From Endozoicomonas sp. 8E (GTDB lineage: Bacteria; Pseudomonadota; Gammaproteobacteria; Pseudomonadales; Endozoicomonadaceae): a stretch of DNA of 64,000 nt. Within the stretch, counting starts at the first letter, position 1, and each line of letters begins with the position of its first letter. This document shows, one piece after another, positions 1 through 64,000 of this stretch. Made by a program: the position numbers and the translations under genes. A model generated the notes under the pieces. That model worked only from the letters and a program-made list of their open reading frames with translations, did no database searches and was not told the origin of the DNA. The stretch covers positions 1,432,501 to 1,496,500 of the forward strand of contig NZ_CP120717.1 in the NCBI RefSeq assembly GCF_032883915.1, read 5' to 3'.

Positions 1-1287
1 AATCGCCATGGCGCAGGCAGCCAGAATCAGCATAAAGCCACCACTCCAGCCCATCGCATCAACAATGACCCCCATAGCCAGGTTGGCAAACAGAGCGCCA
101 CCGAGATAACCAAACAGGCCGGTCAGGCCAGTGGCGGTTCCGGTTGCCTTCTTGGGGGCTGAATCAGCGGCCTGGAGACCTACCAGCACCACGGGTCCAT
201 AGATCAGGAAGCCCACAAATATCAGGCAGAGGTTATCAATCATCGGGTGTCCGGCCGGGTTCTGCCAGTATATGACAATAGCAACACAGACCAGTGCCAT
301 CATCCACATACTGACAGGAGCGCGACAGCCTCGGAAGAAGCGGTCACTGGCCCAGCCACAGAGCAGGATGCCGGGAATGCCGGCAAACTCATAGAGAAAA
401 TAGGCCAGGCCACTTTGAGCCATTGAGAAACCTTTCACTTCTTTCAGGTAGGTTGGCGCCCAATCCAGTACTCCGTAACGAACCAGATAAACGAAGACAT
501 TAGCCAGCGAGAGATACCAGAGCAATTTGTTGTTGAATACATATTTGAAAAAGATATCTTTGGCCGACATCTCCTGCTCATGGTGGTGCTCGTCATAGGA
601 TTTAAGCTTGTCGCCAGTCCAGGCTTCGATACTGGGCAGGCCACAGGACTGGGGAGTATCTCTTAATAACGTCCAGGTGATACCGGCCAGGACGAGCGCT
701 ACGACTCCATGGAACCAGAGCTGTGATTGCCAGTCACCAAACAGATAGACCGCAAAAATAGCCATAGGACCCACCAGACCGGCTCCCAGGTTATGAGAAG
801 TGTTCCAGTAAGCCCATTTAACTCCCCTTTCTTTTACAGAGAACCAGTGTGTCATGACTCTGCTGCCAGCCGGATAGCCCATCCCCTGAAACCAGCCATT
901 GAGAAACAGTAGGGCAAACATGGAAGTGACTGTGGTGGTGGCAAAAGGAACGGTTCCCATGAATATCATGGTCAGGGCCGAGAGAATCAGGCCAATACTC
1001 ATGAATTTCCGGGCGTCACTGCGATCAGAGAGGTTGCCCATAAGAAACTTGCTGAAACCGTAGGCAAAAGAGACCGCTGAGAGAGCCAGACCCAGTTCGG
1101 ACTTGGTAAAGCCCTGCTCAATCAGGTCGGGCATGGCCAGAGAGAAATTTTTACGAATCAGGTAATAAGCGGCATAGCCAACAATGATGCCTAACAAAAC
1201 CTGTATACGAAGTTTTTTATAAGTTTCATCAACTTCTGTGGACGCAATCCGCTCTTGATGAGCAGGAGGACTGAGAAAGCCCAGCAT
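1..1287 (-). CDS. glpT: Glycerol-3-phosphate/phosphate antiporter GlpT (3' end outside window)
   Basis: Inner-membrane MFS organophosphate:phosphate antiporter importing glycerol-3-phosphate. The reading frame stays open for 429 codons from the ATG at 1287 to the left edge of the window. It aligns by eye along its length with E. coli GlpT: the start MLGFLSPPAHQERI, then YAAYYLIRKNFSLAMPDLIE near residue 40 with the substrate-binding Arg, WFQGMGYPAGSRV, the WNTSHNLGAG histidine segment, RDTPQSCGLP, LRD/VYLVRYGVLDWAPTYLKE with the second binding Arg, LLCGWASDRFFRG and GTATGLTGLFGYLGG. GlpT is about 450 residues, so only the last roughly 20 are missing. No glpQ or glpF neighbour is visible; transcription runs out of the window. 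UhpT and UhpC are the alternatives, but the motifs favour GlpT. Confidence 0.9.
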   Translation of the reverse strand, partial: MLGFLSPPAHQERIASTEVDETYKKLRIQVLLGIIVGYAAYYLIRKNFSLAMPDLIEQGFTKSELGLALSAVSFAYGFSKFLMGNLSDRSDARKFMSIGLILSALTMIFMGTVPFATTTVTSMFALLFLNGWFQGMGYPAGSRVMTHWFSVKERGVKWAYWNTSHNLGAGLVGPMAIFAVYLFGDWQSQLWFHGVVALVLAGITWTLLRDTPQSCGLPSIEAWTGDKLKSYDEHHHEQEMSAKDIFFKYVFNNKLLWYLSLANVFVYLVRYGVLDWAPTYLKEVKGFSMAQSGLAYFLYEFAGIPGILLCGWASDRFFRGCRAPVSMWMMALVCVAIVIYWQNPAGHPMIDNLCLIFVGFLIYGPVVLVGLQAADSAPKKATGTATGLTGLFGYLGGALFANLAMGVIVDAMGWSGGFMLILAACAMAI

Positions 1288-1713
1288 AGGAAGTACTCCC
1301 GAATTTATTCGTTATAGCCATTTGTCCCGAACAAGAGGTTGTTCGGGCGGCCAAGAGCTTCGGCAAACATTCCTTTGGCCGGCAATTGGGTTCACGGCTG
1401 AATGATCGAACAGCTTTGCTCTCACTTCAGTGAGCATCATTTTTACAGGTAACTGGCAAAACGATGGTTAGACTCACCGGTATCAAAAAACAAAAGCCGC
1501 TTTATTAAGTCCCACAAACTCTGTTCAAAGATGTTCCTGTGGGAGGTTATCAACTGTTAATTCCAGTTCAGATTTTTGATTTAGCAAGTCGAAAGCCCAA
1601 AAAAACTTAATATCACAATGATATTTTTTAAATAGAACTTTCGTTTTGTTTTATAGTGCTTACCTGCCCAGTGCAGTAAACTGCTGTTGTTTATCTTTTT
1701 TTGTGCAGGTTTC
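1288..1713. other. Intergenic region between divergent glpT and GIY-YIG genes
   Basis: 426 bases without a gene. It holds a 7-bp inverted repeat with a 3-base spacer at 1609-1625 (AATATCA CAA TGATATT), which could be an operator, and a longer-range inverted repeat TCCCACA (1510-1516) / TGTGGGA (1538-1544). Both genes must take their promoters from this region. No regulator-specific site was recognised. Confidence 0.4.
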
Positions 1714-2016
1714 ATGAACTGGTTCGTTTATATCATTCTGGCAAGCAACAACAGTCTGTATACCGGCATTACTACCAATGTTGAGCGGCGCTGGAAAGAA
1801 CACGCAGGCGAAAAGAAAGGCGGCGCCCGATTTTTTAACGGTAAAAAACCTGCTGCCCTGATGTATGTGGAAGCAGGTCATAACCGTTCAACCGCAAGCA
1901 GACGGGAGGCCGCTATTAAAAAAATGACTCGAACTCAGAAGGAGGCTCTGCTGAAAGAAAAGCAAAACATCGCTTCCAACTATGCTGAAGTCCTTTCGGT
2001 CGAAACCAGGCTTTGA
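1714..2016 (+). CDS. GIY-YIG nuclease-superfamily protein, YhbQ/UPF0213-like
   Basis: Small 100-residue protein of the UPF0213 (YhbQ) branch of GIY-YIG proteins. The signature is spread over WFVYIILASNNSLYTGIT near the N-terminus, followed by the conserved Arg and His of ERRWKEHAG and a basic C-terminal half (REAAIKKMTRTQKEALL) typical of this family. The upstream TTG at 1687 would add nine residues not found in YhbQ proteins, so the ATG at 1714 is preferred. E. coli YhbQ has been linked to DNA processing, but the role here is unknown. It converges on the first ephrin-like gene, leaving only 22 bases between them. Confidence 0.8.
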   Translation: MNWFVYIILASNNSLYTGITTNVERRWKEHAGEKKGGARFFNGKKPAALMYVEAGHNRSTASRREAAIKKMTRTQKEALLKEKQNIASNYAEVLSVETRL

Positions 2017-2038
2017 TCCGCAGAAATTTCTCACTCTG

Positions 2039-3265
2039 TCAGAATGCGCTTAAACCAATAAAATGTATCAACATCAAAAGCGTCAATGCCGGTAAGTCAT
2101 AAAGTGGGCTTGCTTTACTGATGTATTCATACTTAAAGCTACCCACATTGATAGACAGTTTTGATTTCCATACCCGCCCAAGACTGTACTCGGGTGATGC
2201 CTCAAATTGATAAACGTCGCCATTTCGGTATTCGGGTTTCAGTATCGTCAGACGATCACCGACTTTCTGACATAACCAGCTATCGACAATGGTTCCTTTA
2301 TTGTTCAGCAGACTGATTTTAGTGTTGGGTTCTTTACACAGTGCAACCACCGGGTAATTCCTGTCTTCAAAGGCTTGTACAGTCAGAGTCTGGTTATAGC
2401 CGATTTCCCACATAAAATGCACCGGCGCTGCCAGTGATTCATCATACCCGGTGGGAGTGGTTTCAGTAGTCTTTGTGATCATTGTTTCGGTATCAGGGTC
2501 AATATTGATATAAGCATCAGTAACAATGACAGGAACTCCCTCAGTCGCATTTGTCATAACCGTTTTGGTATCCTTGTGAGTATTGGAGTTGGTATCAGTA
2601 GTAATGGCAGGAACCGATGTTGCTAAAGAGTTGATTAAAGGCGTTTTTACAAGGTCTGTTAAAGGAACGGGTGTAAAAGGGTAAGATGCAGGAAGCCAGT
2701 TTAACTGAGGGTTCGGATTTTCGCAGTCGGGATTTGTTTCATTGATATTATGTTTCTTGCAGACATAAATCTTGATGCGCATATTATGTGTCTCACAATG
2801 TCCGCCTTTTTTGTTTTTGAGTGTACTCGCATAGCCATTTGATGTGGAGAATACATAGTAATATTTCCCCCCTTCAAAGGTTCTGTCGTTACTTCCTGCC
2901 GCATGTTCAAGAAACAGCAGACTAAGAAAGGTTAGACGATTGGGATTGTCGCAACTAAAGAAATCGTGATTAGTTTTGGTAAGAACCTTCGGCATCTCGC
3001 AATTCTCATAGGCGGTCTCGTTGTCCGTTAACCATATATTTTCATTCATCTGTGAGGTTTGTCTGTCGTAGTTGCGTTGCCTTGCCACAGTGGGAAGATT
3101 AGGGCAAATAAAATATAACTGTGAATTTAAGCTTACTGCTATGGTTTTGTTCTCAGCGTGCGAATATAAAACATGTTCCCACAAAACGCTTGTGTAGATA
3201 TCACGAGCATCACAGGCCTGAAACAGATGGAATAACAACAGGAAACCAAATAAGAAAACTTGCAT
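2039..3265 (-). CDS. Secreted ephrin-B-like protein, copy 1
   Basis: 408 residues, predicted exported. Residues 1-20 form a signal peptide ending CDA|RD with no basic residue in its n-region. Residues 22-182 resemble an animal ephrin-B ectodomain: cysteines at 54 (FICPN), 89 (ENCEMP), 105 (FFSCDNP) and 157 (GGHC) match the four ephrin cysteines, including the 52-residue step between the third and fourth, and YYYVFSTSNG...GGHCETHNMRI resembles ephrin-B2 YYIISTSNG...GGVCQTRAMKI. Extra cysteines lie at 169 and 181. A Thr-rich linker (about 190-285) leads to a second domain (about 288-385) with two cysteines (ALCKEP, SWLCQK), then a hydrophobic tail ending LSAF. It is the most downstream of six tandem copies. 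Ephrin-like genes are, from memory, reported in Endozoicomonas. Receptor binding is inference. Confidence 0.78.
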   Translation of the reverse strand: MQVFLFGFLLLFHLFQACDARDIYTSVLWEHVLYSHAENKTIAVSLNSQLYFICPNLPTVARQRNYDRQTSQMNENIWLTDNETAYENCEMPKVLTKTNHDFFSCDNPNRLTFLSLLFLEHAAGSNDRTFEGGKYYYVFSTSNGYASTLKNKKGGHCETHNMRIKIYVCKKHNINETNPDCENPNPQLNWLPASYPFTPVPLTDLVKTPLINSLATSVPAITTDTNSNTHKDTKTVMTNATEGVPVIVTDAYINIDPDTETMITKTTETTPTGYDESLAAPVHFMWEIGYNQTLTVQAFEDRNYPVVALCKEPNTKISLLNNKGTIVDSWLCQKVGDRLTILKPEYRNGDVYQFEASPEYSLGRVWKSKLSINVGSFKYEYISKASPLYDLPALTLLMLIHFIGLSAF

Positions 3266-3285
3266 AATGTTTCTCTAATACTGGG

Positions 3286-3303
3286 TCAGAATAAAAGTAG
3301 TAG
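3286..3303 (-). promoter_or_regulatory. Conserved upstream element of ephrin-like copy 1
   Basis: On the coding strand this 18-mer reads CTACTACTTTTATTCTGA and ends about 20 bases before the ATG. A related block is found at the same place before all six copies. TATTCT could be a -10 box; no -35 box is evident. Confidence 0.4.
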
Positions 3304-3327
3304 CTCAATATTTACATCTTCATGCCG

Positions 3328-4560
3328 TCAGAATGTGCTTGCCGCAATAAAATACATTGAGATCAAAAGCGCCAGTGTTGGTGAGTGGTGGAGAGGGTTT
3401 ACGTTATTGACAATGTGATGCCTGAAACTACCTACATTGACAGACAGTTTTGATTTCCATACCCGTACACGACTAAACTGGGGCCTTGCCTCAAATAGAT
3501 AAACGTCGCCATTTCGGTATTCAGGTTTAAGTATTGTCAGACGCTCACCGATTTTCTGACATAGCCAGCTGTCGACAATGGTTCCATCACCCTTCAGCAG
3601 ACTGATTCTGGTATTGGGCTCTTTGCACAGAGCCACCACCGGATAATGCTCTTCTGCAAAGATTTGTGCGGTTCGGGTCTGGTTATAGCCAATCACCCAG
3701 ATTAACTGGAAGGGCTGTGCAGGTGATTCGTCATACCGGTCAGGAACCTTTTCGGTAGTTTTTATAGCTGCTTTTGTATCATTACCGATGTCAGTAAGAA
3801 TGGTAGGAAGGGTTCCTGTGGCGTTTGTCATTATTGTTTCAGCTTCGTTGTCTGTATACGAATCTGTGTCATTAATAATGTCGGGGGCACCGATCGTTAA
3901 AGGATGGGTTAGAGGGGGCGTTGAAAGAGTGGTTAAAGGCCGTCTTAAAGGATTTTTAAAGGGAGCATAAGTAAAAACACCCGTTGGACTGTACCAGTTT
4001 AACTGAGGGTCCGGCTCATTGCAGTCGGGATTTGTTTCATTGATATTGTTTTTCTTACAGATATAAATCTTCAGGCGCATGTTATGTGTCAGGCAATGTC
4101 CGCCCTTTTTGTTATGAACTGACGACTGGGCTCCAGTTGATGTGGAAAGCAAGTAATACTCTTTCCCTCCATCAAAGGTTCTGTCGTTCACACCGGCAGC
4201 AAAATCAAGAAACAGTAACCCCAGGAAAACCAGCTGGGTAGGACTGTCGCAAATAAAGTGATCAGATACTTTCGAGGGATTTTCCGGAATCTCGCAGTTC
4301 TCATAGGCAGTGACGTTGTCCGTTAGCCACATATTTTCATACATGGTTGTGGTTTGTCTGTCGTGACCGCGTCTCCTTATGACGGTGGGTAAATTGGGAC
4401 AAATGATATACAGCTGTGAGTCTAAATGTACCGATATGCTCTTGTTCTCTGCGTGGGAATATAATACGTCCCACCACCAGGCGCTCTGGTAGGTATCAAG
4501 AGCCTCGCAGGTCTGAAACAGATGGAATAACAACAGGAATCCAAATAAGACAAATTGCAT
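3328..4560 (-). CDS. Secreted ephrin-B-like protein, copy 2
   Basis: 410 residues. Signal peptide 1-20 ends TCEA|LD. The ephrin-like domain contains IICPN, ENCEIP, HFICDSP, FDGGKEYYLLSTSTG and GGHCLTHNMRLKIYICKK. It differs from copy 1 in having WWWDVLYSHAENKS near the N-terminus. The linker contains NDTDSYTDNEAETIMTNATG and several N-x-T/S sequons. The second domain (FQLIWVIGYNQTRTAQIF to WKSKLSVNVGSF) is close to that of copy 4. The tail is hydrophobic, ending IAASTF. The gene lies 62 bases upstream of copy 1 on the same strand, so the two may be cotranscribed, although each has its own conserved upstream block. Confidence 0.78.
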   Translation of the reverse strand: MQFVLFGFLLLFHLFQTCEALDTYQSAWWWDVLYSHAENKSISVHLDSQLYIICPNLPTVIRRRGHDRQTTTMYENMWLTDNVTAYENCEIPENPSKVSDHFICDSPTQLVFLGLLFLDFAAGVNDRTFDGGKEYYLLSTSTGAQSSVHNKKGGHCLTHNMRLKIYICKKNNINETNPDCNEPDPQLNWYSPTGVFTYAPFKNPLRRPLTTLSTPPLTHPLTIGAPDIINDTDSYTDNEAETIMTNATGTLPTILTDIGNDTKAAIKTTEKVPDRYDESPAQPFQLIWVIGYNQTRTAQIFAEEHYPVVALCKEPNTRISLLKGDGTIVDSWLCQKIGERLTILKPEYRNGDVYLFEARPQFSRVRVWKSKLSVNVGSFRHHIVNNVNPLHHSPTLALLISMYFIAASTF

Positions 4561-4580
4561 AAATTTTCTCTAATAGGAAG

Positions 4581-4598
4581 TCAGAATAAAACTAGTAG
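4581..4598 (-). promoter_or_regulatory. Conserved upstream element of ephrin-like copy 2
   Basis: Plus-strand TCAGAATAAAACTAGTAG, one base different from the copy-1 element, at the same distance from the ATG. The purine-rich TTAGAGAAAATTT between it and the start is the likely ribosome-binding region. Confidence 0.4.
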
Positions 4599-4737
4599 AT
4601 AACTCTGCACATGTTCATTAAAAAAAGGCATCCGTAGCTCATATATCGCTTATTACATCGCAGAAGTTTCTGTATGGCCTGTTTTTTCACCATTTCTCTG
4701 ATGTTTTTCAAGAATTTGCGAGGGTGCCTGGTCTTTG

Positions 4738-5934
4738 TCAGAATACGTTTGCAGTAATAAGATACATTGACACCAAAAGCGCAAATGTTGGTAAGTTAAA
4801 GAGCGCGTTTGCTTTACTGAGATATTCATAATTAAAGCTACCCACATTGATAGACAGTTTTGATTTCCATACCCGGCTAAGACTGTACTCGGGTGATGCT
4901 TCAAATCGATAAACATCGCCATTGCGGTATTCGGGTTTCAGTATCGTCAGTCGATCACCGACTTTCTGACATAACCAGCTATCGACAATTCTTCCTTGAT
5001 TGTTCAGAAGGCTTATTTTGGTGTCAGGTTCTTTACACAGTGCAACCACCGGGTAATTCTCTTCTTCAAAGAGAGTTTCAGTTTGGGTCTGGTTAAAGCC
5101 CACTTCCCACATTAACTGAACGGAATCTGCCTGTGTGTCATCATAGTTAGTGGGTACCGTTTCAGTGGCCTTTGTCGTCACCGTATCGGTATAGATGTCA
5201 GTAATAACAGCAGCCACTTTTTCAGTCGTATTAGTCATAACCGTCTCGGTATTGTTTCCAGTATCGGTATGATCAGTAATGGCAGGAGCAGTTGTTGTTA
5301 AAGGGTTTGTTAAATGAGCTTTTACACGGTTTGTTACAGGAGCAGGAGTAAAAGGGTAAGTTCCTGGAAGCCAGTTTAACTGAGGGTTTGTTTTTTTGCA
5401 GAGCGGGCTGGTATCACCCCTTGCTTTACAGACATAAATCTTGATGCGCATGTTGTGTGTCAGACAATGCCCACCTTTTCTGTTATAGAGTGAACTCGCA
5501 CGGCCATTTGAAGTGGAGAATAGATAGTAATATTTCCCACCTCCAAAGGTTTTGTCATTCATTTCGGCAGCATCTGGAAGGAACAGTAAATTAAGGTGAA
5601 CCAGTCGAATGGGGTCGTCGCAAATAAATATATCTTGCCGACTAATGGGACAATCTTCCGGAATCTCACAGTTCTCATAGTAGGTCTCGTTGTCCGTGAG
5701 CCATATATTTTCTTTCATGTCTGAGGTTTGCCTATCGTGGCCGCGTGCCCTTGCTACAGTGGGAAGGTTGGGGCAAAGAAACTTTATCTGCGAGTTTAGC
5801 CTTACTCCTATGGTTTTGTTCTCAGCGTGGGAATATAAATCATATTCCCACAGTACAGTTGTGTACATCTCACGAGCCTCAGATGTCTGCAATAGATGGA
5901 ATAACAACAGGAGCGAAAATAAGAAAACTTGCAT
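4738..5934 (-). CDS. Secreted ephrin-B-like protein, copy 3
   Basis: 398 residues. Here the signal peptide ends LQTSEA|RE, so the cysteine seen at this point in copies 1, 2, 4 and 6 is absent; this argues against a lipobox in the family. The ephrin-like core has KFLCPN, ENCEIPEDC (an extra Cys), IFICDDP, FGGGKYYYLFSTSNG and GGHCLTHNMRIKIYVCKA, then SPLCKK. The Thr-rich linker is about 80 residues with TETVMTNTTEK and TETVPTNYDD. The second domain has VALCKEPDTKISLLNNQG and SWLCQKVGDRLTILKPEYRN. The tail ends ITANVF. The gap to copy 2 is 177 bases and contains no gene. Confidence 0.78.
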   Translation of the reverse strand: MQVFLFSLLLLFHLLQTSEAREMYTTVLWEYDLYSHAENKTIGVRLNSQIKFLCPNLPTVARARGHDRQTSDMKENIWLTDNETYYENCEIPEDCPISRQDIFICDDPIRLVHLNLLFLPDAAEMNDKTFGGGKYYYLFSTSNGRASSLYNRKGGHCLTHNMRIKIYVCKARGDTSPLCKKTNPQLNWLPGTYPFTPAPVTNRVKAHLTNPLTTTAPAITDHTDTGNNTETVMTNTTEKVAAVITDIYTDTVTTKATETVPTNYDDTQADSVQLMWEVGFNQTQTETLFEEENYPVVALCKEPDTKISLLNNQGRIVDSWLCQKVGDRLTILKPEYRNGDVYRFEASPEYSLSRVWKSKLSINVGSFNYEYLSKANALFNLPTFALLVSMYLITANVF

Positions 5935-5954
5935 TATATTTCTCTAATATAAAG

Positions 5955-5972
5955 TTAGAATAAAAATAGTAG
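5955..5972 (-). promoter_or_regulatory. Conserved upstream element of ephrin-like copy 3
   Basis: Plus-strand TTAGAATAAAAATAGTAG, the counterpart of the copy-1 and copy-2 elements, followed on the coding strand by TTAGAGAAATATA and the ATG. Confidence 0.4.
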
Positions 5973-5996
5973 CCCTATATGCACACCTTTATCTGG

Positions 5997-7205
5997 TCAG
6001 AATGCGTTCGCCACAATAAAGTACATTGAGATCAAAAGCGCCAATGTTGGTGAGTGGTAGAGAGGGTTTTCTTTATTGATCATGTGATGCCTGAAGCTAG
6101 CCACATTGACAGACAGTTTCGACTTCCACACCCGAGTATGGCTATATTCGGGTGATGCCTCAAATAGATAAACGTCGCCATTGTAGTATTCGGGTTTAAG
6201 TATCGTCAGACGCTCGCCGACCTTCTGACATAACCAGCTATCAAGAATCGCTCCTTTATTGTTCACCAGGCTGATCCTGATGTTGGGCTCTTTACAGAGT
6301 GCAGCCACAGGGTAACTCTTTTCTTCAAAGAGCTGTGCAGTTCGGGTTTGGTTATAGCCAATTTTCCAAATTAACTGAAAGCGCTGTGACAGTGAATAAT
6401 CATCATAGCCGGCAGTGGTCGTTGTTGTGGCCTTTGCTATCACAGTTTCTGTATCAGTCATAATGACAGGAGCCGTATCAGTGGTTTTTGTGACCACTGT
6501 TTCAGTCTCATCGTCAATATCGGAATCAGTGTCGTTAGTAATGACGGGTAAAGTCGTTGTTACAGGATTAGTTAAAGGGTTTGTTAAAGGATCTTTAAAA
6601 GGAGCATAAACAAAAGCCTCCGTTGGACTGTAAAAGTTTGGCTGAGGATCTGTACTACCTCTGCATTCGGGATTTGTTTCATTGATAAGCTTTTTTTTAC
6701 AGACATAAATCTTGAGGCGCATGTTATGGGTTAGACAATGTCCGCCTTTTCTGTTGTTAATTGATGACTCAGCCCCGGTTGATGTGGACAACAAATAATA
6801 ATGTTTTCCGTCTTTAAAGGTTCTGTCGTTTCGTCCTGCCGAATGTTCAAGAAACAGTAAATTCAGGAAAACCAGCCGCGTGGGATCGTTGCAAATAAAG
6901 AAATCCTTTTCAGTCGTGGGATGATCTTCAGGTATCTCACAGTTCTCATAGTAGGTTTCGTTGTCCGTTAACCATATATTTTCATACATGGTTGAGGTTT
7001 GTCTATCGTGGCCGCGCGGCCTTATCACGGTGGGGGAATTGGGGCAAATAAAATATATCTTTGAGTTTAAGTTTACTGTTATGCTCTTGTTCTCAGCATG
7101 GGAAAATAATTCGTCCCACCACCAGAGGCTCTGGTAGATATCACTAGCATTGCAGGTCTGAAACAGATGTAATAACAACAGAAAACCAAATAAGATAACT
7201 CGCAT
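5997..7205 (-). CDS. Secreted ephrin-B-like protein, copy 4
   Basis: 402 residues. It starts MRVILFGFLLLLHLFQTCNA|SD, the only copy with a basic residue in the signal-peptide n-region. The ephrin-like domain has YFICPN, ENCEIPEDH, FFICNDP, FKDGKHYYLLSTSTG and GGHCLTHNMRLKIYVCKK. The linker repeats short Thr/Val motifs (TETVVTKTTDT, TETVIAKATTTTT). The second domain (FQLIWKIGYNQTRTAQLF...) and the tail (LLISMYFIVANAF) are closest to copy 2. It is 62 bases upstream of copy 3, the same spacing as copies 1 and 2, which suggests the array grew by duplicating a two-gene unit. Confidence 0.78.
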   Translation of the reverse strand: MRVILFGFLLLLHLFQTCNASDIYQSLWWWDELFSHAENKSITVNLNSKIYFICPNSPTVIRPRGHDRQTSTMYENIWLTDNETYYENCEIPEDHPTTEKDFFICNDPTRLVFLNLLFLEHSAGRNDRTFKDGKHYYLLSTSTGAESSINNRKGGHCLTHNMRLKIYVCKKKLINETNPECRGSTDPQPNFYSPTEAFVYAPFKDPLTNPLTNPVTTTLPVITNDTDSDIDDETETVVTKTTDTAPVIMTDTETVIAKATTTTTAGYDDYSLSQRFQLIWKIGYNQTRTAQLFEEKSYPVAALCKEPNIRISLVNNKGAILDSWLCQKVGERLTILKPEYYNGDVYLFEASPEYSHTRVWKSKLSVNVASFRHHMINKENPLYHSPTLALLISMYFIVANAF

Positions 7206-7225
7206 ACTTTTTTCCCAATAACTAG

Positions 7226-7243
7226 TCAGGATAAAAGTAGCAG
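7226..7243 (-). promoter_or_regulatory. Conserved upstream element of ephrin-like copy 4
   Basis: Plus-strand TCAGGATAAAAGTAGCAG. The ribosome-binding stretch that follows on the coding strand is TTGGGAAAAAAGT rather than the TTAGAGAAA of copies 1-3. Confidence 0.4.
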
Positions 7244-7292
7244 ATATATCCGCACAGTTTCAGAAAAATCCATGGGAAGGTTCTTGACCCTT

Positions 7293-8462
7293 TCAGAATC
7301 TGTTTGCAGCGATAAGATACATTGAAATCAGAAGCGCTAATGCCGATGAGTCATAGAGAGTGTTTGCGTTATTGATTGTTTGATGCCTGATACTACGCAC
7401 ATTAACAGACAGTTTCGATTTCCATAGCGGTGTAAGGCTGTAATCGGGTGATGCTTCAAATAAATAAAACTCAGCATTGCGGTTTTCGCGTTTAAGTATC
7501 GTCAGACGCTGATCTGTTTTCTTACATAACCAGCTATCGAGAATTCTGTTTTTATCATTTAGCAGGCTGATCTTTATGTTGGGTTCTTTACACAATGCAA
7601 CCACCGGGTAATGCTCTTCTTTAGAGATGGTTGTTGTTTGGGTCTGGTTGTGGCTGATCTCCCATATTAACTCAACGGGCTCTTCCAGTGAATCATCCTC
7701 CCCGGTGGGAACTGCTTTGTTAGCCTCTGTCGTAACTGCTTCAGTAGCCTTTGTAATGTGCGCTTCAGTAGTCACTTTCATAGGAGTTTTGGTATTGGCA
7801 TCGTTATTGGCATTAGTAATAATGGCAGGAACAGCGGGAATTACAGGATTTATAAAACTGTATATGGAATGAGAGTTCTTAGAAGGATCACTTGGAGGAA
7901 TAATGTTTAACTTAGGGTCTATGTTTTTGCACAGCGGATGAGGGTCGCTACTCCTTTTACAGACATAAATCTTGACGCGCATGTTGTGTGTCAGACAATG
8001 TCCGCCTTTTCTGTTGTTAATTGAGCTCAGGGTGCCATCTGATGTGGAGAATACATAGTAATATTTCCCCCCTTCAAAAGTCATATCGTCTTTACCGGCA
8101 GAGTATTCAAGAAACAGTAGATTTACAAAAGACAGTTGATTGGCATCGTTGCAAACAAAATGGAAAACCCTGCTTGAGCTATTTTCCGGTATTTCACAGT
8201 TTTCGTAGAAGGTTTCGTTTCTTACTAACCATAGATTTTCATTCATATCTGAGACTTGTTTATCGAAGCTGCGTTGCTTTACCACAGTGGGAAGATTGGG
8301 ACAAATAAAGCCTATTGCTCCGTTTATCCGTACACCTACGGTTTTGTTCTCCACGTGTGAATATAAATCTTCCACCCATAGAGCGCTTGTGTAGGTATCA
8401 CGGGCATCAGATGTCTGAAACAGACATAACAACAAGATGAACCCGAATAAGACCAGTTGCAT
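7293..8462 (-). CDS. Secreted ephrin-B-like protein, copy 5 (most divergent)
   Basis: 389 residues, the shortest copy. The signal peptide ends LFQTSDA|RD. The ephrin-like domain keeps all cysteines (GFICPN, ENCEIPEN, FVCNDA, GGHCLTHNMRVKIYVCKR, HPLCKN) and YYYVFSTSDG, but the Asp-Arg-Thr-Phe segment common to most copies is DDMTF. The short linker is rich in ITKATEAVTTEANKAV. In the second domain the usual KVGERLTILKPEYRNGD is KKTDQRLTILKRENRNAE, so several otherwise invariant residues have changed. The tail ends IAANRF. This is the copy under least apparent constraint, though the reading frame is intact. Confidence 0.75.
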   Translation of the reverse strand: MQLVLFGFILLLCLFQTSDARDTYTSALWVEDLYSHVENKTVGVRINGAIGFICPNLPTVVKQRSFDKQVSDMNENLWLVRNETFYENCEIPENSSSRVFHFVCNDANQLSFVNLLFLEYSAGKDDMTFEGGKYYYVFSTSDGTLSSINNRKGGHCLTHNMRVKIYVCKRSSDPHPLCKNIDPKLNIIPPSDPSKNSHSIYSFINPVIPAVPAIITNANNDANTKTPMKVTTEAHITKATEAVTTEANKAVPTGEDDSLEEPVELIWEISHNQTQTTTISKEEHYPVVALCKEPNIKISLLNDKNRILDSWLCKKTDQRLTILKRENRNAEFYLFEASPDYSLTPLWKSKLSVNVRSIRHQTINNANTLYDSSALALLISMYLIAANRF

Positions 8463-8482
8463 AATTGCTCTCTAGTACAAAT

Positions 8483-8501
8483 TCAGATTAAGAAATAGCA
8501 G
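8483..8501 (-). promoter_or_regulatory. Conserved upstream element of ephrin-like copy 5
   Basis: Plus-strand TCAGATTAAGAAATAGCAG, a diverged version of the element with one inserted base. Together with the 169-base gap to copy 6 it suggests separate transcription. Confidence 0.3.
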
Positions 8502-8631
8502 ACAAGTCTGCAGATTTTCAGTAAATAAGACAATAAAAAGACATTCATAGAGTTTACTCATCACGCGTTGAAACAAAGAAGTTTTGTCTGGCTCTTGCTA
8601 ATCCGCTTTAATCATCTGGTTCTTAACCCTG

Positions 8632-10692
8632 TCAGAGTGCGCTTGCACTAATAAGATACACAGAGATCAAAAGCGGCAATACCTGTGGGTTATAAAAGGT
8701 GTCTGCGTTATTAGTATGATAATCTCTGGAGCTAACCACATTGACAGACAGCTTCGATTTCGGTGCCCGTATACGGCGATATTCGGGAGATGCCTCAAAT
8801 AGATAAACGTCGCCATACCGGTATTTGGGTTTAAGTATCGTCAGGCGCTCACCGACTTTCTGACACAGCCAGCTATTGATAATGGTTCCTTTGTCGTTCA
8901 GCAGATTGATCCTGGTGTTGGGCACTTTGCACTGTGCAATCACCGGATAATGCTCTTCTTCAAAGATATTTGCAGTTCGGGTCTGGTTGTCGCCCATCAT
9001 CCAAACCAACCGAACGGGCTGTGCCAGTGAATGTTCATATCTGGTTGGAGTCGTTTCGGTATCAGTTTGAGTATTGTTGACAGTCCTAGTGACAGAGGCC
9101 GTTCCCGAAGCGGTTGTCATAACTATTGCAGTACTCTTGTCAGTGCCAGTGACGGGAGCTGTTCCATAAGCGGTTGTCATAACTATTGCGATACTCCTGT
9201 CAGTGGTAGTGACGGGAGCTGTTCCGGAAGCGGTTGTCATAACTATTGCTGTCTCATTGTCGGCCATAGTGACGGGAGCTGTTCCGGATGCGGTTGTCAT
9301 AACTATTGCTGTCTCATTGTCGGCCATAGTGACGTGAGCTGTTCCGGATGCGGTTGTCATAACTATTGCGGTACTTTTGTCAGTGGTATTGACGGGAGCT
9401 GTTCCGGAAGCGGTTGTCATAACTATTGCTGTCACGTTGTCGGCCATAGTGACGGGAGCTGTTCCGGATGCGGTTGTCATAACTATTGCGGTACTTTTGT
9501 CAGTGGTATTGACGGGAGCTGTTCCGGAAGCGGTTGTCATAACTATTGCTGTCACGTTGTCGGCCATAGTGACGGGAGCCGTTGCAGAAGTGGTTGTCAT
9601 AACGATTGCTGTACTGTTGTCGGTCATAGTGACGGGAGCCGTTGCGGAAGTGGTTGTCATAGCGATTGCTGTATTGTTGTCGGCCATAGTGACGGGAGCC
9701 GATGCGGAAGCGGTTGTCATAACGATTGCTGTATTGTTGTCGGCCATAGTGACGGGAGCCGTTGCGAAAGCGGTTGTCACAACGATTGCTGTCTCGTTGT
9801 CGGCCATAGTGACGTGAGTCGTTCCGGAAGTGGTTGTCATAACGATTGTTGTATCGTTGTCGGTCATAGTGACAGGAGCCGTTCCGGAAGTGGTTGCCAG
9901 AACGATTGCTGTCTCGTTGTTGGCCATAGTGACGGGAGCCGTTCCAGTGGCGGTTGTCACAACTATTGCGGTGTCGTTGTTAATCATAGTGACAGGGACC
10001 GTTGCATTAACGGTTGTGTTAATTATTGCGGTACCGTTGACAGCGGCATTTGTAGGAACCGTCGTCGTTAAAGGATTTGTTAAAAGTGTCTTTATAGGTG
10101 CAGAAAGAAAAGCACCCGTTGCATTATACCAGTTTAACTGAGGGTCCGGATAACTGCAGCTGGGGTCCGTTTCATTATAATGTTTACAGATATAAACCTT
10201 GAGGCGCATGTTATGTGTTCGACAATGTCCGTCTTTTTTATTCCCAAGTGAGCTCTTATAACCGGTTGACGTGGACATAATGTAGTAATGTTGCCCGCCT
10301 TTAAATGTTCTGTCGTCTTTTCCGGCAGCATGCTCAAGAAACAGTATACTCAGATAGCCCAGGCGATGTGGATCGCGACAAAAATGGACATCTGTTTGAT
10401 CTGAGGGGTTATCCGGTATCTCACAATTCTCATAGTAGGTCTCGTTATCCGTCAACCATATATTTTCATACAGGGTGGGGGCTTGTCTGACGTCAGTACG
10501 CATCTTTACCACGGTGGCAGCATTGGGACAAACAAAATACATTTGCGAGTTTAACTTTACAGACATGCTCTTATTCTCGGCGTGGGAATATAACTCGTCA
10601 ATCCACCAGGTGCTCTGGTAGACCTGGCGATTAGCATCGCAGGTCTGGTGCAGATGGAATAACAACAGGAATCCGATTAAGACAAATTGCAT
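8632..10692 (-). CDS. Secreted ephrin-B-like protein, copy 6, with expanded repeat linker
   Basis: 686 residues, about 280 longer than its paralogues. Signal peptide 1-20 (HQTCDA|NR). The ephrin-like domain has YFVCPN, ENCEIP, HFCRDP, FKGGQHYYIMSTSTG and DGHCRTHNMRLKVYICKH (DGHC instead of GGHC). The linker contains about fifteen 20-residue units of the form PVTMADNxTAIVMTTASGTA; most carry an N-x-T sequon, giving a long mucin-like Thr/Ala stalk. The C-terminal domain starts near VRLVWMMGDNQTRTANIF and the tail ends LISASAL, the only copy without a terminal Phe. It is the first gene of the array in the direction of transcription. Copy number of the repeats may vary between strains. Confidence 0.8.
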   Translation of the reverse strand: MQFVLIGFLLLFHLHQTCDANRQVYQSTWWIDELYSHAENKSMSVKLNSQMYFVCPNAATVVKMRTDVRQAPTLYENIWLTDNETYYENCEIPDNPSDQTDVHFCRDPHRLGYLSILFLEHAAGKDDRTFKGGQHYYIMSTSTGYKSSLGNKKDGHCRTHNMRLKVYICKHYNETDPSCSYPDPQLNWYNATGAFLSAPIKTLLTNPLTTTVPTNAAVNGTAIINTTVNATVPVTMINNDTAIVVTTATGTAPVTMANNETAIVLATTSGTAPVTMTDNDTTIVMTTTSGTTHVTMADNETAIVVTTAFATAPVTMADNNTAIVMTTASASAPVTMADNNTAIAMTTTSATAPVTMTDNSTAIVMTTTSATAPVTMADNVTAIVMTTASGTAPVNTTDKSTAIVMTTASGTAPVTMADNVTAIVMTTASGTAPVNTTDKSTAIVMTTASGTAHVTMADNETAIVMTTASGTAPVTMADNETAIVMTTASGTAPVTTTDRSIAIVMTTAYGTAPVTGTDKSTAIVMTTASGTASVTRTVNNTQTDTETTPTRYEHSLAQPVRLVWMMGDNQTRTANIFEEEHYPVIAQCKVPNTRINLLNDKGTIINSWLCQKVGERLTILKPKYRYGDVYLFEASPEYRRIRAPKSKLSVNVVSSRDYHTNNADTFYNPQVLPLLISVYLISASAL
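9080..10035. repeat. Tandem 60-bp repeat array inside ephrin-like copy 6
   Basis: About sixteen imperfect copies of a 60-base unit in exact 60-base register, each with a core close to GCGGTTGTCATAACTATTGC on the plus strand. Two variants alternate in the middle (cggccatagtgacgg and cagtggtattgacgg types), showing duplication of a 120-base double unit near 9361-9600. The unit length is a multiple of three, so gain or loss of copies keeps the gene in frame. Units at both ends are more degenerate, as in arrays that grow from the centre. Confidence 0.95.
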
Positions 10693-10712
10693 AATTATTC
10701 TCTGACAATATG

Positions 10713-10730
10713 TCAGTGTTAAATTAGCAG
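10713..10730 (-). promoter_or_regulatory. Conserved upstream element of ephrin-like copy 6
   Basis: Plus-strand TCAGTGTTAAATTAGCAG, recognisably related to the elements of the other five copies but the most diverged. It would serve as the leading promoter of the array. Confidence 0.3.
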
Positions 10731-10952
10731 ACAGACCTGTGCATCTTCCGAAAGTCCAGAGATTCTTAACTCTGCCTGCAAATATCCGGGCTTAACGGGC
10801 AGTAAATAGAAACCCCTGTGTGACTTTACGTCCACTTTTCATGGGGGAGCACTACCTCTGAAGCCTGCTGATATCCTAACTTTACCCGATAAAAATAGCC
10901 GTTTTCTGATGCTGAAAACTTTCCACGAATTAACAAAATCTTACAAAAATAA

Positions 10953-10981
10953 TTCAAGACTGACGGGGAAGCGAGTATAAT
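10953..10981 (+). promoter_or_regulatory. Probable sigma-70 promoter of fadD
   Basis: A perfect TATAAT at 10976-10981, followed by G, with a weak -35 TTCAAG at 10953-10958 and 17-base spacing. It lies about 90 bases before the fadD ATG. It is the only strong promoter-like signal in the 380-base divergent gap between the ephrin-like array and fadD. Confidence 0.5.
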
Positions 10982-11072
10982 GCGCACCCGATTAAGGTTT
11001 GAATAATCTGTATGTATATGTAACCGGTGGCAGCCCGGACGACATTCACAACAATAAGACGAGGAGCTCTCC

Positions 11073-12785
11073 ATGGAAGTAGCTTTTTGGGATGGCAAAC
11101 GCGCACCCGGTATTTCTGATCAAATTGACCTCGGAGCCTTCTCTAATCTTGGGGAAGTGATTGCAGATGCTGTCGATAGACATGGAGACAAGCCCGCCTT
11201 CACTGGGCTGGGGTTGACACTCAGCTTTAATGAGGTGGATCGCCTGAGCGATCAGTTTGCAGCCTACCTTCAGCAGCACACCGGATTGCAACCCGGTGAT
11301 CGCATTGCTCTGCAAATGCCTAACATTTTGCAGTATCCAGTGGTGGCCTTTGGTGCCATCAAAGCGGGTTTGGTCATTGTTAATACGAATCCTCTCTATA
11401 CTGCCAGAGAGATTAAACATCAGTTCAATGACGCAGGTGTGAAAGCGCTGGTTTGCGTCAATATCGTTGGACATCTGGTCGAAGAAGTCTTATCGGGGAC
11501 CGGTGTTGAGCACCTGATTGTGACTGATCTGGCGGATCTGTTGCCCTGGCCAAAACGCTCCTTAATCAACTTTGCCGTCAAGCACGTCAAGAAAATGGTG
11601 CCGTCTTACAGCCTTCCAACAGCCGTACCTTTCAGGAAGGCCCTTGCACTGGGTAGCAAGGGAACCTATAAGCCACCTAAGCCAGCACAAAGAGAAGATC
11701 TGGCTGCTCTGCAGTACACCGGGGGGACTACCGGCGTCGCCAAGGGTGCCATGTTGACTCATGCCAATCTGGTCGGCAACGTTCTCCAGACAGTTGAATT
11801 GAGAAGACAGGTAAATGCTGATGGCAGTCCGGTTTGCAATCCTGAAGGTGATACTGTGGTAGCGCCACTGCCTCTTTATCACATCTATGCCTTCTCGGTT
11901 CACTTGTTGTCATACTTCTCTCTGGGAGGGCACAGTATCCTGATTGCTAACCCCAGGGATATTGATACCTTCATCAAAACCATCAAGCCCTGGCGTATCA
12001 ATGCATTTATTGGCCTCAACACTCTTTTTGTCGGCTTGATGAACCACCCCGAGTTCAAGAATATTGACTTCTCTGACCTGAGAGTGACCAATTCGGGGGG
12101 GACAGCACTTCAGCAGGCGACAGCAGATCGCTGGCTCGAACTGACTGGCTGCCGAATTGGTGAAGGCTATGGTTTGTCCGAAACCTCTCCTATTTTGACC
12201 GCCAACCCTGCGGGTGACTTTGTTCAGGATGGCACAGTGGGTATTGCCTTACCGGGTACCGCTCTGAAAGTCATTGATGATGAAGGCAACGAGTTACCAT
12301 TCGGTGAACGCGGCGAACTCTGTGCAAAAGGCCCTCAGGTCATGGCAGGTTATTGGCAGCGCCCCGAAGCGACTGCCGAAGTGCTGGACAACGAAGGCTG
12401 GTTCCGTACGGGTGATGTAGCCATCATTGGTGAAGACGGCTATATACGTATCGTAGACCGTCTGAAAGATATGGTGCTGGTATCCGGCTTTAATGTCTAT
12501 CCCAATGAGATTGAGGATGTTGTGGCCAGGCATGAAAAAGTGCAAAACTGTGCGGTGATCGGAGTACCTGATGAGAAAACAGGAGAGGCAGTAAAACTGT
12601 TTGTTATTCCTCAGGATGACAGTATTACCGAGCAGGAGTTGAAGGACTATTGTCGTAAAAATATGACAGCTTACAAAGTGCCCAGACAGGTGGAGTTCAG
12701 AGTAGAGCTTCCGATGACCCCCGTAGGCAAGGTTTTAAGGAAAGATCTCCGTGCACAGGAACTGAAGAAGCTGGAAACAGCTTGA
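11073..12785 (+). CDS. fadD: Long-chain fatty-acid-CoA ligase FadD
   Basis: Activates imported long-chain fatty acids to acyl-CoA with ATP, for beta-oxidation and lipid synthesis; acts at the inner face of the membrane. 570 residues, close to E. coli FadD (561). The AMP-binding P-loop is YTGGTTGVAKGA near residue 214, followed by PLYHIYAF, the NSGGTALQ and GYGLSETSP adenylate motifs, GWFRTGDVA, and the FACS signature DRLKDMVLVSGFNVYPNEIE. The C-terminal catalytic Lys lies in PVGKVLRKDLR. The ATG at 11073 follows an ACGAGGAGCTCTCC ribosome-binding stretch. It is monocistronic: the next gene is 269 bases away. Confidence 0.93.
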   Translation: MEVAFWDGKRAPGISDQIDLGAFSNLGEVIADAVDRHGDKPAFTGLGLTLSFNEVDRLSDQFAAYLQQHTGLQPGDRIALQMPNILQYPVVAFGAIKAGLVIVNTNPLYTAREIKHQFNDAGVKALVCVNIVGHLVEEVLSGTGVEHLIVTDLADLLPWPKRSLINFAVKHVKKMVPSYSLPTAVPFRKALALGSKGTYKPPKPAQREDLAALQYTGGTTGVAKGAMLTHANLVGNVLQTVELRRQVNADGSPVCNPEGDTVVAPLPLYHIYAFSVHLLSYFSLGGHSILIANPRDIDTFIKTIKPWRINAFIGLNTLFVGLMNHPEFKNIDFSDLRVTNSGGTALQQATADRWLELTGCRIGEGYGLSETSPILTANPAGDFVQDGTVGIALPGTALKVIDDEGNELPFGERGELCAKGPQVMAGYWQRPEATAEVLDNEGWFRTGDVAIIGEDGYIRIVDRLKDMVLVSGFNVYPNEIEDVVARHEKVQNCAVIGVPDEKTGEAVKLFVIPQDDSITEQELKDYCRKNMTAYKVPRQVEFRVELPMTPVGKVLRKDLRAQELKKLETA

Positions 12786-12816
12786 TAATAATCGCAGTGC
12801 TCTTTTTATGAAGCAT

Positions 12817-12843
12817 GGCATAGGCTCGCAATGAGGCTATGCC
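12817..12843 (+). other. Stem-loop downstream of fadD
   Basis: GGCATAG (12817-12823) pairs with CTATGCC (12837-12843), extended inward by CTC/GAG across a G-G mismatch. There is no U-tract after it, so it is not a canonical intrinsic terminator. It may protect the 3' end or assist termination of fadD. The rest of 12786-13054 is AT-rich with nothing else recognised. Confidence 0.4.
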
Positions 12844-13054
12844 ACTGGTTATTAATAAAAACGAAGGTAGCCAGACTTATGACTTAATTGAACTGCTCGT
12901 ATGATTGGCTATTGAAAATGAAATGGTTGTTTTTTTCTTGATTCGTTAGTAGTTATTTAGTTTTGCATAATAATTTATGTACGACACTGTTTACAGTTAG
13001 TCAGTGCAATGGTACTTTTGACGCTTTCCAAATATTGCCCATCCTGGTTTTATA

Positions 13055-13480
13055 ATGAACATTTTTGAAGAGTCCCTGAATATCCTGAAATCAAAAGTAC
13101 AGTTGCGTAAACTGTTTCAGGGTATGCATGTTGAAGATATAGAAAACGTTATCAGACGTGTAGAAGCGATCCATGAAGAAAAAGTGCGTGAGCACAATGA
13201 ACAGAAGGAACAACAAGGTCGCAAAAGAGAAGCTGTTGAAAGCATTCTTGGTCAGATGCAGGAGAAAGGTCTGACCATTGAAGATCTGATGGTTTCTGCT
13301 GTTGTAGAGAAAGCCAGAAAAGGAAAGCCAAGACAGCGCTATCAATTTCAATATGAAAAAGAAGATGGCTCTGTGGTTAACTGGGAAGGCGCTACCATGG
13401 GTCGTATTCCATCGGAGTTTACTGAATATCTGTCAAAAACAGGAAAAGAACGTAAAGACTGTATTGTGGCTGAGCTTTAA
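13055..13480 (+). CDS. H-NS-family nucleoid-associated protein
   Basis: 141 residues with H-NS architecture. The N-terminal part to about residue 75 is helical and charged (EDIENVIRRVEAIHEEKVREHNEQKEQQ), the oligomerisation coiled coil. After a linker (KARKGKPRQRYQFQY) comes the C-terminal DNA-binding domain YEKEDGSVVNWEGATMGRIPSEF, matching the W-x-G-x-G-R-x-P arrangement of H-NS; TMGR stands where E. coli has QGR in the AT-hook-like loop. H-NS proteins silence AT-rich, horizontally acquired DNA, which would include the nearby ephrin-like array; a link is inference. A strong bidirectional terminator follows. The paralogue (H-NS versus StpA or MvaT-like) cannot be decided. Confidence 0.85.
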   Translation: MNIFEESLNILKSKVQLRKLFQGMHVEDIENVIRRVEAIHEEKVREHNEQKEQQGRKREAVESILGQMQEKGLTIEDLMVSAVVEKARKGKPRQRYQFQYEKEDGSVVNWEGATMGRIPSEFTEYLSKTGKERKDCIVAEL

Positions 13481-13488
13481 TACTCATC

Positions 13489-13524
13489 AGCGCAATAGGG
13501 CGTTAGAAAGTTCGATTGGTATTA
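13489..13524 (+). repeat. Solo end of the 20-kb palindromic repeat element
   Basis: This 36-base stretch is the reverse complement of 20015-20050 with a single mismatch. It begins AGCGCAATAGGG and ends CGATTGGTATTA. The second arm of the element is absent here, so it looks like a decayed or solo copy just after the H-NS gene. Confidence 0.75.
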
Positions 13525-13560
13525 TTGCCTGGCCTGAGAGATAGCCAGAAAGTCAAAAAA

Positions 13561-13588
13561 AAAACCGGATGATTCCGGTTTTTTTTTT
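13561..13588. terminator. Bidirectional intrinsic terminator
   Basis: Perfect 9-bp stem AAAACCGGA / TCCGGTTTT with loop TGAT (13561-13582) and a run of ten T (13579-13588). On the other strand the preceding A-run from 13555 gives an equal U-tract. It serves the H-NS gene from the left and the DsbA-like gene from the right. Confidence 0.93.
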
Positions 13589-13602
13589 AATGGTATTGCA
13601 AT

Positions 13603-14331
13603 TCAGAGACGCTGCTTGATTTTTTCTTTCAGTACGCCCTCTTCGGTGTAGCCTCTCAATACTTCATTGGGGAATACCAGTGCCGGTGTTCCGCGAATGC
13701 CAAGCTCCTGTGCCAGACGCAGGTTCTCTTCAAGTTGCCGGGTTACAGACTCATCCACTTTCAGTTTATCGGAGTCTACTCCCTCTGCTATCAGTGCGGC
13801 TTTAATGGAGTTGCTGGTGTGTCTGCCGGGCCTGGACATCAGGCGCTGGTTAACAGACAGGTACTTATCCTTGTCCAGCTTGAAGGTAGCCAGAGCCATT
13901 TCCGCAGCTTCACGAGATTCCGGGCCAAGTACAGGGAGTTCCTTGATAACAATTTTTACATCAGGGTTCTCTTCAACAATTTTCTTCAGGATAGGATCCT
14001 GGCGCTTGCAGAAGCCACAGTTGTAATCACCAAAGTAGGCAATAGTCACACTGGCTTCAGGGTTACCCATAATGGGGTTCTCAGGGTTTTCGAACAGCTG
14101 CTTTTGACGGGCTTCCAGCATCTGCTTTTCGGCATTTTGCTGGGCGGCGATTTCTCGCTTTCTCAGTTCGTTCATAGCTTCAACCAGGATGTCCGGGTTT
14201 TCTACCAGTGTTTTACGAACCAGTTCTCTGACTTCCTGCTTCTGCTGATCATCCAGAGACTGTGCCTGAATGTTGAGCGAGCCCATCAATAGGGTAGTGG
14301 CGAGAATAAGAGTTTTTTTCATCGTGCTCAT
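13603..14331 (-). CDS. Periplasmic DsbA/ScsC-like thiol oxidoreductase
   Basis: 242 residues. Signal peptide MSTMKKTLILATTLLMGSLNIQA, cleaved near AQA|QS or IQA|QS. A helical N-terminal extension (about 25-85, RELVRKTLVENPDILVEAMNELRKREI) matches the ScsC/Com1-type subgroup of DsbA proteins. The thioredoxin fold starts at VTIAYFGDYNCGFCKR with active-site Cys105-Gly-Phe-Cys108, and the cis-Pro loop is GIRGTPALVF. The N-terminal region in ScsC relatives drives oligomerisation and disulfide-isomerase activity. A DsbD/ScsB-like electron donor is encoded 249 bases upstream on the same strand, so the two probably form a redox pair. Confidence 0.85.
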   Translation of the reverse strand: MSTMKKTLILATTLLMGSLNIQAQSLDDQQKQEVRELVRKTLVENPDILVEAMNELRKREIAAQQNAEKQMLEARQKQLFENPENPIMGNPEASVTIAYFGDYNCGFCKRQDPILKKIVEENPDVKIVIKELPVLGPESREAAEMALATFKLDKDKYLSVNQRLMSRPGRHTSNSIKAALIAEGVDSDKLKVDESVTRQLEENLRLAQELGIRGTPALVFPNEVLRGYTEEGVLKEKIKQRL

Positions 14332-14580
14332 CTGTGAGTCAGTATTTGTTTCCCTGAGTTGTTGCTGAAGCTCATGGGAGTGAGATTCACTTCAGGGGCG
14401 AAATAGCTTTGACTGCCACTTTGTCATGATTAAATGGCAATGGCAAAGACTTATAGGCCAGGCTGTCTGGCTATGGAGCCCGTCTGTTCGTTAAACTTCA
14501 GGGCTCAGGTCGGGCGGTAAACAGCGAAAAAGCATTCCATCATGATTCTATGAGAAGCTTTTCAGGCTGATTTCCCGGGT
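14332..14580. other. Gap between ScsB-like and DsbA-like genes
   Basis: 249 bases with no gene. An inverted repeat GAGCCC / GGGCTC spans about 14476-14507. The gap is long enough to hold a separate promoter for the DsbA-like gene, but none is clear. Confidence 0.3.
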
Positions 14581-16764
14581 TTACCTGGATGATGCCTTCT
14601 CGATAGCCGCTGTAACGCTGTCATGGTCGAGAAGAACCGGCAGTGGTATTCCTTCAGGAGCAGCTGGACCGTAGACGATATTGAAAGGCACACCAAATCG
14701 CCCATTCTTCTGAAGGTAGGCATTAATTTCTTCTGAAGGTCGGGTCCAGTCTCCTTTCATAGTTACAATAGAGTCTTTTTGCAGGAGACTGTTGGTTGGA
14801 TCTCTGTCGATGACCCTTATCTTGTTGGCTTTGCAAGTGATACACCAGTCAGCCGTGACATCGACAAAGACGACTTTACCTTCAGCCACCGAGCTGGCGA
14901 TTTCCTGCTCATTCAGAGGGGTCCAGATCAGATTGTCTGATGTCGATTGTTCCGGAGTGAACAAACCAGTCGACCAGGCTCCGAACAGCACTATCGCCAT
15001 TGACAGGAATACTGAGGGCAGTAGCAGTATTCTTTTTCCAGCTTGAGGCATCAAGCTGATCAACAGGCGATGCAGAACCAGTACAGTAGGAATCAGGGCA
15101 ATCATCAGAAGCAGATAGACTGGCAGGAATGCCTGAAGCAGGCTGGTTAGCCACAGCGAAGTCACCAGCAGCATCAGTGCCAATAAGCGGCGAAGGTTTA
15201 TCATCCACTGACCGGGTTTTGGCAACCACTTCAAAAGAGAGGGTCTGGCAGCAATCAGCAGATACGGAAGGGCAAGACCTACGCCCAGAGCCGTGAAAAT
15301 GGCAAACAGGTTGAAGCTGTTGGTCGACAGGGCGAAGGCGACGGCGGTTCCCAGAAATGGCGCTGAACAGGGTGTAGCCAGAAGCGTTGCGAACATACCC
15401 TGAACAAAGTGGCCTGCTGTACTGTTGTCACCGGCTGCAGCCAGCCTGGTCGACAGGAATGAGGGCAGATGGATTTCAAACAGGCCTATCAGGTTAGCAG
15501 CAAAAAGGGCAGTTACCGCCACCATGAAACCAATAAACCAGGGGCTTTGAAACTGGATGCCCCAACCAATACTGTTGCCGGTCAGCTTAAGTATCCAGAG
15601 GAATGCCGCCAGTAACCAGAAGGAGAAAACAATGCCCGCCGCAGAACTCAGAAACTGCTTGCGGGTGACTCTGGCTTGCTGGCCTGAAGCATGGAGTACG
15701 GAAGAAAGCTTCATACCGAGGACGGGTAGAACGCAGGGCATCAGGTTGAGGATAAGGCCGCCCAGAAGAGCCAGACCCAGTAACACTAACAGGCTTGCTG
15801 AACGGGTGTCTGCTGGCAGTGAACTGGCAGCGACTTCCTTGACGGACAGCGTTTTTTCAAGGCCGTTGTCTCCATTGAGAAGGGTAACGGTCACAGATTC
15901 ATCTGACAGGTTGTATTCACCCAGCCAGCTTGACGCATTCATGACGGCTTGAAGCTGGTTGTCCTCAATGGTAAATACCGGCAGGCTGAAGGTAATGTCT
16001 TCCTGGCCATCGATGATGACGTCGACGGCCTTTTCCCAGCCAGTCTCAGAGTGGGCAGTGGCAACAACCTTGTTGTTTTCCTTGTTCCATACAACAGATT
16101 CCACGCTCAGCCCTGTGTCCGGCATAGTCGTCGGAACCCGTGAAAGAGCTTTATCAATCAGGAATGACGCTTGCGGGTCTGTTTTCAGATCAGAGGGTGT
16201 GAAATCCAGTTGAATCTCGTAATCTGTCAGGACGCATACCGTGGTGCAGGAAGACAACCGCAGTCTGGCATTGATGGAGACAGGCTGATTCAGATCTTTA
16301 ACCTGAATCAGAAGAGGAAAAACCGTACCATTTTTATAGCCAAGGGTATGCAGTCCCAGCATTTCTATGCGCTCTGGAGCAGGCCAGAGCCACTCAACCG
16401 TTTCTATATTACTGCTGCCTTGTGGCTGCTTTATACGCCAGTCGATTTCAGGTGGAATACCGGCCTCACCGGGTGATCGCCAGTAAGTCTTCCAGTCACC
16501 TGATAATTGGACTTCCAGTGCCGCATAAAGTTGACGAGTGGTCGGGTCTGCTTCACCAGAAAAGTGCAGCCTGACCCTGGCCTCAGGCTGCTGAGGGTTG
16601 ACTAACCATTCAGTTGAAAGAGCATGGGCAGGTCGATTGAGCAATGAAAGAAGCAATACCAGACATAAGCTGAATAGCACCAGCAGAGCGTTCTGCCTGC
16701 TGTTCTTTGAAGCTGTTGCAGTGCAGCTTATCTGAGAATGCTGATTAAGTGATCGTATCTTCAT
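14581..16764 (-). CDS. DsbD/ScsB-family thiol:disulfide interchange protein
   Basis: 727 residues, inner membrane. It passes electrons from cytoplasmic thioredoxin to periplasmic thiol proteins. After a long basic leader and signal anchor (about 1-50) comes the ScsB-type periplasmic domain (LSTEWLVNPQQPEARVRLHF, SGDWKTYWRSPGEAG), with a CTTVC pair near residue 175. The membrane domain carries the conserved Cys of LMPCVLPVLGMKLSSVLHA and of ATPCSAPFLGTAVAFALS, the two transport cysteines. The C-terminal thioredoxin domain has DVTADWCITCKANK with Cys641 and Cys644. The N-domain is the ScsB type rather than classical DsbD-alpha. It lies upstream of the ScsC-like gene, as in scsBC loci. Confidence 0.87.
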   Translation of the reverse strand: MKIRSLNQHSQISCTATASKNSRQNALLVLFSLCLVLLLSLLNRPAHALSTEWLVNPQQPEARVRLHFSGEADPTTRQLYAALEVQLSGDWKTYWRSPGEAGIPPEIDWRIKQPQGSSNIETVEWLWPAPERIEMLGLHTLGYKNGTVFPLLIQVKDLNQPVSINARLRLSSCTTVCVLTDYEIQLDFTPSDLKTDPQASFLIDKALSRVPTTMPDTGLSVESVVWNKENNKVVATAHSETGWEKAVDVIIDGQEDITFSLPVFTIEDNQLQAVMNASSWLGEYNLSDESVTVTLLNGDNGLEKTLSVKEVAASSLPADTRSASLLVLLGLALLGGLILNLMPCVLPVLGMKLSSVLHASGQQARVTRKQFLSSAAGIVFSFWLLAAFLWILKLTGNSIGWGIQFQSPWFIGFMVAVTALFAANLIGLFEIHLPSFLSTRLAAAGDNSTAGHFVQGMFATLLATPCSAPFLGTAVAFALSTNSFNLFAIFTALGVGLALPYLLIAARPSLLKWLPKPGQWMINLRRLLALMLLVTSLWLTSLLQAFLPVYLLLMIALIPTVLVLHRLLISLMPQAGKRILLLPSVFLSMAIVLFGAWSTGLFTPEQSTSDNLIWTPLNEQEIASSVAEGKVVFVDVTADWCITCKANKIRVIDRDPTNSLLQKDSIVTMKGDWTRPSEEINAYLQKNGRFGVPFNIVYGPAAPEGIPLPVLLDHDSVTAAIEKASSR

Positions 16765-17219
16765 GTATATCCCGATAAATTCAGGCAGCCCTTAAAAAGT
16801 CGATTTTCGTCAAAGACTGAACAGTGCAAAAAAGCATCAGTCTATCTCGACATTGGCGAAACTTGGCCTGAAAAAACATTGTCAGGGTAAAACGTGGCCG
16901 TTCAGTGGCCGCTCTCTATTAATCCAGTGAAGAATACGCTGGACTTCAGTGTCTGGATTCAGAAAAAATGATTTTTCTTTGATATTTTTTACTGTTTTTT
17001 TATCCACTCCGGCTTTTAAGATTTGGCGATAGGGAGGTCGTGGTCGACCTTTGCGATTTCTCCGGGAATAGCTTCCCTGCCATGATAGTATCTTACTTGG
17101 TACGGTTGTTAATGATATTATGCAGCCTGTGCTTTATTATATTCCCGTGTCAGGTGTCTCTGTGCTATCTCTCCAAGTCTGCTATGCTGATCCTCTCATT
17201 CATTTGTCAGGAATACAGC
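16765..17219. other. Gene-free stretch upstream of the ScsB-like gene
   Basis: 455 bases. An open frame from a GTG at 17040 runs into the next gene, but its first 60 residues look like translated non-coding sequence. No repeat, RNA gene or clear promoter was recognised. Confidence 0.4.
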
Positions 17220-17468
17220 ATGAGCTTGAACGTTGAACAACCGCCCGAAACAGAGCTTGACCATATCCGAGACACCCTGACGGGGATTATCAGCTACGCC
17301 AGTAAAACCCGTGCTGAAATGCATCAGGGGTTTGCTCGGATAGACAAACGTTTTGACCAGCAAGGCAAAGAGATTGCTGCACTGAAAGCCGACAATGCAG
17401 ATTTGAAAGCCGACAATGCAGAAATCAAAGAAGCCTTAAAGCTCATCCTGTCCAGACTTCCCTGCTAA
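17220..17468 (+). CDS. Small coiled-coil protein of unknown function
   Basis: 82 residues from the ATG at 17220, preceded by TCAGGAATACAGC with a weak AGGA ribosome-binding site. The frame is open further upstream to a GTG at 17040, but that extension is hydrophobic and Cys-rich with no plausible ribosome-binding site. The C-terminal half is a short leucine-zipper-like coiled coil (KEIAALKADNADLKADNAEIKEALKLI) that contains a tandem duplication of a 6-codon unit, KADNAD/KADNAE. The N-terminal half (HIRDTLTGIISYASKTRAEMHQGFARIDKRFDQQ) is also helical. No family was recognised; antitoxin-like or adaptor functions are possible but unsupported. Confidence 0.6.
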   Translation: MSLNVEQPPETELDHIRDTLTGIISYASKTRAEMHQGFARIDKRFDQQGKEIAALKADNADLKADNAEIKEALKLILSRLPC

Positions 17469-17508
17469 TCGCCACATAACAGATGGTTCCAAAGGACTGC
17501 CCTGTCGG

Positions 17509-18051
17509 TCAGTCTTTTAACAAAGGGCTATGCTCTACAAGGCAACCGTCTTTTGTACATTGAGTTGTCATTTTAAGAGTGTCTATACCTGAAAGATACA
17601 GTAATGTTCTTAAGGCAGGGTGCAATAGAAGTTCCGCTATCCTGGGATCACGTAATAACTCAAGTGTTGCAGGTTGAGATAGATAACATTTGAGTTCACC
17701 TATTGGCATTTGTAAAAGATTTCTAAAAAAATTGGCAAACATAGCATTTTGTAAAAGTTCTATAACTGCAGGTTTAGAAAATATATTGCTCAGACTTTTA
17801 CGAATTCTTGCCATTGTGGAATCATATTGCTCTTCTTCATCTTCTGGCAAATTGCACAGGATATAAGCATTACATAAATTTCTTAAATGCTGCATTCGAT
17901 CTTGAATTGCGTTAGTACAATTTGAGCATAAACATTGCGCTTCTGCAGTTGCCATTTGTTGAAGCTCCATGTCACAAAACAAACAAGATTCAGAATATGT
18001 TTTGCATGAGAACAGCAATATAAATAAAGGGAATACCATTATTTTGTTCAT
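17509..18051 (-). CDS. Secreted cysteine-rich protein of unknown function
   Basis: 180 residues from the ATG at 18051. The signal peptide is MNKIMVFPLFILLFSCKTYS|ES, in which FSC could also be a degenerate lipobox. The mature part starts with a cysteine cluster (CLFCDMELQ...CLCSNC), two CxxC-like pairs that might bind metal, followed by a helical, leucine-rich region (SKPAVIELLQNAMFANFFRNLL, QPATLELLRDPRIAELLLHPALRTLL) in which similar 20-residue units recur. The longer frame from 18195 lacks a ribosome-binding site and would hide the signal peptide. The base composition is AT-richer than its neighbours. No homologue was recognised. Confidence 0.6.
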   Translation of the reverse strand: MNKIMVFPLFILLFSCKTYSESCLFCDMELQQMATAEAQCLCSNCTNAIQDRMQHLRNLCNAYILCNLPEDEEEQYDSTMARIRKSLSNIFSKPAVIELLQNAMFANFFRNLLQMPIGELKCYLSQPATLELLRDPRIAELLLHPALRTLLYLSGIDTLKMTTQCTKDGCLVEHSPLLKD

Positions 18052-18097
18052 ATCCGGAGTCTCAAGTACAAAAGCCGGAGAATAGTATAGTCGGGTA

Positions 18098-18120
18098 AGA
18101 GCTGGTCTTTCTCCAGCTCT
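18098..18120. repeat. Short inverted repeat upstream of the cysteine-rich gene
   Basis: AGAGCTGG (18098-18105) pairs with CCAGCTCT (18113-18120) around the loop TCTTTCT. A related stretch containing CTCCAGCTCT and CCCCAAGCTA occurs at 57951-57983, after the PIN-like gene. Confidence 0.5.
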
Positions 18121-18249
18121 CCCCAAGCTACATCGCTGTGCCTTCTTTCCTGTGAAGTTAAAAATCATAAACGCGGCTTCAGTGGCTTTCATCACCTTGC
18201 TTTTTTGTCGGGTTGACTGTCAGCTTCAGTGGACATTCAGTTGTTAGCG

Positions 18250-18680
18250 CTTCTCATTCTACCCACAACTCGTTCCCGCGCTCTGCGTGGGAATGCCTAC
18301 CTCCCCCTGAAAAGCGGACTCTAAAGCGTGAGACAGGTATGGGTTTCCACGCTGGGGTCCACAGGGCCTGAAAGTATGGGAACCAGGGTTTTGCAACACC
18401 CTCTTTAGAGGGTGTCGCAAAACTCCAACAGCTCGTTCCCATGCTCTGAGGTCGTCATTCCCGCGAAGGCGGGAATCCAGCGCCAACGGTGGATCTCTGC
18501 CTTCTCGGGGATGACAAGGCCAGGGGGGCACCGGGCAGTATGGTTCTGGTGGTGAGTCAGTGTGGATTCCCGCCTTCGCGGGAATGACGAGAATGAAGCC
18601 GGGAATGACGGGAGTCAACTCGTTCCCACGCTGTAGAGAGTTTTGCGACCCCCTCTTTAGCTGTGGGAGGATGTCAATGT
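18250..18680. repeat. REP-type palindromic repeat island
   Basis: A gene-free mosaic of short repeats. Two inverted copies of the widespread CGTCATTCCCGCGAAGGCGG palindrome lie at 18453-18480 and about 18563-18589. Three copies of a CTCGTTCCC(A/G)CGCT motif are near 18265, 18432 and 18619. A near-perfect 34-base palindrome lies at 18389-18422, with a truncated copy at 18640-18661. The 172-codon open frame across the region encodes the usual repeat translation (VIPAKAGIH, DSRLRGNDD) and is not a gene. Confidence 0.85.
18389..18422. repeat. 34-base near-perfect palindrome in the repeat island
   Basis: TTTTGCAACACCCTCT pairs with AGAGGGTGTCGCAAAA around TT with one mismatch. It could fold as a very stable hairpin in either strand, and its T/A ends could act as a transcription terminator. 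Confidence 0.75.
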
Positions 18681-18779
18681 ATCCAATAGTCAGAAATACT
18701 CCCTTGCGGTCAACTTTTTGAGTCCGGTTGGCTGGGAGAAATGCACCCATTCGCTGGGGTCGGTGTGTGGCTGGCACTT

Positions 18780-19031
18780 AATGGTAGAAAGGGTTGAGGT
18801 GTGTTTTCAACAAAATAACTGATTAACACACTGAATTACTTGTGGATAACTCATGAGGTGCCTGAAATTTCAAGGCGTTTATGCATTGGTTGAAAAATAA
18901 TCAGACGAGAGTCTTTTGAATATATTGGGCCTTTTGAAAGCAGTATTTATACGTTATTTGTTGTTTATTAGATTACAAAATTCTGTGTATAAACTGCTTC
19001 AATAATTTTTTTCGAACGTGTGTTCAAAGCA
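18780..19031. other. Gene-free AT-rich stretch
   Basis: Between the REP island and ydfG. It is AT-rich, with no open frame, promoter or repeat that could be supported. Confidence 0.3.
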
Positions 19032-19054
19032 GGAGCCTGCTGAGAGCAGGCTCC
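19032..19054 (-). terminator. Stem-loop after ydfG
   Basis: GGAGCCTGCT GAG AGCAGGCTCC, a perfect 10-bp GC-rich stem just past the ydfG stop codon. The U-tract is missing on the minus strand, so intrinsic termination is only possible, not clear. Confidence 0.45.
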
Positions 19055-19065
19055 AGACGTAGATA

Positions 19066-19830
19066 TCACTGATTGCGATCCACATCAAAAGCTGCAAAAG
19101 CCTGCTGAACGGGCATGATTTCCATGGCATTAATATTGACATGGGCTGGTCTGCATGCGACCCAGTAGATGCTCTCTGCGATATCTTCTGCTGAAAGAGG
19201 CTTCATACCTTTATACACTGCATCGGCTTTTGATTGATCACCCTCGAAACGCACGACTGAAAATTCAGTTTCAGCCATTCCGGGTTCGATATTGGTTACT
19301 CTGATGCCACTCCCCAGAAGGTCAGAACGAAGATTCAGGGAAAACTGTTTTACAAATGCTTTGGTGCCGCCATAAACATTGCCACCGGGATAAGGATAAT
19401 TTCCGGCAACCGATCCCAGGTTAATGATACTGCCACTGTTGTTTTTCTTCAGGGCCGGTAAAAGAGCATGAGTGATCAGAACCAGTCCTTTGATGTTGGT
19501 GTCGATCATGTTGATCCACTGTCGGGTATCACACTGGTCAGCCGGTTTGGTTCCCAGAGCCAGACCGGCATTGTTGATCAGAGTATGAATGTCTGAAAAA
19601 GCTTCCGGGAGACTGCTCAGCGCATCCTGAATGGCATCTTCATCTCTAATATCAAAAACAAGACAGTGAACAGGGCAGGATGCCGAGAGTTCTTTGGCCA
19701 GTGCTTCCAGACGTTGCTTTCTTCTGCCGGTAATTACCAGCTGCCAGCCTTGTTCACTGGCAAAACGACGGGCACAGGCTTCACCAAAACCGGAAGTGGC
19801 TCCGGTGATAAACACAGTTTTCAAGCTCAA
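19066..19830 (-). CDS. ydfG: NADP-dependent 3-hydroxy acid dehydrogenase YdfG (SDR family)
   Basis: 254-residue short-chain dehydrogenase. It aligns over its length with E. coli YdfG, which oxidises serine and 3-hydroxy acids and reduces malonic semialdehyde with NADP(H). Visible motifs: the cofactor loop TGATSGFGEACARRF with TGRRKQRLEAL (the Arg pair favours NADP), the NNAGLALG segment, catalytic Ser of INLGSVAGNYPYPGG and Tyr/Lys of NVYGGTKAF, then RVTNIEPGMAETEFS and PAHVNINAMEIMPV. It appears monocistronic. The opposite-strand gap to the methyltransferase gene contains a repeat element. Confidence 0.9.
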   Translation of the reverse strand: MSLKTVFITGATSGFGEACARRFASEQGWQLVITGRRKQRLEALAKELSASCPVHCLVFDIRDEDAIQDALSSLPEAFSDIHTLINNAGLALGTKPADQCDTRQWINMIDTNIKGLVLITHALLPALKKNNSGSIINLGSVAGNYPYPGGNVYGGTKAFVKQFSLNLRSDLLGSGIRVTNIEPGMAETEFSVVRFEGDQSKADAVYKGMKPLSAEDIAESIYWVACRPAHVNINAMEIMPVQQAFAAFDVDRNQ

Positions 19831-20014
19831 GGGGGGGCTCCTGGTCAGAGTGGGTCTTTTTCTCTTTCCTTATTATGTCAGATTCTCAGAGTTATTATTT
19901 TTTTAGTCTCAGTGACGCTGCTGGCTGACTTCCTGTACATGAAAATATTCTTCCGGATGCGAACAGAGTCAGATTGTTGGGCATTGCTGTTGCAAGCTCT
20001 GATCTCTTCTATAG

Positions 20015-20165
20015 TAATACCAATCGAACTTTCTAACTCCCTATTGCGCTAAAGATTTGAGCCTTAATCCTGCGTTGGCGATCGTCGTCATAGCTAAACA
20101 CCGCCTTGTCTTAAGGCTCAAATCTCCATGCTCATCACGGGAGTTAGAAAGCACGATTGGTATAA
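20015..20165. repeat. 151-bp MITE-like palindromic element
   Basis: The ends are inverted repeats of about 27 bases (TAATACCAATCG...ACTCCC and its complement at 20139-20165) with two mismatches. A second inner inverted repeat is AGATTTGAGCCTTAA / TTAAGGCTCAAATCT. There is no coding capacity. One arm recurs at 13489-13524. The inner part, CTGCGTT...TAGCTA...CGCCTTG, has the same layout as the centre of the 55922-56086 element, so the two may be related families moved by a transposase elsewhere. Confidence 0.8.
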
Positions 20166-20201
20166 GTCGACTACTGTTTTCCTTCGGTGGAGCACTCTAC
20201 T

Positions 20202-20876
20202 ATGACTTTACCAGACGGTAAGATAACCGAAGAACAAGTTCACAGAGCTCAGGCCGTTTATTCAAAGCGGGTTCTCAATATCTATGATGTTGCCGTACTG
20301 GGCATTTCCAACCGTTTTATCTGGCAGTGTCCGACGCCTTTACTTCTGGACTGGTTTAACCAGCACGTCAGCGACCAGCATTTGGATATAGGTGTTGGCA
20401 CCGGTTATTTCCCAGATCACTGCCAGTTCCCAACCGATCATCCATCGTTGACATTGGTAGACCTGAACGTAAACACACTTGAGTATGCCGGGCAGCGATT
20501 AAACCGATATCAACCCATCACCTTGGTGCATAACGTTTTCAAACCATTTACCTCCTTGCCGGTCAATGCCTTCAACTCCATCAGCATGAACTATTTACTG
20601 CACTGCCTGCCAGGCAGCATTCATAGCAAAGCTGTCGTGTTCGATCACGTTAAGCCCTTGCTGAATAAAGGGGGAAAACTGTTTGGCGCCACCATTCTTA
20701 ATATACCCCATACTCTGGTGGCAAAAGCTCTTATGGGCATTTACAACCGAAAAGGGATCTTCAGCAACCAGAAAGATTATCGGGATGGGCTGGAGCAGGA
20801 ATTGCGCTCAAGATTCACTGATGTGGACATTCAGGTGACCGGTTGTGTCGCTCGTTTTGTAGCCAGTAGCCAGTAA
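20202..20876 (+). CDS. Class I SAM-dependent methyltransferase
   Basis: 224 residues from the ATG at 20202, which has GGAG nine bases upstream; the in-frame GTG at 20187 overlaps that ribosome-binding site. Motif I is LDIGVGTGYF near residue 65, motif II LTLVDLNVNTLEYAGQRL with the Asp expected to bind the SAM ribose, and the post-I segment SISMNYLLHCLPG. The N-terminal part (EEQVHRAQAVYSKRVLNIYDVAVLGISNRFIWQCP) is like that of small-molecule methyltransferases. The substrate is unknown. It stands alone between a repeat element and the convergent amidase gene. Confidence 0.8.
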   Translation: MTLPDGKITEEQVHRAQAVYSKRVLNIYDVAVLGISNRFIWQCPTPLLLDWFNQHVSDQHLDIGVGTGYFPDHCQFPTDHPSLTLVDLNVNTLEYAGQRLNRYQPITLVHNVFKPFTSLPVNAFNSISMNYLLHCLPGSIHSKAVVFDHVKPLLNKGGKLFGATILNIPHTLVAKALMGIYNRKGIFSNQKDYRDGLEQELRSRFTDVDIQVTGCVARFVASSQ

Positions 20877-20952
20877 GTGCAGAAACAGAATTATAGCTCA
20901 ATGAAAATACTCACTGGCCAGACGGGGGTTGATGATTCCTATGTCACAGGGA

Positions 20953-22080
20953 CTATTTAATATCGACGACCTTCAAATCCTGCTGTTTTTTCAGATCTAA
21001 ATCGCGATAACGAATCCCGGGTTTATCAAAGTCTACCGATGCGAAATCAATCTCTCGAATACGGCTGTTGAACATGGTTTTGTAATAGTATTTCAGGTCT
21101 TTGGTATCCATAGCCGTCGTCCACTGAGTGGAGCCCAGTGTGTCGTCTTTGGGGAGTTCATCTCTGGCAAATACTGCACCAGAAGGAATATCAAAGTTGT
21201 TCAGGATGCGCAGTGATTCCATTGCGGCGGCATAGCCATTTTCGACGGGGCGTGCTGTGTTTCGCAGTGCCGCTGCGCGAACAAATCGAGATACGGGTGA
21301 GTAATCGCCAGGCAGGCCAATCATGCCCGAACCAGCGCCGTGTGGCGCCAACTCCAGATCGCCTATTTTAATGTCTGGTTTGGCTTTGGCGGTGAGGCCG
21401 ACGTAATTTTTCAGGTTTTGCAGATGCCAGGGAAACTCAGGATTGTTAGTTAACACGCCGACGGGGTTGTCATAAATATTCAGCTTGCCGCCATGGGTGT
21501 ACTCCACCACAATTGATGCTCCGGAGCGATCTGTCATCATGAAATGAATCGGCGGTACGATATTGCCTAAGCCTTTTTCTTTTACGGGGGCAACATCTAT
21601 TTTTGGAAGATTTTGCTTTATGTCTTTTATTGTCGACTGGGTAGAGAGTACCCAGTTGCTGATGTCTTGAGGACCAATTGTGTTTGCTGCTTTGGCCGGG
21701 TCATAGGGTGGAAACTCGGCAGTGCCTGGCAAGTAAAGCACTGAAACGGCTAAGCCTTTTTCGTTCATTCCATCAATAAGCGCTGGTTTATTGAGGCCAT
21801 TGATGCCAACGACACCGTATTTGGCTTTCCACTTTAAGCCCGGTTTGCCATCAGGCGTGAGACCCGTGAAGGCGGTGTCTCGTGGTATCACCATAATTTT
21901 TGATTCCAGATCAAAGGATCCCCACTCTTCAGTGCGAGCCTGGATGACCGCATCGTCCTCTGAAACCAGTGTAATGCCTGTACAGGCAAGAACGATTGGG
22001 ATCTGAACAACGGCGGCAAGAGCCATGGCGCTGAGAAGAAAGGCTGTAATGACCGATACTTTTAATGAAGGGGTGTTCAT
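20953..22080 (-). CDS. Choloylglycine-hydrolase-family amidase (Ntn hydrolase, exported)
   Basis: 375 residues. Signal peptide 1-32 ends VLA|C, so cleavage exposes Cys33 as the N-terminal nucleophile (ACTGITLVSEDD), as in the linear amide C-N hydrolase family (bile salt hydrolase / penicillin V acylase). Supporting residues are ARTEEW (Arg after the nucleophile), MNEKGLAVSVLYLPG, VEYTHGGKLNIYDN, VLTNNPEFPWH (Asn) and SPVSRFVRAA (Arg). Gram-negative members cleave penicillin V and some degrade N-acyl-homoserine lactones; bile salts are a less likely substrate in a marine symbiont. The substrate cannot be read from sequence. Confidence 0.83.
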   Translation of the reverse strand: MNTPSLKVSVITAFLLSAMALAAVVQIPIVLACTGITLVSEDDAVIQARTEEWGSFDLESKIMVIPRDTAFTGLTPDGKPGLKWKAKYGVVGINGLNKPALIDGMNEKGLAVSVLYLPGTAEFPPYDPAKAANTIGPQDISNWVLSTQSTIKDIKQNLPKIDVAPVKEKGLGNIVPPIHFMMTDRSGASIVVEYTHGGKLNIYDNPVGVLTNNPEFPWHLQNLKNYVGLTAKAKPDIKIGDLELAPHGAGSGMIGLPGDYSPVSRFVRAAALRNTARPVENGYAAAMESLRILNNFDIPSGAVFARDELPKDDTLGSTQWTTAMDTKDLKYYYKTMFNSRIREIDFASVDFDKPGIRYRDLDLKKQQDLKVVDIK

Positions 22081-22360
22081 AAAAAAGCGCTCTTTGTGGC
22101 GAGTAAGGCGCGATGAAAGTATAGCGTTTTATAAAAGATAGTTAAATCAAAGGGGTTTCCTTGTCCTTTTTTTGCTCGAAGTCACGGTTTTTAAGCAGAT
22201 CATCAGCTTGCTGTCTTCTTGTTAGTTGCGCTTACATCAATGTTATGAACTTTTATCCTGAAGGCAACTCTGAGTTACCGAAGGACATCAATGTTGGATG
22301 ATCTTCAAATCAACATCCTTGCAATCAAGGAGAAAACTAACTTAATGAAAGGAACTTTAT

Positions 22361-23005
22361 ATGAATAACGTAAATACACCCGCCGCTGTTGGGGTTTCAA
22401 CCCCAGACTTGACAAAACCTGTTCAGCCACAGAGCAAACCAACAGGTGCTGGTTTCGGATGGGTTATTACTAAAGCTGACCAGGGTGAACTTTTAAGTCA
22501 TCAAGGTCTACAACAGGCAGGCTCCCATCTTCAAGGTGACAGAACCAATGACCGCCGTGTGGTGACCATCAATGCCGATGGCATAGCGAATATCTACAAT
22601 CGGAAGGCCGATGGATCATTTGCAAAAGAGGCTAGCATTGCCGCTAAAGGTCTTGTCAACTCAGCCACCTTAAGCGACGATAAGCTCCATGTGGTCACCG
22701 TCAGCGACGATCACAGGGTGGGAGTTCATGCCCTGGGGGCCGACGGAGCATGGGTAACCAAAACTGCCATTTCTCATGACGGGCCGATCACATTAGCAAC
22801 CTTCAGCGCTGATGAAATGCATGTGGTGACCGCCAGTGACGATCACACGGCAAAAGTCTGTGACAAGATGGTCGACGGATCATGGGTAGAAAAAACCACC
22901 GTTCAACATGATGGGCCGGTCAATTTCGTAGACTTCATCGACGATGGCTTCCGCCTGGTGACCAGCAGTGAGAATGGAACGAGGCAAGTCACTGAACTGA
23001 AATGA
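22361..23005 (+). CDS. WD40-like repeat protein, possible effector
   Basis: 214 residues, no signal peptide. After a disordered N-terminus (about 1-50) come three to four WD40-like blades of about 42 residues, each of the form HDGPITLATFSADEMHVVTA followed by SDDHTAKVCDK and DGSWVEKT; the GH and WD hallmarks are degenerate. Four blades are too few for a closed 6-8-bladed propeller, so it may dimerise or be a remnant of a longer gene. The start has AAAGGAAC upstream. It precedes two large unknown proteins on the same strand. Short WD40-like proteins are common in host-associated bacteria; secretion is not shown. Confidence 0.65.
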   Translation: MNNVNTPAAVGVSTPDLTKPVQPQSKPTGAGFGWVITKADQGELLSHQGLQQAGSHLQGDRTNDRRVVTINADGIANIYNRKADGSFAKEASIAAKGLVNSATLSDDKLHVVTVSDDHRVGVHALGADGAWVTKTAISHDGPITLATFSADEMHVVTASDDHTAKVCDKMVDGSWVEKTTVQHDGPVNFVDFIDDGFRLVTSSENGTRQVTELK

Positions 23006-23192
23006 AATGATTGACTGCCTGCGCTCACCCATGGTGTCAGGCAGTATTTCTTCACAACTCACCTTGATTAACACAACCCGCCGAGTGGGCAGTGATGTAC
23101 CCTGGTACTTTGACGCCACTGACAAACTCCCAGAACCTGCCTCAATTATCTGCTCTTAACTGTTTGTGCTCCAGAGACTCTGTTGGTGGGTC

Positions 23193-26100
23193 ATGGCTAA
23201 TTCATCAAAGTCGTGGCGAGATGGGCTGTTTCAAGCTCAGTGGCAATGTGGCGATATAAAAAAAAACTCTCTGAGCATGGATAATGACATGGCAACTGGT
23301 GGCTCCAATCTACCTGTTAATGGCCCCGGGGGCAGGCAGCAAACAGTTCAAAATCAATCGATACCTTCTACTCAACCATCCAAGGCTAAAATGGGGCCTC
23401 GGGATGTGTCTGTTGACGAAACCACCGGCTCGCTATTGCAGGGGGAAGCAGGTCTGCACCCCCAATATGTGCCTATCCACAAACGGGATGTTGTCATTGA
23501 GAAAGTGGAGGGAGGCTTCTGGGCCACCCTCCTGACAGGATTTTCCAAGTTAGCGATGAGGTTTATCCGAGCCGGAATCGGTAAGACTGGCAACAAGGCC
23601 GATGATAAATTAAAGAGCAATGAACAGTTTGCCAACGAAAACAAAAAGAAACTGGAGGGCTTACAGCATGAGATGAAATCGATTCAGACCGAACTGAAGG
23701 GATTGAGAAAAAAGCTTCCTCGTCTGGAAACCAAAAAGCAGGATCAATTTTCAAAACTCCAAAAAAGGCTTTTTGAATTAAGAGCTCAGCTGAGCAGGCT
23801 AGAGCGAAACTTTCATGGGATAAAGGAGACGAAGCCTCTCCTGAAAGTTTGGGATCAGAAGATCAGGAAAGAGACACAGGACTTCCTGAAGTTGATCGAA
23901 AAGCAAATGGGTCCCGGACTTAAACTGATACATGGGCTTCAACAGGTCTTTGGAAAGTCCAAAAAAGGACTGCCTGCTGGCAAGGTTTATCACCTCAACC
24001 TGGGGAACCTGTCGACCACACTGTCCTCCGGTGCTGAGCTGAAGGTACAAAACATCGGTGTGTTTATTGAGCAGTGTTATATGTCTCCCACAAAAGAGCT
24101 GATACTGGATATTGCCGATATCAGGGCAGACTTATCGTCAATGGGAGCCAGTGGCGAGGTTGAGCCAATGACTTTGTCCGGAGGAATCAGTATCAAACTG
24201 AAGCCACCGACCAGTGAATACTTGTACAAGGTGTTGACCGAGAACATCCTGAAAGCTCCCATTTATATTAATGCCATGAGCAAACAGCTGAAGCCTGCTG
24301 ATGTGGCAGAAGTGTCGATTAAAAGCCTTCAGTTAGAAAAAAAAGATGGACAAACCCTGGCGCTGCAAGACGCTCCGTTTGCTCACTCGCTGCTTGATTT
24401 GATGATCCCGTTCATGTCGGGAAGCCCCGAGCTTCCTCTTGTTGCACTGGATCTTGAGAAGCAATGGAAGCATAAAGGGTTGGAAGTGGTTTGCGAAAGT
24501 TTGGACAAAGAAGAAAAAGACCGCAAAGACGATCTTTATCAACTGCTGGAAGATATAAAAAGCCTGCCTGAGGGTGAAGCAAAAGACCGTTGTCAACAAT
24601 TGAGTCTTCAAGCCACCAAAGATCTGAAAGCGATAGCGGAACTGAGAGAAGCCAAAATCCGTGAGTTAACCCACAGCAAACAGTTAAGAAGCGTTCAGCA
24701 ACAACGATCAAAGAATATTGACTCGTCATTTGATATGAACCGGGGGATGATCGATCTGGTCTACGGGCTGGCGGCTGTGGCTAATGGCAGCCCGACAGGT
24801 ATACAAAAGCATATTGCTATTTCGGGAATGAATATTCCCGTATCGGGTACCAGTTCTGTTGAATTGAGCCAGCTTAAGGTCAACGTGTCTGATTTTTCTT
24901 TCAGTCCATCCGGTGTCGTGGAGCTGACTATTCCGGAAATGGCCAGCCATATCACTCTTCAGAATGAAGTGACGGGAGAGAAAAAGTCGGTACCGGTCAT
25001 CGTCAGAGGTGCAGCAATCAAAATTCGGCCACCTTTTGGACTTCTGGTGAAGGAACTCTTGCAGCTGAAGTTTCCAGTGGACTCCAAAATGCTGGATAAA
25101 ATGGTTACGCCCATTTACAACGAGACGACCAAAAAGAAGCACTCGGGGGGGACTAAAATCTCCGATTATTTAGAGATTGACCTGGGGGCGGTATCCTGTC
25201 TGACCCGCGAGGGAGAGGTGGCTTTCTCAGGAGAGGAAGCTAGCCCGTATGAGCAGCACAGGCAGGCGTTTGTCGAGAAAACCGGAGACCTCCTCTCGGC
25301 GAATGTTGATGCCAAGGCTATGGAGTCAGCACTGGCGTCGGCAGGTTTAACCAAAGAGTCTCAGCAGAAAGTCTGGAAGCTTTGTGAGGAAGGTGTTTTT
25401 GCTGACAGTGCTGTTTTTGCACCTGAAAAACTGGAACATCTGGTCTTGCCATTCTCTGGACAAGAGCCACCAATCCCACAGACTTCCCCACTGCCGGAGC
25501 AAGAGGTCACTCACAGTTCGGAAGTGATGACCCCTGTTCCAGAGACAGAGCCACCAGAGAATACAACCCCGAATGCTGAGATCTCAAAACCTGAACCTGT
25601 CTTAACCACTTCAATAGGCACAGCGGCAGAAAATCCTGAGTCTCCCCGGAAGGTAACGGTGGATGCTTCCGTTGCTGAGCCGGAAAGGCTTGAGTCAATC
25701 CTGGTGAACCCTCGAAAAAACCGGGCAGTCACTCCATCCTCATCATCGTTACCCGAAGAGGTCAAACCGTCCGAAGTGGCAAACGCAGCGACCACTCGGC
25801 CTCTGTCCCGGGCCTCCGTTAAGCCTGCCACAGAAAAATCACCAGAAGGTTTAAAGTTCAAAGACCTGCACGAGTGCATTGGAGTCATTAATCCAAGGTT
25901 CCGGACAGAAAAAGGAAAAAGAGTCGCTGATTTTGAAATGCGTATTGCTCCCCGGGGTTTGATGAAAAAGCTGTCCTGGTGGATGGGCTTTTTCCTCGGC
26001 AAAAAAGAGGTGGCTGTAGAGGTAACTCTGCCCATTGACCGAAAAAGTTCAGAATTGCAACTGCAATCACCTTTTGTTCAATTGAAGAAGCGAACTTCCT

Positions 26101-26237
26101 TAAACCCGGTTGTCTGGTTGGCGACTTTTCTGGTTAATCGCAGGCTCAGGCAGCAGCAGTATCAGCTGGAGCTGGACCATGTTGAGCAGCAGAAGCGTTT
26201 AAATCTTGCTCAAAAGTCTCGGGTTAGAACTGTCTGA
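23193..26237 (+). CDS. Large coiled-coil / beta-module protein of unknown function, paralogue A
   Basis: 1014 residues from the ATG at 23193 (GGTGGG upstream). The frame opens at a GTG at 23166, and an ATG at 23278 is a third possibility. Layout: disordered start; amphipathic patch WATLLTGFSKLAMRFIRAG; coiled coil rich in Lys/Glu/Leu; beta-rich module 1 (VYHLNLGNLSTTL...ILDIADIRADL...GISIKLKPP); charged helical region; beta-rich module 2 (MNIPVSGTSSVELSQLKVNV...VELTIPEM...AAIKIRPPFGLLVKELL...YLEIDLGAVSCL); Pro/Thr/Glu-rich linker; C-terminal module 3 with LKKRTSLNPVVWLATFLVNRRLRQ. The modules share the pattern 'strand, E-L-x-I-P-x-I, x-I-K-I-x-P-P'. No family was recognised. The next gene, 34 bases on, is a full-length paralogue. 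Confidence 0.7.
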   Translation: MANSSKSWRDGLFQAQWQCGDIKKNSLSMDNDMATGGSNLPVNGPGGRQQTVQNQSIPSTQPSKAKMGPRDVSVDETTGSLLQGEAGLHPQYVPIHKRDVVIEKVEGGFWATLLTGFSKLAMRFIRAGIGKTGNKADDKLKSNEQFANENKKKLEGLQHEMKSIQTELKGLRKKLPRLETKKQDQFSKLQKRLFELRAQLSRLERNFHGIKETKPLLKVWDQKIRKETQDFLKLIEKQMGPGLKLIHGLQQVFGKSKKGLPAGKVYHLNLGNLSTTLSSGAELKVQNIGVFIEQCYMSPTKELILDIADIRADLSSMGASGEVEPMTLSGGISIKLKPPTSEYLYKVLTENILKAPIYINAMSKQLKPADVAEVSIKSLQLEKKDGQTLALQDAPFAHSLLDLMIPFMSGSPELPLVALDLEKQWKHKGLEVVCESLDKEEKDRKDDLYQLLEDIKSLPEGEAKDRCQQLSLQATKDLKAIAELREAKIRELTHSKQLRSVQQQRSKNIDSSFDMNRGMIDLVYGLAAVANGSPTGIQKHIAISGMNIPVSGTSSVELSQLKVNVSDFSFSPSGVVELTIPEMASHITLQNEVTGEKKSVPVIVRGAAIKIRPPFGLLVKELLQLKFPVDSKMLDKMVTPIYNETTKKKHSGGTKISDYLEIDLGAVSCLTREGEVAFSGEEASPYEQHRQAFVEKTGDLLSANVDAKAMESALASAGLTKESQQKVWKLCEEGVFADSAVFAPEKLEHLVLPFSGQEPPIPQTSPLPEQEVTHSSEVMTPVPETEPPENTTPNAEISKPEPVLTTSIGTAAENPESPRKVTVDASVAEPERLESILVNPRKNRAVTPSSSSLPEEVKPSEVANAATTRPLSRASVKPATEKSPEGLKFKDLHECIGVINPRFRTEKGKRVADFEMRIAPRGLMKKLSWWMGFFLGKKEVAVEVTLPIDRKSSELQLQSPFVQLKKRTSLNPVVWLATFLVNRRLRQQQYQLELDHVEQQKRLNLAQKSRVRTV

Positions 26238-26271
26238 TGCCTGCAGGCCAGAGCCGTTGGGATAAAAAGTA

Positions 26272-29058
26272 ATGAGAGTAGGCAATAAAGGAACGGGCAG
26301 GAAGCCCTTGAATATCCCTCCGTCTTCAAACTTACCCAATGAAGTCCACGGAGTTCGTAAGGAAGAGACTACCCGCAAACAGATCCTGTCTCGTTCAGAA
26401 TATCAACCTTTCCGATCACTGGCTGAAAGGGGAATAGAGACAGTCCCGGTTAAACCCGGCCTGTTGACCCGTGCGCTCAGTTCACTGTCGTCCAGTTTTA
26501 TCTCTTTTTTCAGCTCTGCCATTTCATCGGTTGCCGGTGCCACTCAGAAAGAGTTTCGCGATTTAATCAATGATGAGCTTGAGAATCAGGAGTCATTTAA
26601 GCGGGATATCGAAGCCTTTGAGCTCAGTCTGAAGCATACTGAGGAGTCACTGCAAAGGCTACGCAAAAGTATCGAGGTCCTGACGCCTGAGCAGATGGAT
26701 CACTACATTATTCTGGTTGAAAAGCAACTGAGCATAAAGGCACAGCTGGTTCTCAAAAAGGCTTATTTAACAAGATCCGCTGAACAGGTGCGTTCTTATG
26801 AGCAGTCGCTTCCAGTCGCTAAAAGAAAACTGGCGCACAGTATGAAGGTGCTGGAAGAGAATATTTCAACCGGTATCCAAGCCCTTGCGGTACTGAAAGA
26901 TGTTTTCAAAAGAAACAAGAAGGAGAAGCACCGTGGCAAGGTGTTTGAAATGCGTCTGGGTGATGTGAAAGTGACCGATCCTGACCGTTATGACTTTCAG
27001 GTTAAAAATCTGGTCCTTAATACCAGTCGTTTCTGTTTTGAGAAGGGGCAGCTGGAGCTGGAAGTACCCGAAATCTCTGCCGATTGCTTTTCCCTGGAAG
27101 AAGATAAAGCGGTTGGCCCCATCAAAATAAAGGGGAGCTGTCGTGTTTGCATTGGCGAACCCCTAGCCGAGCCATTGAACCACTTATTGACCTGTAGAAA
27201 GACAGAGACTTTCAGCGCCTACAAAAAATGCTCTGAGGCCTTTGGAGCTCTCTATGCAGAGACATCAGGATCGGATGCAAAAAGGCACCTGGGTGATGTT
27301 ATTCAATGCTCGCTTGATGGTTTGGAAACGGAAGAGAGAGGGGTGAAGTCAGACCTGTTCATACAAGCGATGGGAGAAGCGGTCATCCGATTATTTGCTC
27401 CGATGGTGACGACCTGGAAAAAAGAACTGGGCGCTCACAGTCTTAAAAAGTCCAGAGAGCGGGAAGATGGCTTTGCCGTAAAAGCCAATGCTGCGGTCGG
27501 TCTGTGTCAGTCAAGAGAGAAGACGGTAAAGATGCTGGAAGATGATCTTCCAGGGATGAAGGAAAGCAAGGCGAAAAAGGGTTGCCAGGTCATGTTGGCC
27601 TCTTGCCGGAAAGATCTGCAACGAGCCCGGAAATTGCTTGAGCAAAGGAAAGAAGAGTTGTCGAAGCAGAAACAGCGGACTGCGGCCATGATTTATCGCG
27701 AAACCAATGCTGGCCAATCCATCCATTCTTACCAAAATGCCCTGAAGCTCTTTCATACCTTAAGAGGACTTGCCAAAAAGCAGGCATCAGACCCTTCTAC
27801 CTCTGCATCCATGGGGTTTGGTGAGCAGCGCATCGACTTTACAGACACAGCCCATGGCGAGTTATCGTCCGCCTCTCTGAAGTTTTCCGGATTCCGTTTG
27901 GGTGAGGATGGTGTGCTGGCAATCAAAGTGCCCGATGTCGTCCTGAACCTGGGGCTGGTCAACGAAGTGTCAGATACCCGTGAAGCGTTTCCTGTCAGCC
28001 TGAAAGATGTCTCTCTGAAAGTGAATCCGCCAATGGGAGAGATTGTTCACCAATTACTGCGACTGGACTTTCCTCTTGAGTTTCGGAAACTGGAACGGCT
28101 ATGGAAACAGTATCAGGCTTGTACCTCTGAACATTACAGCTCCATTGGTACCCATAATCCTCTTGGTATCGGCAGTTACCTTTCTGTCGACCTGGGCAGC
28201 GTTGCCTGTCTGGCTGCGGGAGATGTTCGTGTCGTAGCCGGACAGCGACCGGTTGCAGATAAGGAGTTGATGGCCCTTGCTATCTCTGATCTGATGGGGA
28301 AGCCGCATGAAGTCAGTGAACTGGATCAGCTGTTCCAAGAGAAAATGGGTATGAATCCTCAGTCGTCCAATCAGATCATGAACCTGCTTTGCCTGGGCTT
28401 GCTGGGTGAACCGGAACCGCTTTCTACTCCGGACGAACAGAAAGAATTATCGACCCATGTGATACCGTCATCCTTACCCAAAGAGGTGGAGGTGACCCCT
28501 GTAATCGATGAAAAGGCTGACATCAGCACCGGGTTGCCTCCTCAAATACCAGAAGAGATAGCGGCTCCTCTATCCGAAAGTTCCGTGAGTTATAGCGATA
28601 TAAAGTCTGAACCTGAAACTGAACGCAAGGAGCGAGCGTCCAGCGCAGTTCAGGAAACTGCTGAAAAAGCAGCATTGCCGAGGACAGAGATTCTTTTGGG
28701 TGATCTAAGCCATTGTCCAGAGGTCAGTCAGTTGAAGGTAGCGGTTAAGGGCGATACACCACAAGTGAGTTTTGCTCTGAAAGTACCTGCTCTCAAGGTG
28801 CTGGGGAAGCTGTCTTTGTTGTTGAGCTGGCTGGTGGGATCTGATCTGGCTCTATCCGTTCAGGCTCCCCTGAAAGAGGATATTGTTCAGTTCAGGCAAC
28901 CCTCCATTAAGGTTCGTGGTGCCAGAGTGCCTCTACTGGGTCCCTGGCTTGCCAATTACTGGTTAAAACGCGCAATGGCGAGAGGCCAATTAGAAATTAA
29001 CACTCATCAGGTTGAAGGGCAGACGGGCCTGCAATTACTGAGAGTTGAGTCAGCCTGA
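26272..29058 (+). CDS. Large coiled-coil / beta-module protein of unknown function, paralogue B
   Basis: 928 residues with the same order of parts as paralogue A. N-terminus with LTRALSSLSSSFISFFSSAISSV, coiled coil (LKHTEESLQRLRKSIEVL...), module 1 (VFEMRLGDVKVTD...LELEVPEISADCFSL...IKIKGSCRV), second coiled coil (REKTVKMLEDDLPGMKESKA, RKLLEQRKEELSKQKQ), module 2 (ASLKFSGFRLGEDGVLAIKV, DVSLKVNPPMGEIVHQLLRL, YLSVDLGSVACL), an acidic Pro-rich linker, and C-terminal module 3 (FRQPSIKVRGARVPLLGPWL, NYWLKRAMARGQLEINTH). Probably cotranscribed with paralogue A. It could be a cytoplasmic scaffold, lipid-associated protein or effector; the sequence does not decide. Confidence 0.7.
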   Translation: MRVGNKGTGRKPLNIPPSSNLPNEVHGVRKEETTRKQILSRSEYQPFRSLAERGIETVPVKPGLLTRALSSLSSSFISFFSSAISSVAGATQKEFRDLINDELENQESFKRDIEAFELSLKHTEESLQRLRKSIEVLTPEQMDHYIILVEKQLSIKAQLVLKKAYLTRSAEQVRSYEQSLPVAKRKLAHSMKVLEENISTGIQALAVLKDVFKRNKKEKHRGKVFEMRLGDVKVTDPDRYDFQVKNLVLNTSRFCFEKGQLELEVPEISADCFSLEEDKAVGPIKIKGSCRVCIGEPLAEPLNHLLTCRKTETFSAYKKCSEAFGALYAETSGSDAKRHLGDVIQCSLDGLETEERGVKSDLFIQAMGEAVIRLFAPMVTTWKKELGAHSLKKSREREDGFAVKANAAVGLCQSREKTVKMLEDDLPGMKESKAKKGCQVMLASCRKDLQRARKLLEQRKEELSKQKQRTAAMIYRETNAGQSIHSYQNALKLFHTLRGLAKKQASDPSTSASMGFGEQRIDFTDTAHGELSSASLKFSGFRLGEDGVLAIKVPDVVLNLGLVNEVSDTREAFPVSLKDVSLKVNPPMGEIVHQLLRLDFPLEFRKLERLWKQYQACTSEHYSSIGTHNPLGIGSYLSVDLGSVACLAAGDVRVVAGQRPVADKELMALAISDLMGKPHEVSELDQLFQEKMGMNPQSSNQIMNLLCLGLLGEPEPLSTPDEQKELSTHVIPSSLPKEVEVTPVIDEKADISTGLPPQIPEEIAAPLSESSVSYSDIKSEPETERKERASSAVQETAEKAALPRTEILLGDLSHCPEVSQLKVAVKGDTPQVSFALKVPALKVLGKLSLLLSWLVGSDLALSVQAPLKEDIVQFRQPSIKVRGARVPLLGPWLANYWLKRAMARGQLEINTHQVEGQTGLQLLRVESA

Positions 29059-29223
29059 AGTCAGGATCTGTACCTCGATAGTGAATTCTGTCCCGACTCG
29101 GTCTACCTTTGTAGAGGCGTTGACTATAAAAACACTGACCGGAAGGATAACTGGCTATAAATGCCTTCTTGCGTTTCGGCTATAGTATGTTGGCTGGGAC
29201 GGTTTAGCGCGGTTCGTTCACTG

Positions 29224-30030
29224 ATGTTAAAACTCGAAAAAAGACAGATCTTTTTGCAGCAGGAGGCTGAGAGCAAGCAGGAGGCTTTGCAGTTAGCTGG
29301 CAAAAAAATGCTGGAAACCGGTTTGGTTTCAGCCGACTACCTTCCGGGTATTCACGCCCGGGAGAGCCTTGCTTCCACGTTTCTGGATAACGGTATCGCC
29401 ATACCTCATGGCATGCCAGAGCTTCGGCGTGCCATTAAAAAAACGGGCGTAGTTGTCGTTCAGTTTCCTGAAGGTGTTGAATGGGGAGTAAATCAACTTG
29501 TTTTTTTGGCCTTTGGCATAGCTGCTCAATGCCATGAACACCTCAGGATTCTGGGTGGTCTGACCCGTGTTCTTGATAATCGTCCTCTCTGTCATTATCT
29601 GGCCCGTACCCGTGAGCCTGAAATAATTGTGGATGCGCTCGAGGGCAAACCATTACCGGGGCTGGGCAGTCTCGGTGAATGGCAAAAGGCTTACTTGAAC
29701 CAAAGCCAGAGGGAAACCTGTGAGAGAGGCTGGGTCAGTCGTGCATGCACGAAAAGCAATGAACTGACCAGAGAGTATCTCATCCACAACATTAATGGTT
29801 TACATGCCCGGTGCGGCAGTGCCTTTATCGCTGCCCTGACGCACTATGATGCTCGTGTTTATGTGCGCAATGTCAGTAAGAATGGTGAGTATGTCAATGG
29901 ACGAAGTCTGGTCAAACTGTTGGGTCTTGAGCTGGTTTGTGGTGAGACTCTGGGCATCAGACTTTCTGGTCTTCACGCATTTGACGCGTTAAAGCGTCTC
30001 GATCAGCTGTTTCAGAAGAGTTTTTTTTGA
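29224..30030 (+). CDS. FruB-like PTS protein: EIIA (fructose/mannitol type) fused to HPr
   Basis: 268 residues from the ATG at 29224, which aligns with the start of E. coli FruB (MLKLEKRQIFLQQEAESKQEAL against [22 protein letters not shown]); the frame opens at 29161. Residues 1-145 form an EIIA-2 domain with phospho-His62 in NGIAIPHGMPE and QFPEGVEWG. A 45-residue linker replaces the M domain of FruB. Residues 189-268 are HPr-like: His194 in NGLHARCG and the Ser region YVNGRSLVKLLGL. The Pro that follows HAR in HPr is Cys here. No fruK, fruA or other transporter gene adjoins it, so the role may be regulatory. Confidence 0.85.
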   Translation: MLKLEKRQIFLQQEAESKQEALQLAGKKMLETGLVSADYLPGIHARESLASTFLDNGIAIPHGMPELRRAIKKTGVVVVQFPEGVEWGVNQLVFLAFGIAAQCHEHLRILGGLTRVLDNRPLCHYLARTREPEIIVDALEGKPLPGLGSLGEWQKAYLNQSQRETCERGWVSRACTKSNELTREYLIHNINGLHARCGSAFIAALTHYDARVYVRNVSKNGEYVNGRSLVKLLGLELVCGETLGIRLSGLHAFDALKRLDQLFQKSFF

Positions 30031-30080
30031 CCTGGGTTTGGCCTGCGCTTTTGAGTTCAGTCCGAAAGGCTCCCAAAGTA

Positions 30081-30106
30081 AAAAGCGCCCTTGAACGGGC
30101 GCTTTT
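30081..30106. terminator. Intrinsic terminator after the EIIA-HPr gene
   Basis: Perfect 10-bp stem AAAAGCGCCC / GGGCGCTTTT around TTGAAC. The T- and A-rich flanks suit termination in both directions, for the PTS gene and for the convergent 152-residue protein gene. Confidence 0.85.
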
Positions 30107-30179
30107 GCAAATTCTATCTGGAGCTCAGGCCTCCAGGAGGTCGTTGGTTCCATCTACCTGAGTGATGTAAAGTATCCGG

Positions 30180-30638
30180 TTAATGACGGGTTTCACTGGC
30201 TGGCATTATGTTCGGGTGATCAAGCCATTCTTCAGGGCTCTCATCAATAGAGTCCACTGCTTCGGCTTCGTTCAGCTCCCCACGGGTTGCCAGCACTGCC
30301 AGATCCTTGGCAAAGCTCTGTAATAGATCGATCACTTCCTCCCTGTCAGGATCGAGGCTTTCATCAAAAGTGATATTAAAGAGAGGATTATCATGTTCAT
30401 ATTCCTCCCCCTTGCGCATGAGCGTCATTTGAAGTCCGGGGTTCTCATAGTCCGCGACTTCGGCCAACTTGAAGGTGACAGATTGAGCTTCCCTGAGAAC
30501 AGACAGCAACTTCAGGGCTTCTGCAGCGCTTATATCGCCTGCATCCACACAGGCTTCAACATACTCTCTGGCCGATAACCCCGAGTCCAGGTAGTTGTCC
30601 ACCAGATCCTGCAGTTCTTTGTACTTGTTATGGTTCAT
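30180..30638 (-). CDS. Conserved-looking acidic protein of unknown function
   Basis: 152 residues, strongly acidic, no signal peptide or membrane segment. The ATG at 30638 has an excellent ribosome-binding site (AAGGAGGG). The N-terminal half is helical (KYKELQDLVDNYLDSGLSAREYVEACVDAG, AAEALKLLSVLREA); the C-terminal half is Asp/Glu-rich (DESLDPDREEVIDLLQSFAKDL, EAEAVDSIDESPEEW). No family was recognised. Its own promoter would lie in the 275 bases shared with the divergent LysR gene, hinting at control by that regulator. Confidence 0.75.
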   Translation of the reverse strand: MNHNKYKELQDLVDNYLDSGLSAREYVEACVDAGDISAAEALKLLSVLREAQSVTFKLAEVADYENPGLQMTLMRKGEEYEHDNPLFNITFDESLDPDREEVIDLLQSFAKDLAVLATRGELNEAEAVDSIDESPEEWLDHPNIMPASETRH

Positions 30639-30913
30639 GGACCCTCCTTAACTGCGCTTTCAGTAATGCCTGTAAACGAGTGCACAATTCCAGTGTACCT
30701 GATTGCCAATCAAATGAAAGGCTAAATAAGTATTTGTACTTTTATGAGTTTCGGGTGTTACCTAAAGGCATCAAGTAGCTCTTCTAACAGTTGACTTAAG
30801 GTGATACATTTGGGATACGTGGCTTTCAAGAAAGGTTTTCTGAAAGGTTTTTTATTCATAATGTAGGGCTTTTAGCCATACTTTTATTTTCTATCAATCC
30901 CTCTGCTGTATTT

Positions 30914-31876
30914 ATGAACCTTTCCAGACTGAACCTGAACCTGCTGCCCGGCCTGAAAGCCCTGCTGGACACCCAGAGTGTTTCCAAAGCAGCACAGGTG
31001 ATGTGTGTTACCCAGTCTGCCATGAGTCGAACTCTGGCCCAGTTGCGGGAAGCATTGAATGACCCGATTCTGGTGAGAAAAGGCAATCGGATTTTCTTGT
31101 CCGAGAAAGCTATGTCACTGCATGAAGATGTGAACAGAGTAGTCACGGAAGCGAGCAGTATTTTTGAAAACCAGCAGTTTTATATTGCAACCACCCAGCG
31201 ACATTTCCGGATTGCTTCGGGGCACACGGTGCTGGAGCGGATTCTGCCAGAAGTACTGCAGAAAATATGGGCGGTGGCACCCGGGCTGACCTTTGAGTTG
31301 CAGGCCATTAATCCCGCTGTTGATGTAGCAGCTGGAAAGCTGGATCTGTCCATTGGCTATATGGGCGCCCGGCAAGAAGGATTATCCAGTTTTTCACTGA
31401 TGAAAGATCGGATGTGCCTGATTCTTTGTGAAAACCATCCCTTGGCCTATGAGTCTTTTTCAGAGGAGGCTCTGAAGTCTTTTTCCTTTGTAGTGCAACG
31501 GGATAATATCAATCTGCATCAACAGAGCGAGATCAACCATTTCCTGAGTAAGGTTCAGGTGAAAACCTGGTCGCCCGGTCTTTCGGTCAGCCTGGCGTTA
31601 ATCAAGGGAACAGACTGTGTGCTCATGGCTCCGGCTTCACTGTCCATGTTCATAGACGATCTATCAGGCTATGTGATTCGCGATTGCCCTAAAATTATTC
31701 CGCAAGTCAGCTTCGATATTGTCTGGCCTGAGTATTGGGAGATGAACAGGGCGCATCGTTGGATGAGGGAGTTCATCAGCGATGCACTGCTGGAACATAT
31801 CCGCAGCAAAGAGCTGTATATGTTTACCAATGAGTCAGAAGAAAGTCGGAAAAGGCCAGGTGCTCGCCTTTCCTGA
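30914..31876 (+). CDS. LysR-family transcriptional regulator
   Basis: 320 residues. The N-terminal winged helix-turn-helix is LNLLPGLKALLDTQSVSKAAQVMCVTQSAMSRTLAQLREALNDPILVRKGNR, with the typical A-A-x-x-x-x-V-T-Q-S-A-M-S-R core of the recognition helix. The effector-binding domain follows from about residue 90 (FRIASGHTVLERILPEVL...). The start is at an ATG with a poor ribosome-binding site. It ends eight bases from the convergent ilvM stop and faces the acidic-protein gene divergently. Its target is unknown. Confidence 0.88.
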   Translation: MNLSRLNLNLLPGLKALLDTQSVSKAAQVMCVTQSAMSRTLAQLREALNDPILVRKGNRIFLSEKAMSLHEDVNRVVTEASSIFENQQFYIATTQRHFRIASGHTVLERILPEVLQKIWAVAPGLTFELQAINPAVDVAAGKLDLSIGYMGARQEGLSSFSLMKDRMCLILCENHPLAYESFSEEALKSFSFVVQRDNINLHQQSEINHFLSKVQVKTWSPGLSVSLALIKGTDCVLMAPASLSMFIDDLSGYVIRDCPKIIPQVSFDIVWPEYWEMNRAHRWMREFISDALLEHIRSKELYMFTNESEESRKRPGARLS

Positions 31877-31884
31877 CCCTGTTC

Positions 31885-32163
31885 TCAAATGATACTTTCC
31901 CGGGGGATTGCTTCCGTTTTCGGGGGCTGGCTCACCTGAAGAACATCATATAACTTTGCTATCTGACGGGTGAGCGTCTCAACGGGGCGCTCACCGGAGA
32001 CATCAAGTGCAGCAGAAACCATTTTCCCACACTCGGAGCTGCTCATGGATAGGCTCTCGAGGTCAAATCCCCGGTGTCTGATTACCCGCAGGAGTCTCTC
32101 CATCACCTCTGGTTTTTTATGACACTGGATGGTCAGAGAGAAGTGGGTTTTGGAATCGCTCAT
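31885..32163 (-). CDS. ilvM: Acetolactate synthase II small (regulatory) subunit IlvM
   Basis: 92-residue ACT-domain protein, the size of E. coli IlvM (87). It reads [40 protein letters not shown], the beta-alpha-beta pattern of an ACT domain. It stabilises and activates the catalytic subunit of acetohydroxyacid synthase in branched-chain amino acid synthesis. Its ATG overlaps the ilvG stop by four bases (ATGA), showing translational coupling. No ilvE, ilvD or ilvA follows; the next gene is the convergent LysR gene. Confidence 0.88.
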
Positions 32164-33806
32164 GCTCTTGCCTCCATCATTTCGTGGTTGGCGGCGCCGG
32201 GTGGTACCAGGGGCCAGACGTTTTCTCGCTCATCAATACAGACATGAAGCATTCTTGGCCCCGGAGCCAGAAGCATTTCTTGCAGGGCCGGGAGCACCTC
32301 ATGTCTTTCGGTAATCATTCTGCCTTCAATGCCAAATGCACTGGCCAGCGTAACAAAATCAGGATTGTCCGAAAGGTCAGTTTCACTGTAGCGCTGGTCA
32401 AAGAAGAGTTCCTGCCATTGCTTCACCATGCCCAGCCGCTGATTGTCGAGTAAGACAATTTTGACGGGGAGCTGTTTTCTTTTGATCGAAGCCAGCTCCT
32501 GTACATTCATCATGAAAGAGCCATCCCCGGAAACCAGTATCACATCGTCTTCCGGTCTTGAAATGGCTGCGCCTATCGCTGCCGGCAGGCCAAAGCCCAT
32601 GGTGCCAAGCCCGGCGCTGGAGAGATGGTTGTTGGGATGAGAGAAGCTCATGTGCTGGGCTACCCACATCTGGTGCTGACCCACATCACAACTGATGACA
32701 GAGTTATCGCTGGAGGCTTCAGATAACTGTTTCAGAAGCAGAGGCGCAAAGATATCCTTACCGGGTTTGTCATAAAACCACTGGCAGGCAGCGCGGCTGG
32801 CTATACAGTGTTGTAACCAGTCTCCCTGATCTAACGTAATGGTCAGGCTGTTGAGATTCTTCTTTAGGCAACCACCGAGGCTGACATCAGCCAGGCGACG
32901 CTTACCAAATTCTGCCGGGTCAATATCGAGATGGATGACTTTCGCATCGGGGGCAAAGCTCTCAAGCTTGCCTGTGACCCGGTCATCAAAGCGGGCTCCG
33001 ATGGCTATCAGCAAGTCGCATTCCTGCACGGCCAGATTGGCAGCCCGGGTTCCATGCATGCCCAGCATACCGAGGTAGCCCTGGTCCTCAGGACAAACCG
33101 CTCCGATACCCTTCAAAGTGCAAACACTGGGAAGACCGGTTTCTGTCAGGAATGTCCTGAGTTCGTTTATCGCATCAGCCATTCCTGCTCCGCCACCGAT
33201 ATAAGCAAGGGGCTTGTTGCTCTTGCGGAGCAATGAGATGGCTGTTTCAATCTTGTCATAACTGTCGGCAGCTCTCTCTTCTATCACGTTGAGCGGTGGT
33301 GCATAGTGAGCTTCTGCCTGCTGAATGTCTTTTGGCAGGTCAACCAGAACAGGACCCGGGCGGCCAGATTGAGCCAGATCGAAAGCTTTGTTCAGGGTTT
33401 CGCAGATATCATTCGGGTCCGTCACCAGAAAACTGTGCTTGGTGCAACCCAGTGTCATACCCAGAATATCGATTTCCTGGAAGGCATCCGTTCCCATCAT
33501 GGCAACAGGTACCTGACCTGTAATGGCTACCAGAGGGATGGAGTCCAGCATGGCGTCAGATAAAGCGGTGATCAGGTTGGTTGCGCCGGGACCGGAAGTA
33601 GCAATACAGACTCCGGTTTTTCCACTGGCTCTGGCATAACCAATAGCAGCGAAAGCGGCTCCCTGTTCATGTCTGCAAAGAAGGTGCTCAATATTGGAAT
33701 CCAGAAGGGCGTCATACACTGGCATGATTGTGCCACCGGGATAACCGAAAACATGCCGGATCCCGCGCTGGGAAAGATTTCTTACCAGTGCATTAGCGCC
33801 GTTCAT
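32160..33806 (-). CDS. ilvG: Acetolactate synthase II large (catalytic) subunit IlvG
   Basis: 548 residues, same length as E. coli IlvG. A ThDP-dependent enzyme joining pyruvate with pyruvate or 2-ketobutyrate, the first common step to valine, leucine and isoleucine. The N-terminal PYR domain has [14 protein letters not shown] and the catalytic Glu of [19 protein letters not shown]. The FAD-binding middle has [17 protein letters not shown]. The C-terminal PP domain has the ThDP motif [16 protein letters not shown]...[10 protein letters not shown]. Uninterrupted, unlike ilvG of E. coli K-12. AGAGGT lies upstream of the ATG. It is preceded by a leader peptide, an attenuator and a small membrane-protein gene. 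Confidence 0.93.
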
Positions 33807-34005
33807 GGGGTTGACCTCTCTTGTGCCCGGGATGAACTTCAGACTTGATGCGAACAGGCTTGCCAGTGTTTAATTTAAACCATTGTTGCGCAAAGAAAAA
33901 AACGGCAACAAGGAAGATAATCAGCAGCAGTTCAGGAAGGCTGACGACTGCCACAGTGACCAGACTCAGAATAGCAATAATCAGTTTGTTGTTTACGTTT
34001 AGCAT
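33793..34005 (-). CDS. Small membrane protein at the head of the ilvGM operon
   Basis: 70 residues from the ATG at 34005, with GAGG upstream; an in-frame start at 34068 would put it inside the attenuator stem region and is unlikely. Residues 7-45 ([37 protein letters not shown]) form one long or two short membrane helices, followed by a basic cytoplasmic-type tail ([13 protein letters not shown]). The stop codon lies 14 bases inside ilvG, so it is translationally linked to ilvG. No family was recognised. It lies downstream of the attenuator and so should be controlled with ilvGM. Confidence 0.6.
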
Positions 34006-34073
34006 GGTTCTATCCTCTGTGTTTGGAGTTGTTATCTTGTTTATACTTGCCGGGTTTTCAGGCCCCAAGTACG

Positions 34074-34107
34074 AAAAAACCCCCCGAACCTTTCGGTGCG
34101 GGGGGTT
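34074..34107 (-). terminator. ilv attenuator terminator
   Basis: On the minus strand the sequence folds as AACCCCCCG...CGGGGGGTT with a small inner CACC-GAAA-GGTT stem-loop, followed directly by a run of T. It is an intrinsic terminator lying 18 bases after the stop codon of a branched-chain-residue-rich leader peptide and before the ilv structural genes, the classic arrangement of ilvGMEDA attenuation. Confidence 0.88.
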
Positions 34108-34125
34108 CCTCGAAACTCTGATCTG

Positions 34126-34206
34126 TCAGCCAACAGACCCCCGCGCGGAGACGTTAATCACCACGACTGGTAGCAGAATGATGTTGCTTATGGGGTTGAA
34201 TTTCAT
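34126..34206 (-). CDS. ilvL: ilv operon leader peptide IlvL
   Basis: 26-residue reading frame too short for usual gene calling: it starts MKFNPISN and contains IILLPVVVINV, eight Ile/Leu/Val residues in eleven, and ends SARGSVG. Ribosome stalling at these codons when charged Ile-, Leu- or Val-tRNA is scarce would let the antiterminator form instead of the attenuator at 34074-34107. The GC-rich stretch TCCGCGCGGGG at the end of the peptide is a candidate for the competing pairing. The ribosome-binding site is weak, as is common for leader peptides. Confidence 0.85.
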   Translation of the reverse strand: MKFNPISNIILLPVVVINVSARGSVG

Positions 34207-34245
34207 GGCTGACAAACACAAATCAAGTTATTTAAAGTGTCTTCA

Positions 34246-34275
34246 GTTATAACACACGCAGTCAGCATCTGCCAG
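34246..34275 (-). promoter_or_regulatory. Probable ilv operon promoter
   Basis: On the minus strand CTGGCA (-35, 34275-34270) and TATAAC (-10, 34251-34246) with an 18-base spacer, each four to five of six consensus bases. The leader peptide starts 40 bases downstream, leaving a short 5' leader as expected for an attenuated operon. Confidence 0.5.
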
Positions 34276-34340
34276 AAATAATTAAAATTCCGCTAAGGTG
34301 AAAAGAGCCAGTGAGGCAGAGTTTCCTCACTGGTAAATCC

Positions 34341-35624
34341 TCAGAAGGGCTGGTTAATAAAGATTCGAAGCCGGTTGTCTTCTTTACTGCTGGCGATTTC
34401 AGTTCTTACAGTGACCCCTTCCACCTTAAAGCGGACACCGCCACCCACGCTGTATTTCATATCGGTGTGGAGTTCTCTCAGGTCGAAGTCGTCTGCAACG
34501 CGGCCAGCATCAAGAAACAGGGTCCATTGCCACCAGGGAATATCGTACAGAGGTCCGATGAAAGGCAGATTTTCAAGTGGCTGCCAGAGGGGAACAGCTC
34601 GATACTCCAGACTATAAGACACTGCTGATCGGCCATGGAAACGCTCGTTGTTGTATCCTCTCAGCTTATCCCAGCCTCCCAGGGAGATCCCGGCAAAAGA
34701 AGGGGGGCGCTTGTACTCTTCAACGCCATTGACATCGGTAGTGTCGTTCCAGGTGGGCGTATCAGCCAGCCAGGCGTTCAATGCGATGACCTGCTGATCA
34801 AGATAGTCATTGCTACCCAGGTTAAAGAACTTACTGAACTCAAATTGCCAGGTTGTCCAGTCTACACGGCTTTCGCTACCCCAGTCTTTGGTGTAAGTGA
34901 AGGTTGTCTGACTGCCGCGGGTCGGCAATTGACTGGCGTTACGATTGTCGTAATCCAGAGTGAGCTTGATACCGGCAGCCTTGTCTGCAGAATCTGTTGA
35001 GTGGTCTTCAAGTTCCAGACTTTCGTAAAAAGGCTGAATTTCGAAAGAGCTGATGCCGGATGTCAGAGGGTTCCAGACTTTACCCGCAGCAGCATTGCCC
35101 AGTGCATCCTGTTTCAGGCTGGACAGTGCACCATTTCGACCTTCTGCAATGGGCAAAATGTATTTGAAACGGGCTGAATAGCTTTGTTCAATACTGCCGG
35201 GAGTTATGAAGTTTTCCTTGCTCGACTCATTGCTGCCTGCTTGCTCCTCGGAAAAGTCAGGGTTGCCGGTCAAATAATAATTGGACCGTTTGTAATCACC
35301 ATAAAGCGCATTGACACTCACCAGCATCTGATCAAAACCGGGAGTGATGAGGTTATAAAGACCGGCATAGGCCATCGCAGAGCCATTGCTGGAGGCGATG
35401 GCGGTTCCGAACAGAGAGGCTTGTGGTTGTCCAATGCCTTTAATAAGTCCGGCACCACCCAAAGCAGTGCCCCAGTCTTCAGAACTGAACAGGAAGGGGA
35501 CTCCGGCAAAGTCGTATTCTTCACTTGCAGGCTCCGCAGCAAACACGCTTTGAAGTCCAGCAGTCAAGAGTACAGAAGCTCCAACAAGCTTTGTTTTTTG
35601 TCCGCGTTGGGTATTTTTGCGCAT
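34341..35624 (-). CDS. Omp85-type outer-membrane beta-barrel without POTRA domains
   Basis: 427 residues. The basic signal peptide ends VFA|AE. The rest is a predicted 16-stranded barrel resembling the C-terminal 'surface antigen' domain of BamA/TamA: alternating strands, the conserved barrel-lumen motif LRGY (GGWDKLRGYNNERFHG) and FLDAGRVADDF, VGGGVRFKVEGVTVRTEIA near the end, and a C-terminal Phe (INQPF) typical of BAM substrates. N-terminal POTRA repeats are missing, so it is a short 'barrel-only' member. Such proteins have been linked to lipid or solute passage rather than protein assembly. No operon partners are evident. Confidence 0.75.
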   Translation of the reverse strand: MRKNTQRGQKTKLVGASVLLTAGLQSVFAAEPASEEYDFAGVPFLFSSEDWGTALGGAGLIKGIGQPQASLFGTAIASSNGSAMAYAGLYNLITPGFDQMLVSVNALYGDYKRSNYYLTGNPDFSEEQAGSNESSKENFITPGSIEQSYSARFKYILPIAEGRNGALSSLKQDALGNAAAGKVWNPLTSGISSFEIQPFYESLELEDHSTDSADKAAGIKLTLDYDNRNASQLPTRGSQTTFTYTKDWGSESRVDWTTWQFEFSKFFNLGSNDYLDQQVIALNAWLADTPTWNDTTDVNGVEEYKRPPSFAGISLGGWDKLRGYNNERFHGRSAVSYSLEYRAVPLWQPLENLPFIGPLYDIPWWQWTLFLDAGRVADDFDLRELHTDMKYSVGGGVRFKVEGVTVRTEIASSKEDNRLRIFINQPF

Positions 35625-35838
35625 TGTGTGTTTAGCAGACTCTTAAGGTAATGCGCTATTTTCTAATTGGTTCCAACGTTCTGGAATAAGAGGTTGTGCT
35701 TATTGACCTGCTGAACTTTGGATTAAGCAGTCGGCCTGTTCTCAGGAAGATAAAAATCTGAGCTGAAAGTGACCTTCATAAAGTTCTGGCCAGCTAGAAG
35801 TTCGCTTCACATTGAAGTGTTTCAATATACCTGAGTTT

Positions 35839-36294
35839 TTAGTGAGGCTGACCACCATAGCTGGCCCAAACTTTAATATGATAGACATCGCCAGCATCAA
35901 CCGTTAATAACCGATCAGGATCGTAAATTTCCACCAAAGTTGGGTCTTCACCGGCGTCTTTTAACCATTTAAATTGGGCAACCTTGTCAGAGTGTTGATT
36001 GCTTTTAACCTCGAACAGCTGGATAGAGGGATCTACATCACAGAAACCCGCCCCCTGTAGGTAATAAATTCTCATGGTTTGTCCGTTTCCCGGAGTCGTC
36101 TGCAAAGTCCACGGTGAGACATGGTCGATACATTCTCTTGGCAGTCCCGTAGTTACTGTGAAGGTATCGGCACCGGCTCCCTGTAAGAATTCTATCTCTG
36201 CCAGACCAACGGGGTAGGCGTTCAGGGAGAACAGCCATAACAAAATCGTAAAAAACGTTATCGTAAAAGTTTGGTTTGCATTTTGCTTCGACAT
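35839..36294 (-). CDS. Secreted hypothetical protein
   Basis: 151 residues with signal peptide MSKQNANQTFTITFFTILLWLFSLNAYPVGLA|EI. The mature part is short and beta-rich with two cysteines (PRECIDH, GAGFCDVDP) that may form a disulfide, and a repeated IEFLQGAGADT / IYYLQGAGFCD motif. The ATG has GGAG upstream (TTGGAGATTTAATT). No family was recognised. It is flanked by more than 200 bases on the Omp85 side and diverges from the SufS-SufE gene. Confidence 0.65.
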   Translation of the reverse strand: MSKQNANQTFTITFFTILLWLFSLNAYPVGLAEIEFLQGAGADTFTVTTGLPRECIDHVSPWTLQTTPGNGQTMRIYYLQGAGFCDVDPSIQLFEVKSNQHSDKVAQFKWLKDAGEDPTLVEIYDPDRLLTVDAGDVYHIKVWASYGGQPH

Positions 36295-36530
36295 AATTAA
36301 ATCTCCAATTACAACAATGCAGCGTGTATTCTAGAACACCCTGAGGTTTATGTGAGCATAAATGGTTAATGCCAGAGAAGAACAACCATAAGGTAGATAA
36401 CTTCTCGTTTCTTGATAATTTACAGGCTAAGCATCGTCAGAAATCCAGACTTTAATATTGTCGCTACCGTTAATTGATAATAATCCGCATTCATCAATAC
36501 AATGCCCGCATCGAATCAGGAAAGGCTCTT

Positions 36531-38219
36531 ATGAACCTGAAAAAGCAGTTTCCCATTCTGGAACAGCGTGCCCATGGCCATCCGTTGGTGTATTTGGATA
36601 ATGCTGCCACCACCCAGAAACCTTTCCCGGTCATTGAGGCCATAGATCGCTTTTATCGGGAAGCCAATGCCAATGTCCATCGAGCGTCACACTACCTGAG
36701 TGCTCGCTCAACCCATGCTTTTGAGGACGCGAGGGAGGAGGTCAAGCATTTCCTGAATGCCGCCAGTTCTGATGAAATTATCTGGACGCGGGGCGCGACA
36801 GAAGCTCTGAATCTGGTCGCTCAAAGTTGGGGCAGAAGTCAGTTGCAGCCGGGCGATGAAATTCTGCTTTCGGCCATGGAGCATCATGCCAATATTGTGC
36901 CCTGGCAGCTGGTCGCCGAACAAACAGGCGCTGTGATCAAAGTCATCAGTGTCACCAGGCAGGGAGAGCTTGATAGCAACAGTTTTCGTGAACAGTTGAC
37001 GGACAGAACCAGGATTCTTGTTATTACCCATGTCTCCAACGCGATTGGAACAGTGAACCCGCTTCAAACCCTTATTCCTGAAGCCAAAGCCAGGGGCGCA
37101 TTGGTGCTGGTGGATGGCGCCCAGGCAGTGGCGCACTCTTGCATTGACGTACAGAAACTTAACTGTGACTTCTATGTTTTTTCCGGCCATAAAGTATTTG
37201 GCCCAACCGGTATCGGTGTTTTATACGGTCGTAAAGCCTTACTGGAAGACATGCCACCCTGGCAGGCCGGGGGAGAAATGATTCGGAAGGTCAGTTTCAG
37301 CGGCACTTCGTTCAACGATTTACCCTTCAAATTCGAAGCGGGTACTCCCAATGTGTCGGGTGTGATCGGACTTGGGGAAGCCATCCGCTTTATGAGATCA
37401 CTGGATATGAGAGAGGTCGCTGAGCATGAAGACAGGCTGAGAAGGAAAACGGAAGCAGGTCTGAGGAATATTCCCGGAGTCACGTTGGTGGGGGAAGCCA
37501 GAGAGAAAGTGTCTGTCGTCTCTTTTGTGGTCGAAGGGTTTCACAATCAGGATATTGGTCTATTGCTGGATCAACAGGGTATTGCCGTCAGGACTGGCCA
37601 TCATTGCACCATGCCGTTGATGGAGCATCTGGGATTGTCAGGAACCGTCAGAGCTTCCTTTTCTCTCTATAACACACTTGATGATGTGGATGCCTTCCTG
37701 CTGGCACTGACCGGTATTGTGAACGGCGAGTTTGATGCTGTTCCCCAGAGCAAAGAGGTTAAAGCTGATTCAGCCTTCTTCAACCAGCTTGAAGGTGAAG
37801 ATGCGGCCGAGTTTACGAAAAATCAGATTTTCCAGACAATCACCAATGCCCGAAGCTGGCAGGAAAAGTACCTTCATATTATGACGCTTGGCAAGAAACT
37901 GCCTCCCCTGCCAGAAACGATGAGAACCGAAGAGTCACGACTTCATGGCTGTGAAAGTACCGTCTGGTTGCATCATTTTTATGACGAGCAGTCCATGAAG
38001 CTGTTCTTCGCCGCGGATTCTGATGCCAGAGTGATCAGGGGGCTCATCGCTATCGTGATTTCCGTCTTTAACGGTTGTACACCAAAAGACATCAGTCGTT
38101 TTGATATCGATGGATGGTTTGCCAGTCTGGACCTGTACAACCATCTGAGCCCATCACGGGGCAATGGGCTAAGGGCGATTATAGAAGAGATCAGATCTAT
38201 CGCTCACCGGTTTGAATAA
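36531..38219 (+). CDS. Fused cysteine desulfurase SufS - sulfur acceptor SufE
   Basis: 562 residues from the ATG at 36531 (AGGAAAGG upstream); the frame opens at 36474. Residues 1-405 are a class V aminotransferase-fold, PLP-dependent cysteine desulfurase: YLDNAATTQKP, HRASHYLSARST, PLP-binding Lys221 in SGHKVFGPTG and the mobile-loop Cys359 in RTGHHCTMPL, all of the SufS/CsdA group. From about residue 425 a SufE/CsdE domain follows (WQEKYLHIMTLGKKLPPLPE), with the sulfur-accepting Cys474 in LHGCESTVW. The fusion would pass persulfide intramolecularly for Fe-S assembly. The rest of a suf operon is absent. Its last 23 bases overlap the convergent transporter gene. Confidence 0.92.
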   Translation: MNLKKQFPILEQRAHGHPLVYLDNAATTQKPFPVIEAIDRFYREANANVHRASHYLSARSTHAFEDAREEVKHFLNAASSDEIIWTRGATEALNLVAQSWGRSQLQPGDEILLSAMEHHANIVPWQLVAEQTGAVIKVISVTRQGELDSNSFREQLTDRTRILVITHVSNAIGTVNPLQTLIPEAKARGALVLVDGAQAVAHSCIDVQKLNCDFYVFSGHKVFGPTGIGVLYGRKALLEDMPPWQAGGEMIRKVSFSGTSFNDLPFKFEAGTPNVSGVIGLGEAIRFMRSLDMREVAEHEDRLRRKTEAGLRNIPGVTLVGEAREKVSVVSFVVEGFHNQDIGLLLDQQGIAVRTGHHCTMPLMEHLGLSGTVRASFSLYNTLDDVDAFLLALTGIVNGEFDAVPQSKEVKADSAFFNQLEGEDAAEFTKNQIFQTITNARSWQEKYLHIMTLGKKLPPLPETMRTEESRLHGCESTVWLHHFYDEQSMKLFFAADSDARVIRGLIAIVISVFNGCTPKDISRFDIDGWFASLDLYNHLSPSRGNGLRAIIEEIRSIAHRFE

Positions 38220-39129
38220 CGGTATCTTTCTTTGCCCACCAGGCCGCCAGAACAGAGCCTGTGATGTTATGCCAGATGCTGAAGAATGTAGCCGGCAGGG
38301 CGGCGGCAGGCATAAAGAATTTGGTAGCCAGAACAACGGCCAGACCGGAGTTCTGCATCCCGACTTCAATGGCGACGGTCTTGCAGGTTTTCCGGTCAAA
38401 GCCTGACAGATGTGCTGCCAGATAACCCAGACTCAGTCCTGTGCCATTGTGCAAAGCCACTGCCAGAATGGTAATGAGTCCAATTTCTGGCAGCTCCTGA
38501 GCATTAGACGCCACGACGACGGCAATGACCAGAAGGATGCTAGCCATGGAACAGACGGGAAACAGGGGGTTCAGTTTTTGCACAAAACCATGGCAGAAAT
38601 GATTGATCAGAACCCCCAGTGCCACTGGTAAAACAACTATCCTGGCCAAGCTCCACATCATTGCCAGTGGCTCCACTTCAATATACTGGTGGGCAAGCAG
38701 ACTGATTAACAAGGGGGTAGCGAAAGCGCCTATCAGGGTTGATGCAGCGGTCATTGAAATGGACAGTGCAACATCGCCCCTGGCCAGATAACACAGCACG
38801 TTAGAAGCGGTCCCCCCGGCAACACTGCCCGCCAGAATCATGCCTATTGTCAGATCGGCAGGAAGACTCAGAAATTGTGCAATCAATAACCCGGCAAAAG
38901 GCATGATGCCAAATTGCAGAATCACTCCTGCAGAGAGTGCGGGTAAACGATTTTTGATTCGGGCGAAGTCGGTCACTGATAAGGTCAGTCCCATAAACAA
39001 CATGATCAGGCTGAGTCCGGGAGTAATCAGGTAACCAAGGTGGTCAAAGCTTTCGGGGAAGAAATAAGCCAAGGTTGAAAAGATAACCGCCCACAAAGGA
39101 AAAAGTCGTGTCATCGTATTCAAAAGCAT
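38197..39129 (-). CDS. Bile acid:sodium symporter (BASS) family transporter
   Basis: 310 residues from the ATG at 39129; a GTG at 39144 would add five residues. About nine to ten hydrophobic membrane segments. Motifs: PGLSLIMLFMGLTLSV (YocS/PanS type), GMILAGSVAGGTASNVLCYLARGDVALSI in the core domain and the ligand-site motif VAIEVGMQNSGLAVVLA. Bacterial members carry pantoate, other organic anions or keto acids with sodium; bile acids are the name-giving substrates only. The C-terminus (KKDTVIQTGER) overlaps the end of the SufS-SufE gene by 23 bases in the opposite direction. Confidence 0.85.
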   Translation of the reverse strand: MLLNTMTRLFPLWAVIFSTLAYFFPESFDHLGYLITPGLSLIMLFMGLTLSVTDFARIKNRLPALSAGVILQFGIMPFAGLLIAQFLSLPADLTIGMILAGSVAGGTASNVLCYLARGDVALSISMTAASTLIGAFATPLLISLLAHQYIEVEPLAMMWSLARIVVLPVALGVLINHFCHGFVQKLNPLFPVCSMASILLVIAVVVASNAQELPEIGLITILAVALHNGTGLSLGYLAAHLSGFDRKTCKTVAIEVGMQNSGLAVVLATKFFMPAAALPATFFSIWHNITGSVLAAWWAKKDTVIQTGER

Positions 39130-39371
39130 GAAGGATTTTTCCACTCCAACCGTTAATCATTGGCAGCTAAAGATTTTCTTGAGTCGCTAGATAAATCTTA
39201 AACCAATGTGAACCCGGGTGACAGACTACTCAGAGCAAGTTGGGTGGCAGAGGGAGCATCGAAACGGACAATCTGTTTTTGCTGCAAGCTGCTTATTCTG
39301 GCAATGAGTAAAAACCGGATTGGCGTTGATCAGGAGTAAATCAATAACGATAAAGCAGGAGCTTAACTCCT

Positions 39372-39758
39372 ATGGCCATCAGTTTTGAATCTGCGTTGGG
39401 TGTTCATCCCCAGGCACTGGCGTTTCGGGGAGTCCGTGCTGAAGTAATTGCCGGAAACCTGGCAAACATTGATACACCGGGATTTAAAGCCCGGGATGTA
39501 GAGTTTAAAACCATCTTGAATGGGCAACTTTCCGGAGATTCCACCACCGACGGCAGGCATCTGGAAATGCCAGCCACTGAGCAAAACAATTCAATGTTGT
39601 ATCGCATTCCATTCCATCAAACCACCGATGGCAACTCGGTAGAATTGGGCGTTGAGCAGGCATCCTTCTCTCAGAATGCTATGGACTTTCAAACCAGTCT
39701 TATTTTTCTCCGTAAAAAGCTCGGCTCCCTCGAGCAGGCTATTAAAGGAGGTCGATAA
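39372..39758 (+). CDS. flgB: Flagellar basal-body rod protein FlgB
   Basis: 128 residues. Proximal rod subunit, exported by the flagellar type III apparatus. It has the rod-protein N-terminal motif FRGVRAEVIAGNLANIDTPGFKARDVEF and a C-terminal amphipathic helix (FQTSLIFLRKKLGSLEQAIKG). It is the first gene of a long plus-strand flagellar operon; its 227-base upstream gap must hold the operon promoter, but neither a sigma-54 nor a sigma-28 site with correct spacing was found there. It abuts flgC with no gap. Confidence 0.95.
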   Translation: MAISFESALGVHPQALAFRGVRAEVIAGNLANIDTPGFKARDVEFKTILNGQLSGDSTTDGRHLEMPATEQNNSMLYRIPFHQTTDGNSVELGVEQASFSQNAMDFQTSLIFLRKKLGSLEQAIKGGR

Positions 39759-40178
39759 ATGAAACTGGACAACCTCTATGAAATATCCGGTTCGGCACTG
39801 AATGCTCAGATGGTTCGTCTTAATACCATTGCCAGTAATCTGGCTAATATCTCCAGTGCAGGCAGCACGCCTGAAGAAGCTTACCGTCCTGTCAAACCTG
39901 TTTTTTCAGCCATTTACAAGCAGGCTGTTGGCGAAAATAAGGGAGCTGCCCTGGTGCAGGTTGATGATGTTTTGGAAATGCCACCGAGTGCTAAAAACAA
40001 ACGATACGAGCCTGATAACCCTCTGGCTGACCAAGAGGGTTATGTTTTCTATCCCGATATCAATGTGATGCAGGAAATGGCTGACATGCTGTCAGCCACT
40101 CGCAGCTACCAGAGCAGTATGGAAGTTATGGTTAGCGCCAAGAAATTGCAGCAACGATTGCTGTCACTTGGTGAGTAA
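39759..40178 (+). CDS. flgC: Flagellar basal-body rod protein FlgC
   Basis: 139 residues, usual length. Proximal rod subunit. N-terminal LNAQMVRLNTIASNLANISSAGST is the shared rod/hook motif; the C-terminal INVMQEMADMLSATRSYQSSMEVM is diagnostic of FlgC. The start codon follows the flgB stop directly, with AAAGGAGGTC inside the end of flgB as ribosome-binding site. Confidence 0.95.
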   Translation: MKLDNLYEISGSALNAQMVRLNTIASNLANISSAGSTPEEAYRPVKPVFSAIYKQAVGENKGAALVQVDDVLEMPPSAKNKRYEPDNPLADQEGYVFYPDINVMQEMADMLSATRSYQSSMEVMVSAKKLQQRLLSLGE

Positions 40179-40189
40179 AAAGGAGAATT

Positions 40190-40831
40190 ATGACAGGCAT
40201 TAATTCGGTTTCATCTGGCAGCAGCGTTAACGCTGTGAACAATGACAGCAGAACGCTACAGGTCAATCAGGATCAGTTTATCGAACTGTTCATTGCACAA
40301 TTGAACAACCAGGACCCGCTGGCGCCGATGGACACCAACCAGATGCTGACACAGCTTTCCCAAATATCCTCTGTTGAAAGCCTCAACTCTATTGATGATC
40401 GAATTGGTGGTCTGACCAGTTCGCTTCAGCAGTCCCAGTCTCTGGGGGCTGCCGGACTGGTTGGCAAAGAAGTCTGGGTTGATTCCAATAGCCTGTCGGT
40501 AGAAGAAAAAGGTCAATACAGCGGGCGAACCGAGCTGCAGGTCAATGCTTCGGACGTTCTTATCAGGGTTTATACGGCCGATGGTAGCCTGGTTCAGTCC
40601 AAATCACTGGGACAGCAGTCGGCAGGCATTATTCCATTCACTCTGGATGATCTTGCTCCCGGGCAATACACAGTCACTGCGACCGGAGTCAACGGTAATG
40701 AAGCCTACAGCGGTAAGCTGTCTATGAAATCTACAGTGACTGGTATCAATATGACCAGTTCCGGAAGTGAATTAAGGCTTGAAGGCATGGGATCTGTGCC
40801 ACTGTCTTCTATCTCAACAATTGGCAAATAA
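40190..40831 (+). CDS. flgD: Flagellar hook-capping protein FlgD
   Basis: 213 residues. Scaffold cap that lets hook subunits polymerise and is later discarded. The conserved N-terminal export/cap region is DQFIELFIAQLNNQDPLAPMDTNQMLTQLSQISSVESL. The C-terminal half has the Ig-like/FlgD-Tudor layout (VRVYTADGSLVQSKSLGQQSAG, PFTLDDLAPGQYTVTATG). AAAGGAG lies before the ATG. It is positioned between flgC and flgE, as usual. Confidence 0.94.
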   Translation: MTGINSVSSGSSVNAVNNDSRTLQVNQDQFIELFIAQLNNQDPLAPMDTNQMLTQLSQISSVESLNSIDDRIGGLTSSLQQSQSLGAAGLVGKEVWVDSNSLSVEEKGQYSGRTELQVNASDVLIRVYTADGSLVQSKSLGQQSAGIIPFTLDDLAPGQYTVTATGVNGNEAYSGKLSMKSTVTGINMTSSGSELRLEGMGSVPLSSISTIGK

Positions 40832-40852
40832 GACTGTCAGGGAGGGTGGGGA

Positions 40853-42073
40853 ATGTCGTTTAGAATCGGGTTGACCGGATTAAATGCTGCACAGCAGGAT
40901 CTGGAAATAGTCAGTAATAATATCGCCAACAGTAATACTATTGGCTTTAAAGGTTCCCGTGCAGAATTTTCTGATGTTTATGCCTCTTCAATAGGTGGCG
41001 GTAATGGTCAGGTAGCAGGTGTTGAGGTGGCATCTATCAGCCAGCAGTTCTCACAGGGCAGTATCACTTCAACAGATAATGCGCTTGATATGGCGGTTAA
41101 TGGTCAGGGTTTTTTTGTCGTAAATGACAATGGCCAAATGAATTACACCAGAGCCGGTTTCTTCCAGTTAGATGCCAATAATAATGTGGTCAATAATAAG
41201 GGCCTGAGGCTTCAGGGGTATTCAGCGGATGCATCAGGCAACGTACTGGCTGGTACCCAGACTGACCTGAAAATCAACCAGACCTCTATACCCGCCCAGG
41301 CTACTACCGATGTGGTGACGCTTGCCAATCTGGATGCCAGAACGGATGCCATCACGCCTGCTGTGGCAATAGACCCAACCAACCGGTCTACCTTTAATTC
41401 CACCATGGCATTTAATGTTAATGACAGTCTGGGTGGATCGCACACCGTCAGTATGTATTTTGCAAAGACTGCAGATAACGCCTGGAACATTGAATATTAT
41501 TTTGATGGGCAGGGGCCGGACCTGACTCAGCCGGTCACATTTAATAACGATGGAACACTGGCAACCCCTGTTGGCGGCGCGGTAACGCTGGGTATTCCAG
41601 CCGGGGATGCGCGACTGTCCGGTGCTGACGCGATGAGCTTCAATATCGATTTTTCAGATTTCACTCAGTTGGGCACTGACTCATCGGTAAACCGGGTAAC
41701 CCAGAATGGTTTTCCTCCGGGCTCACTCAACGGTATTCAGATTACTGCAGACGGTATTCTTCAGGCTCTTTACTCCAACGGACAAACCCAGGTTCAGGGG
41801 CAGATCGTTCTGGCCGATTTTGCTAACGACAGTGGTTTGATTCCAATGGGGGACAGCCTCTGGCAATCAAGCTTTGCTTCAGGTAATGCTGCTTTGGGTA
41901 TTCCGGGAGCGGGTGTTATGGGTTCCCTGGAGTCAGGAGCACTGGAACAATCCAATGTCGACATCTCTTTGCAACTGGTGCGTTTGATTGAGGCCCAGAG
42001 TAACTATCAGGCCAATGCCAAAACCATTGAAACCAGTAACAATCTTACTCAGGCACTGATGAATATTATCTAA
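40853..42073 (+). CDS. flgE: Flagellar hook protein FlgE
   Basis: 406 residues, similar to E. coli FlgE (402). Main hook subunit. N-terminal FRIGLTGLNAAQQDLEIVSNNIANSNTIGFKGSRAEFSDVY and the C-terminal LQLVRLIEAQSNYQANAKTIETSN form the coiled-coil core; GQGFFVVNDNGQMNYTRAGFF is the first surface domain. The start has GGGAGGGTGGGGA upstream. It overlaps flgF by one base (TAATG). Confidence 0.95.
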   Translation: MSFRIGLTGLNAAQQDLEIVSNNIANSNTIGFKGSRAEFSDVYASSIGGGNGQVAGVEVASISQQFSQGSITSTDNALDMAVNGQGFFVVNDNGQMNYTRAGFFQLDANNNVVNNKGLRLQGYSADASGNVLAGTQTDLKINQTSIPAQATTDVVTLANLDARTDAITPAVAIDPTNRSTFNSTMAFNVNDSLGGSHTVSMYFAKTADNAWNIEYYFDGQGPDLTQPVTFNNDGTLATPVGGAVTLGIPAGDARLSGADAMSFNIDFSDFTQLGTDSSVNRVTQNGFPPGSLNGIQITADGILQALYSNGQTQVQGQIVLADFANDSGLIPMGDSLWQSSFASGNAALGIPGAGVMGSLESGALEQSNVDISLQLVRLIEAQSNYQANAKTIETSNNLTQALMNII

Positions 42074-42807
42074 TGGATAAAGTTCTATATATCAGCACAG
42101 CCGGAGCCAATCTGGCCATGCAAGCCCAACAGGTACATGCCAATAACCTGGCTAATGTCTCTACTCCCGGATTCCGCCGGGACTTTGTCAGCAGTATGGC
42201 CGTGGAAATGAAGGGTGATGGCCTTGAAGCGCGGGTGATGCCCAAAATGCGTGGACTCGGTAGTCGTTTTGCCAGCGGTGCAATGGAGACTACCGGTCGT
42301 GCAATGGATGTTGCGATCAGTGGCAGTGGCTGGTTTGCAGTCCAGGGGAGTGATGGCAATGAAGCTTATACCCGTGCCGGACAGTTAAAAATAGATGATG
42401 AAGGTAATGTACTGACAGCCGGTGGGCTTGCCGTGATCGGAGATGGCGGGCCTCTTCAGTTACCGGATAATCAGTCTGTCACCTTTGGTGTAGACGGCAC
42501 GGTAAGTATTGTGCCTGCTGAGGGCGGCAATCCTGTTCAGGTAGGCCAGTTAAAGCTGGTGAATCCGGGTATTACAGAAATTAGCAAAGGTGCAGACGGG
42601 CTTTTTCGTTCGATTGAAGGTGGAGAGCTTGAAGCAGATCCACAAGTCAGGCTGCGAAGTGGTTTTCTTGAGGGCAGCAATGTTAATGCTTTGGAAGAAA
42701 TGGTGTCGTTTTTAAGTCTCAGCCGACAGTTTGAGGCCCAGATGAAGCTGATGAAAACCGCTGGCGACATGGCTTCCGCAGGTGACCGTTTAGTCAGAGA
42801 TCAGTAA
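42073..42807 (+). CDS. flgF: Flagellar basal-body rod protein FlgF
   Basis: 244 residues, proximal rod. N-terminal LYISTAGANLAMQAQQVHANNLANVSTPGFRRDFVS; middle GSGWFAVQGSDGNEAYTRAGQL; C-terminal LEGSNVNALEEMVSFLSLSRQFEAQMKLM. The DKVLYI start and the length identify FlgF rather than FlgG. Confidence 0.94.
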   Translation: MDKVLYISTAGANLAMQAQQVHANNLANVSTPGFRRDFVSSMAVEMKGDGLEARVMPKMRGLGSRFASGAMETTGRAMDVAISGSGWFAVQGSDGNEAYTRAGQLKIDDEGNVLTAGGLAVIGDGGPLQLPDNQSVTFGVDGTVSIVPAEGGNPVQVGQLKLVNPGITEISKGADGLFRSIEGGELEADPQVRLRSGFLEGSNVNALEEMVSFLSLSRQFEAQMKLMKTAGDMASAGDRLVRDQ

Positions 42808-42847
42808 CTGACAGCAGATAACAACTTATAGCTCAAAGGATGAGTCT

Positions 42848-43633
42848 ATGAATCCCTCATTATGGGTCAGTAAAACAGGGCTGGCTGCTCAGGAAAAGCA
42901 GATGGCCATCATTTCCAACAACCTGGCCAACGTCAATACCATCGGTTTCAAACGGGATCGGGCCAGCTTTGAAGATCTCTTTTATCACATTGAAAAACAG
43001 CCGGGGGCGCTGTCAGACCAGGACAATGAACTGCCTTCCGGCCTGCAGATAGGCACCGGCGTAAAAGTTACCGGAACCCAGAAAGTGTTTACTCCCGGCA
43101 GTTATGAAACCACGAAACAGGCACTGGATGTGGCGATCATCGGTAATGGTTTTTTTCAGTTTACTCAACCAGACGGAACTGCTGCATTCTCCAGAAATGG
43201 TCAGTTTCATCTGAATGGAGATGGTCAAATAGTGAATGCCAGTGGTTTGCCCCTGGAGCCCGGCATTACCCTACCCGCTGACGCTACCGGAATCAGTATT
43301 AGTGAAGATGGCATTGTTATGGCAACTGTTCAGGGGCAGGTTGAACCGACAGAAATAGGCCAGATCACCGTTGTTAATTTTGTTAATCCGGCTGGCCTGG
43401 TGGCTCTGGGGGGGAATCTGTACCTGCAATCCAACGCCAGTGGTGATCCGGTAGAAGGCACTGCAGGTGAGGGAGGTCTGGGCTCGCTGAAACAGTTTAC
43501 TCTGGAAACATCCAATGTCAGCTCAGTGGAAGAGTTGGTCAATATGATATCAGCACAACGGGCCTATGAAATGAATTCCAAGGTCATAGCAGCGGCTGAT
43601 GAAATGATGCAGTTCGTTAACCAGACTCTTTAA
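42848..43633 (+). CDS. flgG: Flagellar distal rod protein FlgG
   Basis: 261 residues, as in E. coli (260). Forms the distal rod that crosses the peptidoglycan layer. N-terminal SLWVSKTGLAAQEKQMAIISNNLANVNTIGFKRDRASFEDLFY and C-terminal LETSNVSSVEELVNMISAQRAYEMNSKVI are close to those of E. coli FlgG. AAAGGATG precedes the ATG. Confidence 0.95.
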   Translation: MNPSLWVSKTGLAAQEKQMAIISNNLANVNTIGFKRDRASFEDLFYHIEKQPGALSDQDNELPSGLQIGTGVKVTGTQKVFTPGSYETTKQALDVAIIGNGFFQFTQPDGTAAFSRNGQFHLNGDGQIVNASGLPLEPGITLPADATGISISEDGIVMATVQGQVEPTEIGQITVVNFVNPAGLVALGGNLYLQSNASGDPVEGTAGEGGLGSLKQFTLETSNVSSVEELVNMISAQRAYEMNSKVIAAADEMMQFVNQTL

Positions 43634-43656
43634 CAGGGCTCGATAGAGGGCAGGGA

Positions 43657-44397
43657 ATGAGACTTCTGTGTTTTATAGCCATATTCATGTTGTTTGGTTG
43701 TTCGACTCTACCCCGTCAGGGGGACACCCAACCTGCTGGCAATCAACAGCAAGTGACAGAGCGTCCTGAACCTGAAGCGGAAAAAATGGCTGTCGAAAAA
43801 GTGGCCTTTCAAAAGGGGAACTCTGACAACGAAGCTGTTTATCCCACTGGCAGTCTCTTTAATGCCAACTATGGGAACTTTATGTTCTCAGACCGCCGTG
43901 CTTACCGATTGGGCGATATTCTTACCATAGAGCTGGAAGGTACCACGAATATCAGTATGAGTGGTTTGAGTAATGTCAACAAAAATAATGCCATCAGCAT
44001 TCCTGATCCGACTCTGCTTGGTAAAAGCAGCGCATCGATTCTTGGCGGGGGCAGATCTCTGGCATTCGAAATTCAGCCTTCCAGAACGTACGGAGGCAAT
44101 ACTTCCGCCAGCCGTGGTAATAGCCTGAAAGGTAATATAGCCGTGAAGGTGGTCGAGGTTTTCAGCAATGGCACCCTCAGGGTCGAGGGAGAAAAATGGC
44201 TGACCATCAATTCGGGTAAGGAGTTGATCAAGATCAGCGGGCTGGTCCGGCCGGAAGATATCAAAACGGATAACAAGGTTTCGTCTGAGCGACTGGCGGA
44301 AGCAAAAATTGATTACGTGGCACTGGGCATTAACTCAGATGCCCATGAACCGGGCTGGGTGAGCAAGATGCTTAACAGTCCATGGTTTCCATTTTGA
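43657..44397 (+). CDS. flgH: Flagellar L-ring lipoprotein FlgH
   Basis: 246 residues. Outer-membrane L-ring subunit. The signal peptide with lipobox LFGC (Cys15) shows lipid anchoring. Conserved GSLFNANYGNFMFSDRRAYRLGDILTIEL, and the C-terminal GTLRVEGEKWLTINSGKELIKISGLVRPEDI, are FlgH hallmarks. The mature start contains a 40-residue Gln/Glu-rich spacer, a little longer than usual. Confidence 0.95.
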   Translation: MRLLCFIAIFMLFGCSTLPRQGDTQPAGNQQQVTERPEPEAEKMAVEKVAFQKGNSDNEAVYPTGSLFNANYGNFMFSDRRAYRLGDILTIELEGTTNISMSGLSNVNKNNAISIPDPTLLGKSSASILGGGRSLAFEIQPSRTYGGNTSASRGNSLKGNIAVKVVEVFSNGTLRVEGEKWLTINSGKELIKISGLVRPEDIKTDNKVSSERLAEAKIDYVALGINSDAHEPGWVSKMLNSPWFPF

Positions 44398-44408
44398 CAG
44401 GAGTCGCT

Positions 44409-45545
44409 ATGTCTTTAACGCGATGGGGGTCTTTAACACGATGGGGAATCATTTTTCTCATGCTGGTTTTGGCAGGTAATGCCAGTGCCCGTCGTTTGCT
44501 GGATATGGTGGATGTTGAAGGTGTCAGAAATAATCAGCTGATTGGTTACGGTCTGGTGGTGGGGCTTGATGGCACCGGAGATAAATCAGCGTTTACCAAA
44601 CAGTCGCTGGTGAACATGCTGAGAGAGTTTGGATTGACCATCAGCAGTTCTGATGTGAATTCAAAAAATATTGCAGCGGTCACCGTCCATGCCAGTTTGC
44701 CTCCTTTTGCCCGTCCGGGTCAGAAAATCGATGTAACCGTCTCTTCTATTGGTGATGCCAAGAGCCTCAGAGGTGGAACTCTGCTGCTGACACCGATGAA
44801 AGGTATCAATGGTGAGGTGTTTGCAGTAGCCCAGGGTAGCCTGATTGTGGGCGGAGTTTCTGCCCAGGGTTTGGCAGGAACGGCGGATGCTCCAGTCGCT
44901 GGTAGCCTTATACAGATTAACAGTACCAACGCCGGTCGCATTCCCGGAGGTGCATTGGTTGAGCGTTCGGTAAAGAGCGCTTTCAACTTTGGGGAGCAGC
45001 TGGTACTGAATTTAAAAGAACCCAGTTATACCAATGCCCGCAGGGTAGTCACGGCCATTAATGATTACTTTGGCCCCAAAGTCGCCAACGCCAGTAATGG
45101 TGTCTCTATTCTGGTCTCGGCTCCCAAAGACAGTAGCCAGCGGGTGGCCTTTATGTCCATGCTGGAAGGGCTGAATGTTGAAACGGCAGATCCGTCGGCA
45201 CGTATTATTTTCAATTCCAGAACAGGCACTGTGGTTATGGGCGAGCATGTTCGTGTTCGTCCGGCTGCCGTCAGTCATGGCAACCTCGTCGTTAAAGTCC
45301 GGCAGGCAACTTCGGTATCACAACCTGGTGCATTCTCTCAGGGAGGTCAAACAGAAGTCATATTAAACAGTGATGTGACAATAGAAGAGCAGAATGCCGC
45401 TATCTATATGGTTAAGGAAGGGGTCACTTTGCAAGAAGTGGTCATGGCTATTAATGGTGTTGGGGCGACTCCTACAGACTTGATGTCAATTCTTGAGGCG
45501 CTCAAAGCAGCCGGGGCGCTGGAAGCTGAACTCATTGTGATTTAA
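44409..45545 (+). CDS. flgI: Flagellar P-ring protein FlgI
   Basis: 378 residues from the ATG at 44409, which has AGGAG seven bases upstream; the frame opens at 44382 inside flgH. The signal peptide contains a duplicated SLTRWG SLTRWG, produced by an imperfect 18-base tandem duplication, and is cleaved near NASA|RR. The mature protein starts RLLDMVDVEGVRNNQLIGYGLVVGLDGTGD, the FlgI signature, and continues with GGVSAQGLAGTADA and the C-terminal ALKAAGALEAELIVI. It forms the periplasmic P ring with FlgA as chaperone. Confidence 0.95.
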   Translation: MSLTRWGSLTRWGIIFLMLVLAGNASARRLLDMVDVEGVRNNQLIGYGLVVGLDGTGDKSAFTKQSLVNMLREFGLTISSSDVNSKNIAAVTVHASLPPFARPGQKIDVTVSSIGDAKSLRGGTLLLTPMKGINGEVFAVAQGSLIVGGVSAQGLAGTADAPVAGSLIQINSTNAGRIPGGALVERSVKSAFNFGEQLVLNLKEPSYTNARRVVTAINDYFGPKVANASNGVSILVSAPKDSSQRVAFMSMLEGLNVETADPSARIIFNSRTGTVVMGEHVRVRPAAVSHGNLVVKVRQATSVSQPGAFSQGGQTEVILNSDVTIEEQNAAIYMVKEGVTLQEVVMAINGVGATPTDLMSILEALKAAGALEAELIVI

Positions 45546-45571
45546 ATGGATTTACAATAAGGGCGTTCGAT

Positions 45572-45904
45572 ATGGATATTGGCAGCACTCTGTCGGCTAA
45601 ACATCTGGCCGGTATTTATCAGCCGGACCCCGGTCAGGGAAAAGCTCCGGAGGATTTGAAAGAAGTAGCAGAAGCCTTTGAAGCCATATTTGTTAACGAG
45701 TTACTCAAAAGTATGCGCAGGGCCAATGAAGCGATGATGAGCAGCTCAGACTTGCCGACATCGGGCAAGGATGTGCAGTTTTTCCAGTCAATGTTTGACA
45801 GCCAGATTGCCGGACATCTGGGTAAAGAAGGCGGGTTGGGTATCGCTGAGGCATTGGTAAGGCAGCTGGGTGATAAAGACGACTGGCTTAATGCTGAACG
45901 TTAA
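45572..45904 (+). CDS. flgJ: FlgJ rod-cap domain only (no muramidase domain)
   Basis: 110 residues against about 313 in E. coli. It contains just the N-terminal rod-binding domain: DLKEVAEAFEAIFVNELLKSMRRANEAMM, then the conserved FQSMFDSQIAGHLGKEGGLGIAEALVRQL. The C-terminal peptidoglycan-hydrolase domain is missing, so a separate lytic enzyme must open the wall for the rod. The gene is complete: it ends in a normal stop and flgK starts 15 bases on. Single-domain FlgJ is known in other proteobacteria. Confidence 0.92.
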   Translation: MDIGSTLSAKHLAGIYQPDPGQGKAPEDLKEVAEAFEAIFVNELLKSMRRANEAMMSSSDLPTSGKDVQFFQSMFDSQIAGHLGKEGGLGIAEALVRQLGDKDDWLNAER

Positions 45905-45918
45905 TTGGGGTAGATGAC

Positions 45919-47550
45919 ATGAGTCTGACACAGATAGGCATTTCTGGATTACAGGCCAGCCAGGCATCGCTTAATGTCGCCAGTAATAATATTGCCAATG
46001 CCGAAACAGAAGGTTATAGCCGTCAAAGAGTTTACTGGTACCCGACTTACACTTTGCATCCGGGAATCGGTACCAAGGGAACCGGTGTCAATGCGTCCAG
46101 TGTCGAGCGAATAGCCAATAGTTTTCTTACTGCCCAGATGTGGGAGAGCCAATCTCTGGCAGAAAAAACCGCCACTTTTTCAGAATACATCAATTCGCTG
46201 GACCAATGGTTGGGCGATGACAGCACCTCTCTTACCTCAGGCCTCGAGAGTTTCTTTACGACGCTCAATGGCGCAACGGTTGATCCTTATTCCAGTGCTG
46301 CCAGGCAGGTCATACTTAGCGAAAGTAGTAAGCTGGCTCAGCAGTTTACGACACTGAATAACCAAATTGCGGGTCATCAGGGTCTGGTCGGGCGGCAGCT
46401 GGAGGCTTCGGTGGCAGAAGCGAATGGTTTGCTGGCAAATATTGCAGGCTTTAATGACCAGCTGAAGAAGATCAGTGCCAGTGGTGAGGCTGCTAACGAG
46501 ATGTTTGACCAGCGGGATCTGGCCGTCAAAGAATTATCAAAGCTGATGGGCATCAATGTTCTGGAGCAGTCAGATGGCAGTATTAATATTTATCTGAAAT
46601 CAGGGCAGCCACTGCTGGTCGGTGATCAGAGAAACAACCTGAATGTGAGCGGATCAGCCAGCAACCCTGATGGCTTTTCATTGGAGTTTGAAAGTGATTC
46701 TGCCTCTCTAAAGGTACAAGGTGATCCGGGAGGCAGCATTGGTGGCATGCTGAATTACCAGAATGGCACTTTAACACAGGCTCAAAATGAGATTGGGCGC
46801 CTGGCAGTAGTCATATCATCAACGATCAATGCCCAGCTCCGACTTGGGGAAGATGTTAATGGCAACGCCGGTGTCGACCTTTTTTCTGATCTGACAAATC
46901 CTGCCAGTGGTATATTTTCCCTGGACGTTGTCTCTACCGCAGTGTCTGATATGAGAATTACGGACAGTTCCCAACTCAAAGCCAGCGACTATGATCTGCG
47001 GGTAGATAACACCGGCAACTATGTCATTACCCGTTTGAACGACGGGGTTCAATTCAGTGGCAGCTTATCCGGTGCCGGTACCGATACCCTGAGCTTTGAT
47101 GGTGTTGAAATTGATATCAACGGCGCCGCCACAGACCAGGCTTACCGGTTGTCACCGGTGCGTTATGGCGCAAGAGACCTGGATGCGGTTCTGACGGAAC
47201 CTTTTGCTCTGGCTCTGGCAGCACCAGGTGGCGGCGTGGCGGATAATTCGAACTTGCAGACAATTATTCAGCTTCAGAATGACGCTCTGATAGAAGGGCA
47301 AAGTAGTCTGACTGAAAGCTATACCCGGTTTATTGGCGATATTGCGGTGCAGACTTCTCAGGCGAAAACAGAAGCCGATGGCGGTAAAAAACTGTTTGAG
47401 CAGGCTGAAGCGAGCCGCAATGCTTATAGTGGTGTCAATCTGGATGAAGAAGCCGCCAACCTTCTGCGCTTTCAGCAACTATACAGTGCCAATGCTCAGG
47501 TAATTTCAGTGGCCCGGCAGACATTTGATTCATTGCTGAGAATGTTCTGA
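45919..47550 (+). CDS. flgK: Flagellar hook-filament junction protein FlgK
   Basis: 543 residues, as in E. coli FlgK (547). HAP1, first junction zone. N-terminal LTQIGISGLQASQASLNVASNNIANAETEGYSRQRVYW and C-terminal NLDEEAANLLRFQQLYSANAQVISVARQTFDSLLRMF are typical. The internal region INLRLGED... and KISASGEAANEMFDQRDLAVKELSKLMG match the HAP1 family. Confidence 0.95.
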   Translation: MSLTQIGISGLQASQASLNVASNNIANAETEGYSRQRVYWYPTYTLHPGIGTKGTGVNASSVERIANSFLTAQMWESQSLAEKTATFSEYINSLDQWLGDDSTSLTSGLESFFTTLNGATVDPYSSAARQVILSESSKLAQQFTTLNNQIAGHQGLVGRQLEASVAEANGLLANIAGFNDQLKKISASGEAANEMFDQRDLAVKELSKLMGINVLEQSDGSINIYLKSGQPLLVGDQRNNLNVSGSASNPDGFSLEFESDSASLKVQGDPGGSIGGMLNYQNGTLTQAQNEIGRLAVVISSTINAQLRLGEDVNGNAGVDLFSDLTNPASGIFSLDVVSTAVSDMRITDSSQLKASDYDLRVDNTGNYVITRLNDGVQFSGSLSGAGTDTLSFDGVEIDINGAATDQAYRLSPVRYGARDLDAVLTEPFALALAAPGGGVADNSNLQTIIQLQNDALIEGQSSLTESYTRFIGDIAVQTSQAKTEADGGKKLFEQAEASRNAYSGVNLDEEAANLLRFQQLYSANAQVISVARQTFDSLLRMF

Positions 47551-47571
47551 TAAAGACAGGGAGCCGAACAC

Positions 47572-48480
47572 ATGCGTATCAGCAGCATCAATTTCAATAA
47601 TATTATGCTCAGGGCTATGCAGGACAGTATGGCCAGACTGGCTGTAACCACTGACCAGATGGCAAGCGGAAAACGTATCTTGCAACCATCGGATGACTCC
47701 GTTGATACAGTAAAAATTCTTCAGATCAATAATGAATTAACGGCAATAGGACAGTATGAAGATAATATTGATTCGGCGAGGAGAATGCTGCAACAGCAAG
47801 ATGTTTTATACAGTGGAATGACTGAGCAACTGCGGCGTGCCAGAGACATTGTTTTGCAGTCCAGTAACGGAACCCTGACTGACCAGGACTATGTGCCACT
47901 GGCAGAGGAGCTGAATACGATTAATCAGTCTATCTTGAGCCTGGCCAATTATCAGCAGGCAGACGGACAATATATTTTCTCCGGAAGCCTGAGCACCCAG
48001 AAGCCTGTTGATGAAGTCGCTGGTGATTATTCATTCAATGGCAATAATAACCTTCGTCAGGTCAATATCAGTGGCTCTGCCCTGGTGACAGTCAATGAGT
48101 CAGCAGAAAATCTGTTTTTTGACCCAACCGCTACACCACCAACGGATAGTGTCTTTGATGCTCTGTCTGATGCAGTGGATGAACTGAGAAACCCTGTGAG
48201 TTTAAACACCGCTCTCTCTGACGCATTGATATGGATCGATGACACTCTGGACAGGGTAGGGATCGCCCAGACCAAGGCTGGCAGTAATCAGAGTGTGCTT
48301 GACCGGGTGGGTGAAAGTCATGCCGATATCAAACTGATGATGGAAAAGCTTCATTCATCCCTTGAAGATATTGATATGGCAAAGGCTGCTACCGATCTGG
48401 CCCAGCAGCAAACCCTGCTCAATGCCAGCCAGCAGGTTTATGCCAACATCAAGCAGTTGTCTCTGTTCAATTATTTCTGA
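47572..48480 (+). CDS. flgL: Flagellar hook-filament junction protein FlgL
   Basis: 302 residues. HAP3, the flagellin-like junction subunit. N-terminal MRISSINFNNIMLRAMQDSMARL followed by MASGKRILQPSDDSVDTVKILQINNEL; C-terminal DLAQQQTLLNASQQVYANIKQLSLFNYF, typical of the flagellin/FlgL D0 helices. It is the last gene of the flgB-L run; a hairpin follows. Confidence 0.95.
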   Translation: MRISSINFNNIMLRAMQDSMARLAVTTDQMASGKRILQPSDDSVDTVKILQINNELTAIGQYEDNIDSARRMLQQQDVLYSGMTEQLRRARDIVLQSSNGTLTDQDYVPLAEELNTINQSILSLANYQQADGQYIFSGSLSTQKPVDEVAGDYSFNGNNNLRQVNISGSALVTVNESAENLFFDPTATPPTDSVFDALSDAVDELRNPVSLNTALSDALIWIDDTLDRVGIAQTKAGSNQSVLDRVGESHADIKLMMEKLHSSLEDIDMAKAATDLAQQQTLLNASQQVYANIKQLSLFNYF

Positions 48481-48499
48481 CGGGCCATTGGCAAAAAAA

Positions 48500-48530
48500 A
48501 AATCCCCATTTCAGGGGGTTTAAGATTTTT
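48500..48530 (+). terminator. Hairpin after flgL
   Basis: AAATCCCC (48500-48507) pairs with GGGGGTTT (48514-48521) around ATTTCA; a T-rich stretch follows at 48525-48531. It is a moderate intrinsic terminator. The T-rich part overlaps the upstream half of the flgM promoter. Confidence 0.5.
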
Positions 48531-48547
48531 TGACACCTTGCCGATTG
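48521..48547 (+). promoter_or_regulatory. Sigma-28 (FliA) type promoter of flgM
   Basis: TAAGATTT at 48521-48528, eleven bases, then GCCGATTG at 48540-48547. The sigma-28 consensus is TAAAGTTT-N11-GCCGATAA, so six bases match in each half with exact spacing. It lies 37 bases before the flgM start, the expected position for a class III promoter on the anti-sigma gene. Confidence 0.75.
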
Positions 48548-48583
48548 GAGTTCTGTACCCATCACATACGAGTGGTGATAAGA

Positions 48584-48892
48584 ATGCCGGGAATAAATCG
48601 CACTGGGCCAAAAAAAGCGGCTAGTCCAATAGCAAATCAGCATGCAGTCAAGAATGATGCTAAAAATGTCGAGCCCCCTAAAGTCAATAATGATCGTTTG
48701 CAGCTGAGCGGTGAAGCCCAGAATATTGAAGAACTGTTCCAGTCTCTGTCAGCAATAGATGAAATTGACAGTAAAAAAGTGGAGAGCATTCGGCGCGCCA
48801 TTAAAAAAGGTGAGATGCCGGTCGATTATCAAGTGCTTGCCAATAAAATTCTGGAGCTTTCCGATGACTTTGATGACCACAGAAAAGAATGA
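48584..48892 (+). CDS. flgM: Anti-sigma-28 factor FlgM
   Basis: 102 residues from the ATG at 48584; the frame opens at 48530, inside the promoter. It binds and holds FliA (sigma-28) until the hook is finished and FlgM is exported. N-terminus flexible and basic (MPGINRTGPKKAASP), then the FlgM helices VNNDRLQLSGEAQNIEELFQSLSAIDEIDSKKVESIRRAIKKGEMPVDYQVLANKILEL. The flgN start lies inside its 3' end. Confidence 0.9.
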   Translation: MPGINRTGPKKAASPIANQHAVKNDAKNVEPPKVNNDRLQLSGEAQNIEELFQSLSAIDEIDSKKVESIRRAIKKGEMPVDYQVLANKILELSDDFDDHRKE

Positions 48893-49373
48893 CAATAAAA
48901 GTGGTACTTACAGCGTTTCTGCCGAAAAAAAACTGCTGGATAATATTCGTGATGCACTGGCTTTAACCCGCAAGCTTGAAGCTGTTCTGAGCAAGGCCCA
49001 TAACCTGATGCTGGAAAGGAATATTGCAGCTCTGGAAACTCATCTGGAAACTCAGGTCAAACTGTTGGACATGCTGCATCTGAATGCTTCTCTGCGAGAG
49101 CACTATCTGAAAGAAGCGGGGCTGTCACCAGACCCGGCAGGTATACGAACTTTTCTGCAAATTATATCTTCTACCCCCAAGTCTGAAACCACACTGAAAC
49201 AATGGCAGCAACTGGAAATCACAGCAGGTCGCTGCCGCAGTTTGAATCAGGCAAACGGCAAACTGCTGAGTCGTTTGGCTGCCAGCACTAACCAGATTAT
49301 TGATGTGGTTTTTTCCAGTCAGGAACCTGCGCCCTATAACCAACAGGGTATCTGCGAAAGAAAGCTGGGCTGA
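48864..49373 (+). CDS. flgN: Flagellar export chaperone FlgN
   Basis: 169 residues from the ATG at 48864, which has GGAG seven bases upstream; ATG 48873 is an alternative, and the frame opens at 48759 within flgM. Mostly helical, with the FlgN core LARKLEAVLSK-like stretch ALTRKLEAVLSKAHNLMLERNIAALETHLETQVKLLDML. It escorts FlgK and FlgL to the export gate. It overlaps flgM by 29 bases, indicating coupling. Confidence 0.85.
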   Translation: MTLMTTEKNDNKSGTYSVSAEKKLLDNIRDALALTRKLEAVLSKAHNLMLERNIAALETHLETQVKLLDMLHLNASLREHYLKEAGLSPDPAGIRTFLQIISSTPKSETTLKQWQQLEITAGRCRSLNQANGKLLSRLAASTNQIIDVVFSSQEPAPYNQQGICERKLG

Positions 49374-49378
49374 TCAGC

Positions 49379-50272
49379 ATGTTGTTTTCTGATGATTTGC
49401 GGCGATTTCAGAAACTGTTGATTTTTGGCCTCGCGATTTTTGGCTTCTCCTTGCTGCTGCTTTCCCGATCATCAGCCAACTCAGTCAGAGAATTCCCCCA
49501 GGAACTCAGTCTCCATAAGTGGGAGTTGACCACTTCCCGTTTCGAGTGTCGCATGAACAGCAAAGTGACGGGGCTGGGGAGTATCGTTTTGAATGCGGCT
49601 GCCGGAGGCGTGCATTATATAACCCTAGAACCGGATTTTTTCATTAAAGAAGCCCGGCATATTCGTGTTGGGGTTCAGCAATCACCCTGGCGTCACAGTC
49701 ATTATCTGAACGCTCTCGGCGGTGTGGAAGCAGGGCCGGATAAACAGTTTGAAATGAGAATCAATGTTGCCCGCGTTGTGGAAGATATGCAGCAGGGTCA
49801 TCAGCTGGTTATTGAGATTGAGAGGGAAGCAGTTAAACCTGTTCATATTAAAATACCCGCTATGAATTTCCAAAAAACAGCAGCAACATTTTATAAATGT
49901 TATGGTGAATTGCTGGCTCTGAACTACCAACAGGCAAAAGAAACACTGTTCTATTATTCCTCTTCAGGATCTCGTATAAGCTCTGAGCAGTTATCACATC
50001 TTGATGACCTGGCCACCTATATTCTGGTGGATAAAAGTGTAACCAATGTCGCCATTGACGCTCACACAGATTCCCGGGGTGACAGGCTGGAAAACCTGCA
50101 ACTGTCAAAAGTGCGTGCAAGCCGGATTTATAGATATTTACGAGCAAAAGGTATCCCCGAACAGCGTCTTACCATGCGCTTTCATGGTGACCGCTATCCT
50201 GTAGCCACCAATGCCACTGTTGCAGGAAGAAATAAAAACCGACGGGTAAAGATTACCCTGAGCCGCCGATAA
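49379..50272 (+). CDS. motY: MotY-like sodium-motor T-ring protein
   Basis: 297 residues. The signal peptide or anchor MLFSDDLRRFQKLLIFGLAIFGFSLLLL ends near SSA|NS. The N-terminal half (LHKWELTTSRFECRMNSKVTGLGSIVLN) matches the MotY N-domain that docks on the basal body. The C-terminal half is an OmpA-type peptidoglycan-binding domain: IDAHTDSRGDRLENLQLSKVRASRIYRYLRAKG...NKNRRVKITL. MotY with MotX forms the T ring of sodium-driven motors in Vibrio-type flagella, so this cell probably has a sodium-driven stator. No motX is seen here. It starts six bases after flgN. Confidence 0.85.
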   Translation: MLFSDDLRRFQKLLIFGLAIFGFSLLLLSRSSANSVREFPQELSLHKWELTTSRFECRMNSKVTGLGSIVLNAAAGGVHYITLEPDFFIKEARHIRVGVQQSPWRHSHYLNALGGVEAGPDKQFEMRINVARVVEDMQQGHQLVIEIEREAVKPVHIKIPAMNFQKTAATFYKCYGELLALNYQQAKETLFYYSSSGSRISSEQLSHLDDLATYILVDKSVTNVAIDAHTDSRGDRLENLQLSKVRASRIYRYLRAKGIPEQRLTMRFHGDRYPVATNATVAGRNKNRRVKITLSRR

Positions 50273-50370
50273 ATAATTCTGACAATAAATCGTCAACTAC
50301 GAAAGAGCCTGCTCTCACCAAGCTCTTTTACAGAACAATATTTCACAGAACAATAGTGGATGGCGGCTCA

Positions 50371-50691
50371 ATGGACATCAAAGGTCTTAACCCGGATTCC
50401 CTCAGTGTACTCCTGAAAAACCGACCTGCTCCGATTTTACCTTCCGCCATTGAATCTGAAGGCGTGACTACCAGTGGTTTTGGCAATCTGCTGCAACAGG
50501 CCATCGAAAAGGTTAATGATCTGCAACAACAGTCCAGCGGCATGATGCACAAGATTGAAACCGGGGAAAGTGATGACCTCATGGGCACCATGATTGCCAT
50601 GCAGAAATCCAGTATTTCCTTTCAGGCATTGATGCAGGTCCGCAATAAGGCAGTAACTGCTTACGAAGACATCATGCGTATGCAGATTTAA
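50371..50691 (+). CDS. fliE: Flagellar MS-ring-rod junction protein FliE
   Basis: 106 residues from the ATG at 50371; an in-frame GTG at 50356 is less likely. C-terminal helices NLLQQAIEKVNDLQQQSSGMMHKIETGESDDLMGTMIAMQKSSISFQALMQVRNKAVTAYEDIMRMQI are characteristic. First gene of the fliEFGHIJ block. In the gap before it AAAGAGC and GCTCTTT form a weak stem (about 50300-50329). Confidence 0.93.
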   Translation: MDIKGLNPDSLSVLLKNRPAPILPSAIESEGVTTSGFGNLLQQAIEKVNDLQQQSSGMMHKIETGESDDLMGTMIAMQKSSISFQALMQVRNKAVTAYEDIMRMQI

Positions 50692-50705
50692 GGTAGAAAA
50701 ATACC

Positions 50706-52355
50706 ATGGCAGAATCAGATACAAAGGCTGCCCCGGAGCCGGCACCAGAAGAAAAAGAAGTGAAGCCTGCATGGCGGGAAGCGCTGGACAGGGCCAACAG
50801 GGTGGTGAAAAAAAATCGCCGCTATCAGGTGGTGCTGATGGTGTTATTTGCGGTTTCTGTTGCCCTGATGTCGGTTTTCTGGCTCTGGTCACAATCTCCG
50901 GATTATCAGCCACTGTACGGCAATCAGGAACTCTATGATGTGGCCAGTGTGGTCAATGTGCTGGATCAAAATAATATTGCTTATAAAATTCACCCTGCTT
51001 CGGGTCAGGTCATGGTGGATGTCGGAAGACTCTCTGATGCCCGTATGCAGCTGGCTGTATCCGGAGTCCAGGCAAGAATGCCGGAAGGACTGGAAACTCT
51101 GGATGGGCAGGAGATCGGTACCAGCCAGTTTGTGGAAAATGTTCGTTACCGGCGCGGTCTCGAAGGCGAGCTGGCTCAGACCATTATCAGCTTGAAACCC
51201 GTCCGCAATGCCCGAATCCACCTGGCTCTGCCCAAACAGAGCAGCTTTATTCGCAAACAGGGAAAACCATCGGCCTCGGTGTTTGTCGATCTGTTTCCAG
51301 GGTATAGATTGAGCAATGAGCAGATTGAAGGCATCGTGAATCTGGTGGCTGCCAGTGTCGCTAATATGAATCGCAGCGATGTTTCTGTGATTGACCAGTC
51401 CGGCAAGCTGCTTTCTTCAGATGTATTACTGGGTAACAGCGTGCTCAGTGAAGCCAGTAAACAGTTGGACTTTAAGCGTCAGGTTGAGGCTCATTTCCAG
51501 CAGCGCATAAGTGCCCTGCTTGAGCCACTGGTGGGTGCTGCTAATTTCAGGGCTCAGGTCAGCGCCAATGTGGATTTCGAACAGGTCGTACAGACGGTTG
51601 AGCAATATGATCCCGGTGCTCCTGTGTTAAGAAGTGAGCAGGGAAGGGAAGTGGCAACCAGTGGGCTGGGAGCCAGAGGCATACCAGGTGCTCTCAGTAA
51701 TCAGCCACCGAATGAAGAAGGGCAGGCTGAAGAAGAGCAAAGCAGTAATATCCAGTCAGAGTTTGTCCGCAATTATGAAGTGGACAAAGTGATCAGGCAG
51801 GTGGCTAATCATCAGGGCAGAGTACAGAAACTCAGCGTTGCCGTCGTTCTCAATGAGCAGCCCGATGAAGCTCTGGGTATTGGCGACTGGGATCAGGCAA
51901 GAATTGCCACGATTCAACAAATGATCATCGATGCAACAGGCATTGATCAGGCCCGTGGTGATCAGATCAGTATCCATACCGCACCCTTTGTGCCAGTCAC
52001 TCATGTTGAGCCTGTCGGGCTGGCCTGGTGGCAACAGCCGCAGGTTCTCTACTTCGTCAAATATGGTTGCGGCACTTTGCTGGGTATTCTGGTGATTATG
52101 TTCCTTTTAAGACCCATGATGAAACAGATCACCCTCAAGATGAACGAGCCAGAAGTAATACCTCAAATAACTCAGGAAACTGAAACCCAGTTCGACGAAA
52201 AAGGCAGGAAAGTGATATTTGATGACACCTTTGATCTTTTGCCGCCTGAGTTGGCTGATTTTGAAACTCAGGTGACTCAGATGCGAGAGTTGTCGACCAA
52301 GGCACCTGCCAGGGTAGCACAGGTTATCAAGTTATGGATGAACAGCTATGAGTGA
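50706..52355 (+). CDS. fliF: Flagellar MS-ring protein FliF
   Basis: 549 residues, as in E. coli (552). Two membrane helices (VVLMVLFAVSVALMSVFWLW near residue 42 and VKYGCGTLLGILVIMFLL near 460) enclose the periplasmic ring domains (YQPLYGNQELYDVASVVNVLDQNNIAYKI, RRGLEGELAQTIISLKPVRNARIHLALPK). The C-terminal FliG-binding tail ends ELADFETQVTQMRELSTKAPARVAQVIKLWM. It overlaps fliG by eight bases. Confidence 0.96.
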   Translation: MAESDTKAAPEPAPEEKEVKPAWREALDRANRVVKKNRRYQVVLMVLFAVSVALMSVFWLWSQSPDYQPLYGNQELYDVASVVNVLDQNNIAYKIHPASGQVMVDVGRLSDARMQLAVSGVQARMPEGLETLDGQEIGTSQFVENVRYRRGLEGELAQTIISLKPVRNARIHLALPKQSSFIRKQGKPSASVFVDLFPGYRLSNEQIEGIVNLVAASVANMNRSDVSVIDQSGKLLSSDVLLGNSVLSEASKQLDFKRQVEAHFQQRISALLEPLVGAANFRAQVSANVDFEQVVQTVEQYDPGAPVLRSEQGREVATSGLGARGIPGALSNQPPNEEGQAEEEQSSNIQSEFVRNYEVDKVIRQVANHQGRVQKLSVAVVLNEQPDEALGIGDWDQARIATIQQMIIDATGIDQARGDQISIHTAPFVPVTHVEPVGLAWWQQPQVLYFVKYGCGTLLGILVIMFLLRPMMKQITLKMNEPEVIPQITQETETQFDEKGRKVIFDDTFDLLPPELADFETQVTQMRELSTKAPARVAQVIKLWMNSYE

Positions 52356-53370
52356 AAATCAAAGAACTCTGCCATCAAGGCCGCCGACTCCTAAAGACAT
52401 AGCTATCCTGCTTCTCAGTTTGGGAGAAAAAGGAGCGGCGCAGGTATTCAAACACCTTAGCCAACGGGAAGTTCGACAGATCAGCACGACCATGGCGACC
52501 ATCTCACCATTGAAAAGAGATCAGGTTCAGGAGGTGCTGGACCTGTTTTTCCACACCTATCGTTACGACAGTGCCTTGTCTGGTTCCTCAAAAGGCTATC
52601 TTAGCAAGACCTTAAAGCTGGCCCTGGGTGATAAAGAAGCAAAAGGGGTCATGGACTCTATTTTCGGCGGTGAGAGCAATAGTCTGGAAGCGATGAAATG
52701 GATGGACTCGGGAACCATCACTGAACTGATTGTTGATGAGCACCCACAACTTCAGGCGGTGGTATTGACCTATCTGGGAGCCACGCAGGCTACCGACGTA
52801 TTGATGCGCCTTCCAGCCAAGAATCATCAGGATTTATTGTCACGAGTCGCTCGACTGCAAGAATTACACCCATCTATTATCGAAGAGCTTAACATTATAT
52901 TTGATGCCAATGTCGGCAAAATGAGCACCAGCCAGAATACGACCGTCAGTGGTCTTCGTCAGGTGGCCGATATAATGAACCGGATGAATGATACTTCGGT
53001 GCAGAATCTGTTGAGTTACTTTAAGGAGCAGGACAAGAAACTGGCTGAGCAGATTGAACAACAGATGTTCCTCTTTGAACACCTTATGCGCCTCGATGAA
53101 GACGCGCTGCGTAAGGTCATGGCGGAGGTCAGCCAGGATATTCTGGCTCTGGCGCTCAAGGGGGCTGCTCAGGAGATGGTTGATTCTGTGGTAGGTACCA
53201 TGACCAAACGAAGCGCCAAATTCCTGCTTGAAGATATTGAAAACCTCGGCCCGGTGCGTGCCAGTCAGGTTCAGTCTGCCCGAAATGATGTGCTTCGGGC
53301 AGCGCGACAGCTGGCTGCATCCGGTGAGATAGAGCTGAGCTTTAATGATGAGGACGAGATGATCGGGTAA
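52348..53370 (+). CDS. fliG: Flagellar rotor switch protein FliG
   Basis: 340 residues, as in E. coli (331). N-terminal PKDIAILLLSLGEKGAAQVFKHLSQREVRQIS binds FliF; the middle ARM domain has EHPQLQAVVLTYLGATQATDVLMRLP with its EHPQ motif; the C-terminal torque domain has DEDALRKVMAEVSQDILALALKGA with the charged residues that face the stator, then MTKRSAKFLLEDIENLGPVRASQVQ. Confidence 0.96.
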   Translation: MSENQRTLPSRPPTPKDIAILLLSLGEKGAAQVFKHLSQREVRQISTTMATISPLKRDQVQEVLDLFFHTYRYDSALSGSSKGYLSKTLKLALGDKEAKGVMDSIFGGESNSLEAMKWMDSGTITELIVDEHPQLQAVVLTYLGATQATDVLMRLPAKNHQDLLSRVARLQELHPSIIEELNIIFDANVGKMSTSQNTTVSGLRQVADIMNRMNDTSVQNLLSYFKEQDKKLAEQIEQQMFLFEHLMRLDEDALRKVMAEVSQDILALALKGAAQEMVDSVVGTMTKRSAKFLLEDIENLGPVRASQVQSARNDVLRAARQLAASGEIELSFNDEDEMIG

Positions 53371-53421
53371 TGCCAATCAATATCCATCACGTTTTTCATA
53401 ATACTAACAGCAGGTTGGTTC

Positions 53422-54180
53422 ATGACAAACAGACAAAAAATATGGCAGCCTGAAACAGCTGCCTTCAAACGGTTTCTCTTTCCGGTCCATCGCAAGCCGG
53501 GGGAAGTTCAGAGTTCAGAGATAGATCAACAAACTGCCGACCACAGCGCTTTCCAGCCTGAAGAAACGGTTCAAAATAAAGTGCCAGCCACCCGGGAATC
53601 CATTGAGCCCTCTGCTGAAGTATTGCAGAGTATTCTGGAGCAGGGTATTGAGAAAGGCTATGCCAAAGGTGTGGAAGAAGGCCGCCGAATGGGCTTTGAA
53701 GAAGGAAGAGAGCTGGGCGTCAGAGAAGGTGGGCGTATTGCTACTGAGGAGCAGAAAAAACTGGTATCCCTGCTGCGAAAAGAAATGTCTGAATTTCGCT
53801 CTGGTGGCAATTATGGCGGCGACGAAAAGATCAGCTGGCTGGGAAAAGTTATAGAAGAAACCTGTCGTCAGGTAGTGCGCCGGGAACTGATGACTTCTCC
53901 GGAACAGATAGTCTCTGTAGTCAGGGAAACTCTGAGTATCATGCCTGAGGATGCTCAGTACACCATTCATGTGAATCCGGTCAATGCGGAGTTGCTCAAG
54001 AAACTCAAACCAGATTTTGGTGCGGCCTGGCAGGTCGTCGAAGATCATGAATTACAAATGAACGACTGCCGGATTATTTCCAGCCAGACAGAAGCGGAAG
54101 CACGCATGGAATCCCGGCTGGTGGAGTGTCTCGATATCATTCGTGAAAACTTGCCTGCTGCAATGGAGGACGCAGGTTAA
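53422..54180 (+). CDS. fliH: Flagellar export ATPase regulator FliH
   Basis: 252 residues. Stator-like partner that keeps FliI inactive until docking. It has the glycine-heptad helix GIEKGYAKGVEEGRRMGFEEGRELGVREGGR typical of FliH (repeated Gly at every fourth residue) and the C-terminal VEECRRVVRRELMTSPEQIVSVVRETL-like segment. It overlaps fliI by one base. Confidence 0.92.
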   Translation: MTNRQKIWQPETAAFKRFLFPVHRKPGEVQSSEIDQQTADHSAFQPEETVQNKVPATRESIEPSAEVLQSILEQGIEKGYAKGVEEGRRMGFEEGRELGVREGGRIATEEQKKLVSLLRKEMSEFRSGGNYGGDEKISWLGKVIEETCRQVVRRELMTSPEQIVSVVRETLSIMPEDAQYTIHVNPVNAELLKKLKPDFGAAWQVVEDHELQMNDCRIISSQTEAEARMESRLVECLDIIRENLPAAMEDAG

Positions 54181-55508
54181 TGCCTCTTTCTGATGATCTT
54201 ATTGAAAAACTGAAGACCGTACCTGTTGCCAAATTATCCGGAAAGATCTCAGCTATAAAAGGTCTTCTTCTGGAAGCGCAGGGATTACGATTACCCATTG
54301 GTCAACTTTGTCATATCAATATGCGCAGTGGTCGTCAGGTAGAAGCAGAAGTGGTTGGATTTGACGGTGCCAGTCAGTTTCTGATGCCCCTCTCAACGAC
54401 AATGGAAGGCCTGGCTGCCGGAGATAGAATCATTCCCGTTTCTCTCAATCACACCATGCCTGTGGGGGAAGAACTGTTAGGGCGGGTGGTAGATGCTATG
54501 GGTAAGCCGCTTGATTCCAGTGCCTTGACTCTGTCTGACCGAATCTCAATCCATTCACCCCCCCTTAACCCTATGATCAGGAGGCCGGTCGATGAGCCAC
54601 TGGAAGTGGGAGTGAGAGTGATCGACAGTTTGCTGACTTTAGGAAAAGGGCAAAGAGTAGGATTGTTTGCTGGCAGTGGAGTGGGCAAAAGCACGTTGAT
54701 GGGCATGATGACCCGTAATACCCGGGCGGATGTTACGGTTGTCGGTCTGATCGGTGAACGTAGTCGGGAAGTGAAGGAGTTTGTGGATCAGATTCTGGGT
54801 ATGGAAGGTCGGGAAAAAGCAGTTGTGGTGGCATCACCCGGTGACGAATCGCCCGTGCGCAGAATTCGTGCTGCACTCTATTGTCATCAAATTGCCGAGT
54901 ATTTCAGAGACCAGGGTAAATCAGTTCTGCTGCTGATGGACTCCCTTACCCGTTACGCCCAGGCTCACCGTGAAATCGCGCTGGCTGTGGGTGAAGCTCC
55001 GGCTGCAAAAGGTTTTCCGCCTTCGGTATTCAGTAAGATTCCGATACTGCTGGAGCGGGCCGGAACGGGAACCGGTGAAGGTTCAGTAACGGCCATCTAT
55101 ACCGTACTGGCAGAAGGTGATGATATGCAGGAGCCTGTAGTAGACACTGCCCGCTCCATTCTGGATGGACATATTGTGCTAAGTCGTGAGCTGGCGGAAA
55201 GAGGGCATTTCCCGGCCATTGACCTGGAGGCCTCTATCAGCAGAACCATGTCTCAGTTGATAACAGAAGAACATGAAACCTGTGCCCAGGTGTTCCGACG
55301 TTACCATGCCCGGTATAATGAGTTCAGAGAACTTATGGCTATAGGGGCTTACAAACCCGGAGCTGATCCAGAGCTTGACAAAGCGATTGAACATCGTCCG
55401 CAGATGGAGCGTTTCCTCCAGCAGAGCCGATATGAACAGGTTGATCTCTCTGGCAGTGTTCAACAACTGATAAATATCTGGCAGCCTGATCAGGTTGTTA
55501 CATCATGA
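54180..55508 (+). CDS. fliI: Flagellar type III export ATPase FliI
   Basis: 442 residues. F1-beta-like ATPase energising export of rod, hook and filament subunits. Walker A is GLFAGSGVGKSTLMGMM near residue 165, Walker B VLLLMDSLTRYAQAHREIALAVGE, and the export-specific GFPPSVFSKIPILLERAG segment follows. It overlaps fliJ by four bases (ATGA). Confidence 0.95.
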   Translation: MPLSDDLIEKLKTVPVAKLSGKISAIKGLLLEAQGLRLPIGQLCHINMRSGRQVEAEVVGFDGASQFLMPLSTTMEGLAAGDRIIPVSLNHTMPVGEELLGRVVDAMGKPLDSSALTLSDRISIHSPPLNPMIRRPVDEPLEVGVRVIDSLLTLGKGQRVGLFAGSGVGKSTLMGMMTRNTRADVTVVGLIGERSREVKEFVDQILGMEGREKAVVVASPGDESPVRRIRAALYCHQIAEYFRDQGKSVLLLMDSLTRYAQAHREIALAVGEAPAAKGFPPSVFSKIPILLERAGTGTGEGSVTAIYTVLAEGDDMQEPVVDTARSILDGHIVLSRELAERGHFPAIDLEASISRTMSQLITEEHETCAQVFRRYHARYNEFRELMAIGAYKPGADPELDKAIEHRPQMERFLQQSRYEQVDLSGSVQQLINIWQPDQVVTS

Positions 55509-55924
55509 GCAAGGTTCAGCGCCTGGAAAAAGCACAGTCCGCACTGGAAAAAAAGAGCCAGTTAACTAAAAGAGAGAAACAGCATGCCGAGCAGAGTCTG
55601 GCTTCTCTCAACTCCCAGAAAGAGTTGTTAAATGATGCCCGGAAATCCTGCGATAGTCGTCCTGGAGAAAAACTTTCATCACTATCCTGCTGGGGTCGCA
55701 ATCAGTTTGTTGAATTACTTGCAGATGTTTCTGTTTTGCTGGAAGAGAAGATAAAAGCAGAGTCTGGAAATCTCGAGCAAATTAACCAGCGGCTGGAAGA
55801 AGAGCGCAGAATGACCAGCGGCGTTGAACATTTAAAAAACAAAGAAACCGAAAAACAGCAGCAAAAACAGCTTCGGGATGAACTTCAGGAGACAGATCGA
55901 CTGCTGCAGCGCACCCCTCGCTAA
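55505..55924 (+). CDS. fliJ: Flagellar export protein FliJ
   Basis: 139 residues, almost wholly coiled coil (LEKAQSALEKKSQLTKREKQHAEQSLASL...NQRLEEERRMTSG), the FliJ stalk that links the FliI ring to FlhA. The stop codon is the first bases of a 165-bp palindromic repeat, so the insertion may have replaced the native 3' end. No fliK follows, although fliK is the usual next gene. Confidence 0.88.
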   Translation: MSKVQRLEKAQSALEKKSQLTKREKQHAEQSLASLNSQKELLNDARKSCDSRPGEKLSSLSCWGRNQFVELLADVSVLLEEKIKAESGNLEQINQRLEEERRMTSGVEHLKNKETEKQQQKQLRDELQETDRLLQRTPR

Positions 55925-56086
55925 GTACCTGGCCAGTTGGTTTCGCATATTCTGGCGAGTGGATTTTTTCATCCTTCAAGGCGCAACGACGGGCGCGTAG
56001 CCATAGCTACGCAACCAGAGTTGGAACGCAGAAGGATGGAAAAAGCCGCCGTCCAGAATATGAGGAACCAACTGGTTAGGTACTTA
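55922..56086. repeat. 165-bp MITE-like palindromic element after fliJ
   Basis: The outer arms are inverted repeats of about 55 bases with a few mismatches: TAAGTACCT at the left end matches AGGTACTTA at the right, followed inward by CCAGTTGGTT and CATATTCTGG on both sides. The centre contains a perfect stem-loop GCGTAGC CATA GCTACGC (55995-56012). It has no coding capacity. It starts at the fliJ stop codon and lies directly before the accessory M78/PIN pair. Confidence 0.85.
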
Positions 56087-56102
56087 ATTCTGGTTGGATT
56101 TT

Positions 56103-56134
56103 AAAAAGCCTTAGAGGTGTTCTGAGGCTTTTTT
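56103..56134 (+). terminator. Intrinsic terminator of the fliE-J block
   Basis: AAAAAGCCTTAGA pairs with TCTGAGGCTTTTT (one G-U pair) around GGTGT, and the right arm runs into six T. It separates the flagellar block from the inserted gene pair. Confidence 0.85.
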
Positions 56135-56304
56135 GTGTTTGGGGATTGTACGGTTGCTCCAGTTTTGATTTTGGGCTTTTGCCCCCTTTAACGGCTGCCT
56201 ATTCTGTTTGGTTTTTAAATTTTCGTGCGCTAGAGTTGGGTCTTGTCGATAACAATATACAATCTCGCGCTGCTTTGAGCTGCTGGCAAAATAAGAGGTA
56301 GCCT

Positions 56305-57288
56305 ATGACCGTCGCCAACCCAATGAAAAAATTAGTAGATAGGTTAGCCAGCACAGGTTTTTCCGCTGCTTTTATTAATGATTTGATGCCCGTCTGGTGG
56401 GATAAGAGCCTCGAAAAATCAGAACAGTCGATGTTATTGCTCAAGATGCATTTTTCGAAGAATCTCGGGTTGGATCTTGCTTCATTACTCGATAACCGAA
56501 GGAGTGTAAAGTTTCAGCTTGCTGAAAATGTCCACTACAAGCTCACCAAAAATAAAAAAGAAGATCAGGTTGTACTTAGTCAATCTCTAGCCAGAAGCAT
56601 GGCTAAGCTGGTTGCGTCAGCAGCAGTAAGGGGATATAAGCCTTTGCCTAAAAATGCTGGTTTGATCCGGCAGAAGATATTAAAAGACCACCCTTGGACG
56701 GGATTTGATAACCTGGTTGATTATTGCTGGAGTCGTGGTATTCCTGTCATTTATTTGAGCCGTTTACCCAAAGGTGCAAAGAAGTTTGAAGGCATGGTTG
56801 TTGACGTTGATGGTCGGCCAGTAATAGTGTTGGCCAAGAAAAGTAGCGACCCTTCATGGCAACTCTTTGTCCTCGCTCATGAAATAGGTCACATTGGTTG
56901 CGGTCATGTGAAAGAGGGTGCTGGCTACCTTGATGAAGTTGTTGACAGTGATGACGATAATCCCAAAGAAAAAGAGGCAACGGCATACGGCTTAAAACTT
57001 CTTACAGGTAGTAGTCGTACCCCGATTGGCCCAAAAAGTGGGGGACTGACAGGTCGCCAGTTGGCAAAGGCATCCAAAGATTATGGACGAAAGCACCAGG
57101 TTGAGCCGGGGCACATTGCACTGAACTACGCGCATAACCAGAACTTTATAGCTGTTGGCAACGCTGCGTTGAAAACTATAGGCGGCCATTACGATGCTGT
57201 TGAGTATGTCAGGGACGCTCTTAAGCAAAACATTGATGAAACAGAAATCCCCAAAGATAGCAGGTACGTTTTGAGTCGTCTTGTATAA
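56305..57288 (+). CDS. ImmA/IrrE-type (M78) zinc metallopeptidase
   Basis: 327 residues. The zinc site is complete: His192-Glu-Ile-Gly-His196 in VLAHEIGHIGCGH and a third ligand Glu224 in KEKEATAYG, the layout of the M78/DUF955 family. ImmA-type enzymes cleave repressor partners and often release mobile-element or toxin-antitoxin genes. The N-terminal 100 residues (INDLMPVWWDKSLEKSEQSM..., DQVVLSQSLARSMAKLVASAA) are helical and unlike a standard Xre helix-turn-helix. GAGGT lies before the ATG. The PIN-like gene follows after 21 bases, so the two are probably cotranscribed. Confidence 0.85.
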   Translation: MTVANPMKKLVDRLASTGFSAAFINDLMPVWWDKSLEKSEQSMLLLKMHFSKNLGLDLASLLDNRRSVKFQLAENVHYKLTKNKKEDQVVLSQSLARSMAKLVASAAVRGYKPLPKNAGLIRQKILKDHPWTGFDNLVDYCWSRGIPVIYLSRLPKGAKKFEGMVVDVDGRPVIVLAKKSSDPSWQLFVLAHEIGHIGCGHVKEGAGYLDEVVDSDDDNPKEKEATAYGLKLLTGSSRTPIGPKSGGLTGRQLAKASKDYGRKHQVEPGHIALNYAHNQNFIAVGNAALKTIGGHYDAVEYVRDALKQNIDETEIPKDSRYVLSRLV

Positions 57289-57309
57289 CCCAAAAGGTGT
57301 AATGGGTAA

Positions 57310-57948
57310 ATGTTCGGTTTGATCGATACCGATGCTGCTTATAAACTTTCTTGCTGCCGCCTTCTGGATGAAGCATCTACGTACTTAAAGTTAAGTGGCT
57401 TCCGTGCTCTTGAAGCAATGCCTCATGTGGTTGAAAAACAAATATTTGGTGATAAACAATACGGATACAACAAACCTTCAGTCAGGAGCAGGATCACAAA
57501 AGAAGTAAAAGCAATCCCCAGAATGAAAGAAGCACACGTAGAGGATGTCTTTTTGCTGTCTACCTTGCAGGACGCTTTTGACCATGGGGAAGCTTTTTTA
57601 TTATATAGGGCAATAAAAGATGGGCAAATGTTGCTGGTGAGTGGCGACAAAAGATTCTGCAAGGCGTTGGGGAAAAAGCCGGAAATCTTAAAAGCGTGCT
57701 CTCATTTGGAGGGTAAAATGATATGTCTGGAGCACTTGATTCTATGCCTTATCGAATCGTACCAATTCAGGTATGTCTGTGATCGAGTGGCTCCTGCCCG
57801 TCACTGCGATACAACCCTCAGGCTTTCTTTCAATCAAGGCGAAGAAAGTCGGGAGGCTTCGGTTGTAGAAGCATTGGTTTCTTTTTCAAAAGATGCTGTA
57901 AGATCCCTGGGGAGTTTAGCTTATAGCTATAAGCCCTGGTATGAATAG
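57310..57948 (+). CDS. PIN-like domain protein, partner of the M78 peptidase
   Basis: 212 residues. Acidic residues are placed as in PIN nucleases: Asp6/Asp8 in GLIDTDAAYKL, Asp91 or Glu94 in LQDAFDHGEAFLL and Asp113 in LLVSGDKRFCKAL. This suggests RNA-cleaving activity, but similarity to a specific toxin family such as VapC is weak and the protein is longer than VapC. The C-terminal third (about 140-212) is unrelated. Pairing with an M78 peptidase suggests a toxin/antitoxin-like or defence module; this is inference. Confidence 0.65.
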   Translation: MFGLIDTDAAYKLSCCRLLDEASTYLKLSGFRALEAMPHVVEKQIFGDKQYGYNKPSVRSRITKEVKAIPRMKEAHVEDVFLLSTLQDAFDHGEAFLLYRAIKDGQMLLVSGDKRFCKALGKKPEILKACSHLEGKMICLEHLILCLIESYQFRYVCDRVAPARHCDTTLRLSFNQGEESREASVVEALVSFSKDAVRSLGSLAYSYKPWYE

Positions 57949-58075
57949 CTCTCCAGCTCTGCCCCTTACCTCGTTCCCCAAGCTAATAACAAAATCCAGT
58001 GGATTGCCCGTTGGCAATCACTGATTTAAAGGTTAACCTGATGCTTCATAAGGTACTTTATGCAGGGAAGCATCC

Positions 58076-58804
58076 ATGCCGCTTTTGATACCGCATTTCA
58101 GACCGCTTTTCAGATCATCCATACTCATCGCCTCGCTATTTTCTCCTCACACCGCTTCTGATACAGACCTCGCAAAAGAGATTGAACGCAGAGTTTATCA
58201 ATCCGTTGAAAAAGCAGTGGCCGGTTTTATTCAATCGATTCCCGGTGCCCGCTATGAACTGAAAGTCCGCCCTCTTTCTTCCAGTAAATCCCGAAGAACC
58301 TGCAAAGGCAACCTGTCTGTTTCTGCAGCTTCCGGAGCGCGTCCGCCTGTGGGGGTTGTCAAACGAATTGTAGAATGCCCTGGTGAATGGCGAATGACGG
58401 TGATGACTGAAAGTAAGATTTTGGTGCCTGTTATTCACAGTGCTCGTGCTCTGGCCAGAGGGCAGAGGCTGACCAGCGATGTTCTTGTGTTTCGGGAAGC
58501 CGATTACAGCAGGCTGAGAGGTCAGTTTTTTACTGAAATCAATGAAATCAGGGGGAGAGTCATCAAACGCAGTATAGGTGCACAGAAACTGATTTCAGCC
58601 AATATGCTCGAAAAAGACTATTTGATTCGCAAGGGGGAAATCGTCCAGATTATTGCCGGCGGGAATGGACTAGAGGTTTCTATGTCCGGGGTGTCTCTGG
58701 ATGATGGCGAAATACAGGAAACCATTCGGGTAAGAAACCGGTCTTCCGGCAAAATTGTGCATGCAGAAGTTATCAGCACAGGAAAGGTTCGAATTCGTCA
58801 TTAA
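58076..58804 (+). CDS. flgA: Flagellar P-ring assembly chaperone FlgA
   Basis: 242 residues with signal peptide to about SPHTAS|DT and GGGAAG before the ATG. The C-terminal SAF domain has VPVIHSARALARGQRLTSDVLVFREADY and GRVIKRSIGAQKLISANMLEKDYLIRKGEIVQIIAGGNGLEVSM. It helps FlgI polymerise in the periplasm. It is separated from the flgB operon by about 14 kb and lies alone between two accessory loci. Confidence 0.9.
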   Translation: MPLLIPHFRPLFRSSILIASLFSPHTASDTDLAKEIERRVYQSVEKAVAGFIQSIPGARYELKVRPLSSSKSRRTCKGNLSVSAASGARPPVGVVKRIVECPGEWRMTVMTESKILVPVIHSARALARGQRLTSDVLVFREADYSRLRGQFFTEINEIRGRVIKRSIGAQKLISANMLEKDYLIRKGEIVQIIAGGNGLEVSMSGVSLDDGEIQETIRVRNRSSGKIVHAEVISTGKVRIRH

Positions 58805-58820
58805 TTTTTTTCTGAATACG

Positions 58821-58879
58821 CTAATCAGCGTCTGATTAGATGTTTTATCAAAAAATTAACTAATCAGCAGATGATTTAG
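58821..58879 (+). promoter_or_regulatory. Two palindromic operator-like sites before the M-S-like gene
   Basis: CTAATCAG CGT CTGATTAG at 58821-58839 is a perfect 8-bp inverted repeat; CTAATCAGCAGATGATTTAG at 58860-58879 is an imperfect second copy, 39 bases downstream. They lie 40-100 bases before the start codon. Paired palindromes of this kind are typical regulator sites. Confidence 0.5.
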
Positions 58880-58918
58880 TCAATAACCATTAAATTAACC
58901 CTTTCAGAGAATGATTTT

Positions 58919-60697
58919 ATGAGCCGCGACATTGTTAATGCCCTTATTCCGGGTACGTTACAGAATAAAAACTGGTATCAGGCTTACCTGGTTCTGCTTG
59001 GGCAGCTCTTTGCCTGGGCAAGGTTGTGTGAAATGGAGTTTTTGCCGGAGCGAGAGTTGCCAGACAATCATTCAGAACTTGAACAGCTGTTCAGAGAAAT
59101 CGGACAGAAAAAAGTACCGGAGACATTCGCCAATGCAGATCAACGTATCTGGCAAATAGCCTGGCAACAGGGTGATGAGTTACCTGGACAGATCCCGATA
59201 GATGAAATCACCCGAGCCTGCCACTCAGTGATGACCGCAAAGAGGCATAAGCTACTGAAGTACAATGAGATTCCTCTGGCCTTGCAGCGCCGCTTCAGAC
59301 CCCTCTCCTCGGCACTGCCCGAAGCCATTGGCGGGCTGCTGGAGGCACTGTCCGAACCAGTTGGCAGTTGCTACCTGCCCAATGCGGATAGTTTTATTCT
59401 GGGAGCGGATCTTGCGCTCACCGGCCAGGTTTATTCTGAGCAGTCTTCTATCAATAGCCTGGATGCTTTGAGTGTTCTGATTAATCCGGATATTCATATT
59501 GCCCGGGGGCATCCGGTACTTGAACCTGCTTTTTTTAAATCGGGCCAGCTACAAAAGTTTGACCATGGGGTGGGTCTTCTGACAGCAGACCACCGTTATA
59601 AAGTGAATGAAGTTCGAGATATTTTCCAACGGTTGGATACCCAGGTTCGTAATGAAGAAATGTTGTTTATCCGGCATATGTTCTGGCGCTGTTCCGAACA
59701 GGTTGTCATTGCTGTGCCGGGGGTGTTTCTTCAGAAAAATACCGAGCATCATATTGCCTTTCGCCGCTGGTTATTAAAACAGAACAGGCTACACGCTATT
59801 ATTAAGCTGCCCAAAGGACTGCTTCCCGGTCGGGCCACGCCACTTTATGTGCTGGTGGCAAAAAGACAGGTTACTGATAATGTGCATTTGATAGATGCCA
59901 GTAGCGACTACTTCAAAGTTACCCCTGTCCGCAAAAAGGGAGCAGCCAAAATTCAGCTGAATAATGTGGATGTCATTCTTGAACAAATGAATGATGAAAC
60001 AGTAAACCCTCGTTTCTCCAAAAAACTGGACAAAAGGCAGTTGATTCAGGGGAGCGTTATTCTTGATCCCGGACATTATTGTGCTGACACCCGACGCATT
60101 GATTTACTCGGAAAGCCTTTAGCTGCCAGTCATTTAGAGTCACAGGTCGATATCATAAGAGCTCAGGCTCTGCGTGATAATAGTCTGGAAAAACAGGTAT
60201 TTCTGGAAGTAACAGCCAATGACATTAATGAGGCTGGAGAGATTGAGCACCCTGAAAAAGAAATTCATGTTGATGAAAAAGGGCTGAAGCGAGCAAAGCA
60301 ACAGTTACTGCGACCAGGAGATGTTCTGCTGGTTATTAAGGGACAGGCGGGGCGAATTGCCATTGTACCGGATGTCTGTGGGTTAAACTGGGTGGCCAAT
60401 CAGTCCTTTGTCATTCTTCGACTGAAGAAAAATACTTATCTCAATAGCTCTATTGTTTTGTTTCGATTCCTGCGCTCGCAAACCGGAAAAATGTTGCTTG
60501 ACAGTATTTGTACAGAAAGTCAGGTGCCGTTTATTCATGGCAATGATTTAAAACAACTTCCTGTTCCCGAGTGGTCTTCCATTGAACAAAGGCAGGCAGA
60601 ACAGTCTCACAGAGAAATTCTCAAACTCTATGCCCAGGTTCGGTTTATTCGTGATAAAGCGCGAATGATAGAAAGTGAGTTGTTAAAAGAAGCTTGA
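58919..60697 (+). CDS. Type I R-M-like methylase-specificity fusion, catalytic motifs lost
   Basis: 592 residues. Middle region about 130-320 follows the N-6 adenine methylase (HsdM) fold: [37 protein letters not shown] is a clear HsdM segment. The SAM motif DPACGSGG is replaced by [13 protein letters not shown] and the catalytic NPPF by GLLTADHRY. The C-terminal 200 residues resemble an HsdS target-recognition domain: [55 protein letters not shown]-binding or structural rather than methylating role is inferred. No HsdR is present. Its last 15 bases overlap the convergent fliP. Confidence 0.7.
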
Positions 60698-61417
60698 TGC
60701 CAGGGTACCCATAATCATGGCCCAGCCGTCTACCAGAACAAACAGCATTAATTTGAAAGGCAGCGAAATCATCTGGGGTGACAACATAATCATACCCATG
60801 GCCATGAGAACACTGGCCACTACCAGGTCAATCACCAGAAAGGGGATGTATATAACAAAGCCAATTTGAAAGGCGGTTTTCAATTCACTGGTAACAAAAG
60901 CGGGAATAGCGATGGAGAAAGGTGTTTCAGCAACATCGATCGGTGGAGTGATATCGGCAATTTGATAAAACAATTCCAGATCCGTATCTCTGGTCTGGCG
61001 TAGCATAAAATCTTTGACAGGAATTTCCGCCTGTTTTAGAGCCTCCATCAGTGTCAACTGATCATCCAGATAAGGTTCTACCGCCTGAGTATAAACAAGC
61101 CCAAATAATGGTTGCATTATAATCAGGGTCAGTGCCAACGATATTCCAAGCAAAACCTGAGTCGGGGGAGTTTGCTGTAATCCCAGAGCCTGACGCAGAA
61201 TCGCCAGAACAATAATAATCCGGGTAAAAGACGTCATCATCAACAGCGCAGCAGGAATAAAGCTCAGTGCCGTCATCAGAATCAGAATCTGAAGACTGGC
61301 GCTGTATTCCTGAGAATCGCCATTACTGGTGACCGTCATTAATGGAAAGCCTTCCTGTCCCCAGCTGAGTGACGGAGTCAGGAGAAATGTCAGGCCGGCA
61401 TAGATCAGAAACCTCAT
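60683..61417 (-). CDS. fliP: Flagellar export gate protein FliP
   Basis: 244 residues from the ATG at 61417; an in-frame GTG at 61423 is possible. Signal peptide [20 protein letters not shown], then four membrane segments with the FliP signature [41 protein letters not shown] and, at the end, [22 protein letters not shown]. It is preceded directly by fliN with no fliO between. fliQ and fliR do not follow; the next gene is the convergent M-S-like fusion. Confidence 0.94.
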
Positions 61418-61426
61418 AGTCACAGG

Positions 61427-61825
61427 TCAGGCCAGATTTTTCAGACGTTCTGATTCGCTGATGACATCCAGCAAGCGAATACCGTACTTATCGTTGATCA
61501 CCACAACTTCGGCGTAGGCGACCAGGGTACCATTGACTTTCACTTCCAAAGGCTCGGAGGCTTCTTTCTCCAGCTCTACAATTGAGCCTTTATTAAGGTG
61601 CATTAGCTCACCAATGTTAATTTCGGTGCTGCCCAGCTCCAGAGAAAGTGTCACTGGAATATCAAGAATCATGCCCAGATCACTGACTGACTGCGGCGGG
61701 TTGTTGTTATCTTCAATCTCTTTGGAGTTGGTTTCTGATTCCAGACTGTCCTGGAGACTGACACTATCATCTGCAGGTTGTGGCGAAGCTATTTCCTGCT
61801 CGTTTTCATTTTCTTCATTACTCAT
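61427..61825 (-). CDS. fliN: Flagellar C-ring protein FliN
   Basis: 132 residues. The acidic N-terminal extension (residues 1-48) is followed by the SpoA domain: ILDIPVTLSLELGSTEINIGELMHLNKGSIVELEKEASEPLEVKVNGTLVAYAEVVVINDKYGIRL, the diagnostic FliN sequence. It is four bases from fliP in the same operon. Confidence 0.95.
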   Translation of the reverse strand: MSNEENENEQEIASPQPADDSVSLQDSLESETNSKEIEDNNNPPQSVSDLGMILDIPVTLSLELGSTEINIGELMHLNKGSIVELEKEASEPLEVKVNGTLVAYAEVVVINDKYGIRLLDVISESERLKNLA

Positions 61826-61857
61826 AGATTTTTTTCCTCAGGCTGTTGGACTTCTGC

Positions 61858-62829
61858 CTACTCTTTCTCACCTTGATACAGAGAGCTAATGATTTTCATG
61901 GCCAGCATATTATTCACAGTGCAGACGTCAGCACGGTAGGCTGGAATGCCTGCGAACTTCACAGTGACACTGCTGGGAATATCTGCCTGAATGATCTGTC
62001 CGGTTTTCAGTCTCAGCACATCGCGAAGGCTCAGCTTCAACTCGCATAATCGGGCAGAGACTTCCAGAGGAGCCTGCATAACCCCGGCCATCATGTTGTG
62101 TTGCCAGGTGGGATCCTGTTCTGTGAATTTAAAGGCCTGCAGTTTTTCTCTGACCGGTTCCAGAGCCTGATAAGGCATGATGATATGAAATGGGCTTTCT
62201 GTGGAGCCAAGGGAAATAGTGAAGCGACTCAGAAGGATAATCTCGGTATCTGAGCGAAAAATGGTGGATATGGGGCGGTTGTGATTTTCAGCTAGGCGTA
62301 TCTTGAAAGAAAGAATACTGCTCCAGGCTTCGGTCTGGTCATCTGCTGCAGATTTTAGCAGCCTTTCCATGATGCGAATCTCGGCGTTGGTCAGTTCCTC
62401 TTCATGGTTTTCGTTAAACTCGCCGGTACCACTGAAAAAAATGTCTACAAGAGAATATAAAAGTGGTGTTTCCAGGGCCATGAAGCCAGCACACTTCAGT
62501 GTTGTAGAGCGGTAGATATACTGCACATCAGGTATATTTTCCTGATGCAGATAATCACCGATTGCCAGGGAATCGACCGATTCAAAATGAATATCTACCG
62601 GGCGACGAAAAACAGCAGTGAGACTGTGACGAAATAATTGGGAAAAACGTCGGTAGATCAATTCAAGTGTCGGCAAAAGGTCGTGTATCTTATAATCCGG
62701 GTTAGTCAGATCATAAGTGGTCAGATCCTTGAACTTTGACGGCGGGTGAACCCGGCGAGTCTTTGTTTCACCCGACAGGCTGGATTCGGTATTGCCTGAT
62801 AAAGATTTCCGTTCCATGGGAAATTCCAT
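61858..62829 (-). CDS. fliM: Flagellar switch protein FliM
   Basis: 323 residues. The ATG at 62829 or, with a better ribosome-binding site (GGAA), the ATG at 62817. It has the CheC-like middle domain (LELIYRRFSQLFRHSLTAVFRRPVDIHFE...) and the C-terminal SpoA domain (LKTGQIIQADIPSSVTVKFAGIPAYRADVCTVNNMLAMKI). The usual N-terminal CheY-binding LSQDEIDALL is replaced by SGNTESSLSGETKTRR, so the CheY-binding segment is not recognisable; CheY response may differ. Confidence 0.92.
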   Translation of the reverse strand: MEFPMERKSLSGNTESSLSGETKTRRVHPPSKFKDLTTYDLTNPDYKIHDLLPTLELIYRRFSQLFRHSLTAVFRRPVDIHFESVDSLAIGDYLHQENIPDVQYIYRSTTLKCAGFMALETPLLYSLVDIFFSGTGEFNENHEEELTNAEIRIMERLLKSAADDQTEAWSSILSFKIRLAENHNRPISTIFRSDTEIILLSRFTISLGSTESPFHIIMPYQALEPVREKLQAFKFTEQDPTWQHNMMAGVMQAPLEVSARLCELKLSLRDVLRLKTGQIIQADIPSSVTVKFAGIPAYRADVCTVNNMLAMKIISSLYQGEKE

Positions 62830-62896
62830 ATAACTGGCTTATCACCAGATAATTCTTGTTATTAAAAAACATACCGCTATTAGCTGATAAAGACAA

Positions 62897-64000
62897 TCAG
62901 CCAATTTTGCCAACCACAATGACTTCTTTATTTTCAGGGATTTCATTAAACGACAATACATGCATACCCTCGGTACATAAACGAGCATATCTTGCCATGG
63001 CCGGGCGCAATGATGCATTGACCAGCATCACAGGCACTTTTCCTTCAGCAGAAAGGTTGGCAGAGACTTCTGGCATTTGAACCTGCAGCTGCTCCGCAAT
63101 TCGGGGTTCAAGTGGCAGTGTGTCAGGGGAGAAGTCATTACTCTGACGGGCCTGCTGGTAACTTTGCATAATGACCTGCTCCAGCTCTGAGCTCATGGTG
63201 ACAACCGGTATTTCAGAGGTGTTGCCCACCAGGTTCTGAATAATGCTGCGACGCAGGGCAATTCGAACTTCAGAGGTCAGAAGGTGTGGTTCTGTAATCC
63301 GTTCAGACGATTCCAGCAGGGTGCTGGCTATGGTTTGAATATCGCTTACAGAGACATCTTCAGTCAGCAAATCTCTGAGTATTCGGGAAAACACACTCAT
63401 GGATAGTTTCTTGGGAATAAGGTCTTCAGCCAGTTTGGGGGAATAGTGAGTTAGCTTATCCAGCAGTTGCACCACTTCATCATGCCCAAGTAGCTCACTG
63501 GCGTGTTCATCAATAATTTTATTAAGGTGTGTAGCGATAACTGTGGCAGCATCGACTACCGTGTAGCCTAGTCCGACGGCATGTTCCCGCTCTGAGGTTT
63601 CAATCCAGAGTGCTTCCAGCCCATAAGCAGGCTCTGAAGTCGCAATACCATTTATCTCACCAAATACTTCACCGGGATTGATCGCCAGTAAACGCATGGG
63701 CTCAATCTGTCCTTCGGCAACAATGACACCCTTGAGCAATATATTGTAGTTATCCGGTTTCAGGTTCAGGTTATCTTTCACATGCACGCTGGGAATCAGA
63801 AAGCCCAGCTCCCGGGATTGGGTTTTACGAATGCCTTTCAGTTGAGTGAGTAACTGCGCGCCCTGATTTTCATCCGCCAGAGGAATGAGTTTATAACCCA
63901 GTTCAAGCCCCAGGGTATCCACTGGCGGAATATCTCCCCAGGACCAGGGTGATGACTCACTGACATCTTCTGTATTGGCTGCAGAAGGGCTGGGTTCGGG
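62897..64000 (-). CDS. flhA: Flagellar export gate protein FlhA, C-terminal part (5' end outside window)
   Basis: The frame is open from the right edge of the window for 368 codons. It is the cytoplasmic domain that binds chaperone-substrate complexes: PPVDTLGLELGYKLIPL at the linker, then GIRKTQSRELGFLIPSVHVKDNLNLKPDNYNI, VDAATVIATHLNKIIDEHASELLGHDEVVQLLDKL and the C-terminal VPVMLVNASLRPAMARY. The membrane half lies beyond the window. First of flhA-fliM-fliN-fliP on the minus strand. Confidence 0.95.
   Translation of the reverse strand, partial: PEPSPSAANTEDVSESSPWSWGDIPPVDTLGLELGYKLIPLADENQGAQLLTQLKGIRKTQSRELGFLIPSVHVKDNLNLKPDNYNILLKGVIVAEGQIEPMRLLAINPGEVFGEINGIATSEPAYGLEALWIETSEREHAVGLGYTVVDAATVIATHLNKIIDEHASELLGHDEVVQLLDKLTHYSPKLAEDLIPKKLSMSVFSRILRDLLTEDVSVSDIQTIASTLLESSERITEPHLLTSEVRIALRRSIIQNLVGNTSEIPVVTMSSELEQVIMQSYQQARQSNDFSPDTLPLEPRIAEQLQVQMPEVSANLSAEGKVPVMLVNASLRPAMARYARLCTEGMHVLSFNEIPENKEVIVVGKIG

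What the first reader, a model, noticed from the sequence alone, without database searches (positions are those of the whole stretch)
2039..10692. Tandem array of six ephrin-B-like secreted proteins in a bacterium
Each of six adjacent genes has a signal peptide and a domain with the four ephrin cysteines in order, including the 52-residue step between the third and fourth as I recall it for ephrin-B2, and a STSNG...GGHC...M(R)(I/L)K motif like the ephrin-B G-H region and final strands. Ephrins are animal cell-surface ligands for Eph kinases. Ephrin-like genes have, as I recall, been reported in Endozoicomonas montiporae and proposed as a route into coral cells. A six-copy array with diversified stalks suggests an expanded, possibly host-range-determining surface family.
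Basis: partly seen in the sequence, partly recalled or inferred. Interest (0 to 1): 0.9.

Follow-up and report, generated by a model that had tools for sequence, protein, structure and literature searches.

The report
Tandem bacterial ephrin genes, receptor loop changed
A relative of known coral-associated bacteria carries six neighbouring genes built on an animal cell-signalling domain (ephrin); such genes are already known in these bacteria, but in the copies examined the part that plugs into the animal receptor looks rewritten while the rest of the domain is kept.

Summary
Six adjacent minus-strand genes (389-686 aa) each match Pfam Ephrin at 52-64 bits (cut-off 25), and all 30 PDB hits at E<=0.001 for an AlphaFold model of copy 1 are ephrin entries. 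The genome has a seventh copy elsewhere. Ephrin genes in clade-B Endozoicomonas, and their expansion in strain ISHI1, are published, so the kind is known.

Not seen in the passages I read: (1) the 22 copies found in 5 of 37 family genomes share one design: signal peptide, ephrin head, Thr-rich stalk of variable length, a two-cysteine C-terminal domain without a significant Pfam or PDB match, and a hydrophobic end; a profile of that domain hit 21 places, all in these proteins. (2) The array fills a slot that lacks it in relative G026, and probably grew partly by block duplication. (3) At the G-H loop tip, which plugs into Eph receptors in vertebrates, the residue aligned with ephrin-B2 Trp is polar or Gly in 22 of 22 copies, while the scaffold is kept. 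'Ephrin homologue' is supported; 'Eph ligand by the vertebrate mechanism' is not. Most likely a stalked host-contact family; surface location and receptor are inferred.

The parts
2039..3265 (-). ephrin-domain gene 1 (408 aa); Pfam Ephrin stretch 2762-3187; C-terminal domain 2123-2443; hydrophobic end about 2042-2098
3328..4560 (-). ephrin-domain gene 2 (410 aa); Ephrin stretch 4060-4455; C-terminal domain 3412-3732
4738..5934 (-). ephrin-domain gene 3 (398 aa); Ephrin stretch 5431-5832; C-terminal domain 4822-5142
5997..7205 (-). ephrin-domain gene 4 (402 aa); Ephrin stretch 6702-7100; C-terminal domain 6081-6404
7293..8462 (-). ephrin-domain gene 5 (389 aa); Ephrin stretch 7962-8351; C-terminal domain 7377-7697
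8632..10692 (-). ephrin-domain gene 6 (686 aa, long stalk); Ephrin stretch 10189-10584; C-terminal domain 8716-9036
9087..10003 (-). 60-bp (20-residue) tandem repeat, 15.3 copies, coding the Thr-rich stalk of gene 6
3285..3304 (-). 20-nt element (TCTGCTACTTTTATTCTGAC, 2 mismatches) upstream of gene 1
4580..4599 (-). same element upstream of gene 2 (2 mismatches)
5954..5973 (-). same element upstream of gene 3 (4 mismatches); place worked out from -39 relative to the start codon
7225..7244 (-). same element upstream of gene 4 (1 mismatch)
10712..10731 (-). same element upstream of gene 6 (4 mismatches); place worked out from -39
1687..2016 (+). left border of the slot: GIY-YIG endonuclease-family gene (the aligned part starts within this ORF)
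11073..12785 (+). right border of the slot: long-chain acyl-CoA synthetase (FadD-like) gene, named by eye

Best explanation
The six genes are a tandem, still diversifying branch of an Endozoicomonas family whose head is a true ephrin domain, most likely taken from a cnidarian host. Shown here: the domain identity and fold; the shared design (signal peptide, ephrin head, Thr-rich stalk, two-cysteine C-terminal domain, hydrophobic end); the array history; the changed G-H loop tip. Inferred: the protein is exported by Sec, held in a membrane by its hydrophobic end, carried on the stalk to where it can touch host cells, and its head binds a host surface protein. I think the partner is most likely still an Eph or Eph-related receptor, contacted by a loop whose tip has become polar, with the several copies covering different partners or contexts.
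For: Ephrin profile matches 6 of 6; fold; B class closest. Same design in 22 copies from 5 genomes; C-terminal domain profile hits 21 places in 4 of 37 genomes, all within ephrin ORFs. Purifying selection overall (pooled dN/dS 0.40 over 7 pairs of copies) with the loop stretches 91-110 and 120-134 at 0.54 and 0.57 and an excess of amino-acid change in these loops (Fisher p 0.008). Head proteins of two orthologous pairs changed faster (dN 0.125 and 0.167) than five neighbouring genes (dN 0.018-0.070) between the same two genomes. Published: ephrin gene differentially expressed on exposure to coral extract in a related strain (PMC9296628, passages); ephrin-like receptor genes expanded in Acropora (PMC9743535, passages).
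Against: At the place of the ephrin-B2 Trp the 22 copies have N 11, D 7, E 2, T 1, G 1, and the Glu of GLEF is kept in 0 of 22. No surface or secretion evidence: no rhombosortase over its cut-off, no basic residue after the hydrophobic end in 19 of 22, so no known Gram-negative sorting signal is recognised. Arcas et al. found no membrane anchor in the E. montiporae proteins, and Ding et al. predicted one in only one of two (passages). No region reaches pooled dN/dS of 1, and the F strand (0.65) is as high as the loops.
Confidence: 0.45

Rival explanations
1. Adhesin or decoy for a non-Eph host partner: the ephrin scaffold is kept for stability and spread of variants, while the Eph plug is gone and the polar loop binds something else (another protein or a glycan).
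For: Polar or Gly loop-tip residue in 22 of 22 copies with F/Y kept at the loop base in 21 of 22; faster change in loops; Thr-rich stalks of 60-389 aa.
Against: No alternative partner is known; the loop may simply resemble cnidarian ephrins, which I could not obtain; the alignment of the gapped loop is uncertain in some copies.
Confidence: 0.27
2. Plain molecular mimicry as proposed by Ding et al. 2016: the proteins bind coral Eph receptors in the animal manner and trigger endocytosis.
For: Ephrin domain and fold; 39 and 34% identity of the E. montiporae proteins to Nematostella ephrins (PMC4781883, passages).
Against: The vertebrate contact features at the loop tip are not kept in the 22 copies. 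The proposal has no binding data in the passages read.
Confidence: 0.15
3. Envelope protein without a host partner: a captured domain reused in the periplasm or inner membrane.
For: Hydrophobic C-terminal end without a recognised sorting signal.
Against: Rapid change relative to neighbours, copy-number growth, and restriction in the genomes searched to one genus of animal-associated bacteria.
Confidence: 0.1
4. A bacterial cupredoxin that only resembles ephrin.
For: Ephrin and cupredoxin folds are related (stated in PMC4781883 and PMC6993872, passages).
Against: Ephrin is the only Pfam family above its cut-off in the six proteins; all 30 PDB hits at E<=0.001 are ephrin entries.
Confidence: 0.01

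Closest known systems
Endozoicomonas montiporae EfnB2_1 and EfnB2_2 (PMC4781883)
   Same: Ephrin ectodomain with N-terminal secretion signal in a coral-associated Endozoicomonas; genome G023 (5,430,256 bp, very likely this strain, by recalled size and two copies) has the same five-part design.
   Different: Two single copies at two places against a six-gene array plus one here. The passages read ('loop', 'tandem' and 'C-terminal' occur 0 times) describe no C-terminal domain, loop change or array.
Endozoicomonas sp. ISHI1 ephrin genes (PMC9743535)
   Same: Gene expansion reported there; contigs identified. Four genes sit in the same slot between GIY-YIG and fadD.
   Different: Four genes against six in this slot; nine in all against seven.
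Metazoan ephrin-B2
   Same: Domain, fold, four cysteines, 52-residue step.
   Different: Loop tip, Thr-rich repeat stalk, extra C-terminal domain, and no cytoplasmic tail.

Membership tests
Ephrin domain family (Pfam PF00812) | Profile match over the curated cut-off | tested here: met
   6 of 6 window proteins, 51.9-63.9 bits against 25; 16 of 16 members of alignment A2 match at E<=1
Ephrin domain family (Pfam PF00812) | Ephrin Greek-key fold | tested here: met
   Model of copy 1: pLDDT 70-87 in most 10-residue blocks of 71-180, lower in parts of 21-70; top hit 1iko, TM 0.81 by target length, E 1.7e-10
Ephrin domain family (Pfam PF00812) | Four conserved cysteines | tested here: met
   22 of 22 at all four positions
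Functional ephrin (Eph ligand) | Hydrophobic G-H loop tip as in vertebrate ephrin-B | tested here: not met
   Trp place: 0 of 22 hydrophobic; Leu place: V, M or L in 4 of 22; Pro kept in 1 of 22; base Phe is F or Y in 21 of 22. Compared only with fragments of ephrin-B1 and B2
Functional ephrin (Eph ligand) | Membrane anchor (GPI or transmembrane) | tested here: inconclusive
   Hydrophobic C-terminal end in 22 of 22, no K/R after it in 19 of 22; no anchor predictor was run
Functional ephrin (Eph ligand) | Binds an Eph receptor | not testable with these tools
   No cnidarian Eph sequence, complex prediction or binding data at hand
Rhombosortase / GlyGly-CTERM surface proteins | Rhombosortase in the genome and a GlyGly-type C-terminal signal | tested here: not met
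   Best hit 60.9 bits against a cut-off of 84, and the model rang in 14 of 14 control genomes below cut-off; no basic cluster at the end of 19 of 22 proteins
Bacterial N-glycoprotein (PglB/STT3 substrate) | STT3-family enzyme in the genome | tested here: not met
   0 matches at E<=0.01; positive in 4 control genomes

The most novel reading that the evidence does not exclude
A bacterial radiation of ephrins that has given up the hydrophobic Eph plug: one captured animal domain has become a diversifying set of stalked heads, each with a polar loop for a different host surface partner, mounted on a C-terminal domain so far seen only in these bacterial proteins.
Probability: 0.3. Interest if true: 0.75.

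Novelty: new member of a known kind. Interest (0 to 1): 0.5.

Why it matters
The idea that Endozoicomonas enters coral cells by posing as an ephrin has stood since 2016 without binding data in the passages I read. The changed loop tip gives that idea a sharp test: the copies should either not bind coral Eph receptors in the vertebrate manner, or coral Ephs must accept a polar loop. The array, its slot and the fast-changing heads also make copy number and stalk length a tractable trait to compare between strains from different hosts.

Tried and rejected
A second, decayed ephrin domain as the origin of the C-terminal domain: profile-profile comparison gave probability below 1%. Fold of that domain: the model is poor (mean pLDDT 51.6) and the PDB search gave 0 hits at E<=0.001; its profile against PDB sequences gave only a weak immunoglobulin light-chain match, E 0.046.

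Mobile carriage: no relative in phages or plasmids by tblastn with copy 1 or in viral contigs with a one-motif scan; no viral fold match at E<=0.001. A one-motif scan of genome contigs gave 3 loci, all ISHI1; it did not return the E. montiporae type of copy, so it says little about absence. An Ephrin search over a class sample (369 genomes, 1 over the cut-off, the window's own; two others weak at 19.1 and 15.8 bits) and a phylum sample (398 genomes, 1 match, the own) found none elsewhere; these are samples.

Ephrin-receptor domain in the own genome: 0 matches, but the controls were silent too, so this shows nothing. N-glycosylation: sequons exceed shuffles (46 against 34.5 in heads, 82 against 46 in stalks, 27 against 20 in C-terminal domains), but the genome has no STT3 match; left as unexplained. 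Aromatic-x-x-aromatic test of the loop: 1 of 22 has it, but my pattern does not find it in ephrin-B2 either, so the test is uninformative. Promoter scan: 18 sites against 18.2 expected by chance. The 20-nt upstream element also has 6 matches elsewhere in the genome at up to 3 mismatches; of those I opened two loci, and both lie antisense within long ORFs.
Full report
What is there. The window holds six adjacent minus-strand genes at 2039-10692. Each codes for a protein with a hydrophobic N-terminus read as a signal peptide and a Pfam Ephrin domain at 51.9-63.9 bits, cut-off 25. A search of the whole genome (7,377,917 bases, one contig) finds a seventh copy about 1.06 Mb away and one sub-threshold match of 12.4 bits with stops inside. 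In the same search, 2 of 14 control genomes gave weak matches at E<=10 and none passed the cut-off.

Fold. An AlphaFold model of copy 1, made from 13 sequences (5 of the 6 window copies and 8 of the 9 ISHI1 copies; the two long-stalk copies were left out), has mean pLDDT 47.1. The ephrin head is mostly 60-87, with weak stretches at 32-39 and 56-71; the stalk and C-terminal part are below 50. Foldseek against the PDB gives 30 hits at E<=0.001, all entries containing an ephrin; the best is ephrin-B2 (1iko, E 1.7e-10, TM 0.81 by target length), and the next hit is at E 0.44. By sequence profile, B-class ephrins are closest.

Family. In 37 genomes of the family, 5 have Ephrin matches, all in one genus (5 of its 10 genomes): 7, 9, 3, 2 and 1 copies, 22 in all. 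The 2-copy genome is very likely E. montiporae CL-33 (recalled size). All 22 share signal peptide, ephrin head, stalk, two-cysteine C-terminal region and hydrophobic end. A profile of the C-terminal domain hits 21 places in 4 of the 37 genomes, all inside ephrin ORFs; the single G022 copy is not hit, although its two cysteines align. In 16 members scanned against Pfam, only Ephrin is found repeatedly.

Stalk. Stalks are 60-389 residues and Thr/Ser-rich in most copies (15-43% S+T). Tandem repeats found in the window array and in 7 family genes examined have periods of 9 to 63 bp, all multiples of three, so changes in copy number keep the frame. The repeat sequence differs between lineages.

History. 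Trees of the head, the C-terminal domain and both together group window copy 5 with an ISHI1 copy and a G026 copy (93/95 in the joint tree), and long copy 6 with the long copies of ISHI1 and G026 (98/96). In the head-only tree copy 6 pairs with G026 and in the others with ISHI1, so the inner order is unsure. An array of at least two genes therefore predates these species. Genes 1 and 2 match genes 3 and 4 at 79% over 1,684 nt, which covers gene 1, the spacer and the 3' part of gene 2; both pairs have a 62-nt spacer. This points to duplication of a two-gene block. Copies 1 and 3 are sisters (94/87); copies 2 and 4 are not resolved as a pair.

Slot. ISHI1 has four ephrin genes in the same place, between the GIY-YIG gene and the FadD-like gene. 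In G026 these two genes are neighbours, with about 110 bp between the aligned borders, and no array; its two-gene array lies elsewhere, beside a reductase-type operon named by eye. In the more distant G020 they are also neighbours. In G023 about 1.5 kb of other sequence lies between them, and in G019 the FadD gene was not found on the stretch taken. No target duplication or mobile element was seen by eye at the borders. Ide et al. already state that an ephrin gene is inserted in the genome of their strains (PMC9743535, passages), so the insertion as such is not new. The array has 41-48% G+C against 48-53% in ten other genes of the window.

Selection. Pooled over seven pairs of close copies, dN/dS is 0.40 for the head, 0.31 for the C-terminal domain, 0.54 for residues 91-110, 0.57 for the G-H loop 120-134, 0.65 for strand F and 0.27 for the last part of the head. 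Loops against the rest of the head: Fisher p 0.008; head against C-terminal domain: p 0.02. Pooled values stay below 1; three single pairs exceed 1 in the F/G-H stretch (2.03, 1.11, 1.06), on few sites. Between this genome and ISHI1, five neighbouring genes have dN 0.018-0.070, the heads of two orthologous ephrins 0.125 and 0.167.

Loop. In vertebrate complexes the ephrin G-H loop is inserted in a hydrophobic channel of the Eph receptor (PMC3274464, passages). Aligned with fragments of ephrin-B1 and B2, the 22 copies keep the base of the loop (F or Y in 21 of 22) but not its tip. At the Trp of ephrin-B2 they have N 11, D 7, E 2, T 1, G 1. At the preceding Leu, V, M or L is found in 4. The Pro is kept in 1 and the Glu after the tip in 0. 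A first aromatic residue as in the ephrin Phe is kept in 9 of 22. The loop has gaps in some copies, so single places can shift by a residue. Cnidarian ephrins were not available, so I cannot say whether the change is bacterial or inherited.

Anchor and control. A hydrophobic stretch ends all 22 proteins; in 19 no K or R follows it. It looks like a GPI signal or a tail anchor, by recall of such signals; no predictor was run. In 5 of 6 window copies the first five residues have no basic residue. A 20-nt element lies 38-40 nt upstream of 9 of the 22 genes with at most five mismatches, among them 5 of the 6 here; in the window three copies match at up to 3 mismatches against 0.00 expected. It may be part of a promoter for each gene.

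What is known. The six papers that hold both 'Endozoicomonas' and 'ephrin' were read by passages only. They report ephrin genes in E. montiporae with the entry hypothesis, transfer from a cnidarian, expansion in ISHI1 and SESOKO1, restriction to clade B (proposed Neoendozoicomonas), and differential expression on coral extract. Searches and these passages showed no account of the C-terminal domain, the loop tip or a six-gene array. Supplementary files were not open to me, and a previous report on ISHI1 cited there was not seen.

Verdict. The family is known; this is a large new member of it. The changed loop, the family-specific C-terminal domain and the fast-changing heads are the parts worth following. 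Reading: stalked host-contact proteins, partner open, Eph-type receptor somewhat more likely than not among host partners.

Noticed in passing
L032 and L033 (G000:C1 about 4.01-4.02 Mb; a third pattern match, L034, at 4.03 Mb not opened): Long related ORFs (at least 977-978 aa, open at one end) about 8.4 kb apart; their text reminds me of Legionella SidE-type phosphodiesterase domains (recalled, not tested; Pfam gave only a sub-threshold SAM match for L032).
   Followed up: partly
L038:9438-10718 +: Beside the two-gene ephrin array of G026 lies a 426-aa ORF with a hydrophobic N-terminal stretch and a C2H2 zinc-finger match (27.4 bits, cut-off 25.2), with basic runs near its end.
   Followed up: partly
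L040:8393-8716 + and L041:8254-8622 +: A small, very acidic protein with a signal-peptide-like start sits next to the seventh ephrin copy and next to its G026 counterpart; no Pfam match for the L040 one.
   Followed up: partly
window 22361-23005 +: 214-aa protein with WD40 matches (36.2 bits, cut-off 27), a class of eukaryote-like protein.
   Followed up: partly
window 23166-26237 + and 26272-29058 +: Two adjacent large ORFs (1023 and 928 aa) without any Pfam match at E<=0.001.
   Followed up: partly
window 20953-22080 -: Choloylglycine hydrolase family protein (240.8 bits).
   Followed up: partly
all 22 ephrin proteins: N-glycosylation-type sequons exceed shuffled expectation, most in the stalks, and one at N39 is in 20 of 22 copies with Ser and Thr both used, though the genome has no STT3 match.
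   Followed up: partly
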